DNA of 64,000 bases, taken from assembly GCA_903876795.1 (NCBI GenBank), contig CAIRBK010000060.1, positions 1 to 64,000 of the forward strand, read 5' to 3'. This DNA comes from an uncultured Verrucomicrobiota bacterium. GTDB lineage: Bacteria; Verrucomicrobiota; Verrucomicrobiia; Opitutales; Opitutaceae. Of the stretch, positions 1-64,000 are shown in pieces (within the stretch, counting starts at the first letter, position 1; each line of letters opens with the position of its first letter). Made by a program: the position numbers and the translations under genes. Below the pieces are notes generated by a model. The model was given only the letters and a program-made list of their open reading frames with translations, searched no databases and was not told the origin of the DNA.

Positions 1-151
1 ATTAACCCGCGCCATCGAAACCTACCTGGCCGAACGAAACCTCACCCCAAAGCCCTACCGCTGGCGTGCAGACGGCGCCTCCATCCTAAAGAAAATCAGC
101 GCCGCCCGTGCCGCACTCAATAGTAAAGACATTAAAGGGTTAGCACACTAG
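1..151 (+). CDS. IS630-type transposase, C-terminal fragment (window edge)
   Basis: The frame starting at base 2 is open to a TAG at 149-151 and encodes about 49 residues. They include 'NLTPKPYRW' followed by a lysine/alanine-rich helix ending 'KDIKGLAH'. This resembles the extreme C-terminus of IS630/Tc1-like DDE transposases, which often end with an (N)xxPKPFxW motif and a short helix. The catalytic DDE residues would lie left of the window. The reading frame ends inside, or just before, the 3' end of the adjacent TonB receptor ORF on the opposite strand, so the IS right end lies somewhere in roughly 150-200. The terminal inverted repeat and target duplication cannot be seen because the other end is missing. 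The family call rests on a short fragment. Confidence 0.6.
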   Translation, partial: LTRAIETYLAERNLTPKPYRWRADGASILKKISAARAALNSKDIKGLAH

Positions 152-1855
152 ACCGCGAGCCCACTCGGAGGGTGCACCGACCTCAAAGGGTGCATATCCC
201 ACCAGAAACGAAGAGTCGACCTTCAGCTTCTTGGTGAACTCCGTATTAGCGACTGCAAATGCGCTATATTGCTGAAGTGTAGATTTCACATTGCCCCCTT
301 GACCACCGAAACCGCCATTCCAGAAGTTGCCGTATGGGCTATCCCCGGCAACCACAATCGAGTTGGCAGAAACTAAGCCGGTAGAAATGTCGCGACGGCT
401 AAAAGGCTCATCCCAGAAGTCTTGCAGCTGCATGGCATCCGTGAAACGGTAGGATGCACCATAGGTCATCAAGGACTTGAGCAACGGAATTTCTTCGACA
501 ATTGAGAGCTTATTTTCAACCACAAGTTGCTCACTATCGAAAGCATAACCATATGAGCTACGCTTCTCGGTATTGATGTAATCAACAATTACCTGATTTT
601 TAATGGTTCTATCGGGGTTAACTTTTGAATCCAAGTCCGCGAACCAGAAGAAATTTTCAGAGTTGGCGAAATCTTTATCATCAGCAAGAACCTGATTTCC
701 CTCAATTTTCTTGGTTAACGCCGTGCCTCCCGCAGCAAAGTATGCCGGAGTGTACTGGTAACCCGAAGTGGTTGCAGCAATATCGGCACTGGGCAAGGAA
801 CCTCCGTATGCAGCAGTGCGACCCGCAACAGTCGAAAGGTTATTCATAGCGGCCCGCTGAGCCGAAGTCATCCGACCGGAGGCGACAGCCGCATCTTCAA
901 CATCAGCCGAAACGACCAAGGCTTTGCTAGACGATAATTTAGAGCGGTCTGCATTACCACCCCAATTGCTGCTGGCGATACTCACAGGTTCGCCGATGAC
1001 ATAGCTTCCGTTGTCTATGAGTTGCTGAGTGGGACGATTCCAGCCCGCATTTTCATTTGACTTGTATTTAAAGTATTCACCGCCGGTGAACAAAGTAACA
1101 TTTTTTAACAACTCCGCCTTTACCGAGCCGTAGGTTGAGAAGAAGTCGTTGCCAATCTTGTCATAATAAGAATCGGCCAACTGTCCGGTAACGGACAGTC
1201 GATATGCAGCCGGCTTACCCGCGATCAAGAGAGGTCCGCCCACATCAAACTGCGAGCGCAAGGACTCGTATTGACCAACCTCGAGTTGAAACTGGCCTCG
1301 ATTCTTATCAAAGTAGGGAGACTTCGGCAATAAATTAACATAACCGCCAACAAGAGCCGCACCAAAATGGGCTGGTGCCGGCCCCTTCACGAGATCGATA
1401 CCCTCAAGCGAACCAAACGACAGAGGCATCTCGTTACGTTGAAACGCTCTCTGCATGCCGTTAAAATAAACACTACCCCTGGCACCACGCAGCGTAGGAA
1501 TACCAGGGACGCCATAATAATTAATCTGCTGAGTGCCCGCACCGATCTTGGCAAGATCGCCAAAATCCTGAATATCAAACTGCTTAATCAGCTCAGGCGT
1601 CAACACGGTCACCGAACGAGGGGTATCAACGATGGACTGGGAGCCAAAAACCGACGCTACAGGGCGAGAAGTTGGCATGACATCTCCCGACGCCGCCAAA
1701 GCAGACTCACGCACAATAAACTCCTCAAGGGAAACAACCCCATCAGAAGCCGCCGGCTTCGGATCGGTTGGTTGAGCATAAACCAAAGCCGCAAGCACTG
1801 TAGTGCTTAGGCCGCATACGCCAATCAGGCGCACAGTGTTGTTTGTATTTGTCAT
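140..1855 (-). pseudogene. TonB-dependent outer-membrane receptor, 3'-truncated by an IS element
   Basis: The ORF has a signal peptide (residues ~1-28, ending near 'YAQP'), an N-terminal stretch before the plug, a plug domain with 'PRSVTVLTPELI' and 'LVKGPAP', and the first part of a beta-barrel. It is a paralogue of the receptor at 5268-7637, sharing 'NRPTQ.LID' and the plug layout. That intact copy is about 789 residues, while this one stops at 571, so the C-terminal third of the barrel and the terminal outer-membrane insertion strand are missing. The last residues (around 'SEWARGLVC') appear to be read out of the IS end. A truncated barrel should not insert, so the gene is probably inactive. 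It lies 250 bp downstream of the substrate-binding protein gene on the same strand. Base composition is more AT-rich than most of the window. Confidence 0.8.
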
Positions 1856-1910
1856 TGGTATTCAGGTTTACACGGTTGGACCGCGTTGGGATCGATTCAT
1901 TCCAGCAACC

Positions 1911-1988
1911 AGCCCGCCAAGATAAATGCGCACACCTAGAAAATCGTGGCATAAAAGCACTTCTGACGGGATAAATTAACGGCGGGCT
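1911..1988 (-). promoter_or_regulatory. Candidate structured leader between binding-protein gene and truncated TonB receptor
   Basis: In the 250-bp gap between the two minus-strand genes an 8-bp perfect inverted repeat (AGCCCGCC / GGCGGGCT) brackets 62 bases that contain smaller complementary segments (GTG...CAC flanked by AGAA...TTCT). A closing stem with an internal hairpin just ahead of a receptor gene is the layout of a cis-acting RNA element. No known riboswitch consensus was recognised. The rest of 1856-2105 is AT-rich with no supported coding sequence. Confidence 0.25.
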
Positions 1989-2105
1989 ATAAATTTCCCC
2001 AATTACTGATTTGTGCAGATTTAAAACCACCGATTCCTTTCCCAAGGAATCATCATGCGCAAGATATAAAATGCACTAGGCCTTTTCTTTCAACAATATA
2101 CGCGC

Positions 2106-3113
2106 TTATTTTTCGGTTTTAATCATGGAAAAATCAATCCATGAATCAATCTCATCGAGGTCCATCTTAGGACTCGTTTTACCGATAGCCAGGGCTTGTG
2201 CTTTCCAAGTCTCCATCTGCATTGCACCCATCAAAGACTGCTCTGCCGTTAATAAGGGCACAATGAGACGCAAGGATTGCTCCAAATAATCGGGTTTTAA
2301 GTCCTTTGCGTGCGTTTCATGAATAAAAATGGCAGTTGCCGCCGGATCCATAGCCGCACGCCTCCAACCCTCTGCCGATGCACGGAGGAATTTCTGCAAA
2401 TCACTCCGTCTCGCGTTTAAGGTGCGCTCGGATACGAAGTATACCTGTGAGTAGGCACGATGACCATAAGTACGGTATTCAAGCGCTGTGACGTGATGTC
2501 CTTCCATTTTCAATTTCACAAACTCATCCACCAAATAACCTTGCTTGGCATCAAATTTACCCGAGAGCAAATCCGCCATTCCGTAAGCCGCCTCACTTAC
2601 CCTAAGCTTGGTACGGTCAAGACCCGCACCTGTTAACACCGTGTTCAACGCCTCATGACCATCACCGTGAACCGCGACATGGCGCCCGGCTAAATCAGCC
2701 GGAGACTTGATACCCGAAGCCTCCAAGCTGATGAGTCCCAGAGGTGAGGCCTGCAGCATGGTTCCAATGGCTATAATAGGCACACCTTCCAGTCGACTGG
2801 CTAGAAATAAGCCCCCCTCTATTGAGCCGATCATCCCATCAGTTTCAGCCACTACACGGGCCAAACTTGCGTAAGACACATCTCCCAACGGCTTGATCTT
2901 CACATCAAGACCGGCATCCCGATAAAGCCCATCCCGCTCGGCTACCAATAAACCGGCAAATTGGGAGTTTAAGTGCCAATCAAGCTGCACAACCAACTGC
3001 TTAGCCAATAACGAATTGTCTAAAATAACCGTCGATGTCACAACCGCACAACCCAACCAGGTCCGCAATGACATTATTTTCGGCAAAAAAATTATGAATC
3101 TGATTAACAACAT
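2106..3113 (-). CDS. NMT1/THI5-like ABC-type substrate-binding protein
   Basis: This is a periplasmic solute-binding protein of the NMT1/THI5 (PBP-II-like) family. After a signal peptide, the mature start carries 'VQLDWHLNSQFAGL', close to the LDW..N..H.G signature of pyrimidine-precursor and related binding proteins. It is followed by 'ERDGLYRDAGLDVKIKP' and the two-lobe pattern typical of the family. An alternative start at 3074 (MSLRTW...) gives a cleaner signal peptide; neither start has a good Shine-Dalgarno sequence. Known family ligands include hydroxymethylpyrimidine, riboflavin precursors and purine-related compounds. Next to an adenine deaminase and a nucleoside hydrolase, a nucleobase-like ligand is the reasonable inference. 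No permease or ATPase gene is in the window. It is divergent from the deaminase gene. Confidence 0.75.
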   Translation of the reverse strand: MLLIRFIIFLPKIMSLRTWLGCAVVTSTVILDNSLLAKQLVVQLDWHLNSQFAGLLVAERDGLYRDAGLDVKIKPLGDVSYASLARVVAETDGMIGSIEGGLFLASRLEGVPIIAIGTMLQASPLGLISLEASGIKSPADLAGRHVAVHGDGHEALNTVLTGAGLDRTKLRVSEAAYGMADLLSGKFDAKQGYLVDEFVKLKMEGHHVTALEYRTYGHRAYSQVYFVSERTLNARRSDLQKFLRASAEGWRRAAMDPAATAIFIHETHAKDLKPDYLEQSLRLIVPLLTAEQSLMGAMQMETWKAQALAIGKTSPKMDLDEIDSWIDFSMIKTEK

Positions 3114-3392
3114 GATATAAAATTTCTAAAGTTATAGCTAGAGCACAGGCAGACAAGCCGCAACCCAGTGAAAACAAGGTGATGCCCATCCTGCATGACT
3201 GAAATAATTCTAAGCATCGGATATGCCGAAACGACCCATGCATAAATAAACACTACGCCTGAACATCGAAAAGTATCATTGAATAATCCTAAGTGCCATT
3301 ACGACACCCCCCGGATCCAATGAAAAAAATGGGCGATAAATGAAAGTCCGGGTAGTATAAAAAATGGCACCTGGGATGCTTTCCTTCTGCGC
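3114..3392. promoter_or_regulatory. Divergent intergenic region between binding-protein and adenine deaminase genes
   Basis: These 279 bases separate two divergently transcribed genes and must hold promoters for both. The sequence is AT-rich. An AT-rich patch near 3352-3364 (TAGTATAAAAAATGG) could serve as a -10 region for the deaminase gene, but no convincing -35 was found. No coding sequence is supported. No TPP, purine or guanidine riboswitch core was recognised by eye. Confidence 0.4.
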
Positions 3393-5195
3393 ATGAAACT
3401 TACCCGCTTCAGTGTCGCCCCGCTCCACACCCTGACCCAAACCCTCGCCGCCGTGGCCATGGGCCGGCAGGCTCCCGATCTTGTCATCACCGGTGCAAGA
3501 ATCCTTTCAACCTATACGGAACGCATCCACGCAGCCCGCGAGGTCTGGATCAAAGCCGGCCGTATCGCCGCCGTGAAACCCGCCGGAACCGCCAAGACCC
3601 TACACGGCCACGCAGCCAAATTTTTTGACGCCAAGGGCGGCCTGCTGGCCCCGGGTCTGGTCGATCCGCATGTCCATATCGAAAGCAGCATGATGACCGC
3701 CTGCGCCTACGCCGAAGGCGCCCTGCTCAACGGCACAACCACAGTCTTCTGCGACAGCCATGAAATCGGCAACGTCTGCGATGCCGAGGGCATTGAATGG
3801 ATGCTTGCCGACGCCCGCCAGGCCCCCCTCTCCATCTATCTGACGGTTCCCAGCACCGTCCCGGCCACCAGCCCTCAATTTGAAACTGCCGGCGGCGACC
3901 TTACGCCGGATAAAATCGGCCGCCTCTTCGACCGCTGGCCCGAGGCCCTCGCCCTCGGCGAGAAAATGGACTTCGTCCAAGTCGCCATGGGCGACGCCCG
4001 CAGCCACGCCATCATGGCCGAGGCCCTCAAACGCGGCCGTCCCATCTGCGGGCACATCTACGGACGCGAATTCGTCGCCGCCGGAGCCGCCAGCGGCATC
4101 ACGGACACCCACGAATCCATAGACCGCGACATCGCCGACGATTTCCTGGAAAACGGCCTGTGGATCTTCCTGCGCGGCGGACCGCCCACCACCCCCTGGC
4201 ACTCGCTTCCCCACGCGATCAAGGCAGTCACCGAACTCGGCGCGCACCCCAAGCGCGTCTGCGTATGCACCGACGACCGCGATGCCGACGACCTTTTTCT
4301 GTTCGGCCTGGATTGGGTGACCCGGCAAGCCGTCGCGGCCGGTCTCCCGCCCGTCACCGCCTGGAGCCTGGGGTCACTGCACCCCGCCACCCGCTACGGC
4401 CTGGACGGCGAGATCGGCGGCATCGCCCCCGCCAGACGCGCCGATCTGGTGCTGCTCAACGACGCACTGGAGCCCCAATGCACCTGGTATGGCGGCGAAC
4501 TTGTGGTCAAAAACCGCAAGATCACCCCGCTGCTAGACCAAGCGTTGTCCAACCCTTACCGCTACCCTAAGGCAGCTTACAAAACCATCAAGCTCGGTCG
4601 CGCCAAACCCCTCACGCCCGCGCTCCCCACGACCCCGGTTACAGCCAACGTCATCCGCACCGCCCTGCCCGGCATCATCCTGTTCCACGAAAAAATCCGC
4701 CTCGAACCGGCCGCGACATGGCAGGACCATTTTGCCCGGCACAGCCTGTGTTTTGTGACCGTGATCGAGCGGCACGGCCGCAGCGGCAAGGTCGCCCACG
4801 GCCTGCTCAAGGACTTCGGCCTTAAAGACGGTGCCGTAGCCAGCTCCGTCGGACACGACGCCCATAACATCATCATCGCCGGCACCAACGAAGCCGACAT
4901 GCAGCTCGCCCTCGATACCCTCAAAACCATGGCCGGTGGAGTGTGCGTGGTGGTTAAAAACCGGGTCGTCGCCCAAGTCGCCCTGCCCATCGCCGGACTG
5001 CTCTCCGATCAACGTGCCCGCGTCGTCGCCAAAGAAACCACCCGCCTCAAAAAAGCGTGGAATGCAGCCGGTTGCACCCTCCCCTACATGGGTTTTAACC
5101 TCATCCCGCTATCGGTTATCCCCGAAATCCGCATCACCAATCTAGGCTTGGTAACCATCCCTGGCCTGCAACAAGTGCCACTATTCGATGAATAA
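3393..5195 (+). CDS. ade: Adenine deaminase
   Basis: The enzyme hydrolyses adenine to hypoxanthine and ammonia for purine salvage, and is cytoplasmic. The 600-residue length is normal for the Ade family of the amidohydrolase superfamily. Visible motifs are the metal-binding HxH in '[12 protein letters not shown]', a later metal His in 'ICGHIYG', 'TDTHESID', the catalytic/metal Asp region '[11 protein letters not shown]', and the C-terminal adenine-deaminase domain with '[11 protein letters not shown]'. The start at 3393 begins with a short N-terminal segment before the usual '[10 protein letters not shown]'. It is followed after 72 bp by the TonB receptor gene, probably in the same transcription unit, which ends at the terminator at 7663-7692. 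Confidence 0.93.
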
Positions 5196-5267
5196 ATACC
5201 GTTCATAACTCACCTGTCACCAAGCCCGGGCATGTCGGCTGCTAAGAGTGGACGACCCATTATAACT

Positions 5268-7637
5268 ATGACCAAACGCCAACACTACCTGACCCTGCTG
5301 GCGGCAGCAGGCTCCATCGGACACTCCCTGATGGCCCAAACGCCAACGGCCAACACCACGACACCGCCGGCAGGCGATGTCGTGCAACTCGACAAACTTG
5401 AGGTGAACGACGTACCGATCGAAAAAAACATCATCCCTTCCACGCGTCCGTTTAACTCCGTTTTCGGCACCGACCAGAACATCACGGAGATTCCCCGCAA
5501 CGTCACCATCATCTCCCGCGAACAGCTCACCACCATCGGCATCAAAGACGTTCGCGACTTCTCCAAGCTGACCTCAAGCTCCTACACCAAGACCAACTTC
5601 GGCGCTCCCGCCAACCCCGACATCCGCGGCTCCTCCGCCGACGTCTTCCAAAACGGCGTGCGCGAACGCACCACCTCGAACGGCAACGGCCTCCCCATCG
5701 ACTTCAACTCCGTCGAGTCCATTAACATCGTCAAGGGCCCCGCCACCGCCGTGCAAGGCAGCTCTCAATATGTCGGCGGCTTTGTCGACATGCAGACCAA
5801 GCGCCCCACCTTCGACAAACAAAAGACCGACACCTCCCTGACCATCGGCTCCGACGAAGTCCGCCGCTGGACCGTGGACCACAACTCGCCCGTTAACGAC
5901 AAGCTCGCCGTACGCCTCAGCTACACAGGCGAGGACAGCGAAGGCTATTTCGAGAGCGAATACCGCAAGACCCAGTCGCTCTACACCGCCGCCACCTGGA
6001 AGCCCACCGACACCTACGAACTCTTCTTAAATGCCTCCGCTTCCTACATGGAATACACGGAGAACTGGGGTATCAACCGTCCCACCCAGAACCTGATTGA
6101 TGATTTTCGCTATCGGACCGGTGTTAACAACAACGGAGGCACCACGCCCACCGCGCTTGATCCGCAAAATGCCACCAACGTTCTCGCCCCCTTCCCGGGC
6201 AACTCCGTCGCTTGGGGTCCCGAAGTTGAGCTTAGCCGTCGCGTCCGCACGCTAAAGCCAGGCGACAACTCCGTAGGTCGCAACTTCAAGTTGCAGGCCA
6301 TACAGACCGTTGATCTGAACCCAGACACTAAACTGGTTAACAACAACCTGTTCACCTTCACCCGTCGCGAGACCCTCAGCTCTTATTATTATTCCGAGGT
6401 CATCGATCCTTCCTACACGTTCCAATCACGTTGGGAGTATCAAAAGAAACTCGATCAGAGCTCCTTCAACACCGGTCTTGATGCCCGCTACCTCAGCGTA
6501 AAGGCCTACAGCGACTACGGCTTCGAACCCGCCGGCGTTTGGGATCTTAGCCGATCGCGCGAGGGCATTGATATCTATCGCTCCACCTCCTTCCAGAGCA
6601 CACTTAACAGTCCATCTGGATTTGGTCGCTCCTCCGTCCCCGGATACGCGAATCGCTACTACGGCCAAAACACCTTTGGTTCGGACTCCAACGAATCCAC
6701 CGGTCTTTTCCTGGCTCCCTTTATTCAAGGTGACTATAAGCTCACCGACCGACTCACTGCTTTGGGCGGCGGACGCCTTGACTTCACCCATATTGACGCC
6801 AGCGAACCTTACAGCGGCAGAGATGACCAAGTATTCGTGGCAAACCCGAACTTGAACGGAAGTTTGGTCTACAAAGTCACCGAAAAGGTAAGCACCTACG
6901 CTACCTATAACTACAGCCGCAACACCGCAGGTGCGGAGGGCAACGGCGGCGGTTTCCTCCTGACCCGGACGAGCGGCCCGTTCGCCCTCGACATCGACGA
7001 GGAATCGTACAAGACGCCCGCCGAACTTTTTGAGGTCGGTTTCAAGTCCACCCTAGTGGAAAACAAGCTGTTCCTAGGTGGAGCCCTCTTCGACCAGAGC
7101 TTCACTCGCCGCACCCAAGGCGGCGGTGAAAACCAGTTCGAGTTCCAAGGCGCTGAGATTGAGCTGAACTACCAGCCGAACAAGAATTTCTTCGCCACCT
7201 TCGGCTACAGCTACATCAAGGGCGACGTTACCAACCCGAGCGGCTTCTTCGAATCCGTCAGCACGAACATTTCCTCTGTTGACGCTTCCGTCCGTCGTCT
7301 CGCCGCCGGCACCACCAACATCGAAGTTCAAGGTCTGCCCAACCACCTCTTCAACTCGGTGGTCAGCTACACCTTCGACAACGGCTTTGGCGTCTCGCTC
7401 AACGGCACCCTCCACAGTGAGATCAATAGCAACTTCTCTGGTTCGCTCGTGATCCCTTGGCAGTTCGAGATCAACTCCAGCGTCTTCTACACCTACAAGA
7501 ACTGGAACGCCCGTCTGAGCATCTTCAACATCACCGACGAGCTCAACTTCGCCCCCAACAACGGCATCTACGGCAACGAATCCATCTTCGTTCAGCCTGG
7601 TGTCCGCGGCGAATTCACCCTCGGCTACAAGTTCTAA
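5268..7637 (+). CDS. TonB-dependent outer-membrane receptor
   Basis: This is a full-length receptor of about 789 residues. The start was set at 5268 because the signal peptide (MTKRQHYLTLLAAAG..., cleavage after MAQ) begins there. A 'VVQLDKLEVND' stretch precedes the plug, as often seen in verrucomicrobial receptors, followed by a plug ('IPRNVTIISREQL', 'NIVKGPATAVQGSS') and a 22-strand-type barrel. It ends with the aromatic outer-membrane signature 'GEFTLGYKF'. It transports a ligand across the outer membrane using TonB energy. The position after adenine deaminase and before a nucleoside hydrolase suggests a nucleoside, nucleobase or related compound rather than a siderophore, but this is inference from context. 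A paralogue disrupted by an IS lies at 140-1855. Confidence 0.9.
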   Translation: MTKRQHYLTLLAAAGSIGHSLMAQTPTANTTTPPAGDVVQLDKLEVNDVPIEKNIIPSTRPFNSVFGTDQNITEIPRNVTIISREQLTTIGIKDVRDFSKLTSSSYTKTNFGAPANPDIRGSSADVFQNGVRERTTSNGNGLPIDFNSVESINIVKGPATAVQGSSQYVGGFVDMQTKRPTFDKQKTDTSLTIGSDEVRRWTVDHNSPVNDKLAVRLSYTGEDSEGYFESEYRKTQSLYTAATWKPTDTYELFLNASASYMEYTENWGINRPTQNLIDDFRYRTGVNNNGGTTPTALDPQNATNVLAPFPGNSVAWGPEVELSRRVRTLKPGDNSVGRNFKLQAIQTVDLNPDTKLVNNNLFTFTRRETLSSYYYSEVIDPSYTFQSRWEYQKKLDQSSFNTGLDARYLSVKAYSDYGFEPAGVWDLSRSREGIDIYRSTSFQSTLNSPSGFGRSSVPGYANRYYGQNTFGSDSNESTGLFLAPFIQGDYKLTDRLTALGGGRLDFTHIDASEPYSGRDDQVFVANPNLNGSLVYKVTEKVSTYATYNYSRNTAGAEGNGGGFLLTRTSGPFALDIDEESYKTPAELFEVGFKSTLVENKLFLGGALFDQSFTRRTQGGGENQFEFQGAEIELNYQPNKNFFATFGYSYIKGDVTNPSGFFESVSTNISSVDASVRRLAAGTTNIEVQGLPNHLFNSVVSYTFDNGFGVSLNGTLHSEINSNFSGSLVIPWQFEINSSVFYTYKNWNARLSIFNITDELNFAPNNGIYGNESIFVQPGVRGEFTLGYKF

Positions 7638-7662
7638 AGCCACTTAAGCCACTACTCATTCC

Positions 7663-7692
7663 AAAGGCCGCCGTGAAAACGGCGGCCTTTTT
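7663..7692 (+). terminator. Rho-independent terminator after the TonB receptor gene
   Basis: A perfect 12-bp stem (AAAGGCCGCCGT / ACGGCGGCCTTT) with a GAAA tetraloop is followed by a T run. It sits 25 bases after the receptor stop codon. It separates the ade-receptor unit from the nucleoside hydrolase gene, which therefore should have its own promoter. Confidence 0.93.
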
Positions 7693-7752
7693 ACTGTTCT
7701 CGCCCCCTAAAGGCCGGTTCTCGATCATGATGTTACTCTCCCAGCTTTTTTT

Positions 7753-8859
7753 ATGCGCCTTCACCTATCCAGTTCGCGTTTCACCTCGTTGATTTTAGTT
7801 TCCGTCTTGTTCGTTTCCATCGCGGAAGCCGCGGCGACAAAACGCAAAGTCATCATCGACCAAGACGCCCTCGGGCCGGGCGGCAGCAACATGCAGGCGA
7901 TTATCCTAGCGATTCAGTCGCCCGAAGTAGACGTCCTCGGCATCACCATCACCAGCGGCGACGGCTGGCGCGATGAGAACGTCGCCCACACCCTCCGCCT
8001 CCTCGAACTCATCGGCCGCACCGACATCCCCGTCGTCCCCGGCGCCGTCTTCCCCCTCGTCAACTCCAAGGCCGAAACCCTCCTCTGGGAAAAACTCCAC
8101 GGTGCCCTCTTCTATAAAGGTGCCTGGATGGAATCCTACCCGCCCACGCCCAACGTCAAACGCGCCCCCGGTCACGGCCCGTTCGAGGTCCCTCCGCTCG
8201 AAGAAGGCGCCCCCACCACCAAGCCCCTCTCCGAAACCGCAGCCGGATTCCTGAGCCGCAAGGTCCGCGAGTTCCCCGGCGAGGTCTCCATCATCCAACT
8301 CGGGCCCGCGACCAATATCGCCCTCGCCGCCCGCCTAGACGAACGCTTCGCCGAGCTCGCCAAGGAAATCGTCATCATGGGCGGCAGTTTTAACCCCCGC
8401 CCCGCCAACAACAGCTTCGCCGGCGAATACATCTACACGCCGCGCTTGGAGTTTAATTTCCGCTGGGATCCCGAGGCCATGCGCATCGTCCTGCGCTCGC
8501 CTTGGCGCAAGGTCACCCTGGTCCCGATCGACCCCACGACACCCACTCTCTTCACCCCCGAACTCATCGCCCGCAGCACCGCCGGCGATACCAAGGTCAC
8601 TCGCTACATCGCCCGCTTCGCCCAAGGATTTCCGCTCTGGGACGAACTTGCGGTCATGGCTTGGCTGCGCCCCGAAATCATCACCCAAAAATCGTCCGTG
8701 GCCGTCGATGTTGATATCGATCATGGCGCCGGCTACGGCAATACCCTGAGCTGGCCCGCCGGACATAGCCCCGGCCTGGGCGAACAACCGGCCGAGGTCG
8801 TCATGGCCGTGGACCTAAAAAAATTCGAGGACGCTTGTGTGGAAACCTTTACCCGATAA
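7753..8859 (+). CDS. Exported nucleoside hydrolase (IUNH family)
   Basis: The protein is predicted to split nucleosides into base and ribose. The 368 residues include an N-terminal signal peptide (to about residue 27), so it should act in the periplasm, unlike most cytosolic family members. Family marks are the N-terminal Asp-rich strand (D36-Q-D38), 'IIQLGPATNIALA', 'IVIMGGSF' and 'WDELAVMAW' near the C-terminus (position of the catalytic HD/WD loop). The usual calcium site DTDPGIDDA is altered: after D36/D38 comes 'ALGPGGSNM' instead of xGxDDA. Activity or substrate choice may therefore differ. Its product bases could feed the adenine deaminase encoded upstream. It lies downstream of a terminator. 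Confidence 0.82.
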   Translation: MRLHLSSSRFTSLILVSVLFVSIAEAAATKRKVIIDQDALGPGGSNMQAIILAIQSPEVDVLGITITSGDGWRDENVAHTLRLLELIGRTDIPVVPGAVFPLVNSKAETLLWEKLHGALFYKGAWMESYPPTPNVKRAPGHGPFEVPPLEEGAPTTKPLSETAAGFLSRKVREFPGEVSIIQLGPATNIALAARLDERFAELAKEIVIMGGSFNPRPANNSFAGEYIYTPRLEFNFRWDPEAMRIVLRSPWRKVTLVPIDPTTPTLFTPELIARSTAGDTKVTRYIARFAQGFPLWDELAVMAWLRPEIITQKSSVAVDVDIDHGAGYGNTLSWPAGHSPGLGEQPAEVVMAVDLKKFEDACVETFTR

Positions 8860-8921
8860 CCCTAGGCGGTCCCCCGCTTCTGAACGCCCTTCGCTTCCAG
8901 GCACCTGCCTGCCGTCTTAGA

Positions 8922-9006
8922 CCAATGGCTGGATGCTTTTAGGTTAAAATATCTCCAAGCCGAAATCCCTCCGCGATTCCGCTACGTTGGGATTCCGAAG
9001 CGGAAC
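8922..9006 (+). repeat. Interspersed repeat family A, copy 1
   Basis: The element begins CCAATGGCTGGATGCT, continues through 'ATCTCCAA' and contains an imperfect hairpin (TTCCGCTACG / CGAAGCGGAA). It is clearly homologous to copies at 13588-13700 (minus) and 38877-38988 (plus). It lies 62 bases downstream of the nucleoside hydrolase stop, in the same orientation as that gene, and runs directly into a reversed copy of repeat B. Bases 8860-8921 show nothing else. Confidence 0.85.
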
Positions 9007-9193
9007 GCAGGTGGCTTCGCCCTCGGGCGATGGTCCGCAACGTGGTTGCCAACCATCGCCTGCAAGCAGGCTCCTAACTTGAGAAGTGGGGATGATCGCC
9101 GTGTGTGGCCACGGCCGTCCCCGGGCGTTTGGCTTGAAGGGGAGCGTCCGGGCCAGACGCCGCTACACGGGGGTTTTTCAGAAACACACCCTG
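9007..9193 (-). repeat. Interspersed repeat family B, copy 1
   Basis: About 187 bases match, in reverse orientation, the segment at 15761-15950. Shared landmarks on the minus strand are CAGGGTGTGTTTCTGAAA at the start, an ACACGG motif, the GC-rich palindrome around CGCCCGGGGACGG, CACACGGCGAT, GAGCCTGCTTGC and a GGCGAAGCCACCTGC end. Read on the minus strand it starts 28 bases after the stop codon of the DUF3817 gene, in the same direction as that gene. No coding sequence is supported. Confidence 0.85.
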
Positions 9194-9221
9194 GCGCAAG
9201 CGCGCTGCTTTTGTCGGTTCG

Positions 9222-9539
9222 CTACGTTGAGCAACCCTCCAGCTCCTGTTTTTTCAGGAATTTGGCATCGACGTAGAATGTCCCGAAGGGGACGTGGCTG
9301 GCGGCCGCGATGAACGCGGCGCGTTTCCAAGACCAGCGGTATTCCAGCATGGCCTGGAGCGTGACGGCCAGGTAGGCGAGGAAGAGCAGCCCGTGCGCCA
9401 TGCCGACGACACGCACGGCATACGGCTCGCCCCAGACATATTTCAGGGGCATGGCTACGCCCAGCAGGAGCAAAAAGGAGACGCCCTCCAAAAATGCGAC
9501 GATGCGGAGGCGGCCGATTGTGGTTGCAAGCAGTTTCAT
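9222..9539 (-). CDS. DUF3817 small integral membrane protein
   Basis: The 105-residue protein has three likely membrane helices: residues ~12-32 ('LEGVSFLLLLGVAM'), ~43-65 ('VGMAHGLLFLAYLAV') and ~74-92. The 'R..AFLEGVSFL.LL..AMPLKY' opening and the 'GMAHG.LF..Y' segment are characteristic of DUF3817 (YdzA-like) proteins, whose function is unknown. The start ATG at 9539 fits the family length. It stands alone between repeat B and a terminator region, so nothing about its role follows from the neighbours. Confidence 0.85.
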   Translation of the reverse strand: MKLLATTIGRLRIVAFLEGVSFLLLLGVAMPLKYVWGEPYAVRVVGMAHGLLFLAYLAVTLQAMLEYRWSWKRAAFIAAASHVPFGTFYVDAKFLKKQELEGCST

Positions 9540-9608
9540 AGGCGAAGGCTTTAACCCGACAAATCATCCGAGGTTCCGCGACAGGTTCGCGGTGGTGAAA
9601 AACAGGAA

Positions 9609-9638
9609 GGGCCCGCCGAAACCCCTAACGGCGGGCCC
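9609..9638. terminator. Rho-independent terminator (possibly bidirectional)
   Basis: A 10-bp perfect stem (GGGCCCGCCG / CGGCGGGCCC) with a 10-base loop is flanked by T-rich sequence on both strands (TCTGTTTTCT on plus, TTCCTGTTTTTC on minus). On the minus strand it lies between the GH3-like gene and the DUF3817 gene and probably ends the former transcript. Confidence 0.75.
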
Positions 9639-9654
9639 TCTGTTTTCTAATCCG

Positions 9655-9770
9655 GTTTTGAGGCCGGTTCCATGTTACCCCTGGACCCTGCCGAGGCAGG
9701 GAAGTCTGTCGGATAGGAATTAGCATCGGCTGTGCCAACCCTGCCACGGCCGCCAGACTGGGCTTTTTTA
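9655..9770 (+). ncRNA. Candidate structured RNA, unassigned
   Basis: This intergenic stretch has a strong hairpin, CCCTGC-CGAG-GCAGGG (9686-9701). A second CCCTGCC at 9739-9745 could pair with the same GGCAGGG, so two alternative folds exist. AGTCTG (9703-9708) can pair with CAGACT (9754-9759). The segment ends in GGGCTTTTTT (9761-9769), like an intrinsic terminator. No protein is supported here. It does not match any RNA family recognised by eye. Transcription itself is not shown. Confidence 0.35.
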
Positions 9771-9834
9771 GACGTGTGCCGAGGTCGCCGAGGAGCGCGC
9801 ATCGGCGGGCCGGCCGGGGAGGGCAAGGGGGAGT

Positions 9835-11487
9835 TCAGGCTTCGTCGTGAAAGCGGGCGGTTTGGGCCAGGCCGTCGGCGATTTCGCGGTCGCTGCGGCA
9901 GCGAGGCATCTTGTTTTGGCCGCCCCACTTGCCCTTGTTGCGCAGCCAGTGCTCGAAGACGCCGGGCATGACGAGTTTAACGTCGGGTGGCTCGAGTCCG
10001 CCGCCATTGCGCTTGGCTTCGTAGTCGTCGTTGAGTCGCTTCAACTCGGCGTCCAGCTCGATCGCAAGAACAGGACCGGTGGGCGTCTCGACGGTGTTGG
10101 GCTTGAGCTCGATCCACCATTGGTGGCGACCGCGGCGCTGGCCGATGGAGCTGTCGCTGAAGAGAGGGGCGACGTGGAAGTTCACAATCGTCCAGTCGTG
10201 CCGTTGGCAGACGGCGATGAGGGCATCGGTGAGCTCTTTTTCGATCACATGTTCACCGAAGGCGCTCAGTTGCAGCGCGGTGCGGCCCACATAGACGATG
10301 CGGGGGATGTCGGTGGAGACGAAGCGCACGACGTCGCCGATGACGTAGCGGGTGAGGCCGGCGGGGGTGCTGAGCACGAGCACATAATCGACCCCGGCGC
10401 GCACGCCGGCGAGGGGCACGGTCTGCCTGCCGAGGTGCGGGAGGTTGCCGGGCTGATAATCTTTGAAGGGGAGGAACTCGAAGAAGAGGCCCGCGTCGGT
10501 CATCAGGCGCAGGCCGAGGGAGGCGGCGGCGTCCTGCGTGGCGATGAAGCCCTCGGAAGCCGGATAGACTTCGTGAAAGTGGATGGTCGGGCCGATGTGG
10601 GCGCGCAATTCCTCGACGAACGGGCCCACGGGCACGCCGCCGTGGATGAGGCATTCGAGGTTGGGCCAGACCTCCTGGAGGTTGGCGAATTCCCGGCCGG
10701 AGCCGGCGGCGGCGCGGGCCTTGACGGCTTCGGCGAGGATGAGCACCCAGCTGGGGATGCCGGCGAGGAGGGTGATGTCGCGGTTCCAGGTGCGCTCGGC
10801 GATGGCTTGGATCTTGGCCGGCCAGTCGGCGATCTGGGCGATGTCCTGGCCGGGCTCGTAGAGGTGTTTCTCGACCCAGCCGGGGAGATTGAGGGCGGTG
10901 ATGCCGCTCAGGTCGCCGGCGAAGGCGGGGACGGCCTTGCACTCCTCAAGCCGGCTGAGGGTGGTGGAGCCGCCGAGGAAGAGATGTTTGCCGCGAAAAA
11001 CCCCGGCGTGGCCGACGCGGGCGGTGTAGTAGAGCAGGGAGTCGAGCCCGGCCTTGCGGAAGTGCGCCAGCATGCCGTCGGTGATCGGCAGGTATTTGGT
11101 GCGGCCGGCGGTGGTGCCGGAGGAGACCGCGTAGAAACTGCAGCGGCCCGGCCAGAGCACGTCGGCCTCGCCGGTCTTCATGCGATCGATGAAGGGGAGC
11201 AATCCCTCGTAGGTCTGCAACGGCACGCGGGCCTGAAAATCCGCGTAGGTCATGCCGGACTCGATGCCGTGGATGCGACCGTAGGCGGTGGCCGCGAGTC
11301 GTGCGCAAAGCGAGGCCAGCGTGCGCTCCTGGGCGGGCACGGCGTCACGGCCGTCCTGCAGCCTGCGCTCGGCGCGGGCGGTGAGGAAGTTGACTCCCAC
11401 GGTGAGCAGGCTGCGCGTCGGCGAAAGCATGGAGGGCGGCTGCCTTTTAAGCAGCGGCGCACGGGGGGGCGTCGCAAGAGAATTCAT
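9835..11487 (-). CDS. GH3-like acyl-acid-amide synthetase family protein
   Basis: The 550 residues match the GH3 auxin-responsive-promoter family, adenylate-forming enzymes best known in plants for joining acids such as jasmonate or auxin to amino acids. Bacterial members have no settled substrate. Visible family features are 'YGRIHGIESGMTYADFQARVPLQTYEGL', written here only as its ends 'YGRIHGIE' and 'VPLQTYE', 'FYAVSSGTTAGRTKYLPIT' with the P-loop-like SSGTTxGxxK (ATP/AMP binding), 'VYPASEGFIA', and 'YVIGDVVRF' with the catalytic Asp. Its start overlaps the stop of the upstream hydrolase gene (11484-11487), so the two are co-translated. Confidence 0.9.
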   Translation of the reverse strand: MNSLATPPRAPLLKRQPPSMLSPTRSLLTVGVNFLTARAERRLQDGRDAVPAQERTLASLCARLAATAYGRIHGIESGMTYADFQARVPLQTYEGLLPFIDRMKTGEADVLWPGRCSFYAVSSGTTAGRTKYLPITDGMLAHFRKAGLDSLLYYTARVGHAGVFRGKHLFLGGSTTLSRLEECKAVPAFAGDLSGITALNLPGWVEKHLYEPGQDIAQIADWPAKIQAIAERTWNRDITLLAGIPSWVLILAEAVKARAAAGSGREFANLQEVWPNLECLIHGGVPVGPFVEELRAHIGPTIHFHEVYPASEGFIATQDAAASLGLRLMTDAGLFFEFLPFKDYQPGNLPHLGRQTVPLAGVRAGVDYVLVLSTPAGLTRYVIGDVVRFVSTDIPRIVYVGRTALQLSAFGEHVIEKELTDALIAVCQRHDWTIVNFHVAPLFSDSSIGQRRGRHQWWIELKPNTVETPTGPVLAIELDAELKRLNDDYEAKRNGGGLEPPDVKLVMPGVFEHWLRNKGKWGGQNKMPRCRSDREIADGLAQTARFHDEA

Positions 11488-12602
11488 GCCGCTTGCCGGA
11501 TCTTACGGGGTTTTAATGAGCCGTAGAAACGGCTGATCGGGGGGATGAAATTGGCGCTGTGAAAGATGAGCGAGGCGTGCTGCACGGGCGCGCCGCCGGG
11601 GTTGGCCAACGTCAGGCACCGGCCGCGGGGGAAGTAGGCGCGGTGGGCGGCGTTGAACGCGAAACGCGTGGGCGAACGGCGCTCGATGACGGCATCCTCG
11701 TCCTCGGCGAAGAGGACGAGCGCGGGTGCCTCGGTGAGCGGCAAGAGCTCCTGGGAGAAATAACTCGCGGGCGACACGAAGCCGCGCAGCGCGCCGGTGC
11801 GCTCGGCGGCGCCGCGGGCATCGACGCGGGCGATGGTCTCCATGACTGCGGAGTGCAGCCGGGTGAGCTCGGCGGCGGTCATGAGGGTGGCCAGGGCGGT
11901 CTTGTTCTGTGCGCCGGCGCCGAACATCCTGGAGAAAATGGTGCGCGACTTCTCGATCTGGCGGGGATCGATCTCGCCGCCATTGGCGTCGAGGTAGGGC
12001 TTGATTGCGCGGCCGAGGAGGGTGGAGGGCTTGGGTTCGCCGGGGACGAGCAGGTCCTCGACGCAGCCGATGGGGCTCACGAAGATAGCTCCGGCGATGG
12101 CCGCGTGACGACCGGCCATGCGGGCGCGTCGCAGCCAGTCAAGGACGAGACCGGAGCCGAAGCTCACCGAGAAGATCACCGGCGGCGTGCCATGGACGCG
12201 GCCGAGTTCCTCGACCAAGTCGTCGAGCTGGGCGAAAAACAGCTCGGCGGAAAAGCCGTTGCGCGGGTAATTGAGATAAAAAACGCTGCCGCGCCGCAGC
12301 AGCGTGCCGCGCAGGAGAAACACCTGCTCGGTCGCGTCGGGCACGAAGCCCCCGAGGACGATCGTGGGTGTGGGGCCCTTGCGGATTTCGCAGAGCACCG
12401 AAGCCATCTGGTGCGGTCCCGCACGACCGGCGCCGAGCACGGCTTCCTGGGCGGTGCGGACCCGCGGCGCGTGGGCCACCGGGAGAGGCGGGCGGAAGCG
12501 GTAACCCGTGGTGCGGATCAACGTGCGCAAAGGTTGCGCGGGCGAAACGCGACCGAAGGCGGCAAGCAGGGAAAGAGCGGGAGCTAGACTGAACTCGGGC
12601 AT
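11484..12602 (-). CDS. Alpha/beta-hydrolase fold protein paired with the GH3-like gene
   Basis: The 372-residue protein shows alpha/beta-hydrolase marks. These are strand 'TIVLGGFVPDAT' with an oxyanion-type loop, a nucleophile elbow 'FSVSFGSG' (serine in the Sm-x-Ser-x-Sm pattern), a likely acid in 'LVLFAEDEDAV', and a C-terminal His in 'VQHASLIF'. There is no signal peptide. The gene overlaps the GH3-like gene by four bases, so hydrolase and amide synthetase probably act on a shared metabolite, one making and one breaking an acyl bond. No specific substrate can be assigned. Confidence 0.65.
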   Translation of the reverse strand: MPEFSLAPALSLLAAFGRVSPAQPLRTLIRTTGYRFRPPLPVAHAPRVRTAQEAVLGAGRAGPHQMASVLCEIRKGPTPTIVLGGFVPDATEQVFLLRGTLLRRGSVFYLNYPRNGFSAELFFAQLDDLVEELGRVHGTPPVIFSVSFGSGLVLDWLRRARMAGRHAAIAGAIFVSPIGCVEDLLVPGEPKPSTLLGRAIKPYLDANGGEIDPRQIEKSRTIFSRMFGAGAQNKTALATLMTAAELTRLHSAVMETIARVDARGAAERTGALRGFVSPASYFSQELLPLTEAPALVLFAEDEDAVIERRSPTRFAFNAAHRAYFPRGRCLTLANPGGAPVQHASLIFHSANFIPPISRFYGSLKPRKIRQAA

Positions 12603-12777
12603 ACTGGTTGAACTTTGCTGATGGGAGGCGTCCGCAACCCCCGCAAAGGCAAACCAGCCGTGTCACCCAATGTTCACGCGGCCGAAACCCGGACGTAACA
12701 TCGGGGCGACCCCGCGAGGCCCGACCACCGGAGAGCTTGCGCGGGGACGGCGGGGGCGTTGCGATGGCCGCCCGTCC

Positions 12778-13566
12778 ATGCCCATCCCGCCCGTCATCCA
12801 CGAAGACGACACTCTGATCGCGTTCGACAAGCCCAGCGGCATGCTCGTCGCGCCCGATCGCTGGGACAAGACCCGCGAGAACCTCATGGGCTTGGTACAC
12901 GACAAACTCGGCCACGGCGTGGCCAACGTGCACCGCCTGGATGCGGACACCAGCGGCATCCTGCTTTGCACGAAGGACAAGGCCTCGCTGGATTTTGTGA
13001 GCGGGCAGTTCCAGTCAAAGACGGTGGCCAAGGTCTACCACGCGCTCTGCGTGGGTGCGCCGGCGCCGGAGTTGTTCGCCCGGTCCGAAGATCCTGAAGA
13101 GGCCCCGCCCACGCCGCTGGAGCCCGGCGAATTTTTCGTGGACCGCGACTTGATCGAGGACGAGGCGCACCCCGGCCGCATGCGCACGGTGCGCAAGCAC
13201 GGCAAGGCCAGCCAGACCATCGTGAAGGTGCTGGAACGTTTCGCGGGGTTCACGCTGGTCGAATGCCGCCCGCTGACAGGCCGCACTCACCAGCTGCGCG
13301 TCCATCTGCAATACAGCGGGCTGCCCATCCTCAACGACCCGTTCTACGGCGACGGCACGACCGAGTTGAAACTCTCGCGCCTGAAACGCGGCTACAAGGG
13401 CCGGGCCGACGAGAAGCCGTTGATCGCGCGCCTGGCCCTTCATGCGAGCCGGCTGACGCTCAAGCACCCGGGCACGCGGGAGCCGGTGACGATCACCGCG
13501 CCGCTGCCCAACGAGTTTGCGGTGGCGTTGAAATACCTGCGCAAGTTCGCGTCTGTCGCGGAGTGA
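12778..13566 (+). CDS. RluA-family pseudouridine synthase
   Basis: A 262-residue RNA pseudouridine synthase. The start at 12778 was chosen because the conserved domain begins right after it ('VIHEDDTLIAFDKPSGML'). The catalytic motif HRLDADTSG carries the essential Asp. Also visible are 'KVYHALC', 'LTGRTHQLRVHL' and 'GLPILNDPFYG', all standard for the RluA/RluC/RluD group. There is no S4 domain before the catalytic core, as in RluA and TruC. It modifies uridines in rRNA or tRNA; which site cannot be told. It stands alone, convergent with the TPR gene. Confidence 0.92.
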   Translation: MPIPPVIHEDDTLIAFDKPSGMLVAPDRWDKTRENLMGLVHDKLGHGVANVHRLDADTSGILLCTKDKASLDFVSGQFQSKTVAKVYHALCVGAPAPELFARSEDPEEAPPTPLEPGEFFVDRDLIEDEAHPGRMRTVRKHGKASQTIVKVLERFAGFTLVECRPLTGRTHQLRVHLQYSGLPILNDPFYGDGTTELKLSRLKRGYKGRADEKPLIARLALHASRLTLKHPGTREPVTITAPLPNEFAVALKYLRKFASVAE

Positions 13567-13587
13567 TGCCAAGGGTTGCGTGAATAA

Positions 13588-13700
13588 AGACCATCCGCAC
13601 GAAACGGCCCCGCCGATCCGCTGCGGATTCCCAACGCAGCGGAATCGCGGAACGATTTCGGTTTGGAGATCGTTCAAGCCTAACAGCATCCAGCCATTGG
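13588..13700 (-). repeat. Interspersed repeat family A, copy 2
   Basis: On the minus strand it begins CCAATGGCTGGATGCT and contains the hairpin TCCGCTGCG / CGCAGCGGA around TTGGGAATC, then GGGGCCGTTTCGT. It is homologous to 8922-9006 and 38877-38988. It lies about 10 bases after the stop codon of the TPR gene, in the same direction. The stem differs from copy 3 by paired changes that keep base pairing. Confidence 0.88.
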
Positions 13701-13710
13701 CATGAGGTAT

Positions 13711-14484
13711 TCAATTCAGCCGGGCCAGGGCCTCGCGGGCCCGGGCCTTGGCCGCCTCGTCGTGTTTGCCGACGGAGGGCAACGCCAAGCCGCGCGTAAA
13801 GGCCGCCCGAGCCTCATCCTTACGGCCGGCGGCCAGGCGGGCGAAACCCAGTTCCAAGTGGTGCGGGCCGGTCTGCGGCGCGAGCGCCACGGCGCGTTCC
13901 AGATGGGCGACCGCTTCCTGAACCGAGGCCTCGGGCAGGCCGCCGTAGATCAGGCGCACAAAAAAACGCGTGGCCGGCCCGAGCGTGGCGACCTCGTAGT
14001 GCCAGCGTCCGAGGATGTGGTGCGCCCAGTCGTAATCGGGCGAGAGCTTGAGGGCGCGCTCGGCCTCCTCTTTGACGAGGCGCGAGTAGCGGATCTTGGT
14101 GCGGGTGTCGCTGTAGACGGCAAGCGTGCCGTGGCAGACGGCGACCGACAGGATGTTCTCGGCGTTGCCCGGCTCCAGCGCGGCCGCCCGCAGCGCGTAA
14201 TCGAGCGCCAGTTGGGCCCGGCGCTTTTTCTCGGCCACGTCGCCGGCCGGCAAATCCACGATGGAATCGGAATACTGGCGCGCGATTTTTTGAAGGATGA
14301 ACGCGTCGCCCGGGCGGGCCTGGTCGGCCCGGAGAAAGAGGTCCAGCGCCGCCTGCGAATCAAGGCGTTGCTCGGCGGCGGCCGCCTCCCGAAGAAGGAC
14401 CTCGACCGGGGTCGCGCGGGCAACGGGCGCGACGGCCAGCAGCGCCAGGGCGCAGGTGAGGGTGACGAGGGCGAACGAAAACAT
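13711..14484 (-). CDS. Exported tetratricopeptide-repeat protein (RMD-like)
   Basis: About 257 residues from the ATG at 14484, chosen because a signal peptide starts there (MFSFALVTLTCALALLAVAP, cleavage near ARA-TP). The mature part is helical with TPR-like units ('ALDYALRAAALEPGNAEN', 'AERALKLSPDYDWAHHILG', 'AVALAPQTGPHHLELGFA'). The 'WAHHILGRWHYEVA' block resembles the regulator-of-microtubule-dynamics (RMD1-like) family found in eukaryotes and several bacteria. It probably works as a periplasmic protein-binding scaffold; the partner is unknown. It is divergent from the gene at 14712, with about 230 bp between them and no clear promoter seen. Confidence 0.75.
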   Translation of the reverse strand: MFSFALVTLTCALALLAVAPVARATPVEVLLREAAAAEQRLDSQAALDLFLRADQARPGDAFILQKIARQYSDSIVDLPAGDVAEKKRRAQLALDYALRAAALEPGNAENILSVAVCHGTLAVYSDTRTKIRYSRLVKEEAERALKLSPDYDWAHHILGRWHYEVATLGPATRFFVRLIYGGLPEASVQEAVAHLERAVALAPQTGPHHLELGFARLAAGRKDEARAAFTRGLALPSVGKHDEAAKARAREALARLN

Positions 14485-14711
14485 GTCCCTTAAACAACGT
14501 TTCGGACCGGCCCAGGGATGCATCGCTTGCAAATGAGCGCCCAACCCACAGGCCGCTTGCGCCGGGAGCGATCCTGCGTAGGATAGGCTTGTCCAGATCG
14601 TTCGTTGACAACAGGCCGCTTCCTCGGCGCGTCGCTCGCGGGCATGTCGATGGTGGCGGGTTCCAACACAATCAACCCGGTGCACGGGCACCCAGACGGA
14701 AAGTCATCACC

Positions 14712-15122
14712 ATGAAACTCTCTGCCTTGCTTGCCTCCCGTTCCACGATCCTCCGCCAGGCCGCGCTCGCCCATACGGCCGCCGCCTGGCTTGCGCTCCA
14801 CCACGCGTCCCTGCGCATCGCCGCCGCCGGCCTGCACGGGACCGTGCGCCTCCGCCAGGGCGATCCTGCCGCCGGCGAACTCCCGCTGGCCACGCTCACC
14901 TCGGAGTCCATCCGCCCCTCCGTGCTCGAAGAGCACTTCACCGACGACGACCTCCTCGCACTGGCCGACGCCGTGGCTTACGCGACCGATGTCGAGCGCG
15001 TCGATGCGGAGTTTGCGATTGAAAGTTTGGGCGAAACCCATGCCGCGCCGCTGCGACTCCGGTTGGAGCAGGCGGGGGTGACGCTGGACTACGACGCGTT
15101 GCCCACGGATTCGATGTCCTGA
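14712..15122 (+). CDS. Conserved hypothetical protein, 136 aa
   Basis: The ORF starts with MKLSALLASRSTIL and has coding-like high-GC third positions. No domain is recognised. It has no convincing signal peptide or membrane helix; the N-terminal half is alanine-rich and helical and the C-terminal half acidic ('EEHFTDDDLLALADAVAY'). It is 56 bp upstream of the DUF2937 gene on the same strand and may be co-transcribed. The gap between them is a GC-rich palindromic stretch. Confidence 0.6.
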   Translation: MKLSALLASRSTILRQAALAHTAAAWLALHHASLRIAAAGLHGTVRLRQGDPAAGELPLATLTSESIRPSVLEEHFTDDDLLALADAVAYATDVERVDAEFAIESLGETHAAPLRLRLEQAGVTLDYDALPTDSMS

Positions 15123-15178
15123 GCCGGGAGGGCCGCCCGCGCGCTTGCGCTCTCCGCGCGGGCGCGCGAGCGTCGGGC

Positions 15179-15748
15179 ATGAGCTGGACCGCACCGCTTC
15201 GACCTCTATTCCGCGCAGGCGAAGGCCTGCTGGACCGCGTGCTCTGCGTGGCGGGCGCGGTGGCGGCCGCCCAGTTGCCGGAGTTTATCCAGCAATACCT
15301 CCAGCGTCTCGGCGGCCGGCTCGACGAGGCCCGCCGCCAGCTGGCCGAGTTTGAGGCGGTGGCGCGACAGGCCAAACTCACCCTGCCGCAATTCATCGAA
15401 CGCACCGCCGCCAACGCCGACGGGGCGGTCGCGCGCCTCGGCGACGTGATGCGGGCGGCGATCGCGCGCGTGGAGGAGTTGTCCGCCGCCGAGGCCGCGC
15501 TGCGGCAGGCTTCGGCCTGGGACCGGCCGTTCGTGTTTTTTGCGCATCTCGACGGCGAGATCGCCCGGGCGACGCTGGACATTTTCCGGCCGGCGGTGCC
15601 GGCCACCGCCGAGGGGCTGGTTTATGCCGCCGCCGGCATGATCGCGCTCCTGGGTCTCTACCACGGGCTCGTCCGCCAGCCGATCCTGGCCGTCGCCCGT
15701 CGGCGGACGCTGCGGCGCGCCCGGGCGACGCCGGCGGGCCGGGAATAA
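15179..15748 (+). CDS. DUF2937 family membrane protein
   Basis: The 189 residues have the DUF2937 layout: N-terminal amphipathic or membrane stretch ('LLDRVLCVAGAVAAAQLPEFIQQY'; only the ends 'LLDRVLC' and 'PEFIQQY' are diagnostic), a long charged helix ('QRLGGRLDEARRQLAEFE'), and a C-terminal membrane helix near residues 145-165 ('VYAAAGMIALLGLYHGL'). Family function is unknown. It is followed 12 bases later by repeat B, copy 2. Confidence 0.8.
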   Translation: MSWTAPLRPLFRAGEGLLDRVLCVAGAVAAAQLPEFIQQYLQRLGGRLDEARRQLAEFEAVARQAKLTLPQFIERTAANADGAVARLGDVMRAAIARVEELSAAEAALRQASAWDRPFVFFAHLDGEIARATLDIFRPAVPATAEGLVYAAAGMIALLGLYHGLVRQPILAVARRRTLRRARATPAGRE

Positions 15749-15760
15749 ATCAGGGCCGCC

Positions 15761-15950
15761 CAGGGTGTGTTTCTGAAATAACACCGTGTAGCAGGGTCCG
15801 TCACCGGACGCCCGCCCTCAACCCAAACGCCCGGGGACGGGCGTCGCCACACACGGCGATCGTCGCCACTCCTCCGGGCAGGAGCCTGCTTGCCGGCGAT
15901 GATTCGGCACCGTCTAGCGGACCATCGCCCGGGGGCGAAGCCACCTGCAC
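15761..15950 (+). repeat. Interspersed repeat family B, copy 2
   Basis: It begins CAGGGTGTGTTTCTGAAAT and ends near GGCGAAGCCACCTGC, matching 9007-9193 in reverse over its whole length. It contains several short palindromes (for example CGGCGATCGTCGCC). It starts 12 bases after the DUF2937 stop codon in the same direction. The flanking bases 15951-16004 show no feature. Confidence 0.87.
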
Positions 15951-16004
15951 CGCCTGGGAACAGGTCAAACGGGTTCATGGCCGTTTTCTTTGCGTGGCCC
16001 GGGT

Positions 16005-16751
16005 TCAACCGCGCTTGCGCATCAGCACGTCGATCCCCTCGTAGAAAAACCCTTCCTCGTTGGGGTAGCGGCTCTTGAGGTTCTGGATCACCTCACCGGT
16101 CATCATGCCGCGATAGCGGTCGGAAAGCTCAGGATAAGTGTAGCCGTGGCAGAAACACAGGTCGAGGGGGCTGTCTTTGTAGATCCGCACATGATCTCCA
16201 TACATGAGCCGGTTTTGTCCGGAATCGCGGTAAACCCAGTCGAGAATTTGCTGGATGAGTTGCGGCGGGTATTTGCCGGAAAGCCACGCGGCCAGTTCCT
16301 GTTCGAGCATGAGCAGGTGACACCAGGGCGGCAGCACGATGTTCCAGTAGGTGCCGCCTGGCAGGTGCAGGTGGTGGCCGTAACAGGTCGACCAAAGCGG
16401 ACCGTGATGGGACAGGACGTAACCGCCCGGCTTGAGGATCCGGTGCATCTCGACCAGCGCGAGATCGAGATTCGGGATGTGTTCGAAGGCGCAGTTCGAG
16501 ACGATGACGTCGAAGGTGTTGTCCTCAAAATTCGTTTGGCGAATGTCGCCGGAAACGATCTGGCAACGAGGGGTGACGACGGTGTTCGGCCACATGGGAT
16601 TGAGGCCGATGGCGATCCTGGCTCCGAAATCCTCGGTGAGGCAGCGGATCAGATCGCCCTTTTTTTCGCAGCCCACATCCATGACCACCTTGTCGGTGAA
16701 GCCGTCGAAGAAAGGGGCGATGCCGGTGAGAAACGCGTGGTAGGGGTTCAT
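16005..16751 (-). CDS. SAM-dependent methyltransferase
   Basis: A 248-residue class I methyltransferase. Motif I is 'VVMDVGCEKKGD', the acidic loop appears as 'IAIGLNP', and the motif II/III region is 'DNTFDVIVSNCAFEHIPNLD', whose 'FDVIVSNCAFEHI' is typical of Methyltransf_11, followed by 'LKPGGYVL'. The start at 16751 was set by domain position. It is the last gene after the mot genes on the minus strand (50-bp gap), so it may belong to the flagellar operon. The target is unknown; small-molecule or glycan methylation is typical for this subfamily. Confidence 0.8.
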   Translation of the reverse strand: MNPYHAFLTGIAPFFDGFTDKVVMDVGCEKKGDLIRCLTEDFGARIAIGLNPMWPNTVVTPRCQIVSGDIRQTNFEDNTFDVIVSNCAFEHIPNLDLALVEMHRILKPGGYVLSHHGPLWSTCYGHHLHLPGGTYWNIVLPPWCHLLMLEQELAAWLSGKYPPQLIQQILDWVYRDSGQNRLMYGDHVRIYKDSPLDLCFCHGYTYPELSDRYRGMMTGEVIQNLKSRYPNEEGFFYEGIDVLMRKRG

Positions 16752-16801
16752 GTGATTGCGGCGGGGCGCGTTGGGCAAGGGCTTGCGAGGGGGCGGCGTG
16801 T

Positions 16802-17041
16802 TCAGCGGCCGGCGGCGTAGAGGCAGTCGATCTCGATGCGTTCGCCGCAGGCGCAGACGACGATGATGCGGGTGACGCGGTCGCCCTCGCGCACGCATTC
16901 GATGCGGGTGGCGTCGCTCTCGGCGTGTTTTTTCAACGCGGGTTTGGCTGCGGCCGGGATGAACGCGGCGGGCGCGGAAGAGGGGTCGGCTTTTGCGGCA
17001 GGGGCGTCAATGCGGGGGCGGTCAGTGAGAAAAGGCTTCAT
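16802..17041 (-). CDS. Small conserved protein downstream of motB
   Basis: A 79-residue protein with a proline/alanine-rich first half and a compact C-terminal half 'RVTRIIVVCACGERIEIDC', which has three cysteines (CxC...C) that could bind a metal. It follows motB by 12 bases, so it is almost certainly co-transcribed with the flagellar operon. No named family is recognised. Confidence 0.6.
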   Translation of the reverse strand: MKPFLTDRPRIDAPAAKADPSSAPAAFIPAAAKPALKKHAESDATRIECVREGDRVTRIIVVCACGERIEIDCLYAAGR

Positions 17042-17053
17042 CGGTGAGGCGGT

Positions 17054-17905
17054 CTAGGGGTTGGCGTGGGCGGGCGAGCCGGGCGCGGAAGAGATCCCGG
17101 GCGCGGGCGTGGCGACGGGAGGTTTCGCGGCGGCGGGGGTTTTGGCCCGTTGGCCGAGGCGGAGGCTCATGGTGACGCGCTGGTTGGATTCAGACGAAGG
17201 AGAGGCCATAGGGACGGGTCGGGTGTCGGCGTAGCCGGTGACGCGTTCGATGAGGCGGCCCTCGACGGCGTAGCGCACAAGGGCGCGGCGGGCGGCGTTG
17301 GCCCGGTCGGCGGAGAGCTCCCAGGCGGTGTAATCGGCGAGCGGCAGTTCGATGCCGGCACGGGTATGGCCCTCGATGACGACGTGGAACTGGTTGCGGT
17401 CGATCATCCAGGCGAGGCTTTGCATGACAAAATCGCCCCAGGAGGTGAACTTGGAGGTGCGATCCTCGAAGAGGGGATTTTTGGCGCGGTCGAAGAGGGT
17501 GATGCGTAGGCCGTCACTGGTGACCTGCACCTCGATGGGCTTGTCGGCGAGGGCGGAGTCGATGTTGAGGAGCTTGTAGACGTCCTTGGCGACGGAGTTG
17601 AGGAACTGGAGGTCGATGGTCTCGGCGGAGGAGGATTTGGCGCCGGCGGACTCGGTCGTCTTTTTTTCGTCGCTGGAGCTCTTGCTGCTGACGGGTTTGT
17701 TGGCGTCGAAGTTAAGCAGGCCGGCCTTGGCCTGGAGGGGAGACTTGAAGGGAGACTGGAAATACTGGGAGGTGGCGATGAGCACCTCTTTGTCCTGGGA
17801 GCAGATCCAGAGCACCATGAAGAGGGCCATCATGGCGGTGACGAAGTCGGCGTAGGCGACTTTCCAGGCGCCACCGTGGTGGGCGGCTGCTTTTTTGCGG
17901 GCCAT
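17054..17905 (-). CDS. motB: Flagellar motor stator protein MotB
   Basis: The stator subunit that anchors the motor to peptidoglycan and forms the ion channel with MotA. It has 283 residues, with a single membrane helix near residues 18-38 ('VAYADFVTAMMALFMVLW') carrying the conserved ion-binding Asp. A linker of about 80 residues and a C-terminal OmpA/MotB peptidoglycan-binding domain follow ('HVVIEGHTRAGIE', 'LSADRANAARRALV', 'RVTGYADTRP'). The gene starts 14 bases after motA. Confidence 0.93.
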   Translation of the reverse strand: MARKKAAAHHGGAWKVAYADFVTAMMALFMVLWICSQDKEVLIATSQYFQSPFKSPLQAKAGLLNFDANKPVSSKSSSDEKKTTESAGAKSSSAETIDLQFLNSVAKDVYKLLNIDSALADKPIEVQVTSDGLRITLFDRAKNPLFEDRTSKFTSWGDFVMQSLAWMIDRNQFHVVIEGHTRAGIELPLADYTAWELSADRANAARRALVRYAVEGRLIERVTGYADTRPVPMASPSSESNQRVTMSLRLGQRAKTPAAAKPPVATPAPGISSAPGSPAHANP

Positions 17906-17919
17906 GATGGGGAGGGCGG

Positions 17920-18786
17920 TTACTTGCCGGGGACCGGGAGGGCCTTGAGGAGGGCTTCGAGTTCCTCGCCGTTGGGCTGGGTGGCGTGGTCGAGGGAGCG
18001 GCGGGCGACCTCGATCGCGGTGATGGGCGCGAGGCCCTTGGCGAAGCCGGCCACCGAGATCATGATGCAGCGCAGATACTGGAGATCGGCGGCGTCGTTG
18101 GCCTTGATGCGGATGGCCATCGGATTGACGAAGCCGTAGGCGGCGAAGATGCCCAGGAAGGTGCCGGTGAGGGCGGCGGCGACCTTCTCGCCGACGGCCT
18201 GGGGGCCCTCTGAGATCGAGCCCATCGTGTTGATGATGCCGAGCACGGCGGCGACGATGCCGATGCCGGGCATGGAGTCTCCGACGAGCTGGATGAGGTG
18301 CACGGGGTGCTCGGCCTCCGCCTCCTTGGCGTCGAGCTCGGCGCCCATGAGCTCCTCGAGCTGGTCGGGCTTGATGCGACCGTCGATGACGGGCTTGAGG
18401 GCGTTGATGAGAAACTCCTTGCGGACGTGATGGGCGAGGAAACCGGGATAGCGCGAGAAGACGGAACTGCCGGAGGGGTTGGAGACATGCTCTTCGAGCG
18501 CGATCAGACCGCTGCGGCGGCCGAGCAGGAAGAGTTCGTAGAGGAGCTTCATGAGCTCGACGTATTGCTCGCGGCTCACGCCCTTGCCGAACATGGCGAC
18601 CTGGATCTTGTGGACGATCTCCTTGAGCACATGGACGGGGCTGGCGATGACGAGCACGCCAAGCGCCATCCCGAAGATGACCACGAATTCCGAGACGTGC
18701 AGCAGCACCACCGGATTGCCGCCGGCGATCAGGAAACCGCCCAGCATCGAAAGGAACACGATCAACCCGCCGACTATGATCAGCAT
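17920..18786 (-). CDS. motA: Flagellar motor stator protein MotA
   Basis: The channel subunit of the flagellar stator, with 288 residues and four membrane helices, two at the N-terminus (residues 1-20 and 29-50) and two later. A cytoplasmic domain lies between them. The conserved proline-containing segment 'GDSMPGIGIVAAVLGII' and 'LTGTFLGIFAAYGFVNP' identify the MotA/ExbB-type channel. It lies 15 bases after fliA, between the sigma factor and motB. Confidence 0.94.
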   Translation of the reverse strand: MLIIVGGLIVFLSMLGGFLIAGGNPVVLLHVSEFVVIFGMALGVLVIASPVHVLKEIVHKIQVAMFGKGVSREQYVELMKLLYELFLLGRRSGLIALEEHVSNPSGSSVFSRYPGFLAHHVRKEFLINALKPVIDGRIKPDQLEELMGAELDAKEAEAEHPVHLIQLVGDSMPGIGIVAAVLGIINTMGSISEGPQAVGEKVAAALTGTFLGIFAAYGFVNPMAIRIKANDAADLQYLRCIMISVAGFAKGLAPITAIEVARRSLDHATQPNGEELEALLKALPVPGK

Positions 18787-18801
18787 GACGAGGAGGGGTG
18801 C

Positions 18802-19629
18802 TCAGCGGTTGCGCGCGGCCTCGATCTGCGCACGCAGACCGAGAATCGCCCGGGAATGGATCTGGCAGATGCGGGATTCGGTGAGGTTAAAGACCGCCGC
18901 AATCTCGGCCAACCGCATGTTTTCGTGGTAATACATGGCAAGGACACGCCTTTGAATATCGGGCAGTTCCTTGATTTTTTGAGCGACAAGTTGGCCCAGT
19001 TCCTCGTTCTCCATGCTGAGCTGGACGGGCACGGCCTGTTCGTCGGCGATCATTTCGTGGCGGCTGGCGCCGCCGCCCTCCTCGGTCTCGCTGGTGTCGT
19101 CGATGGCCACAAAGCTGATCGGGCGCACCTCGACCATCCAGTGGTTGTAGTCCTTGGCGGAGAGGCCCAATTGGGCGCGGATCTCCTCGTCGGTGGGCGC
19201 GCGCCCGAGGCGTTGTTCAAGCTCGGAGATGGCGGTCTTGATTTTGCGGGCCTTGGCACGGGCGCGGCGGGGGAACCAGTCGAGCCGGCGCAGTTCGTCG
19301 AGCACGGCACCGCGCACCCGTGTGGTGGCGTAGGCGGCGAAGGTGTGTTGCTGCTCGGGGTTGTAGCGGTGGACGGCGGCGATCAGGCCGGTGACGCCCA
19401 CGCTGTAGAGGTCGTCGGCGTCCACGTGCGCCGGCAAGGTGAGCTTGAGGCGGTCGACGACGTTGCGCACCAGCGGGAGGTAGCGTTCCAGCAGCTCCTT
19501 CTCATCCACGGTGCCGCCGGCGGACTGGTAGGCGCGCCAGGCGGAGGAGGCGGCGGGGACGGGGGCGGGGGCCGTCTCGGTCGAAGCGGCGGCGGGGGCG
19601 GGACAGTCGGTCAGGGTAACTAGGTTCAT
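18802..19629 (-). CDS. fliA: Flagellar RNA polymerase sigma factor FliA (sigma-28)
   Basis: The sigma factor for late flagellar and chemotaxis genes. It has 275 residues. Region 2 shows 'DADDLYSVGVTGLIAAVHRY' and 'FAAYATTRVRGAVLDELR', region 3 'RLGRAPTDEEI', and region 4 'LAEIAAVFNLTESRICQIHS', all typical of FliA/WhiG. The first 45 residues are a low-complexity Ala/Pro extension. Candidate target promoters in the window (31241-31268, 31337-31363, 33638-33664, 35936-35962) match the sigma-28 layout. It sits inside the flhBAF-mot operon, not with flagellin. Confidence 0.94.
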   Translation of the reverse strand: MNLVTLTDCPAPAAASTETAPAPVPAASSAWRAYQSAGGTVDEKELLERYLPLVRNVVDRLKLTLPAHVDADDLYSVGVTGLIAAVHRYNPEQQHTFAAYATTRVRGAVLDELRRLDWFPRRARAKARKIKTAISELEQRLGRAPTDEEIRAQLGLSAKDYNHWMVEVRPISFVAIDDTSETEEGGGASRHEMIADEQAVPVQLSMENEELGQLVAQKIKELPDIQRRVLAMYYHENMRLAEIAAVFNLTESRICQIHSRAILGLRAQIEAARNR

Positions 19630-19651
19630 GACGGGGGCGGTTTAGACGGTT

Positions 19652-19954
19652 TCAACGATTTGCCTGGGCGGGCGCTGGGCGGGGGGGAGTGGGTTTGCCG
19701 GCGGCAGCCGGCGACTTGGACTGGGCGGCGGCTTCCGCGGCTTCGGCGGCCTCGGCGGCCTCGCGGCGCATCCGCACGGTTTCGGCAAAGGCGCGATCGA
19801 GCACGCCCCAGAACCAGCGACCGACGAGGGCGGTGACCAGGCACCCCACGGCGGAGTCGCGGAGCACCAGGTCAAAAGGCCGGTCGGCGGCGAACCCGGC
19901 GACGGCCATGATCATGAAGCCGGTGGCGCCAAAAATCAGGAAGGCGAATCTCAT
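19652..19954 (-). CDS. Small membrane protein between flhF and fliA
   Basis: A 100-residue protein from the ATG at 19954, with two membrane helices (residues ~2-22 'FAFLIFGATGFMIMAVAGF' and ~33-52) and a positively charged, Ala/Glu- then Pro-rich tail. The start overlaps the end of flhF by four bases, and fliA follows after 22. In many operons this slot is occupied by the MinD-like flhG (ylxH) gene, but this protein is not an ATPase. The function is unknown. Confidence 0.65.
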   Translation of the reverse strand: MRFAFLIFGATGFMIMAVAGFAADRPFDLVLRDSAVGCLVTALVGRWFWGVLDRAFAETVRMRREAAEAAEAAEAAAQSKSPAAAGKPTPPRPAPAQANR

Positions 19955-20973
19955 GACCGCACCTCCTCGCCCCGCAGGGGCAGGCTGCGCGCGAGCACGC
20001 GGCCGAGCACATCGGTCTCCAGCTCGCCGGTGAGCCCGGGGCCGGTGCTCAGGAACAGCGGGGAAAGGTCGCCCTCGATGAGGAATTCCCACAGGCGGCC
20101 CCAGCGCGGAGTCTCGTCGAGGTGGGTGCAGACTAGGTGGGTCGCGCCAAACTCGCGTCCACGCGAGTAGGCCTCGCGGAGAGCATCGGCGTCGTAGGCG
20201 GCGTTGAGCACAAGCACGCGACCGGTGAATTTTTCCCCGTCCAAAAACCGCGCCAGCTCGCGCGCCTCGCGCGAGCCGGAGGCCGGCAGGCCCGGCAGAT
20301 CGGCCAGGTGGAACTCACCCGGTTCGCCCCCGCCGGCATCGATGCCGGGCGAATAATGCTCCACGGCGACCCCCAGCGCCTCGCAGAACACGTCCAGCGC
20401 GGGCGCGGGATTGGGCCGTTCAAACTCGACGCGCCAGACCCGGCCCCGGCGGCCGCGGGCAAAGACTTCGCGGGAGAGCCACTTGCACAGGGCGGTGGTG
20501 CGGCCGACGCCGGCCGCGCCGAGGAAGGCGACGCGCTCGGGCAGCGGGCGGGGCGGGCGGGCGGCCGAGCGCAGGTCGCGCGCGAGATCGGCCAGTGCCT
20601 CGTGCAAAGGCCGCTCAAGCGCGCGCCCCCAGCCCGGGGATGCCTCCAGGCGGCCGATCAGCCGCTCGGGGAATCCCGCCCGGCGCAGCACCAGCGGCAG
20701 GCGTTTCGACTCGACGAGGGCGTAGGCGGAGCGAGCGGGCGCTTCCTCGACGGGGGCGGGCGCCGGCTCCGGGGCGGGCAACTCGGCCACGACCTCGAAG
20801 CGCGCCGCTCCGAAGAGGCGGCGCAGGCCCTTGCGGGGGCTGCCCTGGACGGAGAGCACACGGGCCTCGGCGCCCAGACGGTTGCGGATGATCTCCACGG
20901 CTTCGGCGGCCGAGCCGACCTCGAAACGGTAGGTTCCGGGGACGGCGGGAGTAAGCGGGGCGGCGGCGATCAT
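19951..20973 (-). CDS. flhF: FlhF-like SRP-type GTPase with degenerate nucleotide-binding motifs
   Basis: FlhF places the flagellar basal body through an SRP-like GTPase domain. This 340-residue protein lies between flhA and fliA, as usual, and has an N-terminal region starting 'TYRFEVGSAAEAVEIIRNRLG', of which 'AAEAVEIIRNRLG' is the FlhF B-domain opening. The P-loop reads GAAGVGRTT with Arg158 where Lys is expected, DTAG is 'DLPG' (225-228), and TKxD is 'THLD' (283-286). The GTPase may be weak or altered. It overlaps the small membrane protein gene and is 13 bases after flhA. Confidence 0.8.
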   Translation of the reverse strand: MIAAAPLTPAVPGTYRFEVGSAAEAVEIIRNRLGAEARVLSVQGSPRKGLRRLFGAARFEVVAELPAPEPAPAPVEEAPARSAYALVESKRLPLVLRRAGFPERLIGRLEASPGWGRALERPLHEALADLARDLRSAARPPRPLPERVAFLGAAGVGRTTALCKWLSREVFARGRRGRVWRVEFERPNPAPALDVFCEALGVAVEHYSPGIDAGGGEPGEFHLADLPGLPASGSREARELARFLDGEKFTGRVLVLNAAYDADALREAYSRGREFGATHLVCTHLDETPRWGRLWEFLIEGDLSPLFLSTGPGLTGELETDVLGRVLARSLPLRGEEVRS

Positions 20974-20986
20974 GGCTTAAAAAAGG

Positions 20987-23176
20987 TCAGGCGGCGGCGC
21001 GGGCGGGCGCGGGTGCCGGGAGGCCGGCGGGGGCGGGGATGATGCCGGCGTTTTCCACCTCGGTCGCGGAGGGCAGCTCCTGGTAGGAGAGCACCCCGAG
21101 GCGCGGGAAGGACGGCTCGAGGAAGCGGCGCAGCGCCAGGCGGATCTCGGCGCCCACGACGACCACCGAAGGCGTGCCGGCCTCGGCCAGCGTGGCGGCC
21201 CCTCGCGAGAGATGCTCCAGCAGGTGGCGGCCGAGCACCGGGTCAAGGGCCAGGCCGACCTCGCCCGGGGTGCGGTGCACGCGGGAGGCCAGCGCCTGCT
21301 CCAGGCGCGGGTCGAGCGTGAGGGCGCGCACCACGTTGGGGCGGGATTCGTATTCTCCGATAAAATACAAGCCGAGCCGCCGGCGCACGAGCTCGCTCAG
21401 GTCGTCGGCGTTCTTGGTGGTCGGGGCGAAGTCGGCGATGCCTTCCAGGATGACGGGCAGGCCGAGGACGGGGACGCCCTCGCGGAGCAGGTTCTGCAGC
21501 ACGCGCTGGATCACGCCGAGGCTCACGAGGTCGGGCAGCAGCTCGGCGACGAGCGCGGGGTGCGTGGTCTTCAAGTGGTCCACCAGCGTCTGCACCTCCT
21601 GGCGGCCGATGAGATGGTGGGCGGAGGACTTGAGGACCTCGGAGAGGTGGGTGATGACGACCGAGGCGGCGTCCACGACGGTGTAGCCGTTGAGTTCGGC
21701 GACTTTGCGCTCGCCCTCGTCGATCCACACGGCCTCCAGGCCGAAGACCGGCTCGCGACAGGGCGTGCCACGCAGGGTCACGCGGCTGCCGCTCACGTTC
21801 ATGGCCATCCAGCGGCCCGCGTGGACGACGCCGCGGCCGACGGATTTGCCGCGCAGGAGGAAGCGGTAGTCGTTGGACTCGAGCTCGAGGTTGTCGCGCA
21901 CCGAGATGGGCGGGACGATCACCCCGCGCTCGCGGGCGAGGGTCTTGCGCACGCCGGTGATGCGGGAAATCAGGTCTCCGCCGCGGGAGACGTCGGCCAG
22001 CGGGAGCAGTCCATAGCCGACCTCGATGGCAAAGACATCCTGGTCGATCACGCGACGGATGTCTTCGGGGATGGCCGAGCCGCCCTTGGCGGGCTCGCCG
22101 GGCTTGGCGCCGCCCCCGCCGGCGGGGGCGGAACCGGCCTTGCCGGCCGGCGCGACGGCGGGCGCGGGATCGGCGAACTCGTCGGGCTGGTTGCGCCCGA
22201 ACTGACGGCCGGCGTAGTAGGCAAGCCCGCCGAGGATGGCGAAAGGCAGAAGCGGCATGCCCGGCATGAAGCCGAAACACACCAGCATGATTCCCACGAT
22301 GCGCAAGGCCCGGGGGTAGGCGATCAACTGGCGGCCGACCTGGGCGCCGAGGTTGCTGTTCTCCGAGGCGCGGGTGACGAGCACGCCGGCGGCGACCGAG
22401 ACGATCAGCGCGGGTATCTGGGAAATCAGGCCGTCGCCGATGGACAGGAGGGTGAACTTCTGCAGCGCCTCGGCGAGCGTGAGGTCCATCTGGAGGACGC
22501 CGATGGCGAAACCGCCCAGGACGTTGACCAGCGTGATGAGCAGGCCGGCGACGGCCTCGCCGCGCACGAACTTCGAGGCGCCGTCCATCGCGCCGTAGAA
22601 ATCGGCCTCCTTTTGCACCTTGAGACGGCGGGTGGTGGCGGTGACCTCGTCGATCACCCCGGCGTTGAGCTCGGCGTCGATGGCCATCTGCTTGCCGGGC
22701 AGGGCGTCGAGGGTGAAGCGCGCGCTCACCTCGGCGATGCGGCCAGCGCCCTTCGTGATGACCACGAAGTTGATCAGCACCAGGATGGTGAAAACAACGA
22801 AGCCGACCACGTAGTTGCCCTGGATGACGAAGTGTCCGAACGACTCGATCACCCCGCCGGCCTCGCCCTTGGTGAGGATGAGGCGGGTGGTGCAGATGTT
22901 GAGCGCCAGCCGGAAGAGCGTGAAGGCGAGCAGGATGGTGGGGAAGCCGGAGAACTCGGGCGGGTCCTTGACGTAGACGACCACCATCAGCACCAGCATC
23001 GAGAAGCCCAGGCTGATGGCGAGGAGCAGGTCCAGCACCATCATGGGCACCGGCATGATGAGCAGCAGCACCGTGGCGAAGAGCGCGACGGTGAACACCA
23101 GATCGGCGCGGCGCTGGAAAAGCGGCGACTGGCCGATGGCCGGCACGGGGACGGGCGCGGGGGCGGCGGTGCTCAC
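20987..23176 (-). CDS. flhA: Flagellar export apparatus protein FlhA
   Basis: An inner-membrane gate protein of the flagellar type III secretion system. The GTG at 23176 is the start: it overlaps the flhB stop (GTGA) and has AAGGAGG eight bases upstream; the protein is then 729 residues. The N-terminal half has about eight membrane helices with the family signatures 'FPTILLAFTLFRLALN' and 'FVVITKGAGRIAEVSARF', followed by 'ALPGKQMAIDAELNAG'. A Pro/Gly/Ala-rich linker near residue 330 leads to the cytoplasmic docking domain ('GVPVLGLPVILEGIAD'). Upstream open frame without family similarity is not part of the gene. Confidence 0.95.
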   Translation of the reverse strand: MSTAAPAPVPVPAIGQSPLFQRRADLVFTVALFATVLLLIMPVPMMVLDLLLAISLGFSMLVLMVVVYVKDPPEFSGFPTILLAFTLFRLALNICTTRLILTKGEAGGVIESFGHFVIQGNYVVGFVVFTILVLINFVVITKGAGRIAEVSARFTLDALPGKQMAIDAELNAGVIDEVTATTRRLKVQKEADFYGAMDGASKFVRGEAVAGLLITLVNVLGGFAIGVLQMDLTLAEALQKFTLLSIGDGLISQIPALIVSVAAGVLVTRASENSNLGAQVGRQLIAYPRALRIVGIMLVCFGFMPGMPLLPFAILGGLAYYAGRQFGRNQPDEFADPAPAVAPAGKAGSAPAGGGGAKPGEPAKGGSAIPEDIRRVIDQDVFAIEVGYGLLPLADVSRGGDLISRITGVRKTLARERGVIVPPISVRDNLELESNDYRFLLRGKSVGRGVVHAGRWMAMNVSGSRVTLRGTPCREPVFGLEAVWIDEGERKVAELNGYTVVDAASVVITHLSEVLKSSAHHLIGRQEVQTLVDHLKTTHPALVAELLPDLVSLGVIQRVLQNLLREGVPVLGLPVILEGIADFAPTTKNADDLSELVRRRLGLYFIGEYESRPNVVRALTLDPRLEQALASRVHRTPGEVGLALDPVLGRHLLEHLSRGAATLAEAGTPSVVVVGAEIRLALRRFLEPSFPRLGVLSYQELPSATEVENAGIIPAPAGLPAPAPARAAA

Positions 23177-24288
23177 GAGGCGCCTCCTTGGGCGGCGGCG
23201 GCGCGGCGGCCCGGCAGCCGGTAAAAGTAGTAACGATGCGTCCGATACACAAAGGCGAGGATCCCGGCGACGGCCTGGAACAACTCGGAGGGGATCGGCT
23301 CGCCCACCTTGGCGGTGGCGTGGAGCATGCGGGCGACGGGGCGGTTCTCCACCATCGGCACCTCGTGGGCGGCGGCGAGGGCCTTGATGCGGCGGGCGAG
23401 CGCGTTCTCGCCCTTGGCCAGGACGATCGGGGCCGAATCCACGCCGCGCTCGTATTTGAGGGCGACCGCATAGTGGGTGGGGTTGGTCACGACCACGTCG
23501 GCGGTGGGCACCGCCGCGAGCATCTGGCGCTGGGCGAGGCGGCGCGCCATGCGGCGGATCGCGCCCTTCACCAGGGCGTTGCCCTCGGCCTGCTTGTGCT
23601 CCTCCTTGACCTCCTCGCGGGTCATCATGAGATCGCGACCCGTCTTGAAGTACTCGTAGGCGTAGCTGATCGCGGCCACGATCCCGAGGATCAGAATCAA
23701 GCGCGAGAGCAGCCCCAGCATGCCATTCAGCATAAACCGGCCGAGATACGCCGTCTCCACCGGCGTCGAAAACAAAGGATCCGAGAGCAACTGGCGCATC
23801 GCCACCCACAAACAGGAACCGACGGCCAGCATCTTGAGAAAATCCACCCCGCCATGCACCAGGGCCGTCTTTGAGAAAATTCTTTGAAAGCCGGGCAACG
23901 GATTGAGCTTCTCCAGTTTAAACCCGAGCACGTCGGGCGTGAGCCGGAAACCGCTTTGCAGGCCTCCCGACAGCAACGCCGCCACCACCGTGGCGATCAA
24001 CACCGGCAGCAACACCACACCCACCACCCGCCCGCCCTCATAAACCGGCAGCGGCATCTGGCCGGCCGTAAAACTCACCAAGTGTAAGTGGCCGAACAAT
24101 GTGGCCGTGTATTCGGCCACCTCGCCGGCACCGCTGGCCGCACCCATGCTCAATGCCGCCAACGCCGCCCCCAACGCAAACACCACACCGAGTTCCGGGG
24201 TCCGCGCAAATTGACCGCGATCATGCGCCTCGCTGAGCCGCTTGCTCGTGGGCTGCTCTGTTTTTTGATCTTTGTCGTGGTCGGACAT
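23173..24288 (-). CDS. flhB: Flagellar export switch protein FlhB
   Basis: A 371-residue component of the flagellar secretion apparatus that switches substrate class after autocleavage. It starts 'MSDHDKDQKTEQPTSKRL', the usual FlhB opening, has four membrane helices, and keeps the autocleavage site NPTH in 'VVVTNPTHYAVALKY'. It ends with the cytoplasmic domain 'VPMVENRPVARMLHA'. It is the first gene of the minus-strand flagellar operon; a sigma-54-like promoter lies just upstream. Confidence 0.95.
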   Translation of the reverse strand: MSDHDKDQKTEQPTSKRLSEAHDRGQFARTPELGVVFALGAALAALSMGAASGAGEVAEYTATLFGHLHLVSFTAGQMPLPVYEGGRVVGVVLLPVLIATVVAALLSGGLQSGFRLTPDVLGFKLEKLNPLPGFQRIFSKTALVHGGVDFLKMLAVGSCLWVAMRQLLSDPLFSTPVETAYLGRFMLNGMLGLLSRLILILGIVAAISYAYEYFKTGRDLMMTREEVKEEHKQAEGNALVKGAIRRMARRLAQRQMLAAVPTADVVVTNPTHYAVALKYERGVDSAPIVLAKGENALARRIKALAAAHEVPMVENRPVARMLHATAKVGEPIPSELFQAVAGILAFVYRTHRYYFYRLPGRRAAAAQGGAS

Positions 24289-24306
24289 CGCGGGGCCCTA
24301 TTCCTT

Positions 24307-24323
24307 AGCACGGAGACTGCCAA
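24307..24323 (-). promoter_or_regulatory. Sigma-54-like promoter upstream of flhB
   Basis: On the minus strand TTGGCA is followed by GTGCT, with exactly ten bases between the GG and GC pairs, the fixed spacing of sigma-54 promoters (TGGCAC-N5-TTGCA). The predicted transcript would start only about 5-8 bases before the flhB ATG, which is unusually short, so the match may be chance. Confidence 0.35.
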
Positions 24324-24632
24324 CCACAGATTACAATTCATATATCATTGTTCATAAATTATTTATAATTTATTTTTAGCGAAATAGATTCGATTCCCAA
24401 AGATTTTCCAAGCCCTCGCTAAAGATGCGGCAATTTGTGCCGCCCACGACCAAGTGCCTGATTCATCGGACACGCACCCCGACAGGGCTTCGTGTTGGGA
24501 GCAGCCACCCTGCAACCCAAACAAATCCGATAAACTGAGGTATTCTTGGGGTTTTCTGCACGACGGGGCCAAAGGCTCGTGACACGCCCGGCACGATTGT
24601 TTAGTTTTCACTGCAACGAAGTCGCCTGATCG
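24324..24632. other. Intergenic region between flhB and the hybrid kinase gene
   Basis: About 310 bases with an AT-rich block near 24330-24380 and a small hairpin GCGGCA-ATTTG-TGCCGC (24427-24443). It must carry the promoter for the divergent kinase gene. A CCGATAAA sequence near 24529 resembles a sigma-28 -10 box, but no -35 is present at the right distance. No coding sequence is supported. Confidence 0.4.
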
Positions 24633-27600
24633 ATGTCCCTCCCTCACTCGCCGGCACCCAGCCTTACCTCTTCCCCGGCCCCGGCCGGATCCCTGGTTGT
24701 CTGCTTGGGCGCAGCCGCCGGGGGACTACGAGCCCTGGAGGCTTTTTTCCATCACATGCCGCCGAGCTCCGGCTGCAGTTTCGTGGTGGTGCAACCTCTC
24801 TCGCCCGATTTCCACGGTTTGGTGGAGGATCTGCTCGGCCGGCAGACGACCATGAACATCCACCGGGTCGAGGAGTGCATGTCGATGGAGCCGGATTCCA
24901 TCTACCTCATCCCCGCCAAGAAACTGATGACAGTCCGGGATGGTCGGCTGCACCCGGCCGAACCGGTCGTCGATCACACCCCGGGCCTCCCGATCAACGC
25001 CTTCCTCAACTGCCTCGCGGCCGACGCCGGCGCACACGCCGTGGCCATCATCCTCTCCGGCCCGGGCACGGACGGCAGCGAGGGCATCCGCGCGGTCCAT
25101 GAGGCCGGCGGCCTGGTGATCGTGCAGGACCCCGAGACCGCCGAGTTCGACGAGATGCCCCGCAGCGCCCTCGCCACCGGCTTGGCCAATTACGAACTGC
25201 CCCCCGGGCTCATGCCAGATGCCGTCGTCGCCTTCGCGGGCGCCACCGGCCTTGCCCGCCCGGGTCGCGACACTTCGATCATGGCCGGGGCCACGGCCAA
25301 CCCCGCCGCCCCGCCCGCGCGCGGCCTCCTGCACGCCTGCGAACACCTGCTGGGGCAACACCTGCCGGCCGGCTTCATCGTCAACGACGAGGGCATGATC
25401 CTCCACTGCATCGGGGACTCCGCCCGCTTCCTCCTATCGCCGCGCGGCCGCTCCCAGGAAAACATCCTCGCGCGCACCGCCGGCGATCTGCGGCTCGCGC
25501 TCTCCACCCTCATCCCCCAAGTCCTCCGCGACCGGGCCCCGGCCGGGTCGCACATCCTGCGCGCCGAACTCGCCGGCGGCGGCCATGAGCGCATCGAGTT
25601 GACAGTCTCGCCCCTCCCCGAGGACCGCGCGGGCACCCGCCTGCTCCACATCTCGCTGCGCAACTCCCGCCCGCCGGGCGCTCCGGGCGACGCCTTCACC
25701 TCCCCCGAAGCCCAGGACCGGCGCATCGTGGAACTGGAGGTCGCACTCGCTTCCACCAAGGAAAGCCTCCAGGCCACCGTCGAGGAACTCTACGCCGTCA
25801 ACGAGGAGTTCCGGGCCGCCAACGAGGAACTCCAATCGATCAACGAGGAGCTAAAAAACATCAACGCCGAGTTCGAGAGCAAGAACGCCGCACTCAACAC
25901 CCTCAACGCCGACCTCGACAACCTCCTCAAAGCCACCGATGTCGGCACCCTCTTCCTCGATCGCGACCTGCGCATCCGCATGTTCAATCCCTCGATCGAG
26001 CATATCTTCCGTCTGCTCCCCCGGGACCTGGGCCGCCCCATCGAGCACATCGCCTACCAGCTCGCCGACCAGGCCGGCATGATCGACGACGCCCGCGCCG
26101 TCCTGAAAACCGGCCATATCCGCGAGGGCGAGGTGCGCACTCGCGACGGCCACTGGCTGCTCAAGCGCATCCTGCCCTTTCGCGCGACCGACCGCTCCAT
26201 CCAGGGCGTCGTGCTCACCTTCACCCGCATCGACGTCATCAAGACCATGCAGGACAAGCTGGACCTCGCCATGATCTCCTCCCGCCTCGCCTGGTGGGAA
26301 TGGGACGTCCCCACGGGCCGCTTCCACACCCACGCCGGCGGCACCTCCATCCTTGGCTACGAGATCGGCCGTCTCCCGCCCAACGTCGACACCTGGCTCC
26401 AACTCACCCACCCCGACGATCTCCCTCTCGTCCGCACCACCCTAGAGGCCTGCCTGCAAGGCCGGTCCCCGGAATGGGATTGCGAACACCGCTGCAAGGA
26501 CGCCGAGGGCAAATGGCGCTGGGTTCACGACAAAGGCCGCGTCATCGAGCGCGACTCCTCGGGCCGAGCACTCCGCATGGTCGGCACCACCCAGGACATC
26601 CACACCCGCCGCACCGCCGAGGCCGAGATCATCAAGCTTTCCCAGGCCATCGCCCAGACCGAGGTCTCCATCGTCATCACCGACGTCAACGGCGACATCG
26701 AGTATGTGAACCCCTATTTCACCCGCGCCACCGGCTACGAAAGCCGCGAGGTGATCGGCAAAAACCCCCGCCTGCTCCAATCCAGCGAGAACCCGCCCGG
26801 AGTTTACGCCCAACTCTGGAGCACCATCACCCGCGGCGAACCCTGGCGCGGCGAACTCGTCAACCGGCGCAAGGACGGCACCCTGTTCACCGAGCGCGTC
26901 TCCATTTCACCCGTCAAAGACGCCAACGGCCGCGTCTCCCACTTCATCGAAGTGCGGGAGGACATCACCGCCCTCAAGGCCGAGCAGGAAAGCCACCGCC
27001 TCCTGGAGCACCAACTCGCCCAGTCCCAGAAGATGGAGACGCTCGGCACGCTGGCCGGAGGCGTCGCCCACGACTTCAACAACCTGCTCACCTCGATCCT
27101 CGGCTACACCCACCTTGCGCAGGACGCCATCGCGGCCGACCACCCGGCCCGGACCTCGCTCAAGCAGATCGAGCGCGCCGGCAACCGCGCCGCCGACCTC
27201 GTGCGCCGCATCCTCGCCTTCAGCCGCAACCACACCCCCTCGCACCTGCCGGTCACCCCCGGCCGCCTCTACGCCGAAGCCGTTCCCATGCTGCGTTCCA
27301 GCCTCCCGGCCACCATCGAGCTCGACTACCACGACGAATCCGGCGGCTGCACCGTGCTTGGCGACGGCACCCAGCTCCAGCAGGTCCTCCTGAACCTTTG
27401 CACCAACGCCGCCCACGCCATCGGCGCGGTTGCCGGCCGCATAGAAATCGGCCTGAGCCGCGTCGAGATCACCACTCCCCTGCCCGTCCAGGTGGGTTCC
27501 CTCAATCCCGGCCCCTACCTCCGCCTCTTTGTGGCCGACACCGGCTGCGGCATGGACGCGTCCATGATCGGACGCGTCTTCAAGCCTTTCTTCACCACCA

Positions 27601-28181
27601 AGAGCGACGGCGAGGGCACCGGCCTGGGCCTGGCCATCGTCCACAACTCGGTCATCGCCCACCAGGGCGCGGTCATCGTTCGCTCCACACCCGGCCAGGG
27701 GACCACCTTCACCGTCTATTTACCGTCCGCTTCGCCCCAACCGGAAGCGCCGCCGGCGGAGATCGCGGCAACCCCGGGCTCCGCCGTCGGCCGGGGCCGG
27801 CGCATAGCCATCATCGACGACGACACCAGCATCGCCGAACTCAACCGCATGGCCCTCGCACAAGTCGGCTACGCACCCAAGGTCCATGCCCGGGCCGAGG
27901 AGTGCCTGGCCGCCCTGCGGGCCGACCCCACCTCGGCCGACCTGGTCATCACCGATCAAACCATGCCCGGCATGACCGGAATCGAGCTCGCCAAAGGCCT
28001 TCGCGCCCTGGGCGTGAGCACGCCGGTCATCATCGCCTCGGGTTACAACCGTCTCGTCACCGGCGAATCCCTGGACGAGCTCAAGCGCGTCTCCTTCCTC
28101 GCCAAGCCCTTCACCCTCGCGTCCCTGCTCGGCGAGGTGAACCGCGCCCTGGGCTCGCACGAAGAGTCCGGCGCCAGGTAG
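24633..28181 (+). CDS. Hybrid histidine kinase with N-terminal CheB-like domain, PAS domains and receiver
   Basis: The protein has 1182 residues. Order: CheB methylesterase-like domain (~20-205), PAS-like segment (~225-350), a long coiled coil (~365-430, 'VNEEFRAANEELQSINEEL'), three PAS domains (~435-780), HisKA with His813 in 'GGVAHDFNN', HATPase_c ('DTGCGMD', 'GTGLGLAI') and a C-terminal receiver with Asp1108 ('VITDQTMPG'). The layout recalls CheB-CheR-PAS kinases, but the CheR part is absent. The CheB catalytic Ser is Ala28 (GAAAGG for GASTGG) and the His is Pro55; only Asp147 remains. The domain probably has a non-catalytic role. The kinase should autophosphorylate and pass phosphate to its own receiver. 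Confidence 0.88.
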   Translation: MSLPHSPAPSLTSSPAPAGSLVVCLGAAAGGLRALEAFFHHMPPSSGCSFVVVQPLSPDFHGLVEDLLGRQTTMNIHRVEECMSMEPDSIYLIPAKKLMTVRDGRLHPAEPVVDHTPGLPINAFLNCLAADAGAHAVAIILSGPGTDGSEGIRAVHEAGGLVIVQDPETAEFDEMPRSALATGLANYELPPGLMPDAVVAFAGATGLARPGRDTSIMAGATANPAAPPARGLLHACEHLLGQHLPAGFIVNDEGMILHCIGDSARFLLSPRGRSQENILARTAGDLRLALSTLIPQVLRDRAPAGSHILRAELAGGGHERIELTVSPLPEDRAGTRLLHISLRNSRPPGAPGDAFTSPEAQDRRIVELEVALASTKESLQATVEELYAVNEEFRAANEELQSINEELKNINAEFESKNAALNTLNADLDNLLKATDVGTLFLDRDLRIRMFNPSIEHIFRLLPRDLGRPIEHIAYQLADQAGMIDDARAVLKTGHIREGEVRTRDGHWLLKRILPFRATDRSIQGVVLTFTRIDVIKTMQDKLDLAMISSRLAWWEWDVPTGRFHTHAGGTSILGYEIGRLPPNVDTWLQLTHPDDLPLVRTTLEACLQGRSPEWDCEHRCKDAEGKWRWVHDKGRVIERDSSGRALRMVGTTQDIHTRRTAEAEIIKLSQAIAQTEVSIVITDVNGDIEYVNPYFTRATGYESREVIGKNPRLLQSSENPPGVYAQLWSTITRGEPWRGELVNRRKDGTLFTERVSISPVKDANGRVSHFIEVREDITALKAEQESHRLLEHQLAQSQKMETLGTLAGGVAHDFNNLLTSILGYTHLAQDAIAADHPARTSLKQIERAGNRAADLVRRILAFSRNHTPSHLPVTPGRLYAEAVPMLRSSLPATIELDYHDESGGCTVLGDGTQLQQVLLNLCTNAAHAIGAVAGRIEIGLSRVEITTPLPVQVGSLNPGPYLRLFVADTGCGMDASMIGRVFKPFFTTKSDGEGTGLGLAIVHNSVIAHQGAVIVRSTPGQGTTFTVYLPSASPQPEAPPAEIAATPGSAVGRGRRIAIIDDDTSIAELNRMALAQVGYAPKVHARAEECLAALRADPTSADLVITDQTMPGMTGIELAKGLRALGVSTPVIIASGYNRLVTGESLDELKRVSFLAKPFTLASLLGEVNRALGSHEESGAR

Positions 28182-28200
28182 GCGCCGGGCCCGGGCAGGC

Positions 28201-29067
28201 TCAAAACACGATCTTCCCGTTGGTGAGCCGCTCGCCGAGCAGGCGCGCGGCGCGCTCCAGCACCACCGGCAGTGCGGCATCGAGTGTCTCGGCGTCGAGG
28301 CCCTGCTCGGCCAGCAAGTCCTGGTTGAGGGTGTAGAGAAAGGCGTCCTCGCCCTGGCCGGCCCCGAACGCCGCCGCCAGATGGTCGGCCGCGTGCAGAT
28401 GCGCGGCCAGCGCCCGGTGCTCGTCGGGAATCGTGCCAGCGGGCGGGTTGAAGGCCGCCACCACCACGACGGCCTCGGGAAACTTCCACTCGGCCAGCAG
28501 GCGCGCGCTCACCGCCGCGTGATTGAAGCCCAGCTCCGCCGTCTCCGCCTCGAGCCAGGTGCAGCCTGCGGCGGTGCACCGCGCGCGGATGCCCGCGAAG
28601 GCCTCGGGGCAGGCAAACGCCACCGCCAGTTTGCCGATCTCGTGCACCAGGCCGCAGGTGTAGGCCAGCGCGGGATCGACCCGGCGGGTGCGCATCGCCA
28701 GCGCCTCGGCGGCCACCGCCTTGACGAGCGAGGCGCGGCAAAAATCGCCCGCCTCCCAGCGGTAGCCCTCGACCTCGATCGACATCCAGCGCGAGGCCAG
28801 CGAGAGCGCGGCCAGCCGGTAGAGTTCGCGCGCGCCCAGGCGCATGACGGCGTCGGCCACCGTGCCCACCTTGGCACCGCCGGAGAAAAACACCGAGTTG
28901 GCCATGCGCACGGTCGCGCTGGCCAGCACCGGGTCGAGCTGGATGAGCCGGGCCAGATCCTCGATGTCGGCGTCGGGACGCTCCAGCAGCGTGATGAGCC
29001 GCGGCAACAGCGCGGGCGAGCAAGGCAGTGACAACGCGCGGGCGCAGACTTCGTCGAGGGTGGGCAT
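28201..29067 (-). CDS. HDOD-domain protein downstream of cheA
   Basis: A 288-residue HDOD protein (HD-related output domain lacking the metal-binding HD residues). The start at 29067 gives 'MPTLDEVCARALSLPCSP', followed by the diagnostic 'IQLDPVLASATVRMANSVFF', 'VADAVMRLG' and 'AYTCGLVHEIGKLAVA'. HDOD proteins act in signal transduction, motility and c-di-GMP responses, usually as protein-interaction modules. It is 37 bases downstream of cheA on the same strand, so it is likely part of the chemotaxis unit. Confidence 0.85.
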   Translation of the reverse strand: MPTLDEVCARALSLPCSPALLPRLITLLERPDADIEDLARLIQLDPVLASATVRMANSVFFSGGAKVGTVADAVMRLGARELYRLAALSLASRWMSIEVEGYRWEAGDFCRASLVKAVAAEALAMRTRRVDPALAYTCGLVHEIGKLAVAFACPEAFAGIRARCTAAGCTWLEAETAELGFNHAAVSARLLAEWKFPEAVVVVAAFNPPAGTIPDEHRALAAHLHAADHLAAAFGAGQGEDAFLYTLNQDLLAEQGLDAETLDAALPVVLERAARLLGERLTNGKIVF

Positions 29068-29104
29068 CGGATGGCCGGGGGCGGGGTTGGTGGTGCGGGC
29101 GGGC

Positions 29105-31201
29105 TCAGTAGCCTGCGTTGCAGAGTGAGGCGGGATCAAGGATGAGGGCGATGCTGCCGTCGCCGAGGATGGCGCCGCCGGCCACGCCGGGCAGGTTTTG
29201 CAGGTAGGCGCCGAGGTTTTTGATGACGACCTCCTGCTTGTTGAGCAGCTCGTCCACCAGCAGCGCATAAATGCGGTGGCCCACCTCGATCATCACCACG
29301 ATGCCCTGCGTGGGATCCTCCACCGCGCCCTGGATGCCGAAGCGGCGGTGCAGGCGGTGCAGCGGCAGGATCTTGCCGCGGTGGTCGATGACCTCGCCGC
29401 GACCCTGCACGCTGGACAGCATCTCGCGCGAAGGCCGCAATGCCACCTGCACCGTGATCGTGGGCAGGATGAAGCGGTCGGCGCCCACGCGCACGAGCAG
29501 GCCGTCGATGATGGCGGTGGTGAGCGGCAGGCGTATGCGGAAGGTGGTGCCCCGCCCCCCCTCGGTCTCGATCTGGATCTGGCCGCGCAGGCGCTCGATG
29601 TTGCGCTTGACCACATCCATGCCCACGCCGCGGCCGGAGACCGCGGTCACCTTCTCCGCAGTGGAGAAGCCGGGCAGGAAAATCAGGTTCACGATCTCGT
29701 CGGGGGAGGGCGTCACCCCCTCGGCCACCAGGCCTTGCCGGCGCGCCTTGTCGAGGACGCGGGCGCGGTTGATGCCCCGTCCGTCGTCGCCAAGCTCGAT
29801 CACCAGGTTGCTGCCCTCGTGATAAGCCGCCAGACGCAGCCGACCCTGCTCCGGCTTGCCCGACTTGCGGCGCTCCTCGGGCGGCTCCAAGCCGTGATCG
29901 AGGGAGTTGCGCACCATGTGTACAAGCGGATCGACGATCTCCTCCGCCACGGTGCGGTCGATCTCGGTCTCCTCGCCCTTGGTCTCGTAAAGGACCGGCT
30001 TGCCAAACTCCCGGGAGAGATCGCGCACCAGGCGCTCCATGCGCTGAAAAGTGGGCTTGATCGGCACCATGCGCAGCGACATCGCGGTGAGCTGCAGCTC
30101 CTTGGTGATGCGCCCGAATTGGGCAAGGTTGCGCGTGAGCGTGGAACCTCCCGTTTCGAGGCCCTTGGCCGATTCGACCAACTGGCTCTGCACGATCACC
30201 AGCTCGCCGACCACGTCCACCAGCGAGTCGAGCTTCTCGATGTTGACGCGCACCGAGGAGGAGCTGGCGGCCGGGCGCGCGCCGGCTTCGGCGGCGGGCG
30301 GCTTGGACACTTCGGGGCGGCCGGCTTCGTCATGCACAACCGCCGGCGCGGGCGTCGCCTGCGCCGGGGCCGGATCTTCGCCGGCCGGGGCGCCCTCGCC
30401 GGAGGCCAGTTGCCGCACGGCCAGGATCAGGTGGGAAACCCGCACCGCGCGGTCGGGCAGCCGGCCTTGTTCGAGGGCGACGGTGATCTGCTCCATCATC
30501 TGCTGGATCGCGTCGCGGCTGCGGAGGATCTCGGTGATGATGGCCGGGGTGAGCCGCAGCCGGTCGGTGCGGGCCAGGTCGAGCAGCGATTCGACCTCAT
30601 GCGTGAGCTTGTGCATGGGCACGAGGTGCAGGAAGCCGGACACGCCCTTGATGGTGTGGAAGGAGCGGAAAAGGCCGTTGAGCGCGTCGCGGTCGTCGGG
30701 CGCGGCGTCCAAGGCGAGCAGGGCCGCCTCGATCTGTTGCAGGTGGTCGAGCCCCTCGACATGAAACTCCCCGAGCAATTCGCGGTTCTCGGCGAGGTCG
30801 AGTTCGAGGATGCAGTCCACCTCGTCCTGCTCGACGGCGACGGCGCGGGCCTTCTCCTGCCCGGCCGGGGCCGGGACGCCGGCCTGGGGTGAGGCGGACG
30901 GCCTTCCGTCGCGCGTGGCCGCCAGGGCGCCCGGAAGCCAGGCGGCGACCTGTTTAAGGTGTTGCTCGGAGGCCTCGTCAAACGGCCGGGCCTCGTTGAG
31001 CAGGGTATCAAGGCGGGCGTGCAACGCCTTGAGCGGCGCGAGCAGGTCCGGGATGTCGACGAGATGCCCGAGCATGTCGGACAAGAGACTGTAGGAGGGG
31101 ATCAGCCCCTCGTCGCTGTGCGCCCGGGCAAAGATGGATTCGCCGGCAAGGCGACTGGCCAGATCATCCAGGACGGTGAAAGTGGAGGACTGCAAGGACA
31201 T
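29105..31201 (-). CDS. cheA: Chemotaxis histidine kinase CheA
   Basis: The kinase couples receptor signals to CheY. It has 698 residues from the ATG at 31201 (MSLQSSTFTV). The first ~95 residues form a helical segment outside the usual CheA plan. The Hpt domain then carries His182 in 'FRSFHTIKG'. It is followed by a Pro/Ala linker, the dimerisation helices, the HATPase ('VRNSLDHGLE', 'GRGVGMDVVKRNI') and the CheW-like domain ('HRIYALLVDELLNKQEVV'). No separate CheY-binding P2 domain is obvious. cheY is not in the window. A sigma-28-like promoter is at 31241-31268. Confidence 0.93.
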   Translation of the reverse strand: MSLQSSTFTVLDDLASRLAGESIFARAHSDEGLIPSYSLLSDMLGHLVDIPDLLAPLKALHARLDTLLNEARPFDEASEQHLKQVAAWLPGALAATRDGRPSASPQAGVPAPAGQEKARAVAVEQDEVDCILELDLAENRELLGEFHVEGLDHLQQIEAALLALDAAPDDRDALNGLFRSFHTIKGVSGFLHLVPMHKLTHEVESLLDLARTDRLRLTPAIITEILRSRDAIQQMMEQITVALEQGRLPDRAVRVSHLILAVRQLASGEGAPAGEDPAPAQATPAPAVVHDEAGRPEVSKPPAAEAGARPAASSSSVRVNIEKLDSLVDVVGELVIVQSQLVESAKGLETGGSTLTRNLAQFGRITKELQLTAMSLRMVPIKPTFQRMERLVRDLSREFGKPVLYETKGEETEIDRTVAEEIVDPLVHMVRNSLDHGLEPPEERRKSGKPEQGRLRLAAYHEGSNLVIELGDDGRGINRARVLDKARRQGLVAEGVTPSPDEIVNLIFLPGFSTAEKVTAVSGRGVGMDVVKRNIERLRGQIQIETEGGRGTTFRIRLPLTTAIIDGLLVRVGADRFILPTITVQVALRPSREMLSSVQGRGEVIDHRGKILPLHRLHRRFGIQGAVEDPTQGIVVMIEVGHRIYALLVDELLNKQEVVIKNLGAYLQNLPGVAGGAILGDGSIALILDPASLCNAGY

Positions 31202-31240
31202 GACGTAAGGGGGGTGCGACGTTGTCGAATGGAAGCCGCA

Positions 31241-31268
31241 ATAACGGCACGACTCCGCGATGACTTTA
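31241..31268 (-). promoter_or_regulatory. Sigma-28-like promoter of cheA
   Basis: On the minus strand TAAAGTCA is followed, 12 bases later, by GCCGTTAT. The sigma-28 consensus is TAAAGTTT-N11-GCCGATAA, so the -35 matches at six of eight positions and the -10 at its GCCG core; spacing is one base longer than ideal. It lies about 40 bases upstream of the cheA start. Confidence 0.45.
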
Positions 31269-31336
31269 GGAAGGCCCACTCGTTAACGAGAAAATCGCGG
31301 GGCCCGCCCGGGTGATACCCCGGCAAAAAATACCGG

Positions 31337-31363
31337 TTAACTTTTCCTTTGATGCGCCGATAG
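31337..31363 (+). promoter_or_regulatory. Sigma-28-like promoter of cheW
   Basis: TTAA, 15 bases, then GCCGATAG (31356-31363) matches the sigma-28 pattern TAAA-N15-GCCGATAA in spacing and in seven of eight -10 bases. The CheW start codon is 56 bases downstream. Confidence 0.65.
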
Positions 31364-31419
31364 GACCGGAACGCGGCCCCGTCCCCCTTTAACCATCCTC
31401 CCGCACTGCCTCCTACTCC

Positions 31420-31914
31420 ATGAGCACACTCAACAACACCGATACTTCCCGCCTGGCCGGCAAATACCTGACGGTCGTCCTCGACAACGAAGCCTACGGC
31501 ATCGCCGTGCTAAAGGTGCGCGAGATCATCCGCCTCCAAAAAATCACCCCCGTGCCCCAGATGCCGGTGTTCGTGAAGGGCGTGATCAACCTGCGCGGTC
31601 GCGTGATCCCCGTCATCGACCTGCGCATCAAATTCGGCCTCAACGCCGAATTGGCCGAGCGCACCTGCATCGTGGTCGTGCAGATCGCCATGGAAGCCGG
31701 GCGCAACGTGCAGATGGGCCTGGTCGTGGACAGCGTCGAGGAGGTCGTGAATCTCACGGGCGCCGAGATCGAGCCCACTCCCGAGTTTGGCGCGCGCATC
31801 GACACCTCCTACCTCCTCGGCCTCGCCAAGGTGAAGGGCGTCGTCAAAACCCTCCTCGACATCGAGCGCGTGGTCGCGCCCGAAACCATCGAGCGCCTTA
31901 GCCAGGCCGCTTGA
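31420..31914 (+). CDS. cheW: Chemotaxis coupling protein CheW
   Basis: An adaptor linking receptors to CheA. It has 164 residues with a single CheW domain: 'YLTVVLDNEAYGIAVLKVREII', of which 'EAYGIAVLKVREI' is the family opening, then 'VKGVINLRGRVIPVIDLR' and 'LVVDSVEEVVNL'. It is divergent from cheA; both have sigma-28-like promoters in the shared upstream region. Nothing unusual in length or residues. Confidence 0.95.
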   Translation: MSTLNNTDTSRLAGKYLTVVLDNEAYGIAVLKVREIIRLQKITPVPQMPVFVKGVINLRGRVIPVIDLRIKFGLNAELAERTCIVVVQIAMEAGRNVQMGLVVDSVEEVVNLTGAEIEPTPEFGARIDTSYLLGLAKVKGVVKTLLDIERVVAPETIERLSQAA

Positions 31915-31985
31915 GGCGCGCGCTGGGCGCGGAAACGTTGACCGCGCGAAGGGTGCCCCCTTCACTGCCCGGGTCTGTGCCGCCC

Positions 31986-32071
31986 GCCCGGGTGGTGGAA
32001 TGGTAGACACCAGGGACTTAAAATCCCTTGGCTGCAAAGCCGTGCGGGTTCGAGTCCCGCCCCGGGCACCA
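31986..32071 (+). tRNA. tRNA-Leu (anticodon UAA)
   Basis: 86 bases including the encoded CCA. The acceptor stem is GCCCGGG / CCCGGGC, the D arm is TGGAATGGTAGACA, and the anticodon loop CTTAAAA (anticodon TAA) is closed by AGGGA / TCCCT. A leucine-type long variable arm and the T arm GGGTTCGAGTCCC follow. Confidence 0.96.
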
Positions 32072-32109
32072 GCGCGACCCTGATTTCTCCGTTGATCCAG
32101 CCGCCACCG

Positions 32110-33537
32110 CTACTCCGCCGGCACGAGCCGGGCGATGCGGTCGGGGAACAGCAGGTGGAGGCAGCCGTCTGGTCCGTCGGCCACGTCGCGCAGGCGACCG
32201 AGGCCCTTGAAGACGACCTCCTGGTCCACCACTTTGCCGTCCTTGAGTTCGAGCCGGCGCAATTCCTGCGCGGCCAGCGACGCGATGAAGAGGTGGTTTT
32301 TCCACTTCGGGAAACGGTCGCCGGTGTAGAACGCCATGCCGCAGGGCGCGATCGACGGAATCCAGTAGGCGACCGGCGGTTCGAAATCGGGACGGCCGGT
32401 GACGTCGGTAATGGGCGTACCGTTGTAGTTCATGCCGTAAGTGGCCACCGGCCAGCCGTAGTTGACCCCGCGTTTGATCAGGTTGAGTTCGTCGCCGCCG
32501 CGCGGCCCGTGCTCATGCTCCCAGAGCTCGCCGGTCACCGGATCAAAGCGCAGGCCCTGGGGATTGCGATGGCCGTAGCTCCAGAGGGTGGGACTGGCGC
32601 CGGGGGTGCCGACGAAGGGGTTGTCGGCCGGCACGCGACCGTCGTCGTGAACGCGGTGGATTTTGCCGTTGGGCAGCGCGAGGCTCTGCGCGTTGACTTG
32701 GTTGCCACGATCCCCGATGGAGAAAAACAGGTAGCCCGCGCGGTCAAAGGCCAGGCGGCCTCCGAAATGCACCCCGCCGGCCGGGCGAAACGTGCCGACG
32801 GGCGCCCGGAAGATGACCTGCTGGTCGGTCCAGGCGTTGTCCTTGAGGCGACCGCGCACGACCGTGGTCATGGAGACGGCCCTGCCCTCGGCGTTTTTGT
32901 CGGGTTCGGCGAACGCGAGGTAGATCCAGCCGTTGCGCGCATAATCGGGATGCGGCACGACGTCGAAGAGTCCCGCCTGCCCGCCGGTGTCCACCTTCGG
33001 GACACCCGCGACCGGCTCGCCCGGCCGCCCGCCCGACACCACGCGCAGCGAGCCGCGCTTCTCCGTGACGAGCAGCCGCCCATCGGGCAGGAAGGCGACC
33101 GACCAAGGCTCGGCCAATCCCGTGGCCACGGTTTCGATACGATAGGCATGGAGCCGGCTCGCCGCCGCCTCGGGCCCGGGACGCGGCGGGGGCGTCTTGA
33201 GGCTGGCGGCTCGCCCGGCCTGCTCGCGGATGTAAACCACCAGTCCGCGGATCTCCATCTCGGACAAACCCGGTGCGAAGGCCGGCATCCCGCCGGGCAC
33301 ACGCCCCTCGCGGATGCTGGCCGCCAGCGCGGCTTCGTCGCCACCGTATTTCCACGCCTCGCCCAGCAGGGACGGCCCGGAACCGCCGCCGAGCGCGGGC
33401 CCGTGGCACGCCGCGCAGAACTCGGCGTAGAGTTTGCGCGAATCCCTCGGGGCGGATTGGGCCGCCCCGACCAAGGGCCACCACATCAAGCCCGCCAGAA
33501 TCACGAGGGAAATGCGCGCGTAAGACATGGCGAGCAC
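32110..33537 (-). CDS. Cytochrome c-PQQ-dependent sugar dehydrogenase fusion
   Basis: A 475-residue exported protein with a signal peptide (~1-26). A cytochrome c domain follows with a CxxCH haem site (CAACH, around residue 42) and likely Met ligand in 'GGMPAFAP'. Then comes a six-bladed beta-propeller of the soluble glucose/sorbosone dehydrogenase (YliI/Asd) type, with '[19 protein letters not shown]', of which '[14 protein letters not shown]' is diagnostic, '[12 protein letters not shown]' and '[11 protein letters not shown]'. It should oxidise an aldose in the periplasm and pass electrons to its own haem. It is convergent with the tRNA gene. Confidence 0.88.
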
Positions 33538-33637
33538 GGTGCTCGTTCTCTCAACCGGCGCAAGTCCCGCGGCGATAAGGAGGCATTATCCGCCCGCGTG
33601 GCTTTGATTTTACCGAAATCAATCAGCAGCGGTGAAC

Positions 33638-33664
33638 TCAACTTAAGCCCGCCCGAGCCGATAA
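33638..33664 (+). promoter_or_regulatory. Sigma-28-like promoter of the MCP gene
   Basis: TCAA, 15 bases, then a perfect GCCGATAA (33657-33664). The eight-base -35 form is TCAACTTA against TAAAGTTT (five matches). It is 35 bases upstream of the receptor start codon. Sigma-28 control is expected for chemoreceptor genes. Confidence 0.68.
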
Positions 33665-33699
33665 GGTGCGCACTGCTTTATCTTACCATCTCATAAGCC

Positions 33700-35679
33700 A
33701 TGAAACTCTCCGCACTCACCATCGGCCAACGCGTCTCCCTCGGGTTTGCCCTGCTGCTCTTGCTCGGGAGCATTCTCGGTGGCTTTGCCACCTATCAAAT
33801 GCTGACCAGCGCCTCCGGCGCCAAGTTGCTCTTCGAAGCGGTCGCCCCCCAGGCCGACGTGGCCAGCGACCTCGCCCAGGCCTCCTCGTTCACCCAGCGC
33901 GCCGCCCGCGGCTATGGCTTCACCGGGGACCCCGAGCAGCTCGCCGCCGTCCAGAAACACCTCGCCGAGGTCCGCTCCGCCTTGGACGCCGCCCGAAAAC
34001 TCGCCGCCTCCCAGCCGGAGCTCACCGCCCTGCGCGACGCCGTGGTCGAGGCCGACAAGGCCCTCGCCGCCTACGACACCCAATTCAAGGCCACCGTGGG
34101 CAATCTCGAGTCGCTCGCCAAAATCCGCGCGCAACTCGACACGGCGGCCGCCGACTTTGTCAAAACCTGCACCACGTTCATCGACGACCAAAACACCAAA
34201 CTGGCCGGTGAGATCAAAGCGTCGGCCGGCGTCGAAAAACTGGAAGAACGCCGTTGGAAGCTGACCCTGGCCAATGAGTTGTTGGAACTGGGCAACACCA
34301 TCCGCGTGACCGCGTTCAAGGCCCAGGCGCTGCGCCAGCCCGAGCTGCTCGACAAGGTCTTGCCGCTTTTCGGGGAGTTGGAGACCACCCGTAAAAAACT
34401 CCTGCCCATCACGCAAACCAAGGAGAACCTCGACCAACTTGAAGAGATCGGCAAAGCCGCCGCCCAATACGATGCCGCCGTCGATCAATTGGTGAAAAAT
34501 TTCACCGATTCCAAGGCCATCACCGCCGCCCGCGCCACCGCCGGCAACGAATTCGACAAGGTCGTGGAAGAGGTCATGTCGCGCTCCATCAAACGCACCC
34601 TCGACTATGCCCAAGATTCCTCCCATGGCCTGAGCTTCGCCTCCTCAGCCATTATCACCGGCTTGATCGTGGAGGTCGTCCTCGGCCTCGTGGCCGCAGT
34701 CCTCATCATCCGCGGCGTCAATCGAGCCCTGTCCACCACAGCCGATTCCCTCTCGCAGGGCTCCCTTCAGGTCGCCGCCGCCTCCGGCCAGGTATCCTCC
34801 GCCAGCCAGGCCCTCGCCGAGGGCTCCAGCGAACAGGCCGCCTCCCTTGAGGAAATCAGCTCCTCCATCGAGGAACTAGCCAGCATGACCAAGCGCAACG
34901 CCGAGAACGCCCGGGCCGGGAAGATCTCCGCCGGCCACGCCTGCGGCGCCGCCGAGGCCGGTGCCGCCGAAATGGAGCGCATGCAGGCCGCGATGAACGC
35001 CATCCAGCAATCCTCCAACGACATCTCCAAAATCATCAAGACCATCGACGAGATCGCCTTCCAGACCAACATCCTCGCCCTCAACGCCGCTGTCGAAGCC
35101 GCCCGCGCCGGCGAGGCCGGCGCGGGCTTCGCCGTCGTGGCCGACGAGGTGCGCTCCCTGGCCCAGCGCTCCGCCATCGCCGCCAAGGAGACCGCCGACA
35201 AAATCGCCGACGCCACCTCCCGCAGCGCCCAGGGCGTCGAGCTCTCCACCCGCGTCTCGGCCGGCCTGCAGCAGATCCTCGAAAAGAGCCGCGAAGTGGA
35301 CCGGCTCGTGACCGAGGTAGCCACCGCCTCCAACGAGCAGAGCGAAGGCATCACCCAGATCAACACCGCCGTCAGCCAGATGGACAAGGTCACCCAATCC
35401 AACGCCGCCGGCGCCGAAGAAACCGCCTCCGCCGCCGAGGAGCTCAACGCCCAATCCGAGGAGTTGCGCAACGCCTCCGCCCAACTCGCCGCCCTCGTCG
35501 GCCTGTCCATCGACGCCTCCACCTCCAACGTCGCCAAGACCAAGCCCGCCAAGACCGCCGTCTCCCACGAGACCACCCACGCCCCGGTCCGCCGTCCACC
35601 CGCGACCAAGCATGTCGAGTCCCCCGTGGTGCCGACACCCCCCAATGCCGGCGCCGGCAAGCTGAGCTTCCACGACTGA
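33700..35679 (+). CDS. Methyl-accepting chemotaxis protein
   Basis: A 659-residue transmembrane chemoreceptor. Membrane helix 1 is near residues 10-32 and helix 2 near 311-335. Between them lies a ~280-residue all-helical periplasmic sensor without recognisable Cache or PAS motifs. No clear HAMP follows helix 2. The signalling domain carries the hairpin tip '[20 protein letters not shown]' followed by '[17 protein letters not shown]', and methylation-type Glu/Gln-rich helices. The C-terminus is a Pro/Thr-rich tail ending KLSFHD, without the NWETF-type docking pentapeptide. A sigma-28-like promoter precedes it. Confidence 0.94.
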
Positions 35680-35935
35680 CACCAGCCTGACGGCCAACGC
35701 CCGCCCACTCCCAGGTGCCCGGGGGCCGGGCGTGGCCTCACCTCCATGCAGGAACCAGCTCGCAGGCGATGGCACGGCATCACCCTTCGCCTCGACATCT
35801 TGCGCGCTCCCTTCCCTTTCCATCGCGATTTTCAAGATCATGCTCATCGGTTATTTTAGTGCGTTCTGCGCAAGCCGCGGCCGGCTCGAACGAATCCATT
35901 TGGGATGAATTCGGTTGATGGCTCGCAAATCCTGC

Positions 35936-35962
35936 TAAATCCCTCCGAATCTGTGCCGAAGT
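35936..35962 (+). promoter_or_regulatory. Sigma-28-like promoter of the HDOD gene
   Basis: A perfect TAAA (35936-35939) is followed after exactly 15 bases by GCCGAAGT (first five -10 bases correct). It lies 40 bases upstream of the HDOD start. The rest of 35680-36002 holds GC-rich sequence faintly resembling repeat B and no coding region. Confidence 0.5.
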
Positions 35963-36002
35963 TGCCCTTAGTGTATATTCCCCAGTTGCCTAGCCCCTCC
36001 CC

Positions 36003-36914
36003 ATGAGCACGTCCACCATCGCGGGTCCTTACTTGAAAGATGAAATCAAGCAAAGGATCGAGCGTTGCCCCAAGCTGGCATCCCTCCAGAGCATCAACCG
36101 CAAGCTCGCCAGCCTGGTGAATTCGGAGCAGAGTTACAATTCGCAGATCGCCGAGATCATCCGCAGCGATCCCTCCCTGACCGCGCGCCTGTTGCGCATG
36201 GTCAACAGTGTTTACTTCGGCCTGAGCGCCAAGGTAAACAACATCGAAGAGGCGGTGCTCTACCTGGGCCTGCGGCAGATCCGCGAGCTTTCCATGGCCA
36301 CCCCCGTGATCGAGGATATGGAAAAGATCGGCCCGGCCAACACCCAGCTTCCCTGGCGCGAGATGTGGCAGCACTCCATCGGCACCGCCATCATGACCCG
36401 CGAAATCCTCTCGACCACCTCCCTCCTGGTCGACGATGACACCGACTACATCATCGGCCTGCTGCACAACGTCGGCAAGGTGGTCCTCGCCACCGCCTGG
36501 GGCCCCGAACTGGCCCAGCTCGTCGGCACCGAGCACGCCTCGCCCGAAGCCGCCTGCGCCGCCGAACGCGATTTGATCGGCTGGGACCACGCCGAAATCG
36601 GCGCCCACTACCTCGAACGCCACCAACTCGCCCCCGAAATCGTCGAGGCCGTCCGCTGCCACGCCCAGCCTTCCAAGGCCGGCGACCACCGTATCTACGC
36701 CGCCGCCGTCCAAGTCGCCGACCTCGTCGTGCGCCAAGTCGGCATCTCCAGCGGTTTCGAGCGGCTCTCCCCCCATCCGCCCCCCGGTTCCTGGATGCGC
36801 TCCGAGGGGTGGAGAATCCTTTTTGTGGAAAACACCCGCGAGGCCTCGCAGGCCCAGATCACCATCGAAAACATGATGCCACGCCTGCCGAGCATGCTCG
36901 ACGGGATCGTCTGA
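36003..36914 (+). CDS. HDOD-domain signalling protein
   Basis: 303 residues. The HDOD core spans about 20-230 with 'IIRSDPSLTARLLRMVNSVYF', of which 'SDPSLTARLLRMVNSV' is diagnostic, 'IEEAVLYLGLRQIREL' and 'YIIGLLHNVGKVVL'. The catalytic HD metal pair of true HD phosphohydrolases is not retained in full ('LLHNVGK'). It is followed after 4 bases by a hybrid kinase gene, so the two form one unit. A role in motility signalling is likely. Confidence 0.88.
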   Translation: MSTSTIAGPYLKDEIKQRIERCPKLASLQSINRKLASLVNSEQSYNSQIAEIIRSDPSLTARLLRMVNSVYFGLSAKVNNIEEAVLYLGLRQIRELSMATPVIEDMEKIGPANTQLPWREMWQHSIGTAIMTREILSTTSLLVDDDTDYIIGLLHNVGKVVLATAWGPELAQLVGTEHASPEAACAAERDLIGWDHAEIGAHYLERHQLAPEIVEAVRCHAQPSKAGDHRIYAAAVQVADLVVRQVGISSGFERLSPHPPPGSWMRSEGWRILFVENTREASQAQITIENMMPRLPSMLDGIV

Positions 36915-36918
36915 ACGC

Positions 36919-38844
<1,926 letters not shown>

Positions 38845-38876
38845 GACGGAACCCCGCGGTCAAAGGCGAGGTAATC

Positions 38877-38988
38877 CCAATGGCTGGATGCTTTTGAGAC
38901 TGAACGATCTCCAAACCAAAACCCCTCCGAGATTCCGCCACGTCGGGAATCCGTGGCGGAACGGCGGAGCCGTTTCGTCCGGGTAGTC
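38877..38988 (+). repeat. Interspersed repeat family A, copy 3
   Basis: It begins CCAATGGCTGGATGCT and has a perfect 10-bp hairpin TTCCGCCACG / CGTGGCGGAA (38933-38942 / 38952-38961), then GGAGCCGTTTCGT as in copy 2. It lies 32 bases after the kinase stop codon, in the same direction. Confidence 0.88.
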
Positions 38989-38989
38989 T

Positions 38990-39010
38990 CAGGGTGTGTT
39001 TCTGAAATAA
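38990..39010 (+). repeat. Partial repeat family B (first 21 bases)
   Basis: CAGGGTGTGTTTCTGAAATA matches the first bases of the full B repeat at 15761, then similarity stops. It directly follows repeat A copy 3. Bases 39011-39189 show nothing clear. Confidence 0.75.
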
Positions 39011-39189
39011 ATCGGGCCGGCGTGAGCGGAGAAGCGGGCTCGGCCAAGGCGGCCGAGACGGAGGCACCCCGGCGGGTCGTGCCGTCGAGACCAGCCTCCA
39101 CCCCTGGCTGCAACCACCCCCAAGTCCCCGGGCGGCAAAAAATTCCGAGCCTTATGGACGTTCTTTGCAAACGCTGAATCCAGGGATGC

Positions 39190-39273
39190 GACTCTGTTAA
39201 AAATATTTTTAAGCCGTTGTTTTAAATTATCTTAAGAAACCGTAATTAATTTTGGATCAAGGTCTGCTTAGTT
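39190..39273 (+). promoter_or_regulatory. AT-rich promoter region of the nonulosonic acid operon
   Basis: Directly upstream of the operon the sequence turns strongly AT-rich, with a palindrome AAAAATATTTTT (39200-39211 region) and several TTAA runs. This is unlike the GC-rich surroundings. It is the only plausible promoter for the ten following, tightly spaced genes. No confident -35/-10 pair or sigma-28 site was found. Confidence 0.4.
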
Positions 39274-41568
39274 ATGCGGATCATGTCGTTAACCGTTGCC
39301 CCACCCCAACCTGCGGCCTCCGCGCCGGATCTGAATCAAGAGGTCGCCGGCCAGTCCGAAGCACTCTCCTCGCAACTCAAGGCCTTGGGAGTCGCCTTGG
39401 CCGCGACGCTGGCCGATGCGACCGATGCGGTCGCACGGGAACGTTTTTCCGCCGAGCGGCGCACCCTGGCCGGGCGGCTGTGCGCATGGCCCAAGCGGGA
39501 GCGCCAGCATCCGGTCTGGTCCGACGTGCGCCTGATGATCGGCCGTCTGGCCGCCAGCGGCGCGCAAGACTTCCCCCTCGACACCGCCGACCAGGCCTGG
39601 GTGGCCGGACTGCCGCTCAAGGACTGGACCGGACTCACCGCCCTCATGGTGATGAGCGCCGCCTGGCGTCAACCGCAGGCCCCGCGCATCGCCCAGGTGC
39701 CCGACGCCTGGTGGGGCACCTACACCGAATGGCTCTTTACCTCGCCGCAGGGCTTCACCGAGCCGGGCGACGCCGAACTCCACGCCCGCCACGTGCGCAT
39801 CCACCTGGAAGATCTCGCCGGCTGGGTGCGCAAAAACACCGGCTCGGCCGCCGTGCGCGCCGCCGCCGAGTCCTACCTGCGCGTGGGCAACGCCATCCAG
39901 CTCTACTTCGCCGAGGGCAGCATGCGCGAACACGCCGAACTGCGCGGAGCCATCCTGCGGCGCTTCTTTGCCGAACGCGACGCCGACTACGAGATGTTCG
40001 CCTCACCCCGCGCCGGCCGCCGCCTGCGGGTCGGCTTCGTCAACCGCCACTTCGGCTCGCAGACGGAGACCTACACGACCATCCCGAGTTTCGAGCAACT
40101 CGATCCCGAACGCTTCGACGTCACCCTTTTCACCTGCCGCTCCGATCGCTCGGCCCTTGAGCAATACTGCCGCTCCAAGGTCGCCGCCTTCGAGGTGCTC
40201 CCCGCCGATCTCTCCGGCCAGGTCGCCGCCCTGCGCGCCGCCTCCCTCGACGTGGTGGTCTTCGGCACCAACGTCACCGCCGTCACCAACGAGGTCACCC
40301 GCCTCGCCCTCCACCGCGTCGCGCCCCTCCAGGTGCTCAACAACTCCTCCTGCATCACCTCGGGCCTGCCCACCGTCGATCTCTACGTGTCCGGCGATCT
40401 CACCGAGACGCCCGAGGCCGCCGGCCACTTCACCGAACGGCTCGGCCTCCTGCCCGGCCCCACCCATGCCTTCAACTACGAAGCCGACCGCCAAGCCCCC
40501 GTCCGCGCCTGGACCAAGGCCGACCTCGGCATCCCCGAAGACTCCATCGTCTTCGCCTCCGCCGCCAACTACTTCAAGGTCATCCCCGAGATGCGCGAGG
40601 CCTGGGCCCGCCTGCTCGCCGCCGTGCCCGGCTCCCGCCTGCTCCTCCATCCCTTCAACCCCAACTGGTCGTCCGACTACCCGATCAAGCGCTTCTGCTC
40701 CGAATTCGAGGCCGTCCTCGCCCGCCACGGCGTCGATCACAACCGCCTCGTGGTCTCCACCATGAAGCTCCCCAGCCGCTCCGACGTGAGCGCGCTGATG
40801 AGCGTCGGCGACCTCTACCTCGACACCGCCCCCTTCGGCGGCGTGAACTCCCTCGTCGATCCCCTCGAGGCCGGCGTCCCCGTCGTCGTCTGGGAAGGCG
40901 CCACCATGCGCGCCCGCATGGGCGCCGCGCTGCTCCGCTCCCTCGGGCTCGACGAATTCATCGCCACCAACCTGGAAAGCTATGTGGCCATCTCCACCGG
41001 CCTGGCCACCGCCGCCGGCCACCGCGCCGAGGTCTCCGCCCGCATCAAGGCAGCCATGGAGCGCGCCCCGCAGTTCCTGGATACCCTGGCCGCCAGCGAC
41101 GCCTTCGGCGACCTGATCGAGGCCGCCTACGACGACATCGCCGAGCACGGCCTCGCCGCCTTCCGCCGCGACCGCTCCCCGGTGCGCTCCCTCCGCGCCA
41201 CCCCACTCTCTCGCGACGCCCGCCGCGCCCACGGCAACACCCTGCTCGCCCACGGCCGCGCCGACCGCGCCGTCACCTACCTGCTTGCCGCCCTCCAGCA
41301 GGACGACGGCACCGCCGCCCTCTGGCTCGACATGGCCAAGGCCCTCCGCGCCAACGGCCAGATCAGGGACGCCCTCCAATCCCTCGAGGCCGGCCTCCGT
41401 CTCGACCAGACCCTGGTCCCCGGCTGGGAGATGCTCGTCGAACTCGCCGAACTCGCCGGCAACGCCGACCTCGCCGCCGAGGCCCGCAACGTCATCACCA
41501 CCCTCAAACCCAAGCCCAAGGCCGACATCTCCGGCGTCCTCGGAAAACTCCGCGCCGCCAAGTCCTGA
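39274..41568 (+). CDS. GT41-like (O-GlcNAc transferase type) glycosyltransferase with C-terminal TPR
   Basis: 764 residues; an alternative start is at 39283. The first ~235 residues are helical and unassigned. The catalytic part (~245-610) resembles the GT-B domain of bacterial SPINDLY/O-GlcNAc transferase proteins: 'RRLRVGFVNRHFGSQTETY', 'VAPLQVLNNSSCITSGLPTVD', where 'SSCITSGLPTVDLYVSGD' aligns with the known sugar-binding region, and 'DTAPFGGVNSLVDPLEAGVP'. TPR-like repeats follow at the C-terminus (~640-745). In eukaryotic enzymes the TPRs are N-terminal. First gene of the nonulosonic acid operon, it may transfer a sugar onto a protein such as flagellin; this is inference. Confidence 0.75.
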   Translation: MRIMSLTVAPPQPAASAPDLNQEVAGQSEALSSQLKALGVALAATLADATDAVARERFSAERRTLAGRLCAWPKRERQHPVWSDVRLMIGRLAASGAQDFPLDTADQAWVAGLPLKDWTGLTALMVMSAAWRQPQAPRIAQVPDAWWGTYTEWLFTSPQGFTEPGDAELHARHVRIHLEDLAGWVRKNTGSAAVRAAAESYLRVGNAIQLYFAEGSMREHAELRGAILRRFFAERDADYEMFASPRAGRRLRVGFVNRHFGSQTETYTTIPSFEQLDPERFDVTLFTCRSDRSALEQYCRSKVAAFEVLPADLSGQVAALRAASLDVVVFGTNVTAVTNEVTRLALHRVAPLQVLNNSSCITSGLPTVDLYVSGDLTETPEAAGHFTERLGLLPGPTHAFNYEADRQAPVRAWTKADLGIPEDSIVFASAANYFKVIPEMREAWARLLAAVPGSRLLLHPFNPNWSSDYPIKRFCSEFEAVLARHGVDHNRLVVSTMKLPSRSDVSALMSVGDLYLDTAPFGGVNSLVDPLEAGVPVVVWEGATMRARMGAALLRSLGLDEFIATNLESYVAISTGLATAAGHRAEVSARIKAAMERAPQFLDTLAASDAFGDLIEAAYDDIAEHGLAAFRRDRSPVRSLRATPLSRDARRAHGNTLLAHGRADRAVTYLLAALQQDDGTAALWLDMAKALRANGQIRDALQSLEAGLRLDQTLVPGWEMLVELAELAGNADLAAEARNVITTLKPKPKADISGVLGKLRAAKS

Positions 41569-41606
41569 GCCGTCCCGCCCCCTCCACCTTCAATCCCACG
41601 CCTCCC

Positions 41607-42689
41607 ATGCCTCCGCTCGCCTCCCCAGTCTCCCTCGAAAACGCCAGCATCCTCGTCACCGGGGGCACCGGCTCCTTCGGCAAGGCCTTTGTCAAAACCG
41701 TCCTCGAGCGCTACCCCAACATCCGCCGTCTCGTCGTCTTCTCCCGCGACGAGCTCAAGCAGTTCGAGATGTCCCAGCAGTTCAACGGGCGCGAGTATCC
41801 GGCCATCCGTTACTTCATCGGCGACATCCGCGACGAGAAACGCCTGCGCCGCGCCCTCGAGGGCATCGACATCGTTGTCCACGCCGCCGCCCTCAAACAG
41901 GTGCCCGCCGCCGAATACAACCCGTTCGAGTGCATCAAGACCAACGTCCTCGGCGCCCAAAACCTCATCGAGGCCGCCCTCGACTCCGGCGTGCGCCGCG
42001 TCGTCGCCCTCTCCACCGACAAGGCCGCCGCCCCCATCAACCTCTACGGCGCCACCAAGCTCTGCTCCGACAAGCTCTTCGTCGCCGCCAACAACATCCG
42101 CGGCACCCGCGACGTCAGCTTCAGCGTCGTCCGCTACGGCAACGTCATGGGCAGCCGCGGCTCCGTCATCCCGTTCTTCCAGGAAAAACGCAAAACCGGC
42201 GTCCTCCCCATCACCGATCCCGAGATGACCCGCTTCAACATCACCCTCGACGAGGCCGTCGCCATGGTGCTCTGGAGCATCGAAAACGCCTGGGGCGGCG
42301 AGATCATCGTTCCCAAGATCCCCTCCTACCGCATCACCGATCTGGCCCGCGCCATCGGCCCCGATTGCGACTACCCGGTCGTCGGCATCCGCCCCGGGGA
42401 AAAACTCCACGAGGAGATGATCACCGGCAGCGACAGCCATCACACCGCCGACCTGGGCCGCTACTACGCCATCCTCCCCATGGGCTCCGGCTACACGCCC
42501 GCCGAATACTGCGAGGCCCACGACGCCCGCATGGTCCCCGTCGGCTTCTGCTACAACAGCGGCACCAACCCCGACTTCCTCTCCACCGAACAGCTCCGCG
42601 GCCTCCTGGGCATCCGGGAGCCCTCCGATGCCGGCGTCTCCGTGCTCCCCCGCGACTGGCGCGGCGCGCCGGCCCTGGCCGCCTCCTGA
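41607..42689 (+). CDS. pseB: UDP-GlcNAc 4,6-dehydratase (inverting), PseB type
   Basis: The first step of pseudaminic acid synthesis: UDP-GlcNAc is dehydrated and inverted at C5. The 360-residue extended SDR has the NAD(P) motif 'TGGTGSFGKAF', the conserved 'HAAALKQVPAAEYNPFE' and the catalytic set 'STDKAAAPINLYGATK' (Asp, Lys, Tyr). Length and motifs are as expected for PseB/FlaA1, although the related legionaminic-type dehydratases are similar. It lies 38 bases after the GT41-like gene and 13 before pseC. Confidence 0.9.
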   Translation: MPPLASPVSLENASILVTGGTGSFGKAFVKTVLERYPNIRRLVVFSRDELKQFEMSQQFNGREYPAIRYFIGDIRDEKRLRRALEGIDIVVHAAALKQVPAAEYNPFECIKTNVLGAQNLIEAALDSGVRRVVALSTDKAAAPINLYGATKLCSDKLFVAANNIRGTRDVSFSVVRYGNVMGSRGSVIPFFQEKRKTGVLPITDPEMTRFNITLDEAVAMVLWSIENAWGGEIIVPKIPSYRITDLARAIGPDCDYPVVGIRPGEKLHEEMITGSDSHHTADLGRYYAILPMGSGYTPAEYCEAHDARMVPVGFCYNSGTNPDFLSTEQLRGLLGIREPSDAGVSVLPRDWRGAPALAAS

Positions 42690-42702
42690 GCCCTCCACCC
42701 GC

Positions 42703-43899
42703 ATGATCCCCTACGGCCGCCAGACGATCACCGCCGACGACATCGCCGCCGTCACCGCCGTCCTGCGCTCGGATTTCCTCACCCAGGGGCCGGCCGTCGA
42801 GGCCTTCGAGCGGAAATTCGCCGAACGCGTCGGCGCCCGCCACGCCGTCGCCGTCAACAACGCCACCGCCGCGCTCCACCTCGCCCTGCGTGTCGCCGGC
42901 GTGGGCCCGGGCGACCGCGTCGTCACCTCGCCGATCACCTTCGTGGCCTCGGCCAACGCCGCCGCCTACGTCGGCGCCACCCCCGACTTCGCCGACATCG
43001 ATCCGGTTAGCCACACGCTCTCCCCCGCCGCCCTAGCCGCCGGCTGGCGCGCCGACACCCGCGCGGTCGTCTCCGTGGACTACGCCGGCCAGGCCGCCGA
43101 CCTGCCGGCCATCGCCGCGTACGCCCGCGCCCGCGGGGCCGTCGTCATCGACGACGCCTGTCATGCCGTCGGCGGCTCGTTCCACTCCGGCGGCCGCCCG
43201 TGGAGCCTCGGCGGCAACCCCTGGGCCGACCTCACCACCTTCAGTTTCCACCCGGTGAAGACCCTGACCACCGGCGAAGGCGGCATGTTGGTCACCGACC
43301 GCGACGACTGGGCCGCGCTCGCCCGCACGCTCCGCTCCCACGGCATTGTTCGTAATACGAACAATTTCACCCCGGCCTCCGACGGTTGCCCGCTGCTCGC
43401 CGAGCGCGGGCCGTGGTTTTACGAGATGCAGGAGCTCGGGCACAATTACCGCATCACCGACATGCAGTGCGCCCTGGGGCTTTCCCAGCTGGGCCGCCTC
43501 GACGCCTGCCTGCGCCGCCGCCGCGAGATCGTCGCCGCCTACAACGCCGCCTTCGCCGGACTGCCCTGGCTGCAGACCCCCGCGCTTCGCGACCCGGCCG
43601 ACGCCGCGACCACCTCGTGGCACCTCTACACCGTGCAGATCGACTTCGCCGCGCTGGGCAAGACGCGCACCGAGGCCATGGCCGCCCTGCGCGACGCCGG
43701 CGTGGGCTCGCAAGTGCTCTACATCCCCGTGCACCTCCAGCCCTGGTATCGCCGCAACTATGGCTACGCCCAGGGCAAGTGCCCCGCAGCCGAGGCGTTT
43801 TACACCCGCACCCTCAGCCTCCCCTTGTTTCCGGCGATGACCGACGCCGACGTCGACCGCGTGGTGGTGGCGGTCCGAAACCTGTTCTCCCCATCATGA
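42703..43899 (+). CDS. pseC: UDP-4-amino-4,6-dideoxy-sugar aminotransferase, PseC type
   Basis: The second step: PLP-dependent amination at C4 of the PseB product. 398 residues from 42703 ('MIPYGRQTITADDI', the usual opening). The DegT/DnrJ/EryC1 fold shows 'VAVNNATAALHLAL', 'VVIDDACHAVGG' and the PLP lysine K186 in 'SFHPVKTLTTGEGG'. Its stop overlaps the methyltransferase start by four bases. Confidence 0.92.
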   Translation: MIPYGRQTITADDIAAVTAVLRSDFLTQGPAVEAFERKFAERVGARHAVAVNNATAALHLALRVAGVGPGDRVVTSPITFVASANAAAYVGATPDFADIDPVSHTLSPAALAAGWRADTRAVVSVDYAGQAADLPAIAAYARARGAVVIDDACHAVGGSFHSGGRPWSLGGNPWADLTTFSFHPVKTLTTGEGGMLVTDRDDWAALARTLRSHGIVRNTNNFTPASDGCPLLAERGPWFYEMQELGHNYRITDMQCALGLSQLGRLDACLRRRREIVAAYNAAFAGLPWLQTPALRDPADAATTSWHLYTVQIDFAALGKTRTEAMAALRDAGVGSQVLYIPVHLQPWYRRNYGYAQGKCPAAEAFYTRTLSLPLFPAMTDADVDRVVVAVRNLFSPS

Positions 43900-44579
43900 A
43901 AACCCAGAGAGAAATTTTTCTCCAAGGCGAAGCCGACTGCTGGGTCGCCCGCAATCGCCGGACCCTCTCCGCCTACCGTGTCGAGGACGATCCGGTGGCG
44001 CGCCATCTCCGCCCGTTTCTTTGCTCCGGCCAGTTCCTGGCCGAGGTGGGCTGCGCCACGGGTGGTCGCATCGCCGCGCTCGCCGGCCTGGCCGGCGGCC
44101 GCGCCGCCGGCATCGATCCCTCGCAGGCTGCGGTCGCCGAGGCGCGCCTCCTTCACCCAGACGCCGACTTCCAGGCGGGCACCGCCGACGACCTGCCTTG
44201 GGAAAACGCCAGCGTGGACGTGCTGATCTACGGCTTCTGCCTTTACCTGTGCGACCGCTCCGAATTGTTCCGCATCGCCGCGGAAGGCGACCGCGTTTTG
44301 CGCGACGGCGGGCTGGTCGCGGTGCTCGATTTTTGCCCTCCGTTTCCCTACCGCAACGCCTACTCCCACCGGGAGGGTGTCTTCAGTTACAAACTGCAGC
44401 ACGCCGCCCTCTGGTCGTGGAATCCCCACTACATCGAGATCTCGCGGCAAATCCATGACCACTCGCGCCCCCGCGACCCCGGCGCGCACGGAGTCTCGCC
44501 AGACGAACGCATCGGCGTGGTCGTCCTTAAAAAACAAACCGCCCACGCGTATCCCTTGCGCCAACACTATGGAGACTGA
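43896..44579 (+). CDS. SAM-dependent methyltransferase in the nonulosonic acid operon
   Basis: 227 residues from the ATG overlapping the pseC stop. Class I methyltransferase: motif I 'LAEVGCATGGRIAAL', 'GIDPSQAAVAEARL', 'DLPWENASVDVLIYG' and 'LRDGGLVAVLDF'. Methyltransferases of this type occur in several flagellin-glycan clusters and may O- or N-methylate the sugar; the site cannot be predicted. It overlaps the next gene by 11 bases, showing tight translational coupling. Confidence 0.85.
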   Translation: MKTQREIFLQGEADCWVARNRRTLSAYRVEDDPVARHLRPFLCSGQFLAEVGCATGGRIAALAGLAGGRAAGIDPSQAAVAEARLLHPDADFQAGTADDLPWENASVDVLIYGFCLYLCDRSELFRIAAEGDRVLRDGGLVAVLDFCPPFPYRNAYSHREGVFSYKLQHAALWSWNPHYIEISRQIHDHSRPRDPGAHGVSPDERIGVVVLKKQTAHAYPLRQHYGD

Positions 44580-45492
44580 CGTTCCTGGTCTTGCTCGGGC
44601 CCGTTTCGCTCTGGGCACCGTCCAGCTCGGCCTCCCCTACGGCGTGGCCAACCGCACCGGCCGCCCCGACGACGAGGCGGGCTGCGGCCTGGTGGCCGCC
44701 GCCCATGCCTGCGGAGTCTCGTGGTTCGACACTGCGGCCGCCTACGGTCGCAGCGAGCGGGTGCTCGGGCAGGCGTTCCGCCGGCTCGGTCTCGCGGACG
44801 AGGCACGGGTTGTCAGCAAGGGCGGCGGATTTGCCGCGCCGGGGGGATCGGTGACCGCCTGCGTCCAGACTTCGCTGCGGGCGCTGGGCATCCCCCGCCT
44901 GGAGGCGTGGCTTTTGCACGATGAGAGGGAGCTCGACGGCTGGGATGGTCGCGCTCGTGCTGACGCCGCCGCCCTGGCCTCCGAGAATCAGGTCGGGGTG
45001 TTCGGTCTTTCCGCCTACCAACCGGCAGCGGCGCTGAGCGCGCTCGAGGAGCTCGACTTTGGCGCGCTCCAATTTCCAGCCTCGCCTTTCGACAGGCGCT
45101 TTGTGCGCGGCGATACCGGCGAACGCATTCTCGGCTCGGGCGCGCGGCTCTTTGTGCGCAGCGTTTATTTGCAAGGTCTCGGTCTCATGGACCCGGAGCA
45201 GGTGCCCGCCCATATCCGGCATGGACGCGAGGCGGCGCGGGCGTTGGCCGATTTCTGCGGGGCGCACGGCTTGGAGCGCGATCATTTCTGCGTGCAGTAT
45301 GTGCTGCAACGCACCGCCCGGTCCGAGGCGCGCCTGGTGATCGGACTCGAGACGCCCGCCCAACTGGCCCGCAACGCCGCCCTGTTTTCCGCCACATCGC
45401 TGCCCGCCGCCCTCCTCGACGAGTGGGATGATCGCTGGCCCGACGACATCGAGGACCTCGTGCTGCCTTACCGCTGGACCAATCCCGCCTGA
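44569..45492 (+). CDS. Aldo/keto reductase in the nonulosonic acid operon
   Basis: 307 residues from 44569. The AKR fold shows 'FALGTVQLGLPYGVANR' at the start, the catalytic Asp/Tyr in 'GVSWFDTAAAYGRSERVLG', a Lys in 'RVVSKGGGF', and the HDxxEL-type 'WLLHDEREL'. NADPH-dependent reductases of this subgroup are frequent in nonulosonic acid and related sugar clusters, but their step there is unclear. It is one base from the next gene. Confidence 0.85.
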   Translation: METDVPGLARARFALGTVQLGLPYGVANRTGRPDDEAGCGLVAAAHACGVSWFDTAAAYGRSERVLGQAFRRLGLADEARVVSKGGGFAAPGGSVTACVQTSLRALGIPRLEAWLLHDERELDGWDGRARADAAALASENQVGVFGLSAYQPAAALSALEELDFGALQFPASPFDRRFVRGDTGERILGSGARLFVRSVYLQGLGLMDPEQVPAHIRHGREAARALADFCGAHGLERDHFCVQYVLQRTARSEARLVIGLETPAQLARNAALFSATSLPAALLDEWDDRWPDDIEDLVLPYRWTNPA

Positions 45493-45493
45493 C

Positions 45494-47533
45494 ATGAAAT
45501 CCCCCAAGACCATCGCCATCATCCAGGCCCGCACCGGTTCGACCCGCTTTCCCGGCAAGGTCCTCAAACCCCTCGCCGGCGGCCATTCGTTGATCGGTTT
45601 CCTGCTGCGCCGCCTGGCGGCCTGCCCCGCCCTCGACGCACTGGTCGTGGCCACCACCGACCGCCCGGGAGACGACGCGCTCGCCGCCCATGTGGAGAGC
45701 CTCGGCCATCTGGTGTTTCGCGGCAGCGAGTCCGACGTGTTGGACCGGTATTATCAGGCCGCGCGCGTCTTCGCGCCCGACATCGTCGTGCGCATCACCG
45801 GGGATTGCCCGCTGATCGACCCCGGCCTGGTCGCCCAAGTGGTCGCCGCCGCCGGCGAACCAGGCGTGGCCTACGCCTCCAACATCCGCCCTCCCACCTA
45901 TCCCGACGGCCTCGACGTGGAAGCCTTCACCTTTGCCGCCCTGGAAGAGGCCTGGCGCGAGGCGCGCGATCCGTTTGAACGCGAGCACGTCACCCCCTAC
46001 CTGCGCGCTCCGGGCCGATGCAAACAGGTCAACCTCGCGCACGACACCGACGAATCCGCCCGCCGCTGGACCGTGGACGAATCCGCCGATTACGACGTCG
46101 TCCGCGGCGTGGTCGCCCATTTCCGCGGCCGCGTCGATTTCGGCTGGCGCGAAGTGCTCGCGCTCGCCAACGAGCAACCGGCTCTTTTCGCCATGAACCA
46201 GGCCACCATCCGCAACGAAGGCGCCGATCTCTGCACCGGCCAGAAACTCTGGAAACGCGCCAAGCGCGTCATCCCCGGCGGCAACATGCTGCTTTCCAAG
46301 CGCGCCGAGATGTTCCTGCCCGGCCGCTGGCCCGCCTATTTCAGCCGCGCCAAGGACTGCCGCGTGTGGGACCTCGACGGCCGCGAGCTGCTCGACATGT
46401 GCATCATGGGCATCGGCACCAACACGCTCGGTTACGGGCATCCCGAGGTGGACGCCGCCGTGGCCGAGACCGTCGCCAAGGGCAACATGTCCACCTTCAA
46501 CTGCCCCGAGGAGGTGCTCCTGGCCGAGAAACTCGTGGAACTTCACCCGTGGGCCGGCATGGTGCGCCTGGCCCGCACCGGAGGCGAGGCCAACGCCATC
46601 GCCGTGCGCATCGCCCGCGCGGCCTCGGGCCGCGACGACATCGCCTTCTGCGGCTATCACGGCTGGCACGACTGGTATCTCGCCGCCAACCTCGCCGGCG
46701 GCGGCAATCTCGCCGGCCATCTTTTGCCCGGCCTCGAACCCAGGGGCGTGCCTCAAGACCTCGCCGGCACCGTCCATCCCTTCGCCTACAACGACCTCGC
46801 CGCCCTTGAAACCATCGTCAACCAACACCCCGTCGGCGTCATCGTCATGGAGGTCGTGCGCAACTTCGGCCCGCAGGACGGCTTCCTCGAAAAGGTCCGC
46901 GACCTGGCCACGCGCAAGGGCATCGTGCTCATGTTCGACGAATGCACCTCCGGTTTCCGCCAGACCTTTGGCGGCCTCCACAAGCAGTACGGAGTCGAGC
47001 CCGACATCGCCATGTTCGGCAAGGCCCTGGGCAACGGTTACGCCATCACCGCCGTCGTCGGGCGTCGCGAGGTGATGGAGCACGCGCAGGAGACGTTTAT
47101 CAGCAGCACGTTCTGGACGGAGCGCATCGGCCCGGCGGCCGCGTTGAAAACCCTCGAGGTCATGGAGCGCCTGCGCTCCTGGGAAACCATCACCGCGATC
47201 GGCCAAACCGTGGTCGCACGCTGGCACGAGCTCGCCGCGCGCCACGCGCTCGCGATCCAGACCGGCGGCCTGCCCGCGCTCGCCACGCTGGCCTTCCTCG
47301 GCCCCAACGCGCTCGCCTACAAAACGCTCCTGACCCAGGAGATGCTCAAGCAGGGCATCCTCGCGGCCAACTCCCTCTACGCCTGCATCGCGCACACCCC
47401 GGAGGTGCTCGACCGCTACTTCGCCGCACTCGATCCGGTCTTCGCGCTCATTCGCCAATGCGAGGACGGTCGCGACGTGGCCGGCCTGCTTGAGGTCCCC
47501 GTCTGCCAGAGCGGCTTTAAACGTCTCAACTGA
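45494..47533 (+). CDS. Fusion of SpsF-type cytidylyltransferase and class III aminotransferase
   Basis: 679 residues. Residues 1-~235 are a nucleotidyltransferase of the SpsF family ('IAIIQARTGSTRFPGKVLKPL', of which 'ARTGSTRFPGKVL' is the signature, and 'VVRITGDCPLIDP'). SpsF-type proteins are taken to activate pseudaminic-type sugars to CMP forms. Residues ~250-679 are a glutamate-1-semialdehyde-like aminotransferase, with 'GTNTLGYGHPEVD', 'LMFDECTSGFRQ' and PLP lysine K510 in 'DIAMFGKALGNGY'. Joining the two in one chain is notable. The aminotransferase step is not part of the standard pathway, so it may add a further amino group or act on a side group. Confidence 0.87.
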   Translation: MKSPKTIAIIQARTGSTRFPGKVLKPLAGGHSLIGFLLRRLAACPALDALVVATTDRPGDDALAAHVESLGHLVFRGSESDVLDRYYQAARVFAPDIVVRITGDCPLIDPGLVAQVVAAAGEPGVAYASNIRPPTYPDGLDVEAFTFAALEEAWREARDPFEREHVTPYLRAPGRCKQVNLAHDTDESARRWTVDESADYDVVRGVVAHFRGRVDFGWREVLALANEQPALFAMNQATIRNEGADLCTGQKLWKRAKRVIPGGNMLLSKRAEMFLPGRWPAYFSRAKDCRVWDLDGRELLDMCIMGIGTNTLGYGHPEVDAAVAETVAKGNMSTFNCPEEVLLAEKLVELHPWAGMVRLARTGGEANAIAVRIARAASGRDDIAFCGYHGWHDWYLAANLAGGGNLAGHLLPGLEPRGVPQDLAGTVHPFAYNDLAALETIVNQHPVGVIVMEVVRNFGPQDGFLEKVRDLATRKGIVLMFDECTSGFRQTFGGLHKQYGVEPDIAMFGKALGNGYAITAVVGRREVMEHAQETFISSTFWTERIGPAAALKTLEVMERLRSWETITAIGQTVVARWHELAARHALAIQTGGLPALATLAFLGPNALAYKTLLTQEMLKQGILAANSLYACIAHTPEVLDRYFAALDPVFALIRQCEDGRDVAGLLEVPVCQSGFKRLN

Positions 47534-47542
47534 GTAAACGCC

Positions 47543-49234
47543 ATGTCCGCCACCCCCCTGCTTGTCCGCGCAGACGCCTCCTCAGGGATCGGCACCGGCC
47601 ATGTGATGCGCTGCCTCGCGCTCGCGCAGGCCTGGCGACGCACCGGCGGGCAAGTGCATTTCCTCCACGCCGCCGTCACCCCGGCGCTCGACGAACGCAT
47701 CCGCTCCGAGGGGTTCGAGACCGGCGCCATCACGTTGGCGGCCGGTTCGGTCGAGGACGCCAGGACCACCGTCGCCCGCGCCCGCGCGCTTGGCTGCTCC
47801 TGGATCGTGGCCGACGGCTACGCGTTCGGGGCCGTCTGGCAGCGCGAAATCAAAGCCGCCGGCCTGCGCCTTCTGCTCCTCGATGATTACGGGCACGCCG
47901 AACACTATCACGCCGACGTGGTGCTCAATCAAAACGCCTCCGCCGACGCTACGCTCTATGCCCGGCGCGACCCCGCCACGCGTCTGCTGCTGGGCCCGCG
48001 CTACGCGCTTCTTCGGGAAGAGTTTGTCGCCCGCGCCGCCGCTCCCGACGCCGGGGGCGCCCGCGGCGCACCGGTCAGGGTACTCGTCACCCTCGGCGGC
48101 AGCGATCCCGAGAATGTCACCGGTCTGGTCATCGCCGCGCTCGGCCGGCTCTCCGGCATCGAGGCGACGGTCGTCGTCGGCGGCAGCAATCCCAACCTGG
48201 CCGCCGTGCAGGCCGCCGTCGCCGCGGCCCCCGTTCCGGTGCGGCTTGTCGTCAACTCGCACCACATGCCCGAGCTCATGGCCGGGGCCGACGTGGCCAT
48301 CTCCGCGGCAGGCTCCACCGTGTGGGAACTCGCTTTCATGGGCCTGCCGGCGGCTTTGATCGTCACGGCCGACAACCAGGCCGCCATCGCCGACGCCGTG
48401 GCGCGCGCCGGGGCCGGCCTCCACCTGGGCCGGCACACCGCGCTCAGCGCCGTAGGCCTGGCGCAGGTCCTGGGCCCCTGGCTGGACGGCACGGCCGCCC
48501 GCATCGAGATGAGCGGGCGCGCTCGCCAGCTCGTTGACGGTCGCGGCGCCCGCCGCGTGTGCGCCGCCCTGGCCCCGGGTCTGGCGATCACCCTGCTCAC
48601 CGACGCCGAGTCCTGGATCAACCCCCACCTCGCCGGCCTGAAAACCGGGTTTGAACAGGCCGGGCATCGGGTGCGCTGGATCCACGATCCCCTGCAAATC
48701 GAGGAGGGCGACGTCGCGTTTTTCCTTTCCCTCGGCCGCATCGTGCCGGAGGCGCTGCTCCGCCGCCACGCGCACAATCTCGTCGTGCATGAAAGCGCCC
48801 TGCCGCGCGGTCGCGGCTGGTCTCCGCTCACCTGGCAGATCCTCGAAGGGCAAAACGAGATCCCCGTTTCCCTGATCGAGGCCGCCGCCGGCGTGGACAC
48901 CGGCGATATTCATGCCCGGGAGACGTTGCGTTTTTCCGGCCATGAATGCGTCGCCGAGCTGCGCGCCGCCCAGGCCGCCGCCACCTGCTCCCTGTGCCGC
49001 GGGTTTATCGCGGATTATCCTTTCAACGCCGCCTCCTCTCGTCCGCAGACCGGAACCCCCGGCCACTATCCGCGCCGTCGCCCCGCCGACAGCCGTCTCG
49101 ATCCCGACAAGACGCTTCGCGACCAGTTCAACCTCCTGCGCGTGTGCGATCCCGAGCGCTACCCGGCCTTCATGGAGATCGACGGTCGCCGCTACGAAGT
49201 GCGCGTCACCCCCGTGAGCCCATCCCCGTTGTGA
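47543..49234 (+). CDS. pseG: Fusion of PseG-type UDP-sugar hydrolase and formyltransferase-like domain
   Basis: 563 residues. The N-terminal ~350 match PseG/SpsG, which removes UDP from the acylated diamino sugar: 'RADASSGIGTGHVMRCLALA', 'VADGYAFG', 'DDYGHAEHYHADVVLNQN', 'SAAGSTVWELAFMGLP'. The C-terminal ~210 resemble formyltransferases of the methionyl-tRNA formyltransferase fold, with the catalytic His416 in 'VVHESALPRGRGWSPL' and Asp452 in 'GVDTGDIH'. It suggests that acyl transfer and UDP removal are physically linked. The stop overlaps the GTG of the next gene. Confidence 0.85.
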   Translation: MSATPLLVRADASSGIGTGHVMRCLALAQAWRRTGGQVHFLHAAVTPALDERIRSEGFETGAITLAAGSVEDARTTVARARALGCSWIVADGYAFGAVWQREIKAAGLRLLLLDDYGHAEHYHADVVLNQNASADATLYARRDPATRLLLGPRYALLREEFVARAAAPDAGGARGAPVRVLVTLGGSDPENVTGLVIAALGRLSGIEATVVVGGSNPNLAAVQAAVAAAPVPVRLVVNSHHMPELMAGADVAISAAGSTVWELAFMGLPAALIVTADNQAAIADAVARAGAGLHLGRHTALSAVGLAQVLGPWLDGTAARIEMSGRARQLVDGRGARRVCAALAPGLAITLLTDAESWINPHLAGLKTGFEQAGHRVRWIHDPLQIEEGDVAFFLSLGRIVPEALLRRHAHNLVVHESALPRGRGWSPLTWQILEGQNEIPVSLIEAAAGVDTGDIHARETLRFSGHECVAELRAAQAAATCSLCRGFIADYPFNAASSRPQTGTPGHYPRRRPADSRLDPDKTLRDQFNLLRVCDPERYPAFMEIDGRRYEVRVTPVSPSPL

Positions 49235-49935
49235 ACACAGCCGAACAACGCTACCTCGTCGCGGGTTGCAAGCCGTGGAACCGCCGCGTGTTTGCCGGGC
49301 GCCTCGCCTCCCTGCCCGGAGAATGGCGCTTTGTTGCCGGTCGCGAGGAACTCACGCCCGGGCTGATCGCCGAATTCCGCCCGCGCTTCGTGTTTTTCCT
49401 GCACTGGTCCTGGATCGTCCCCGAGGCGGTGCTCAACGCCGCCGAGTGCGTGTGCTTTCACATGACCGACGTACCCTACGGGCGCGGCGGCAGCCCGTTG
49501 CAAAACCTGATCGTGCGCGGTCATCGCGAGACCAAGCTCACGGCGCTGCGCATGTGCGCCGAGCTGGACGCCGGCCCGGTCTACCTGAAGTGCCCGCTTT
49601 CGCTTGAAGGCGGCGCCGAGGAGATACTCGTGCGCGCCTCCGAGTTGTCGGCCGACATGATCGCCACCCTCATACGCCTGCGACCCGAGCCCCAGCCGCA
49701 GTCGGGCGAGGTCACGCTTTTCAAACGCCGCCGTCCCGAGGAGAGCCTCATCCCCTCGCTGCCCGGTCTGCCCGCGCTCCACGATTTTATCCGCATGCTC
49801 GACGCCGACGGCTACCCGCGCGCGTTTCTCGAACACGCGGGCTTCCGCTACGAATTCGCCCGCGCCGTGCGCTACGACGGCCGCGTGGTCGCCGATGTCA
49901 CGATCACCGCGTCGCCCTCCGCCCCTTCCTCATGA
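49231..49935 (+). CDS. Second formyltransferase-like protein
   Basis: 234 residues, starting with GTG at 49231 in the GTGA overlap with the PseG fusion gene. The fold shows the formyltransferase core 'FFLHWSWIVPEAVLN', His77 in 'CFHMTDVPYGRGGSPLQNLI' and the Asp in 'ELDAGPVYLK'. Such small formyltransferases occur in bacterial clusters making N-formylated sugars from 10-formyl-THF. It overlaps pseI by four bases. Which nitrogen it acts on is unknown. Confidence 0.82.
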   Translation: MNTAEQRYLVAGCKPWNRRVFAGRLASLPGEWRFVAGREELTPGLIAEFRPRFVFFLHWSWIVPEAVLNAAECVCFHMTDVPYGRGGSPLQNLIVRGHRETKLTALRMCAELDAGPVYLKCPLSLEGGAEEILVRASELSADMIATLIRLRPEPQPQSGEVTLFKRRRPEESLIPSLPGLPALHDFIRMLDADGYPRAFLEHAGFRYEFARAVRYDGRVVADVTITASPSAPSS

Positions 49936-50999
49936 ACACCACCCCGTCCCACCCGTTCGCCATCGCCGGCCGCCCCATCGGCCCCGGACATCCCGTTTAT
50001 GTCATCGCCGAGATGTCGGCCAACCATAACCAGGACTACGAGCAGGCCGCCGCCATCGTGCGCGCCGCCAAAGACGCCGGCGCCGACGCGATCAAGCTCC
50101 AGACCTACACTCCCGACACGATGACGCTCGACCTGCGCACGCCGGTGTTCCAGATCGGGCAAGGCACGATCTGGGAGGGGAAAAACCTTTACGAACTCTA
50201 CGGCGAGGCCTGCACGCCCTGGGACTGGCAGCCGCGACTCAAGCGTCTCGCCGAGTCGCTGGGCCTGCATTGTTTTTCGACGCCGTTTGACGCCAGCTCG
50301 GTGGATTTTCTCGAGGCGATGGACGTGCCGGCGCACAAGATCGCCTCCTTCGAGCTGGTTGACCTGCCGCTGGTCCGCCGTGTGGCCCGCACCGGCAAAC
50401 CGGTGATCATGTCCACCGGCATGGGCTCGCTCGACGAAGTTGTCGAGGCGGTCAACGCCTTCCGCGAGGCCGGCGGCAAACAACTCGCGCTCCTTAAGTG
50501 CACCAGCGCCTACCCGTCCAAACCCGAGGACATGAACCTGCGCACCATCCCCGATCTCGCGACCCGCTTCGGCCTGTGCGCCGGCCTGTCCGACCACACG
50601 CTCGACATCACCGTGCCGGTCGCCGCCGTGGCCCTGGGCGCCTGCATCATCGAGAAACATTTCACGCTCTCCCGCGCCACGCCCGGGCCCGACAGCGCGT
50701 TCTCGCTCGAGCCCGCCGAGTTCCGCGCGATGGTGGACGCCGTGCGCACCACCGAACGGGCGCTGGGTCGGGTCGCCTACGCCATGAGCCCCAAGGAAGA
50801 GGCCAGCCGCATCTTCCGCCGCTCGCTCTTTGTCGTCCGCGACCTCCGGCCCGGCGAGGTGTTCAGCGAGGACAACGTTCGCTGCATCCGGCCCGGTTGC
50901 GGGCTGCTCCCGCGCCACCTGCCCGAGGTGCTCGGCCGCAAGGCCTCGCGCGAGATCGCCCGCGGCACTCCCCTGGACTGGAACCTCGTCGCCTCCTGA
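49932..50999 (+). CDS. pseI: Pseudaminic acid synthase
   Basis: The enzyme condenses the PseG product with phosphoenolpyruvate to give the nine-carbon sugar acid. 355 residues: a NeuB-type TIM barrel with 'YVIAEMSANHNQDYEQA', 'AIKLQTYTPDTMTLD', 'STPFDASSVDFLEAM' and 'GLSDHTLDITVPVAAVALGA', then a C-terminal SAF domain ('RSLFVVRDLRPGEVFSEDNV'). The 'PDTMTLD' segment favours pseudaminic over legionaminic or sialic acid synthases. It overlaps its neighbours on both sides. Confidence 0.93.
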   Translation: MNTTPSHPFAIAGRPIGPGHPVYVIAEMSANHNQDYEQAAAIVRAAKDAGADAIKLQTYTPDTMTLDLRTPVFQIGQGTIWEGKNLYELYGEACTPWDWQPRLKRLAESLGLHCFSTPFDASSVDFLEAMDVPAHKIASFELVDLPLVRRVARTGKPVIMSTGMGSLDEVVEAVNAFREAGGKQLALLKCTSAYPSKPEDMNLRTIPDLATRFGLCAGLSDHTLDITVPVAAVALGACIIEKHFTLSRATPGPDSAFSLEPAEFRAMVDAVRTTERALGRVAYAMSPKEEASRIFRRSLFVVRDLRPGEVFSEDNVRCIRPGCGLLPRHLPEVLGRKASREIARGTPLDWNLVAS

Positions 51000-51688
51000 T
51001 GTCCGCCATGAACGTCCTCGTCATAGCCGCCCACCCCGACGACGAAGTCCTCGGGTGCGGCGGCACCATCGCCCGGTTTGCCTCCGGCGGCGCCGCCGTC
51101 TCGGTGCTTATTCTGGCCAACGGCCTCACCTCGCGCCCCGGTTTCGATCCCGTGCGCGATGCCGGAGCGCTCACGGTCCACCACGAACGCGCCCGCCGCG
51201 CCGGGGCGCTGCTCGGCGCCCAAGAGGTCAACGTCGCCGGCTTCCCCGACCAGCGCATGGACACCCTGCCGCTGCTCGACATCACCCAGGCCATCGAGCG
51301 CGAGATTGCCCGCGTGCGGCCCGCCATCGTCTTCACCCAGCACGGCGGCGACCTCAATCTCGACCATGCCATCACCTTCCGCGCCACGCTCACCGCGACC
51401 CGCCCGATGGCCGGCGGGGTCGTGCGCGAACTCTACAGCTACGAGGTGCCGTCCTCCTCGGAATGGGCGTTCGGCCAGTTCGAGCCCCGGTTCCAGCCCT
51501 CGGTCTTTTTCGACATCTCCGCGCATCTCGACGCCAAAATCGCGGCCATGCAGGTCTATGAAAGCGAGACGCGCGCCTTCCCCCACCCGCGCTCGCCCGA
51601 GGCCCTGCGCGCGCTGGCCCTCCAGCGGGGCGCCGCCGCCGGACTGCCCGCCGCCGAGGCCTTCCACTGCGTGCGCATCCTTCGCTGA
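50999..51688 (+). CDS. PIG-L/LmbE family deacetylase
   Basis: 229 residues. The zinc-binding motif 'AHPDDEVLGCGGTIARF' and the later His in 'GGDLNLDHAITF' are intact. Family members remove N-acetyl groups from amino sugars. In this operon it could deacetylate the nonulosonic acid or its precursor, opening a nitrogen for the formyltransferases. The start overlaps the pseI stop by one base (TGATG). Confidence 0.88.
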   Translation: MSAMNVLVIAAHPDDEVLGCGGTIARFASGGAAVSVLILANGLTSRPGFDPVRDAGALTVHHERARRAGALLGAQEVNVAGFPDQRMDTLPLLDITQAIEREIARVRPAIVFTQHGGDLNLDHAITFRATLTATRPMAGGVVRELYSYEVPSSSEWAFGQFEPRFQPSVFFDISAHLDAKIAAMQVYESETRAFPHPRSPEALRALALQRGAAAGLPAAEAFHCVRILR

Positions 51689-51720
51689 ATCAACCCCGCC
51701 GGCCCCCCCATGCCTCCCCG

Positions 51721-54700
51721 ATGAAAAACATACTGTTCTTTTCGCCTTACGCCTTCTGGAAACTGCACGCGCTCTATGAGGTCGGCCTGTTTCACCACTT
51801 CCGGCATCGGGGCTTCAACGCCGACTACATCCACTGCAACGGCCTGTTCGGCGAATGCGACCTTTACTGGGAGGCGACCGTCGGTCCCCGGCCGGCGTGC
51901 GCGTGCCAGGTGTGCCAGCATGAGGTCGGCGCGTTTCTGCAACAATACCACCTGCCGGCCGATCCCCTCGGCGCTTATGCGAGCACCGAGCACAAGCTCG
52001 CCGCCCGCGCCTTCGTGGACGGTCTGGCCGACGCCGACCTGTTGCGCGCCGAATTCATCGGGCACCCGCTGTCCGCCTGGATCAAGTCCTCCGTCCACAC
52101 CCACCTGCGCATCAACGCCTTTGACCTGACCAACGCCCGCCACTGCCGCGCCCTGCGAGACTACCTTTACAACGGCGCGGTCGCCTTGCAGGCCCTGCGC
52201 CGGGTCTTCGCCGAGAAAAAACCCGACGTGCTGGTGCTGTTCAACGGCCGCATGGCCTACCCGCGCATCGCCCTGGAACTCGCGCTCGCCGGCGGCGTGC
52301 GCGTGGTCTGCCACGAGCGCGGCATCTTCCGCGAATCGCTTTCGCTCTGGGAAAACAGCCACTGCCTCTCCCTTGGGGTTTATGAGGAGATGGGCCGCCG
52401 GTGGAATCACGTCCCGCTCACCTCCGCCGAGGTCGCCGCGGTCGCCAAGTGGCTCGCCGACCGCGCCAAGGGCAAGAACCTCAACTGGCGCGCCTACAGC
52501 GAGCAGGGCTCGCTCGGCGGCCTGGGCGATTTCCTGCGCGTCCACGCCGGCAAGAAAATCGCCGCCCTGCTCACCAGCAGCACCGACGAGATCATCGCCT
52601 GCGACGACTACCACTGCGTCTTTGGCAGCCAGCAGGACTGGATCGACCGCACCGTCGCCGAGTTCGCCACCTTGTCCGACGCGGTGCTGGTCATCCGCGT
52701 CCACCCCAACTCCGGCAGCAAAAAATCCACCGGCCGGAACCTGGACGAGCTCGCCTACTACAACGCACTGGGCGCCCGCCTGCCGGCCAACGTCTTTCTG
52801 GTCATGCCCGAAGACGCGGTCAGCACCTACGCCCTCATGGAGGGCTGCGACCTGGGTCTTGTCTTCGGCACCACCGCCGCCCTCGAACTCGCCGGCCGCG
52901 GCAAGCCCGTCCTGGCCGGCGCGCGCTGCCCGTGGACTTTTAACGACGCCATCCGCCAGGTCACCGACCCGGACGCCTATCGCGCACTGCTCGTCGCCGC
53001 GCTCGCCGCGCCGCTTTCCCCTGCGGCCAGGCGGGAGCAGATGCGCGCCGCCTACCGCTTCATCCACGCCTACCTTTACCGCTGGCACATTCCTTTCCCC
53101 CTCGTGGCCATGCCCGACCCGCACACCGGCGAATTGCTCGCCAAGACCCTCGACGATTTCCGCCCCGGCCGCCACGCCTGCCTCGACCACGCCGCCGCCA
53201 TCGTGCTCGGCGAACGCCCGCTTGTTCCCGTCCCTGAAGGCCGCTCCGAATCCGACGCGGAGGCCGAGACCGCCGCCTTGGAACGCTACGAACGCCAGGG
53301 CGGCCACCGCGCCGGCCGCGCCGAGGGCGTGGTCATCAGCGCCGTCGTCACCTGTTACAACTACGCCGATTTCCTGCGTCCTTGCGTCGAAAGCATCGTC
53401 ATGCAGACGCGGCCCGTGGACGAGATCATCATCGTCGACGACGGCAGCACCGACGCCAGCGCCGCCGTCGCCGGGCGCTGCATCGCCGAGTTCCCCCAGG
53501 CCGCCATCCGCCTTCTCCGCCAGCCCAACTCCGGCCAGCCCGCGCTCGCCCGCAACGCCGGCATCCAGATCGCCCGGGGCGACTTTATCCTCCCCGTCGA
53601 TGCCGACGACCGCCTCGACCCCGGCTACATCGCCGCCTGCTGCGAGGCCATCGAGGACGACCCCTCGGCCGAGCTCGTTTACGCCGACCCCGTTTACGTC
53701 AAAAACGGCCAGGCGCGCCTCGTGCCCGCCGGCGCGTTTTCCGTGGCCAACATGAAGCGCGGCAACCAGCTCGTCTACTGCTCGCTCTACCGCCGCGAAC
53801 TCTGGCGCCGCATCGGCGGCTACCGCGACAACATCCGCGGCTACGAAGACTGGGACTTCTGGGTCGCCGCCGCCCTCCTCGGCGCCAAGGCCGTCCACCT
53901 CGCCCGCCCCGGCCTGCTCTACAACGAGAAGGACTCCGGCGTGTTTTCCCAGACGACCGGCCTGCACCACCAGCGCGTCGCCCGCCTCACCTTGAACAAT
54001 CCCGGCGCCTTCACCCCCGCCGAACTCCAGGCCGCCGCCCGGCTCCTGCGCTCCAAGGGTCTCGACTCCCCCGACGTGCCCAATCCCGCCGCCGCCACCC
54101 GTTTCGTCCAGGAAATCGCCGCGCTCCAAGCCTGGCGCGACTCCCCCGCCGCCTGGCCCTCGCCCGAATCCCCCGAGGCGCGCACCCGCCATCTCGCCGT
54201 GCTCGCCCTCGCCTGGAAACACCGCGACTGGACCCTCGGGGCCGCCGTCGCCCGCCGTTTGGTCGAAGCGTTCGGGGCCGATCCCTTTTTGTCCGGCATC
54301 GAGGCCGCCTGCTGGAAACGCGCGATGAATCCCGCGCGCGCCGCCGCCGCCCAGGCCGAAGCGATGGCCTGGCAACCCGCCTCCGCGACCGGCGCGGATT
54401 GGCCCGCCCTTGTGCGCGCCGAGGTCGCCACCCCCGCCCATCCCGGCCTGCTGGCGTGGGCCCTCCTCCGCCTGGCGCGCGCCGACCTCGCCGCCGTCGT
54501 CGCTCGCACCTGGCGCAAGCGCGGCATCGAGCCGGTCATGGCCGACCTCATGGATGCCATGATCGCCGCGGAGGCCACCGCCGCGCCCGCCGAAGCTTCC
54601 GCACCCGCCGAAGACGACGAGGCGGCGTTCACCGCCGCCGACGTGTCGGCCGTGGCCGAACTCGCCGCCGCCGCCCGCGCGCCCGGGGCGGACGACGACC

Positions 54701-56232
54701 TGCGCGGGCAGGTGCGCGCCCTCGGCGACGAATGCGCCCGCCGCATCACCGCCGCCTCGCCTGGGTCCCTGCGCGGCGTGTTCGCCACCAATTTCGGCTC
54801 CATCTGGGAAGCCGTGGCCGGCGCCGGCGCGGGCATCTCCGTGCCCCCCGCACCCGTGCGCTTCCAAACCGAGGGCGACGACCTGTGGTGCCGCGCCGTC
54901 GCGCTCGCCTGGTTGCAAGGCGGCGATTCCCGGGCCGGTTTTGCCTGGGAAAAGGCACCGCTCTGGCTCTGGGAGGCGGTACAGTCCGCCAGCGCCGGCA
55001 CCGTGCGCACGCGCGTCGAGGACGCCGCGGACGCGCCCTCCGCCGGCACCCCCGCCGGCCTGGCCGGAAAACGCATCTTGCTCTACACCGACGACGCCGG
55101 CCAGGGCGGCGCGGCGCACTACAATCACCACCTCAGCCTGGCCCTGCGCGCGGCCGGGGCCGAGGTCGTGGTCGCCCAGCCCAAGTCCGAAACCCCCATG
55201 CTCCAGGAGCAGGCGCGGGCCGGCATCCGCCATGTCTGGACGGCCTATGACGCGGCGGGGATATTCCCAAGGTCGATGACGGACCAGGCCGACGCCGAGC
55301 ACATCTTTCGCGCGGCGCGCCCGGATCTGATTTACTTCAGCGATTCCTGCGCGGTTTCACACCTTGCCGCCAAACGCCACGCCCTCCAGTCGGCCCGGCC
55401 CTACATGGTCATCTGCCACTCCGAGGCGGCCTACCTCGCCGAGCGTTTCAAGGCCTGCCTGCCCGAAGTCGAGCGCCTGCTCGCCGGCGCGGCCGAGGTG
55501 CTCGCCGTCTCCGAAAGCAGCCGGGGCGTGCTCCAGCGCCACTTCGGCCTGGCGCAGGGTCGCGGCCGCGTGATCTACAACGGCCGCCCGGCGCACTACT
55601 TCGCTCCGGTGGCGGCCGATGACCGCCGCCGCATCCGCCGCCAATGGGGCGTCTCCGACGACACGCTGGTCGCGTTCACCGCCGCCCGCTTCGACAGCGG
55701 CAAGGGCTACCCGTTTCAAATCGAGGCCATGAAACACCTCCGGGCCGCCGGCGTGCTCGACCGCGTGCGTTTCGTCTGGGTGGGCGACGGCGAGTGGCGC
55801 GCACGCATCGAGGCGATGGTCGCCGAGGAAAAGTTGTCCTCCCACGTGCGTTTCCTCGGCTACCGCTGGGATGTGCCGGAGCTGCTCGCGGCGGCCGACA
55901 CCTTCATCCTCCCGTCGCTGCACGAGGCCATGCCGCTGAGCATCATCGAGGCGATGGCGCGCGGCCTGCCGGTCATCGCGACGGCCGTCGGCGGCATACC
56001 CGAGGAGCTGGGCGACACCGGACAACTCCTGCCCGACCCCAACCGCGACGCCGCCCAGACCTCCCGCGTGCTCGCGCAAACCCTGGCCGCCTGGAGCACC
56101 GACCTGCCCGCCGTCCACGAACGCGGTCGCCTCGCGCACACCCGCGCCGCCAGTCTCTTCCGCCAGGAACGCATGCTGGACGACACCCTGCTCGCCATCA
56201 CCGAGACCCTGCGGTCGATCACCGCAGGCTGA
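51721..56232 (+). CDS. Giant three-module glycosyltransferase
   Basis: 1503 residues, cytoplasmic by appearance. Module 1 (~1-500) resembles capsule polysaccharide-type GT-B proteins ('VLVIRVHPNSGSKKS', 'LGLVFGTTAALELAGRGKPV'). Module 2 (~537-780) is a GT2/GT-A domain ('VISAVVTCYNYADFLRPC', 'IIVDDGST', DxD-like 'PVDADDRLDP'). A ~300-residue Ala-rich helical linker follows. Module 3 (~1115-1503) is a GT4 domain with the EX7E motif in 'LHEAMPLSIIEAM'. It likely adds several sugars to the flagellar or surface glycan. It starts 32 bases after the deacetylase gene and is the last gene of the operon. Confidence 0.85.
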   Translation: MKNILFFSPYAFWKLHALYEVGLFHHFRHRGFNADYIHCNGLFGECDLYWEATVGPRPACACQVCQHEVGAFLQQYHLPADPLGAYASTEHKLAARAFVDGLADADLLRAEFIGHPLSAWIKSSVHTHLRINAFDLTNARHCRALRDYLYNGAVALQALRRVFAEKKPDVLVLFNGRMAYPRIALELALAGGVRVVCHERGIFRESLSLWENSHCLSLGVYEEMGRRWNHVPLTSAEVAAVAKWLADRAKGKNLNWRAYSEQGSLGGLGDFLRVHAGKKIAALLTSSTDEIIACDDYHCVFGSQQDWIDRTVAEFATLSDAVLVIRVHPNSGSKKSTGRNLDELAYYNALGARLPANVFLVMPEDAVSTYALMEGCDLGLVFGTTAALELAGRGKPVLAGARCPWTFNDAIRQVTDPDAYRALLVAALAAPLSPAARREQMRAAYRFIHAYLYRWHIPFPLVAMPDPHTGELLAKTLDDFRPGRHACLDHAAAIVLGERPLVPVPEGRSESDAEAETAALERYERQGGHRAGRAEGVVISAVVTCYNYADFLRPCVESIVMQTRPVDEIIIVDDGSTDASAAVAGRCIAEFPQAAIRLLRQPNSGQPALARNAGIQIARGDFILPVDADDRLDPGYIAACCEAIEDDPSAELVYADPVYVKNGQARLVPAGAFSVANMKRGNQLVYCSLYRRELWRRIGGYRDNIRGYEDWDFWVAAALLGAKAVHLARPGLLYNEKDSGVFSQTTGLHHQRVARLTLNNPGAFTPAELQAAARLLRSKGLDSPDVPNPAAATRFVQEIAALQAWRDSPAAWPSPESPEARTRHLAVLALAWKHRDWTLGAAVARRLVEAFGADPFLSGIEAACWKRAMNPARAAAAQAEAMAWQPASATGADWPALVRAEVATPAHPGLLAWALLRLARADLAAVVARTWRKRGIEPVMADLMDAMIAAEATAAPAEASAPAEDDEAAFTAADVSAVAELAAAARAPGADDDLRGQVRALGDECARRITAASPGSLRGVFATNFGSIWEAVAGAGAGISVPPAPVRFQTEGDDLWCRAVALAWLQGGDSRAGFAWEKAPLWLWEAVQSASAGTVRTRVEDAADAPSAGTPAGLAGKRILLYTDDAGQGGAAHYNHHLSLALRAAGAEVVVAQPKSETPMLQEQARAGIRHVWTAYDAAGIFPRSMTDQADAEHIFRAARPDLIYFSDSCAVSHLAAKRHALQSARPYMVICHSEAAYLAERFKACLPEVERLLAGAAEVLAVSESSRGVLQRHFGLAQGRGRVIYNGRPAHYFAPVAADDRRRIRRQWGVSDDTLVAFTAARFDSGKGYPFQIEAMKHLRAAGVLDRVRFVWVGDGEWRARIEAMVAEEKLSSHVRFLGYRWDVPELLAAADTFILPSLHEAMPLSIIEAMARGLPVIATAVGGIPEELGDTGQLLPDPNRDAAQTSRVLAQTLAAWSTDLPAVHERGRLAHTRAASLFRQERMLDDTLLAITETLRSITAG

Positions 56233-56364
56233 CGGCTCGCGTCACGATCCAAACACCCGCGCAAAACAACATCCCGCCGCCCGTTCGGAGCACGGGGCGG
56301 GAAACGCGCCCATTGGTTTTTCCGCTTGGCCGGACGCGCTCAAACAGGCCAGCCTTGCGGGGCA

Positions 56365-57522
56365 ATGCGAAGCATCGAGCTATTCACGGGGGCGGGAGGA
56401 CTGGCGCTTGGCTTGGAACGCGCGGGCTTCGAAACGATCGCCCTGTTCGAGCGGGACGCCGACGCCTGCGCCACCTTGAAGCACAACCGCCCAGCATGGA
56501 ATATACGCCGGAGCGACGTCTGCGAAGTGGACTTTTCCAGCCTTGGCCCCGTGGACTTGGTCGCCGGGGGGCCGCCCTGCCAGCCCTTTTCCATGGGAGG
56601 CAAGGCCCGCGGACACCAAGACCATCGCGACATGTTCCCGCAAGCGGTGCGTGCCGTCAGAGAACTTAGGCCGGCCGCCTTCATGTTTGAAAATGTCCGC
56701 GGCTTGCTGCGCGACGCATTCGCAAATTACGTCGAGTTCATCCGCCTCCAACTCACGTATCCGGATTTTCCCGTTTCCGACAACGTGGACTGGGACGCGA
56801 ACCTTCGCCGCCTTCAGCGTCATCACAGCTCCACGCGTTCGCTTTCCGAACTTTCCTACAAGGTCACGATTAACCTGGCCGACGCGGCCGACTATGGCGT
56901 GCCGCAGCGCCGGCACCGCGTTTTCTTCGTCGGGTTCAGGCGGGATATTGATTCAGGATGGTCATTTCCCTCGCCAACGCACGACCGCTCGCTGCTTCTG
57001 CGCTCGCAACGGGTGACCGGAAATTATTGGCGAGAACACGGGATTGCCCCCCAGGCGGCATCGCAGGGCGGCCACGCCAAGTCTCAAGCCTGGCAAACGG
57101 CCGAGTTGCCACTGGGACTGAATCGCTGGCGCACGGTGCGCGACGCGTTGTGCGATCTGCCGGACCCCCGGATCGGGAGGCGTTTCCACGATCACGTTTT
57201 CCAGCCGGGCGCGCGCGCCTATCCTGGACATACCGGCAGCCCCTTGGACGAGCCATCGAAGGCTCTCAAGGCCGGCGATCACGGGGTACCCGGGGGCGAG
57301 AACATGATGCGCTTCCCCGACGAAAGCGTCCGCTATTTCACCCTGAGGGAGGCGGCGCGCATCCAAACATTCCCGGACGATTATCGTTTTATTTCCTCCT
57401 GGAGCGAGAGCATGCGCCAGCTTGGCAATGCCGTTCCCGTGGAGTTGGCGCGGGTCGTCGCCCAATCGATCGCCGCCAGGCTGCGGCCCATCCCGAGTTC
57501 AAAATCCCATGCCAAAGCCTGA
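56365..57522 (+). CDS. DNA (cytosine-5) methyltransferase of a type II restriction system
   Basis: 385 residues from 56365, where motif I begins right after the start ('SIELFTGAGGLALGLERAG'). The catalytic PC motif is 'GGPPCQPFS', motif VI 'FMFENVRG', motif VIII 'QRRHRVFFVGF' and motifs IX-X '..LREAARIQTFPDDY...QLGNAVP'. It methylates cytosine in the recognition site to protect host DNA. The nuclease gene overlaps its end by 14 bases. The partner's family (Eco29kI) suggests CCGCGG as the site, but this is inference. Confidence 0.93.
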   Translation: MRSIELFTGAGGLALGLERAGFETIALFERDADACATLKHNRPAWNIRRSDVCEVDFSSLGPVDLVAGGPPCQPFSMGGKARGHQDHRDMFPQAVRAVRELRPAAFMFENVRGLLRDAFANYVEFIRLQLTYPDFPVSDNVDWDANLRRLQRHHSSTRSLSELSYKVTINLADAADYGVPQRRHRVFFVGFRRDIDSGWSFPSPTHDRSLLLRSQRVTGNYWREHGIAPQAASQGGHAKSQAWQTAELPLGLNRWRTVRDALCDLPDPRIGRRFHDHVFQPGARAYPGHTGSPLDEPSKALKAGDHGVPGGENMMRFPDESVRYFTLREAARIQTFPDDYRFISSWSESMRQLGNAVPVELARVVAQSIAARLRPIPSSKSHAKA

Positions 57523-58237
57523 GCCGAAATCCCCCGCCGACGCGCGGAAGCGACTGGCCGAAGCCCTGCTTCACGAAATGCTGGTGAAGAAGGACCGCAC
57601 CACGAACGCAGCCGACAAGGAAACCGTCTCGGTCCTGCTTAAATTGCGCGACGAAATTTCCAGGGTTATCGTCGGGCAAAGCCCGGAGCGCGCCCCCGTC
57701 GAGATCACCCTTGGGCGACCCGACGGCATCGCCCGCTACTTCGCATTTTGTTTTGTCAACAGGGACAAACAGCCGCTGACGTCGCTGGCCGACACACGGG
57801 CACCCGGTGCGGGAGTTTACGCCATTTACTATCACGGTGAGGACCACAAGGCCTACGCTCCTGTCAGCTGCACGGAAACCCCCATTTATGTCGGGAAAGC
57901 CGATCCGGACGAACCCTTTGCCGACTCGGCGGAGCGCCAAGGATTCGCCCTGCATAATCGTCTCAAAGAACATGCCCGCAGCATCGCTCGCGCATCGAAT
58001 CTAAGCATGGCGGATTTTTATTTCCGCTCCGCTGTAGTGCAGAGCGGTATGCAGGCGGCCGTGGAGGCTTTTATGATCCAGCTGTTCAAACCAATCTGGA
58101 ACAAAGAAATGAAGGTCTGCTACGGCATTGGCAAACATGGCGACAGTGCGGAAACTCGCAAAAACAAGCGTTCTCCTTGGGATACGATGCACCCCGGGCG
58201 CAGCTGGGCCGACGCCACCCTGGAAGACCAACGTTAA
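57509..58237 (+). CDS. Eco29kI-type GIY-YIG restriction endonuclease
   Basis: 242 residues. The GIY-YIG nuclease fold shows 'GAGVYAIYYHGEDHKAY' (first Tyr pair), 'TPIYVGKADP', an Arg/His helix in 'LHNRLKEHARSI' and the metal-binding Glu in 'AVEAFMIQLFKPIWN'. The tail 'KRSPWDTMHPGRSWA' is the conserved C-terminal block of the Eco29kI family (Eco29kI itself cuts CCGCGG). The start at 57509 lies inside the end of the methylase gene, so expression is coupled. A TAA at 58235 appears to cut off about 30 further in-frame residues. Confidence 0.88.
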   Translation: MPKPEPKSPADARKRLAEALLHEMLVKKDRTTNAADKETVSVLLKLRDEISRVIVGQSPERAPVEITLGRPDGIARYFAFCFVNRDKQPLTSLADTRAPGAGVYAIYYHGEDHKAYAPVSCTETPIYVGKADPDEPFADSAERQGFALHNRLKEHARSIARASNLSMADFYFRSAVVQSGMQAAVEAFMIQLFKPIWNKEMKVCYGIGKHGDSAETRKNKRSPWDTMHPGRSWADATLEDQR

Positions 58238-58330
58238 AGGCATGAGGTGGAAGCGGCCATCGCGAAGCATTTTTCGCTCAACGCAGTCATCAAAACCAGG
58301 GCGCACTTGTTGGACCGATTGGCCCTGTAA
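58238..58330 (+). pseudogene. In-frame remnant of the nuclease C-terminus
   Basis: Directly after the TAA of the nuclease gene the same frame stays open for 30 codons to another TAA (58328-58330), reading 'RHEVEAAIAKHFSLNAVI...', an amphipathic helical sequence of the kind expected at the end of this nuclease family. It looks like former C-terminal coding sequence left behind by a nonsense mutation. The rest of the gap to 58470 holds nothing clear. Confidence 0.4.
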
Positions 58331-58470
58331 ACACCCTGGTATCCGACGGGAAGACGCGCCCGTCGCCAGCGCGCACCGCCTGCTCGATTACGCCTCGATG
58401 GATTTGTAAATCCCCGGCTGGGGACCGCTCACGCTCGCGGCCACGACTTGTTTTGAAATGCTCCCGCCCG

Positions 58471-61400
58471 CTACTTCCGAAAAAGTGCGTCGAGCGAGCC
58501 CAGGCTCTTGAGCGGCGTCTTCGGTTTGGCGGCCGTGACCGGCAGCGGCGACGCCTCCCGCGGCTTGGGCGGCGCCGACGCGGCGGCGGCCGGCTCCGGG
58601 GAGGCCGGTTTATGGCCCCGCTTCAAATCCGCCAGCGCGCGCTCCAGCTTCTGCACCGACACCGGCTCCGCCGTGCCCAGCTCCTGCGCAAACAGGCTCA
58701 CGCGCAGCTCCTCCACCTGCCAGCGCAACTCGGGAACCCCGGCGAAGGGCGCGATCTGCCTCATGCGCTCCGTGTCCTTCACCTGACTCTGCTTCCAGCG
58801 GTCGGCGCGCAGTTTCATCGCCTTCAGATAACGCGGGAAATGCACGAGCCGCTCGTAGGGCGTGACCTTCAGGAAATCGGGCGGCACGAGCGCCGCCAGC
58901 TCCGGCCCCTGCCCGCGATACGGGTTCGGATGCACCAGCAGCGACTGGCGCAGCGTGAGGATTTCGCGCAGCAGATCGACCACGCGCGGTACCAGACCCT
59001 GCAGGTCGGCCTTGGACTTCATCACCGCGGCGGCAAAGGCGGACGCGTCGGTGCGCTTGACCCGCCCGGCGGCCAGCAGCCACCGGCTCACCGCGATGTA
59101 GGCGTGCTCGCGCAACGTTTCCGTCGTGCCAAGCGTGGCGGGCAGGGCGCCCAGTTCGCGCAGTTGCTTCAGGTCTTTGTGCAGGCAGGCGAGCTGGTGC
59201 GTGAGTTGCCACTCCAGGAGTCGCTCCAGCGCGGGCGCGCTCGACGCGGCGGCCTCCTCGGGGGTCTTGAACAAACGCAGCGCCACGCCGCCGCCCGGGC
59301 CGTTTTTGAGTCCGGGATAGGCGTAAACCGCCACACCGGCCTGGTCGCATACGTGGACCTGGGCGGGCACGTCGCCAAACGTCCACTCCGTCTGCTCGCC
59401 CAGCTCGTGCCGGGCGCGGGCGCGGCGCCAAGCCTCGGGGTCCTCGCGGGACACGCTCGCGCTGACCTCCCGCTGGTGGGCGGCGAGCGCGGCGGCGATG
59501 TCGGCCAGCTCGCGGCTTGCGCAGATCTCGCGGTTTTCCCCGTCGATCACGCGCACCCGCAGGCGCAGGTGGTCGGGCAGCGGGCGGTCCCCGGCGAACA
59601 CGCCGGCGTCGAGCTTCAGGCGCAGGCGTTCGCCGACGAGGATCGCCAGCGTCTCGGGCAGGGTGTGACGCCGGGCGGTGAGGCGGGCGTGCTGCGCGGC
59701 GGCCTTGGCGAACTCGCGCGCGGCGTCGCCCAGCGGCACGAAGTCGCGACGCAGTTCCTTGGGCAGCGCGCGCAGATAGTGCTCGACCTTGGCGGCGAGA
59801 TGGCCGGGCACGGCCCAGTCGAGCGAGGCGGGCGTGAGCTCGGCGGCGACGCCCACCGGCACATCCAGGGTGACGCCGTCGTCGGCCTGGCCGGGCTTGT
59901 AAGTGTAGTTGAGCGGCAGGGCGGAGTTTTGCAACGGCAGCGCCTCGGGATAGGCCTCGGTGTCGGCCGGCAGCTCCTCGGGATCGCGCAGGTCGTCGGG
60001 TTGCAGCTCCAGGAAATGCGGTTCGGCCCCTTTGCGCTCGCGCACCAGGGCGACGAGTTCGGCGACGGAGGAGACCGCGGGGTCGCCCTCGTTTTGCGGC
60101 AGCAGGCGCCCCGCATAGAATCGGTAGATGGCCTCGTCGAGATTCAGGTAGCCGCGGTCGCGCGTGCGCGTGAGCAGGCTCTCGATCTCCTCGCGCACGC
60201 GCCGGTTGTGCGCGATGAAGTCGAGCGGCCAGGTCACCTGGTCGTTGACGAGCGCTTCGCGGATAAAAATCTCCGTCGCGCGCACGGGATCGATCTTGCC
60301 GTAACTCACGGCGCGCGACTCGAGTTCGAGCCCGTGGAGGCGCGTGCGCTGCTTCACCATCACGCGGCCGGCGTCCTGGTTCCAGAACGGCTCGCTGTGC
60401 GCGACCTTCACCAGATGCGCGCCCAGATCGAGCGCCCAGAGCGGATCGAGCCTCGCCGAGGTGCGCGCATAGAGGCGCGAGGTCTCCATGATCTCGGCCG
60501 ACAGGATCCAGCGCGGGCCGCGCTTGTCGCGGGCCGCGCCCTCCGCAGCCCTGGCGGAGGAGGGCTTTTTCTGCTTTTCGTCGCGCACGAACAGCACCGA
60601 GCCGGGGAAGAGCGCCACGCGCCGGTCCTGGGTGGCCTTGTAGCCGCCGTTCTCGTCGTCGCGCACCGCGATGTTGCCCAGCAGCCCGGCCAGGATGCTG
60701 CGGTGGATCGCCCGGTAGGCCGACGCGGCGAAGGCGGTCTTGTCGCCGGTGATTTTCTCGGGAGGGATTCCGTCGAAAACCGACGTGAACTGGAAATCCT
60801 TCCGCTGCTCCAGCACGTCCAGCAGCTGCGAATGCACGTCGCGCCACTCGCGCATCCGCGTGTAGCTTAGAAAGTGATCCTTGCAGAACCGGCGCAGCCT
60901 GGCCTGGGAAAGCCGGTCGAACTGGTCGTGGTAGGCGTCCCAGATGTTGAGCAGCGCGAGGAAGTCGGAATCGGGGTGGTTGAACTTGCGGTGCGCGGCA
61001 TCGGCTTTTTCGCGGGCCTCCAGCGGACGCTCGCGCGGGTCCTGGATGCTCAGGCCCGAGGCGATGACGAGCACCTCGCGCACGGCCTTCTCGGTCCGCG
61101 CCTGCAGGATCATGCGCCCCACCGTGGGATCGACGGGCAGGCGGGCGAGTTCACGGCCGAGCGGGGTGAGCCGGCGGGCGGCCTCGTTGGCGTCGGCGTC
61201 GAGCGCGCCCAGTTCCTCGAGGAGCGCGTAGCCGGCGCGGATCGCCTTGGCCGCGGGCATGTTGATGAAGGGGAACCGCTCGATGTCGCCCAGGCCGAAG
61301 GCCTTCATGCGCAGGATGACGTCGGCCAGGTTGGCGCGCTGGATTTCGGGCTGGGTGAAACGCGGGCGCTCGTTGAAGTCGGCCTCCGAATACAGGCGTA

Positions 61401-62490
61401 TGCACACGCCGTCGGCCACACGGCCGGCGCGACCCTTGCGTTGATCGGCGCTCGACTGCGCGACCGCCTCGATGGGCAGCCGGCGGGTGCGCGCCTGGGG
61501 CGCGTAGCGGCTGATGCGCGCCAGACCGGTGTCCACGACGTAACGGATGCCCGGGATCGTGAGGGAGGTTTCCGCGATGTTGGTCGCGAGGATCAGCTTG
61601 CGGTGTTGCGAGGGCGCGAAGACACGCTGCTGCTCGCTGTTGGAAAGCCGGCCGAACAGCGGGATGACCTCGGTGCCGCGCAGTCGCCGGCCCTCAAGCA
61701 GCTCGGTGGTTTCGCGGATGTCGCGCTCGGCCGGGAGAAACACCAGGATGTCGCCCGGGCCGCCCTCCCGCACGATGCGCTCGACGGCCTCGACCGTGCC
61801 ATCGATGTAGTGAAGCGCCTCGGACTTCGCGGCGCGCTCGTCCCCCTCGGCGGCGTCGCTGCCCAGGGAGTCGAGCGGCGCGTAGACGACCTCGACCGGA
61901 TAGGTGCGGCCGGAAACCTGGACGATGGGGGCGTCGTCGAAGGCCTTGGAAAAAGCCTCGGTGTCGATCGTGGCGGAGGTGACGATGATTTTGAGCTCGG
62001 GCCGCTGGTGGCGGAGGTTGCGAAGGTGTCCCAGAAGGAAGTCGATGTTGAGCGAGCGCTCATGAGCCTCGTCGAGGATGACCGTGTCGTAGGCGCGCAA
62101 CATCGGGTCGCTCTGCACCTCGGCGAGCAACATGCCGTCGGTCATGAACTTGATGACGGTGTCCCGCCCGGTGCGGTCGTCGAAGCGGATTTTGCAGCCC
62201 ACGGGGCCGCCCCACTCGACGTTAAGCTCCTCGGCCACTCGCTTGGAGACGGACAACGCGGCCACGCGGCGCGGCTGGGTGCAGGCGATCAACCCTTGCC
62301 GTCCGCGACCGGCGGCGAGGCACATCTTGGGTATCTGGGTGGTTTTGCCCGATCCGGTTTCACCGGCGAGGATGACGACCTGGCTGGCCGCGATCAAATC
62401 CACGATCTCCCCGGCCCGGCTGCTGATGGGCAATTCGGGAGGGAAATCGATGCGAAAGGCGGGCGGAACACTGTCGTCAGGACGAGCCAC
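58471..62490 (-). CDS. hrpA: ATP-dependent RNA helicase HrpA
   Basis: 1339 residues, the usual HrpA size. The DEAH helicase core has Walker A 'AGETGSGKTTQIPK', 'TQPRRVAA', 'DEAH', 'SATIDTEAF', motif V 'LATNIAETSLTIPG' and motif VI 'QRKGRAGR'. It is followed by the HA2 winged-helix region, OB fold and the long DUF3418 C-terminal region typical of bacterial HrpA. It ends with a ~60-residue Pro/Ala/Lys-rich tail. In bacteria HrpA acts in mRNA processing and in rescue of stalled or collided ribosomes. It is monocistronic, convergent with the restriction genes. Confidence 0.95.
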   Translation of the reverse strand: MARPDDSVPPAFRIDFPPELPISSRAGEIVDLIAASQVVILAGETGSGKTTQIPKMCLAAGRGRQGLIACTQPRRVAALSVSKRVAEELNVEWGGPVGCKIRFDDRTGRDTVIKFMTDGMLLAEVQSDPMLRAYDTVILDEAHERSLNIDFLLGHLRNLRHQRPELKIIVTSATIDTEAFSKAFDDAPIVQVSGRTYPVEVVYAPLDSLGSDAAEGDERAAKSEALHYIDGTVEAVERIVREGGPGDILVFLPAERDIRETTELLEGRRLRGTEVIPLFGRLSNSEQQRVFAPSQHRKLILATNIAETSLTIPGIRYVVDTGLARISRYAPQARTRRLPIEAVAQSSADQRKGRAGRVADGVCIRLYSEADFNERPRFTQPEIQRANLADVILRMKAFGLGDIERFPFINMPAAKAIRAGYALLEELGALDADANEAARRLTPLGRELARLPVDPTVGRMILQARTEKAVREVLVIASGLSIQDPRERPLEAREKADAAHRKFNHPDSDFLALLNIWDAYHDQFDRLSQARLRRFCKDHFLSYTRMREWRDVHSQLLDVLEQRKDFQFTSVFDGIPPEKITGDKTAFAASAYRAIHRSILAGLLGNIAVRDDENGGYKATQDRRVALFPGSVLFVRDEKQKKPSSARAAEGAARDKRGPRWILSAEIMETSRLYARTSARLDPLWALDLGAHLVKVAHSEPFWNQDAGRVMVKQRTRLHGLELESRAVSYGKIDPVRATEIFIREALVNDQVTWPLDFIAHNRRVREEIESLLTRTRDRGYLNLDEAIYRFYAGRLLPQNEGDPAVSSVAELVALVRERKGAEPHFLELQPDDLRDPEELPADTEAYPEALPLQNSALPLNYTYKPGQADDGVTLDVPVGVAAELTPASLDWAVPGHLAAKVEHYLRALPKELRRDFVPLGDAAREFAKAAAQHARLTARRHTLPETLAILVGERLRLKLDAGVFAGDRPLPDHLRLRVRVIDGENREICASRELADIAAALAAHQREVSASVSREDPEAWRRARARHELGEQTEWTFGDVPAQVHVCDQAGVAVYAYPGLKNGPGGGVALRLFKTPEEAAASSAPALERLLEWQLTHQLACLHKDLKQLRELGALPATLGTTETLREHAYIAVSRWLLAAGRVKRTDASAFAAAVMKSKADLQGLVPRVVDLLREILTLRQSLLVHPNPYRGQGPELAALVPPDFLKVTPYERLVHFPRYLKAMKLRADRWKQSQVKDTERMRQIAPFAGVPELRWQVEELRVSLFAQELGTAEPVSVQKLERALADLKRGHKPASPEPAAAASAPPKPREASPLPVTAAKPKTPLKSLGSLDALFRK

Positions 62491-62621
62491 GGAAAAAGAG
62501 CGTCAACGTGGCAGCGAGCGGCCGGGCCCGCGAGGGGTTTTTTCCACCAGGCCCGGACCAAATAGAGGGACTGGCTTGAAATGTGCTGTCTGGTGTCTCT
62601 TCCCGGCCGCAAAACCCACCT

Positions 62622-62897
62622 ATGATGACCATACTCGACAGCCGTAAGCTGCTCGCATTTATCACTCTTGCAAGAGTTGGCAGCTTCACGCTTGCGGCGC
62701 ATGAACTCAACCTTACCCAGTCCGCCATCAGTCATGCCATTAAGTCGCTTGAGCAAGATTTGGACTGCCGTCTGTTCGACCGCTTGGGTCGCCGGGTGAC
62801 TTTGACCGCCCCCGGGCGTCATTTATTGGATCACGCCAACAAAATCATCGCCGAGATGCAGAGTGCCCGCGACGATCTGGCTTCGATGTCGAAGTAA
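62622..62897 (+). CDS. LysR-type DNA-binding domain without effector domain
   Basis: 91 residues, comprising only the winged helix-turn-helix and linker helix of a LysR-type regulator ('FITLARVGSFTLAAHELNLT', 'SAISHAIKSLEQDL', 'LFDRLGRRVTLTAPG'). LysR regulators normally have ~300 residues with a ligand-binding domain, which is missing. After the TAA at 62895 the sequence does not continue in any frame as an effector domain and runs into a tRNA gene. It may be a remnant or a stand-alone DNA-binding protein. Start 62622 or 62625. Divergent from hrpA with 131 bases between. Confidence 0.8.
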   Translation: MMTILDSRKLLAFITLARVGSFTLAAHELNLTQSAISHAIKSLEQDLDCRLFDRLGRRVTLTAPGRHLLDHANKIIAEMQSARDDLASMSK

Positions 62898-62972
62898 GGA
62901 GCGGAAAGCGTCGGGCGTCATTTTGTGTTTGCCTAGGTTGCCGGCGGTCCGTGTGGTTTCCCTCCCTTCCTT

Positions 62973-63057
62973 GCCCGGGTGGTGGAATTGGTAGACACGC
63001 AGGTCTCAGAAGCCTGTGCCTAACAGCATGACGGTTCGAGTCCGTCCTCGGGCACCA
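62973..63057 (+). tRNA. tRNA-Leu (anticodon CAG)
   Basis: 85 bases with encoded CCA. Acceptor stem GCCCGGG / CTCGGGC (one G-T pair), anticodon loop CTCAGAA (anticodon CAG) closed by CAGGT / GCCTG, long variable arm and T arm ACGGTTCGAGTCCGT. Confidence 0.96.
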
Positions 63058-63280
63058 TTAGCGCCTCAGGCCGGCGGCTGAACCAAATGAGACCCCAAGT
63101 TGGGTCACCAAGGTTTACCCGACAAGCGCGCCCGGGGTGATAAGTGAAGCAACGATCGAGGGCGTTGACCAAGACCGGGCGGCGACACCGTCTTCGCGTT
63201 TGCGCAGATTTGGGCAGATGCAGTTGGGCACCCTCGCCATTTTATCGCCTATATCCGCAATCAAGTACTCGTCAAAAACA

Positions 63281-63364
63281 TGGTGCCCGGGACAGGAGTC
63301 GAACCTGCACACCTTACGGTAAAGGCTTCTAAGACCTTCGTGTCTGCCATTCCACCACCCGGGC
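63281..63364 (-). tRNA. tRNA-Leu (anticodon UAG)
   Basis: On the minus strand, 84 bases with encoded CCA. Acceptor stem GCCCGGG / CCCGGGC, anticodon loop CTTAGAA (anticodon TAG) closed by AAGGT / GCCTT, variable arm, T arm CAGGTTCGACTCCTG. It is convergent with the tRNA-Leu(CAG); the 223 bases between hold only a weak hairpin (GACCC / GGGTC near 63092-63107). Confidence 0.95.
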
Positions 63365-63425
63365 GGGCGATGCGCAGGCAACAGTGCCGGCGCCGGCTCG
63401 CCGGTGGCAAGACCGAAGGGCTCGC

Positions 63426-64000
63426 CTACCCGACCGCCACACCAAGCCGGTCGCCCATGCGCGCATAGGTCTCCACCTGCCGCGCACTCTGCGCCACCAC
63501 ATCGTCATCGAAACGGATCGTTCCCTTCGGAAACACCGTGATCACGCAGGATCCTCCAAAGGCGAAAAAGCCCTTCTCCGCCCCTTTCACCACCGGGAAA
63601 TTTTCGGCAAAGACGTTTTTGATCGTGCCGACGCAGGTCGCCCCGACTTCAAACATCGCCACGCGCCCGAAACGGGTGCCTTCGAGGAGCGTGAGCGTGC
63701 GCTTGTTCTGCACGAGATAACGCACGCTGCGCCGCAGGGCGATCGGGCTCACCGAATACAGCCAGCCATTGATCAATCGCGGGGCCTGGGGCCGGCCGGC
63801 CACCGGGAAATGGAACCGGTGATAGTCCACCGGACAGAGCCGCGAGATCACCATCGCCCCGCCGGCAAATTCGCGGGACAGCGTCTCGTCGCCAAACAGC
63901 TCCGCCGCCGTGAAACGGGCCCCCTTTACATAAATCCCTTCGGCCGTGTCCAGGTCGGGAAACACCAGGTGGCGTCCGTCGGCCGGGAAAACCGCCACGT
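63426..64000 (-). CDS. psd: Phosphatidylserine decarboxylase, 3' part (window edge)
   Basis: The visible 190 residues are the C-terminal part of a pyruvoyl-dependent phosphatidylserine decarboxylase, which makes phosphatidylethanolamine at the inner membrane. Family marks are 'LCPVDYHRFHFPVAG' (substrate and catalytic His region), 'SVSPIAL' and the self-cleavage site 'GGSCVITVF', where the Ser becomes the pyruvoyl group (usually LGST or GGS-S/T). The N-terminus lies beyond the right edge, so the first Met visible at 63998 need not be the start. The end at 63426 follows 'MGDRLGVAVG'. Confidence 0.92.
   Translation of the reverse strand, partial: VAVFPADGRHLVFPDLDTAEGIYVKGARFTAAELFGDETLSREFAGGAMVISRLCPVDYHRFHFPVAGRPQAPRLINGWLYSVSPIALRRSVRYLVQNKRTLTLLEGTRFGRVAMFEVGATCVGTIKNVFAENFPVVKGAEKGFFAFGGSCVITVFPKGTIRFDDDVVAQSARQVETYARMGDRLGVAVG

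What the first reader, a model, noticed from the sequence alone, without database searches (positions are those of the whole stretch)
47543..51688. Pseudaminic-type pathway apparently rebuilt for N-formylation
PseB, PseC, PseG and PseI are all present but no PseH N-acetyltransferase. Instead there is a formyltransferase domain fused to PseG (His416/Asp452 kept), a second formyltransferase and a PIG-L deacetylase. The simplest reading: the C4 amine of the PseC product is formylated before UDP removal, and an acetyl group elsewhere may be removed and replaced. N-formyl nonulosonic acids are known in some bacterial glycans, but a PseG-formyltransferase fusion would be a distinctive route.
Basis: partly seen in the sequence, partly recalled or inferred. 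Interest (0 to 1): 0.65.

Follow-up and report, generated by a model that had tools for sequence, protein, structure and literature searches.

The report
Pseudaminic acid pathway with formyl swaps
A bacterium makes a sialic-acid-like sugar, probably for its flagella, with an enzyme set in which the usual acetyl-adding domain is replaced by what looks like a formyl-adding one, next to a second gene pair that probably swaps another acetyl group for formyl.

Summary

The fusion is a variant of a known design: among 28 PseI loci of the class, PseH shares PseG's reading frame in 14. FT1 and PseH tend to exclude each other (FT1 alone 5, PseH alone 16, both 1, neither 6; p=0.022). FT1 most likely replaces PseH at the C4 amine (C7 of pseudaminic acid), as PseJ is known to do, but FT1 is not PseJ.

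PIG-L accompanies FT2 in 20 of 21 loci from at least four phyla, whatever the C4 enzyme. That points to the other nitrogen (C5): deacetylate, then formylate. Predicted product: 5,7-di-N-formyl-pseudaminic acid.

Unexpected: FT1 (0/14) and FT2 (0/21) lack the catalytic Asn of N-x-H, as does PDB 1zgh, an FT2 member labelled Met-tRNA formyltransferase. Formyl transfer is inferred, not shown.

Verdict: new variant of a known kind; chemistry untested.

The parts
41607..42689 (+). PseB, UDP-GlcNAc 4,6-dehydratase (inverting)
   Evidence: TIGR03589 over cut-off
42703..43899 (+). PseC, C4 aminotransferase (start chosen at the ATG behind the PseB stop)
   Evidence: TIGR03588 over cut-off; sequence
43896..44579 (+). 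SAM methyltransferase, target unknown
   Evidence: PF08241/PF13649
44569..45492 (+). Aldo/keto reductase, KidO-like, role unknown
   Evidence: PF00248, NF011432 below cut-off
45494..47533 (+). PseF-like cytidylyltransferase fused to class-III (GSA-like) aminotransferase
   Evidence: PF02348 + PF00202
47543..49234 (+). PseG (residues 1-345) fused to formyltransferase-like domain FT1 (346-563): His416, Asp452, Val414 in place of Asn
49231..49935 (+). FT2, second formyltransferase-like protein (PF21553 C-terminal domain; PDB 1zgh family)
49932..50999 (+). PseI, pseudaminic acid synthase
   Evidence: TIGR03586 over cut-off
50999..51688 (+). PIG-L / LmbE-type de-N-acetylase with HPDDE and HGGDLNLDH motifs
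   Evidence: PF02585

Best explanation
A pseudaminic acid (Pse) pathway in which both nitrogens are formylated. PseB and PseC make UDP-4-amino-4,6-dideoxy-AltNAc (known chemistry). FT1, in the seat of PseH at the C-terminus of PseG, formylates the C4 amine from 10-formyl-THF, and the attached PseG domain then removes UDP (inferred; C4-N becomes C7-N of Pse). Independently, PIG-L removes the acetyl from the other nitrogen (C2-N, later C5-N) and FT2 formylates the freed amine (inferred; at which intermediate is unknown). PseI and the PseF domain finish to a CMP-sugar, predicted CMP-Pse5Fo7Fo, possibly for flagellin. Shown here: gene content, no recognisable PseH, FT1 in PseH's seat, pairing of FT2 with PIG-L, occurrence of that pair with different C4 enzymes. 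Not shown: any reaction or product.
For: Best PseH match in the genome 21 bits, partial, against 36-52 and 29-58 bits for cluster-borne ones elsewhere. In 28 PseI loci found without reference to FT1 or PseH: FT1 alone 5, PseH alone 16, both 1 (L065), neither 6; Fisher one-sided p 0.022. PseH shares PseG's reading frame in 14 of those loci and FT1 in 4 (window, L066, L127, L129): the same seat. L015 has about 86 residues between PseG and FT1 with no Pfam match, and L014 is PseG-GNAT-FT1 in one frame, possible steps of the swap. FT2 x PIG-L in the same sample: 3 both, 0 FT2 only, 2 PIG-L only, 23 neither, p 0.003; over 21 FT2 loci 20 have PIG-L, same strand in 20 of 20, 11 at 20 bases or less. 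Partner enzymes of these 21: FT1 7, PseH 9, FT1 plus PseH 1, PseJ-like 1, PseJ-like plus GNAT 1, none seen 2, so FT2/PIG-L do not depend on the C4 enzyme. All 25 PIG-L proteins examined keep HxDDE. [quoted passage not shown]
Against: FT1 (0 of 14) and FT2 (0 of 21) lack the Asn that PMC4388273 calls crucial in FMT, ArnA and GART. FT1 and PseH do coexist: L065 has a PseH-like GNAT of 80.5 bits about 240 bases from FT1; L014 has GNAT and FT1 in one protein with FT2 interrupted; the genome of L016 has a 73.6-bit PseH-like GNAT on another contig and that of L018 two of 42-43 bits elsewhere (no other Pse genes within the 1.5 kb held around those I checked). L127, whose FT1 is nearest to the window's, has PseG-FT1 and PIG-L but no FT2, and an ATP-grasp gene. 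L069 has FT2 without PIG-L. Which nitrogen PIG-L acts on is inferred only. Loci are related by descent, so the p-values are indicative.
Confidence: 0.48

Rival explanations
1. FT1 replaces PseH as above, but PIG-L and FT2 act on something else: the glycan, a second sugar, or FT2 adds no formyl and PIG-L leaves a free amine.
For: PIG-L occurs without FT2 in L012, L013, L116 and L127, and with only an FT2 remnant in L014; mono-N-acetyl Pse with a free amine is proposed for S. oneidensis flagellin (PMC3765264, passages read).
Against: FT2 and PIG-L are adjacent (11) or separated only by PseI (7) in 18 of 20 loci and lie with Pse genes.
Confidence: 0.2
2. FT1 and FT2 are not amine formyltransferases: lacking Asn they hydrolyse 10-formyl-THF, as the FDH hydrolase domain does, or transfer another one-carbon unit.
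For: 0 of 14 FT1 and 0 of 21 FT2 have Asn in N-x-H against 4 of 4 PseJ-like and 3 of 3 other own-genome family members (sequences); FDH has Ile104 there (PMC4388273, passages); the FT2 model aligns to FDH hydrolase at Z 19.9, tied with Met-tRNA formyltransferases.
Against: Operon position, tendency to exclude PseH, and conserved His and Asp; a bare hydrolase would leave the C4 amine unacylated.
Confidence: 0.13
3. Positions reversed: FT2 formylates C4-N, FT1 the amine freed by PIG-L.
For: L014 has GNAT, FT1 and PIG-L with FT2 interrupted; L065 has FT1 and a PseH-like GNAT.
Against: FT2 coexists with PseH in 10 of 21 loci, FT1 with PseH in 1 of 28 PseI loci; FT1 sits in PseH's seat on PseG; L121 and L129 have FT1 without PIG-L.
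Confidence: 0.12
4. Both enzymes decorate another sugar and C4-N is acetylated by an unrecognised GNAT.
For: The genome has at least five GNATs of PF13302, two in tandem on C49 (not examined further); the PseH family search missed one cluster-borne GNAT elsewhere (G200); the genome of L016 has both FT1 and a distant PseH-like GNAT.
Against: Best in G000 is 21 bits, on another contig; FT1 is fused to PseG.
Confidence: 0.07

Closest known systems
PseG-PseH chimera (Aeromonas caviae Sch3N; PMC7874193, passages read)
   Same: UDP-sugar hydrolase and the C4-amine acyltransferase in one chain
   Different: Acyltransferase is a formyltransferase-fold domain, not a GNAT
PseJ, PDB 6ci2/6ci4 (Anoxybacillus origin and 7-formamido function recalled)
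   Same: Formyltransferase-fold enzyme of a Pse pathway, taking PseH's role (recalled)
   Different: PseJ has N-L-H (alignment); FT1 has V-V-H, phmmer E 0.2 to PseJ (FT1 profile E 2.9e-7 against 3e-19 for 1zgh), and groups with FT2 (96/94 support)
PDB 1zgh, 'methionyl-tRNA formyltransferase' of Clostridium thermocellum
   Same: FT2 is its family: profile E 7.7e-95, model Z 30.9, 1.4 A over 224 residues; V-F-H
   Different: Its label looks like a misannotation; its gene neighbourhood was not seen
N-formyl-legionaminic acid cluster of Halorubrum sp. PV6 (PMC6137143, passages read)
   Same: Nonulosonic acid cluster with a putative formyltransferase; 5-N-formyl product
   Different: Leg pathway; the words deacetylase and LmbE do not occur in its text
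Pse islands of Aeromonas group I with deacetylase, keto reductase, class III aminotransferase, methyltransferase (PMC7874193, passages read)
   Same: Same kinds of accessory genes
   Different: The word formyl does not occur in its text

Membership tests
Pseudaminic acid pathway | PseB, PseC, PseG, PseI over NCBIfam cut-offs | tested here: met
Pseudaminic acid pathway | PseH N-acetyltransferase | tested here: not met
   best 21 bits, partial; the search can miss divergent members
PseG | Same fold and GxGH motif as C. jejuni PseG | tested here: met
   3hbn Z 30.8, 2.6 A, 275 residues, though MurG 3s2u ties at 31.1; GTGHVMR
Sugar N-formyltransferase (FT1) | Formyl_trans_N domain with His and Asp | tested here: met
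   PF00551 36.9 bits, cut-off 26.1; His416, Asp452
Sugar N-formyltransferase (FT1, FT2) | Asn of N-x-H | tested here: not met
   0/14 and 0/21
Sugar N-formyltransferase (FT1, FT2) | Formyl transfer to an amino sugar | not testable with these tools
   needs enzymology
PseJ | Closest to 6ci4 and N-x-H kept | tested here: not met
1zgh family (FT2) | Full-length profile and fold match | tested here: met
PIG-L de-N-acetylase | PF02585 and HxDDE plus HxxDxNxDH | tested here: met
   window protein: (over all 25: HxDDE in 25, the second pattern in 17)
10-formyl-THF hydrolase (FDH N-terminal domain) | Asn replaced by hydrophobic residue, His/Asp kept | tested here: met
   a resemblance only: in FT2 the residue is Cys in some, hydrolysis is untested, and 1zgh is far closer

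The most novel reading that the evidence does not exclude
FT1 and FT2 are an uncharacterised Asn-less branch of folate-dependent formyltransferases, spread over at least four phyla, working with a PIG-L deacetylase as an acetyl-to-formyl exchange module that gives 5-N-formyl and 5,7-di-N-formyl pseudaminic acids by a catalytic arrangement unlike ArnA, Fmt or PseJ.
Probability: 0.38. Interest if true: 0.62.

Novelty: new variant of a known kind. Interest (0 to 1): 0.46.

Why it matters
It predicts a precise, checkable sugar (Pse with formyl at one or both nitrogens) from gene content, suggests a rule for reading Pse clusters (PseH, PseJ or FT1 for C7; PIG-L+FT2 for C5), offers a likely role for an orphan crystal structure (1zgh), and raises a clean enzymology question: can a folate formyltransferase work without its catalytic Asn?

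Tried and rejected
Considered and rejected: that the fusion is an annotation or frame artefact (PseG and FT1 share a frame also in L066, L071, L127, L129, and, with extra sequence between, L014 and L015). That FT1 is PseJ. That FT2 is the house-keeping Met-tRNA formyltransferase: the genome has three other family members, all with N-x-H. A Maf glycosyltransferase: PF01973 gave only 13 bits, cut-off 34.6.

Led nowhere: plasmid collection for FT1 fusions (one joined two-piece match over 86% of the query, H1; not opened); paper searches for PseJ with formyltransferase (0 papers) and PseG with formyltransferase (1 paper). In my ten paper searches I saw no PseG-formyltransferase fusion and no PIG-L/formyltransferase pair, but only listings and some passages were looked at and the library lacks most subscription journals.

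Mended on re-check: I had first counted L065 as lacking PseH because its GNATs scored 38-43 bits with my own model (table 0 both, 6, 16, 6; p 0.0025). The NCBIfam PseH search of these genomes gives 80.5 bits there, so the table is 1, 5, 16, 6 and p 0.022. One search also shows PseH-like GNATs for two of the six 'neither' genomes: G196 (46.0 bits, about 1.3 kb beyond the stretch L119) and G091 (86.9 bits, another contig); they are left as 'neither' in the table. For this and for the distant GNATs I lowered the main confidence from 0.52 to 0.48, the novel case from 0.40 to 0.38, and raised two rivals by 0.02.

Rows left out: L009 and L019 (short contigs) were not annotated; six of nine matches (L046-L051: weak, FT1 of L014, or in L050 a 47-residue frame matching only the FT2 C-terminus) were not pursued; L028 and L030 are the genomes of L065 and L066 and were counted once. 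My PseH model includes sequences from L027, L070, L075, L079, so their scores are not independent; by NCBIfam L070 is over the PseH cut-off (149.8) and L079 under it (80.2 against 93.1). First tree held one outgroup read on the wrong strand; repeated correctly.
Full report
CHECK. The window lies in G000 (3.57 Mb, 103 contigs, 98% complete, 2.16% contamination). Its operon runs PseB, PseC, methyltransferase, aldo/keto reductase, PseF-aminotransferase fusion, PseG-FT1 fusion, FT2, PseI, PIG-L, with overlapping stops and starts at PseC/MT (ATGA), PseG-FT1/FT2 (GTGA), FT2/PseI (ATGA) and PseI/PIG-L (TGATG). A PseH search of the whole genome gives one partial match of 21 bits. PseH-like GNATs inside the clusters of L006, L008, L012, L013, L014 and L017 give 36-52 bits in the same search, and 15 of the 16 PseH loci of the class sample 29-58 bits; the sixteenth (L125) was missed, so the search is good but not airtight.

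ANATOMY. AlphaFold gives the fusion a mean pLDDT of 91.0 (pTM 0.70); its first half matches C. jejuni PseG (3hbn, Z 30.8, 2.6 A over 275 residues; MurG 3s2u is tied at 31.1), and Foldseek also lists 1zgh (E 8.2e-10, 212 columns), presumably for the second half. FT2 has pLDDT 93.9 and matches 1zgh at Z 30.9, 1.4 A over 224 residues, 42% identity, far ahead of the next row (20.3); the FT2 profile finds 1zgh at E 7.7e-95. PIG-L has HPDDE and HGGDLNLDH.

FT1 MOSTLY STANDS IN FOR PseH. I took all 28 PseI-positive genomes of 286 in the class, fetched the 25 new neighbourhoods and annotated them with HMMs built here. After correction, FT1 alone occurs in 5, PseH alone in 16, both in 1 (L065), neither in 6 (p 0.022). 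PseH lies in PseG's reading frame in 14 loci; FT1 lies in it in the window, L066, L127 and L129, and next to PseG in L121. So the fusion is the ordinary PseG-acyltransferase layout with the acyltransferase exchanged. PseG-PseH chimeras are in print (PMC7874193, passages). L014 holds PseG, GNAT and FT1 in one frame, and L015 an undefined stretch between PseG and FT1: possible intermediates. In L074, where PseG-PseH is intact, FT1 is interrupted by an in-frame stop. Against this: L065 has both; the genome of L016 has a 73.6-bit PseH-like GNAT on another contig, and that of L018 two of 42-43 bits. In the genomes of the other FT1 loci of the class sample the best PseH matches are nothing (G133), 28.9 (G188), 26.2 (G266) and 35.7 bits (G167), each covering only positions 45 or 59 onward.

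FT2 AND PIG-L ARE A SECOND MODULE. FT2 was found in 3 of 286 genomes of the class, 3 of 297 in the phylum of L014 (strong matches; 9 at E<=1e-15), 6 of 386 in the phylum of L006, 7 of 345 in the order of L016, and in L018 and a Synechococcus plasmid (L027). With neighbourhoods read, PIG-L is present in 20 of 21 FT2 loci, on the same strand in all 20, 11 times within 20 bases. The C4 enzyme of these loci varies: FT1 7, PseH 9, FT1 plus PseH 1, PseJ-like 1, PseJ-like plus GNAT 1, none seen 2. In the PseI sample FT2 and PIG-L associate (3, 0, 2, 23; p 0.003). A pair that ignores which enzyme serves C4-N most simply serves the other nitrogen. Origins include Pseudomonadota, Ignavibacteriota, Cyanobacteriota and the phylum of L014 (Thermodesulfobacteriota). 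L068 and L069 carry a synthase that reaches neither the PseI nor the NeuB cut-off, so the module may also serve another nonulosonic acid.

THE MISSING ASPARAGINE. In canonical 10-formyl-THF enzymes Asn-x-His...Asp is catalytic; PMC4388273 (passages) calls the Asn crucial in FMT, ArnA and GART and notes Ile104 instead in the FDH hydrolase. FT1 has Val or Ile (0 of 14 Asn), FT2 Cys, Ile, Val or Leu (0 of 21), PseJ-like proteins Asn in 4 of 4; the three other family members of this genome keep it too (sequences printed), and 1zgh has Val (alignment). FT1 and FT2 fall together, apart from PseJ-like and the house-keeping enzymes (96/94). Either these enzymes stabilise the formyl group otherwise, or they do something else. 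This is a main reason why I give the full mechanism only 0.48.

CONTEXT. The window also encodes MotA/MotB, a sigma-70 family factor and, just upstream of PseB, a TPR/GT41 glycosyltransferase (39274-41568), which fits flagellin glycosylation; no Maf was found. The target is inference.

KNOWN AGAINST NEW. Known: 7-N-formyl-Pse (PMC3210612, passages), PseJ (PDB titles; its published function is recalled, no paper on it was found), PseG-PseH chimeras and deacetylases in Pse islands (PMC7874193, passages), 5-N-formyl-Leg (PMC6137143, passages), formyltransferases in flagellin islands (PMC5109656, PMC4875605, passages). New as far as my searches show: FT1 as a second, Asn-less PseH replacement carried on PseG; the FT2/PIG-L pair; 1zgh's likely role. 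Chemistry is untested throughout.

Noticed in passing
window 45494-47533 and 44569-45492: PseF domain fused to a GSA-like class-III aminotransferase, preceded by an aldo/keto reductase; similar genes recur in L077, L078, L118, L129 and, as reductase and aminotransferase, in Aeromonas islands (PMC7874193). Role unknown.
   Followed up: partly
PDB 1zgh: Deposited as Met-tRNA formyltransferase of Clostridium thermocellum, but belongs to the FT2 family and lacks the catalytic Asn.
   Followed up: partly
L127:5505-6524: A same-family relative with PseG-FT1 and PIG-L has no FT2 but an ATP-grasp gene; the freed amine may get another acyl group there.
   Followed up: no
L074:8484-9167: FT1 split by an in-frame stop beside an intact PseG-PseH fusion.
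   Followed up: partly
L014:9123-9200: Remnant of an FT2 start, ending in a stop, followed by a methyltransferase gene.
   Followed up: no
window 51721-56232: 1503-residue protein with a GT2 and a GT1/GT4 glycosyltransferase domain right behind PIG-L.
   Followed up: no
window 56326-57522: C-5 cytosine DNA methylase directly behind the glycosylation genes.
   Followed up: no
G000:C49:9481-10541: Two GNATs in tandem, one with the genome's best but weak PseH score.
   Followed up: no
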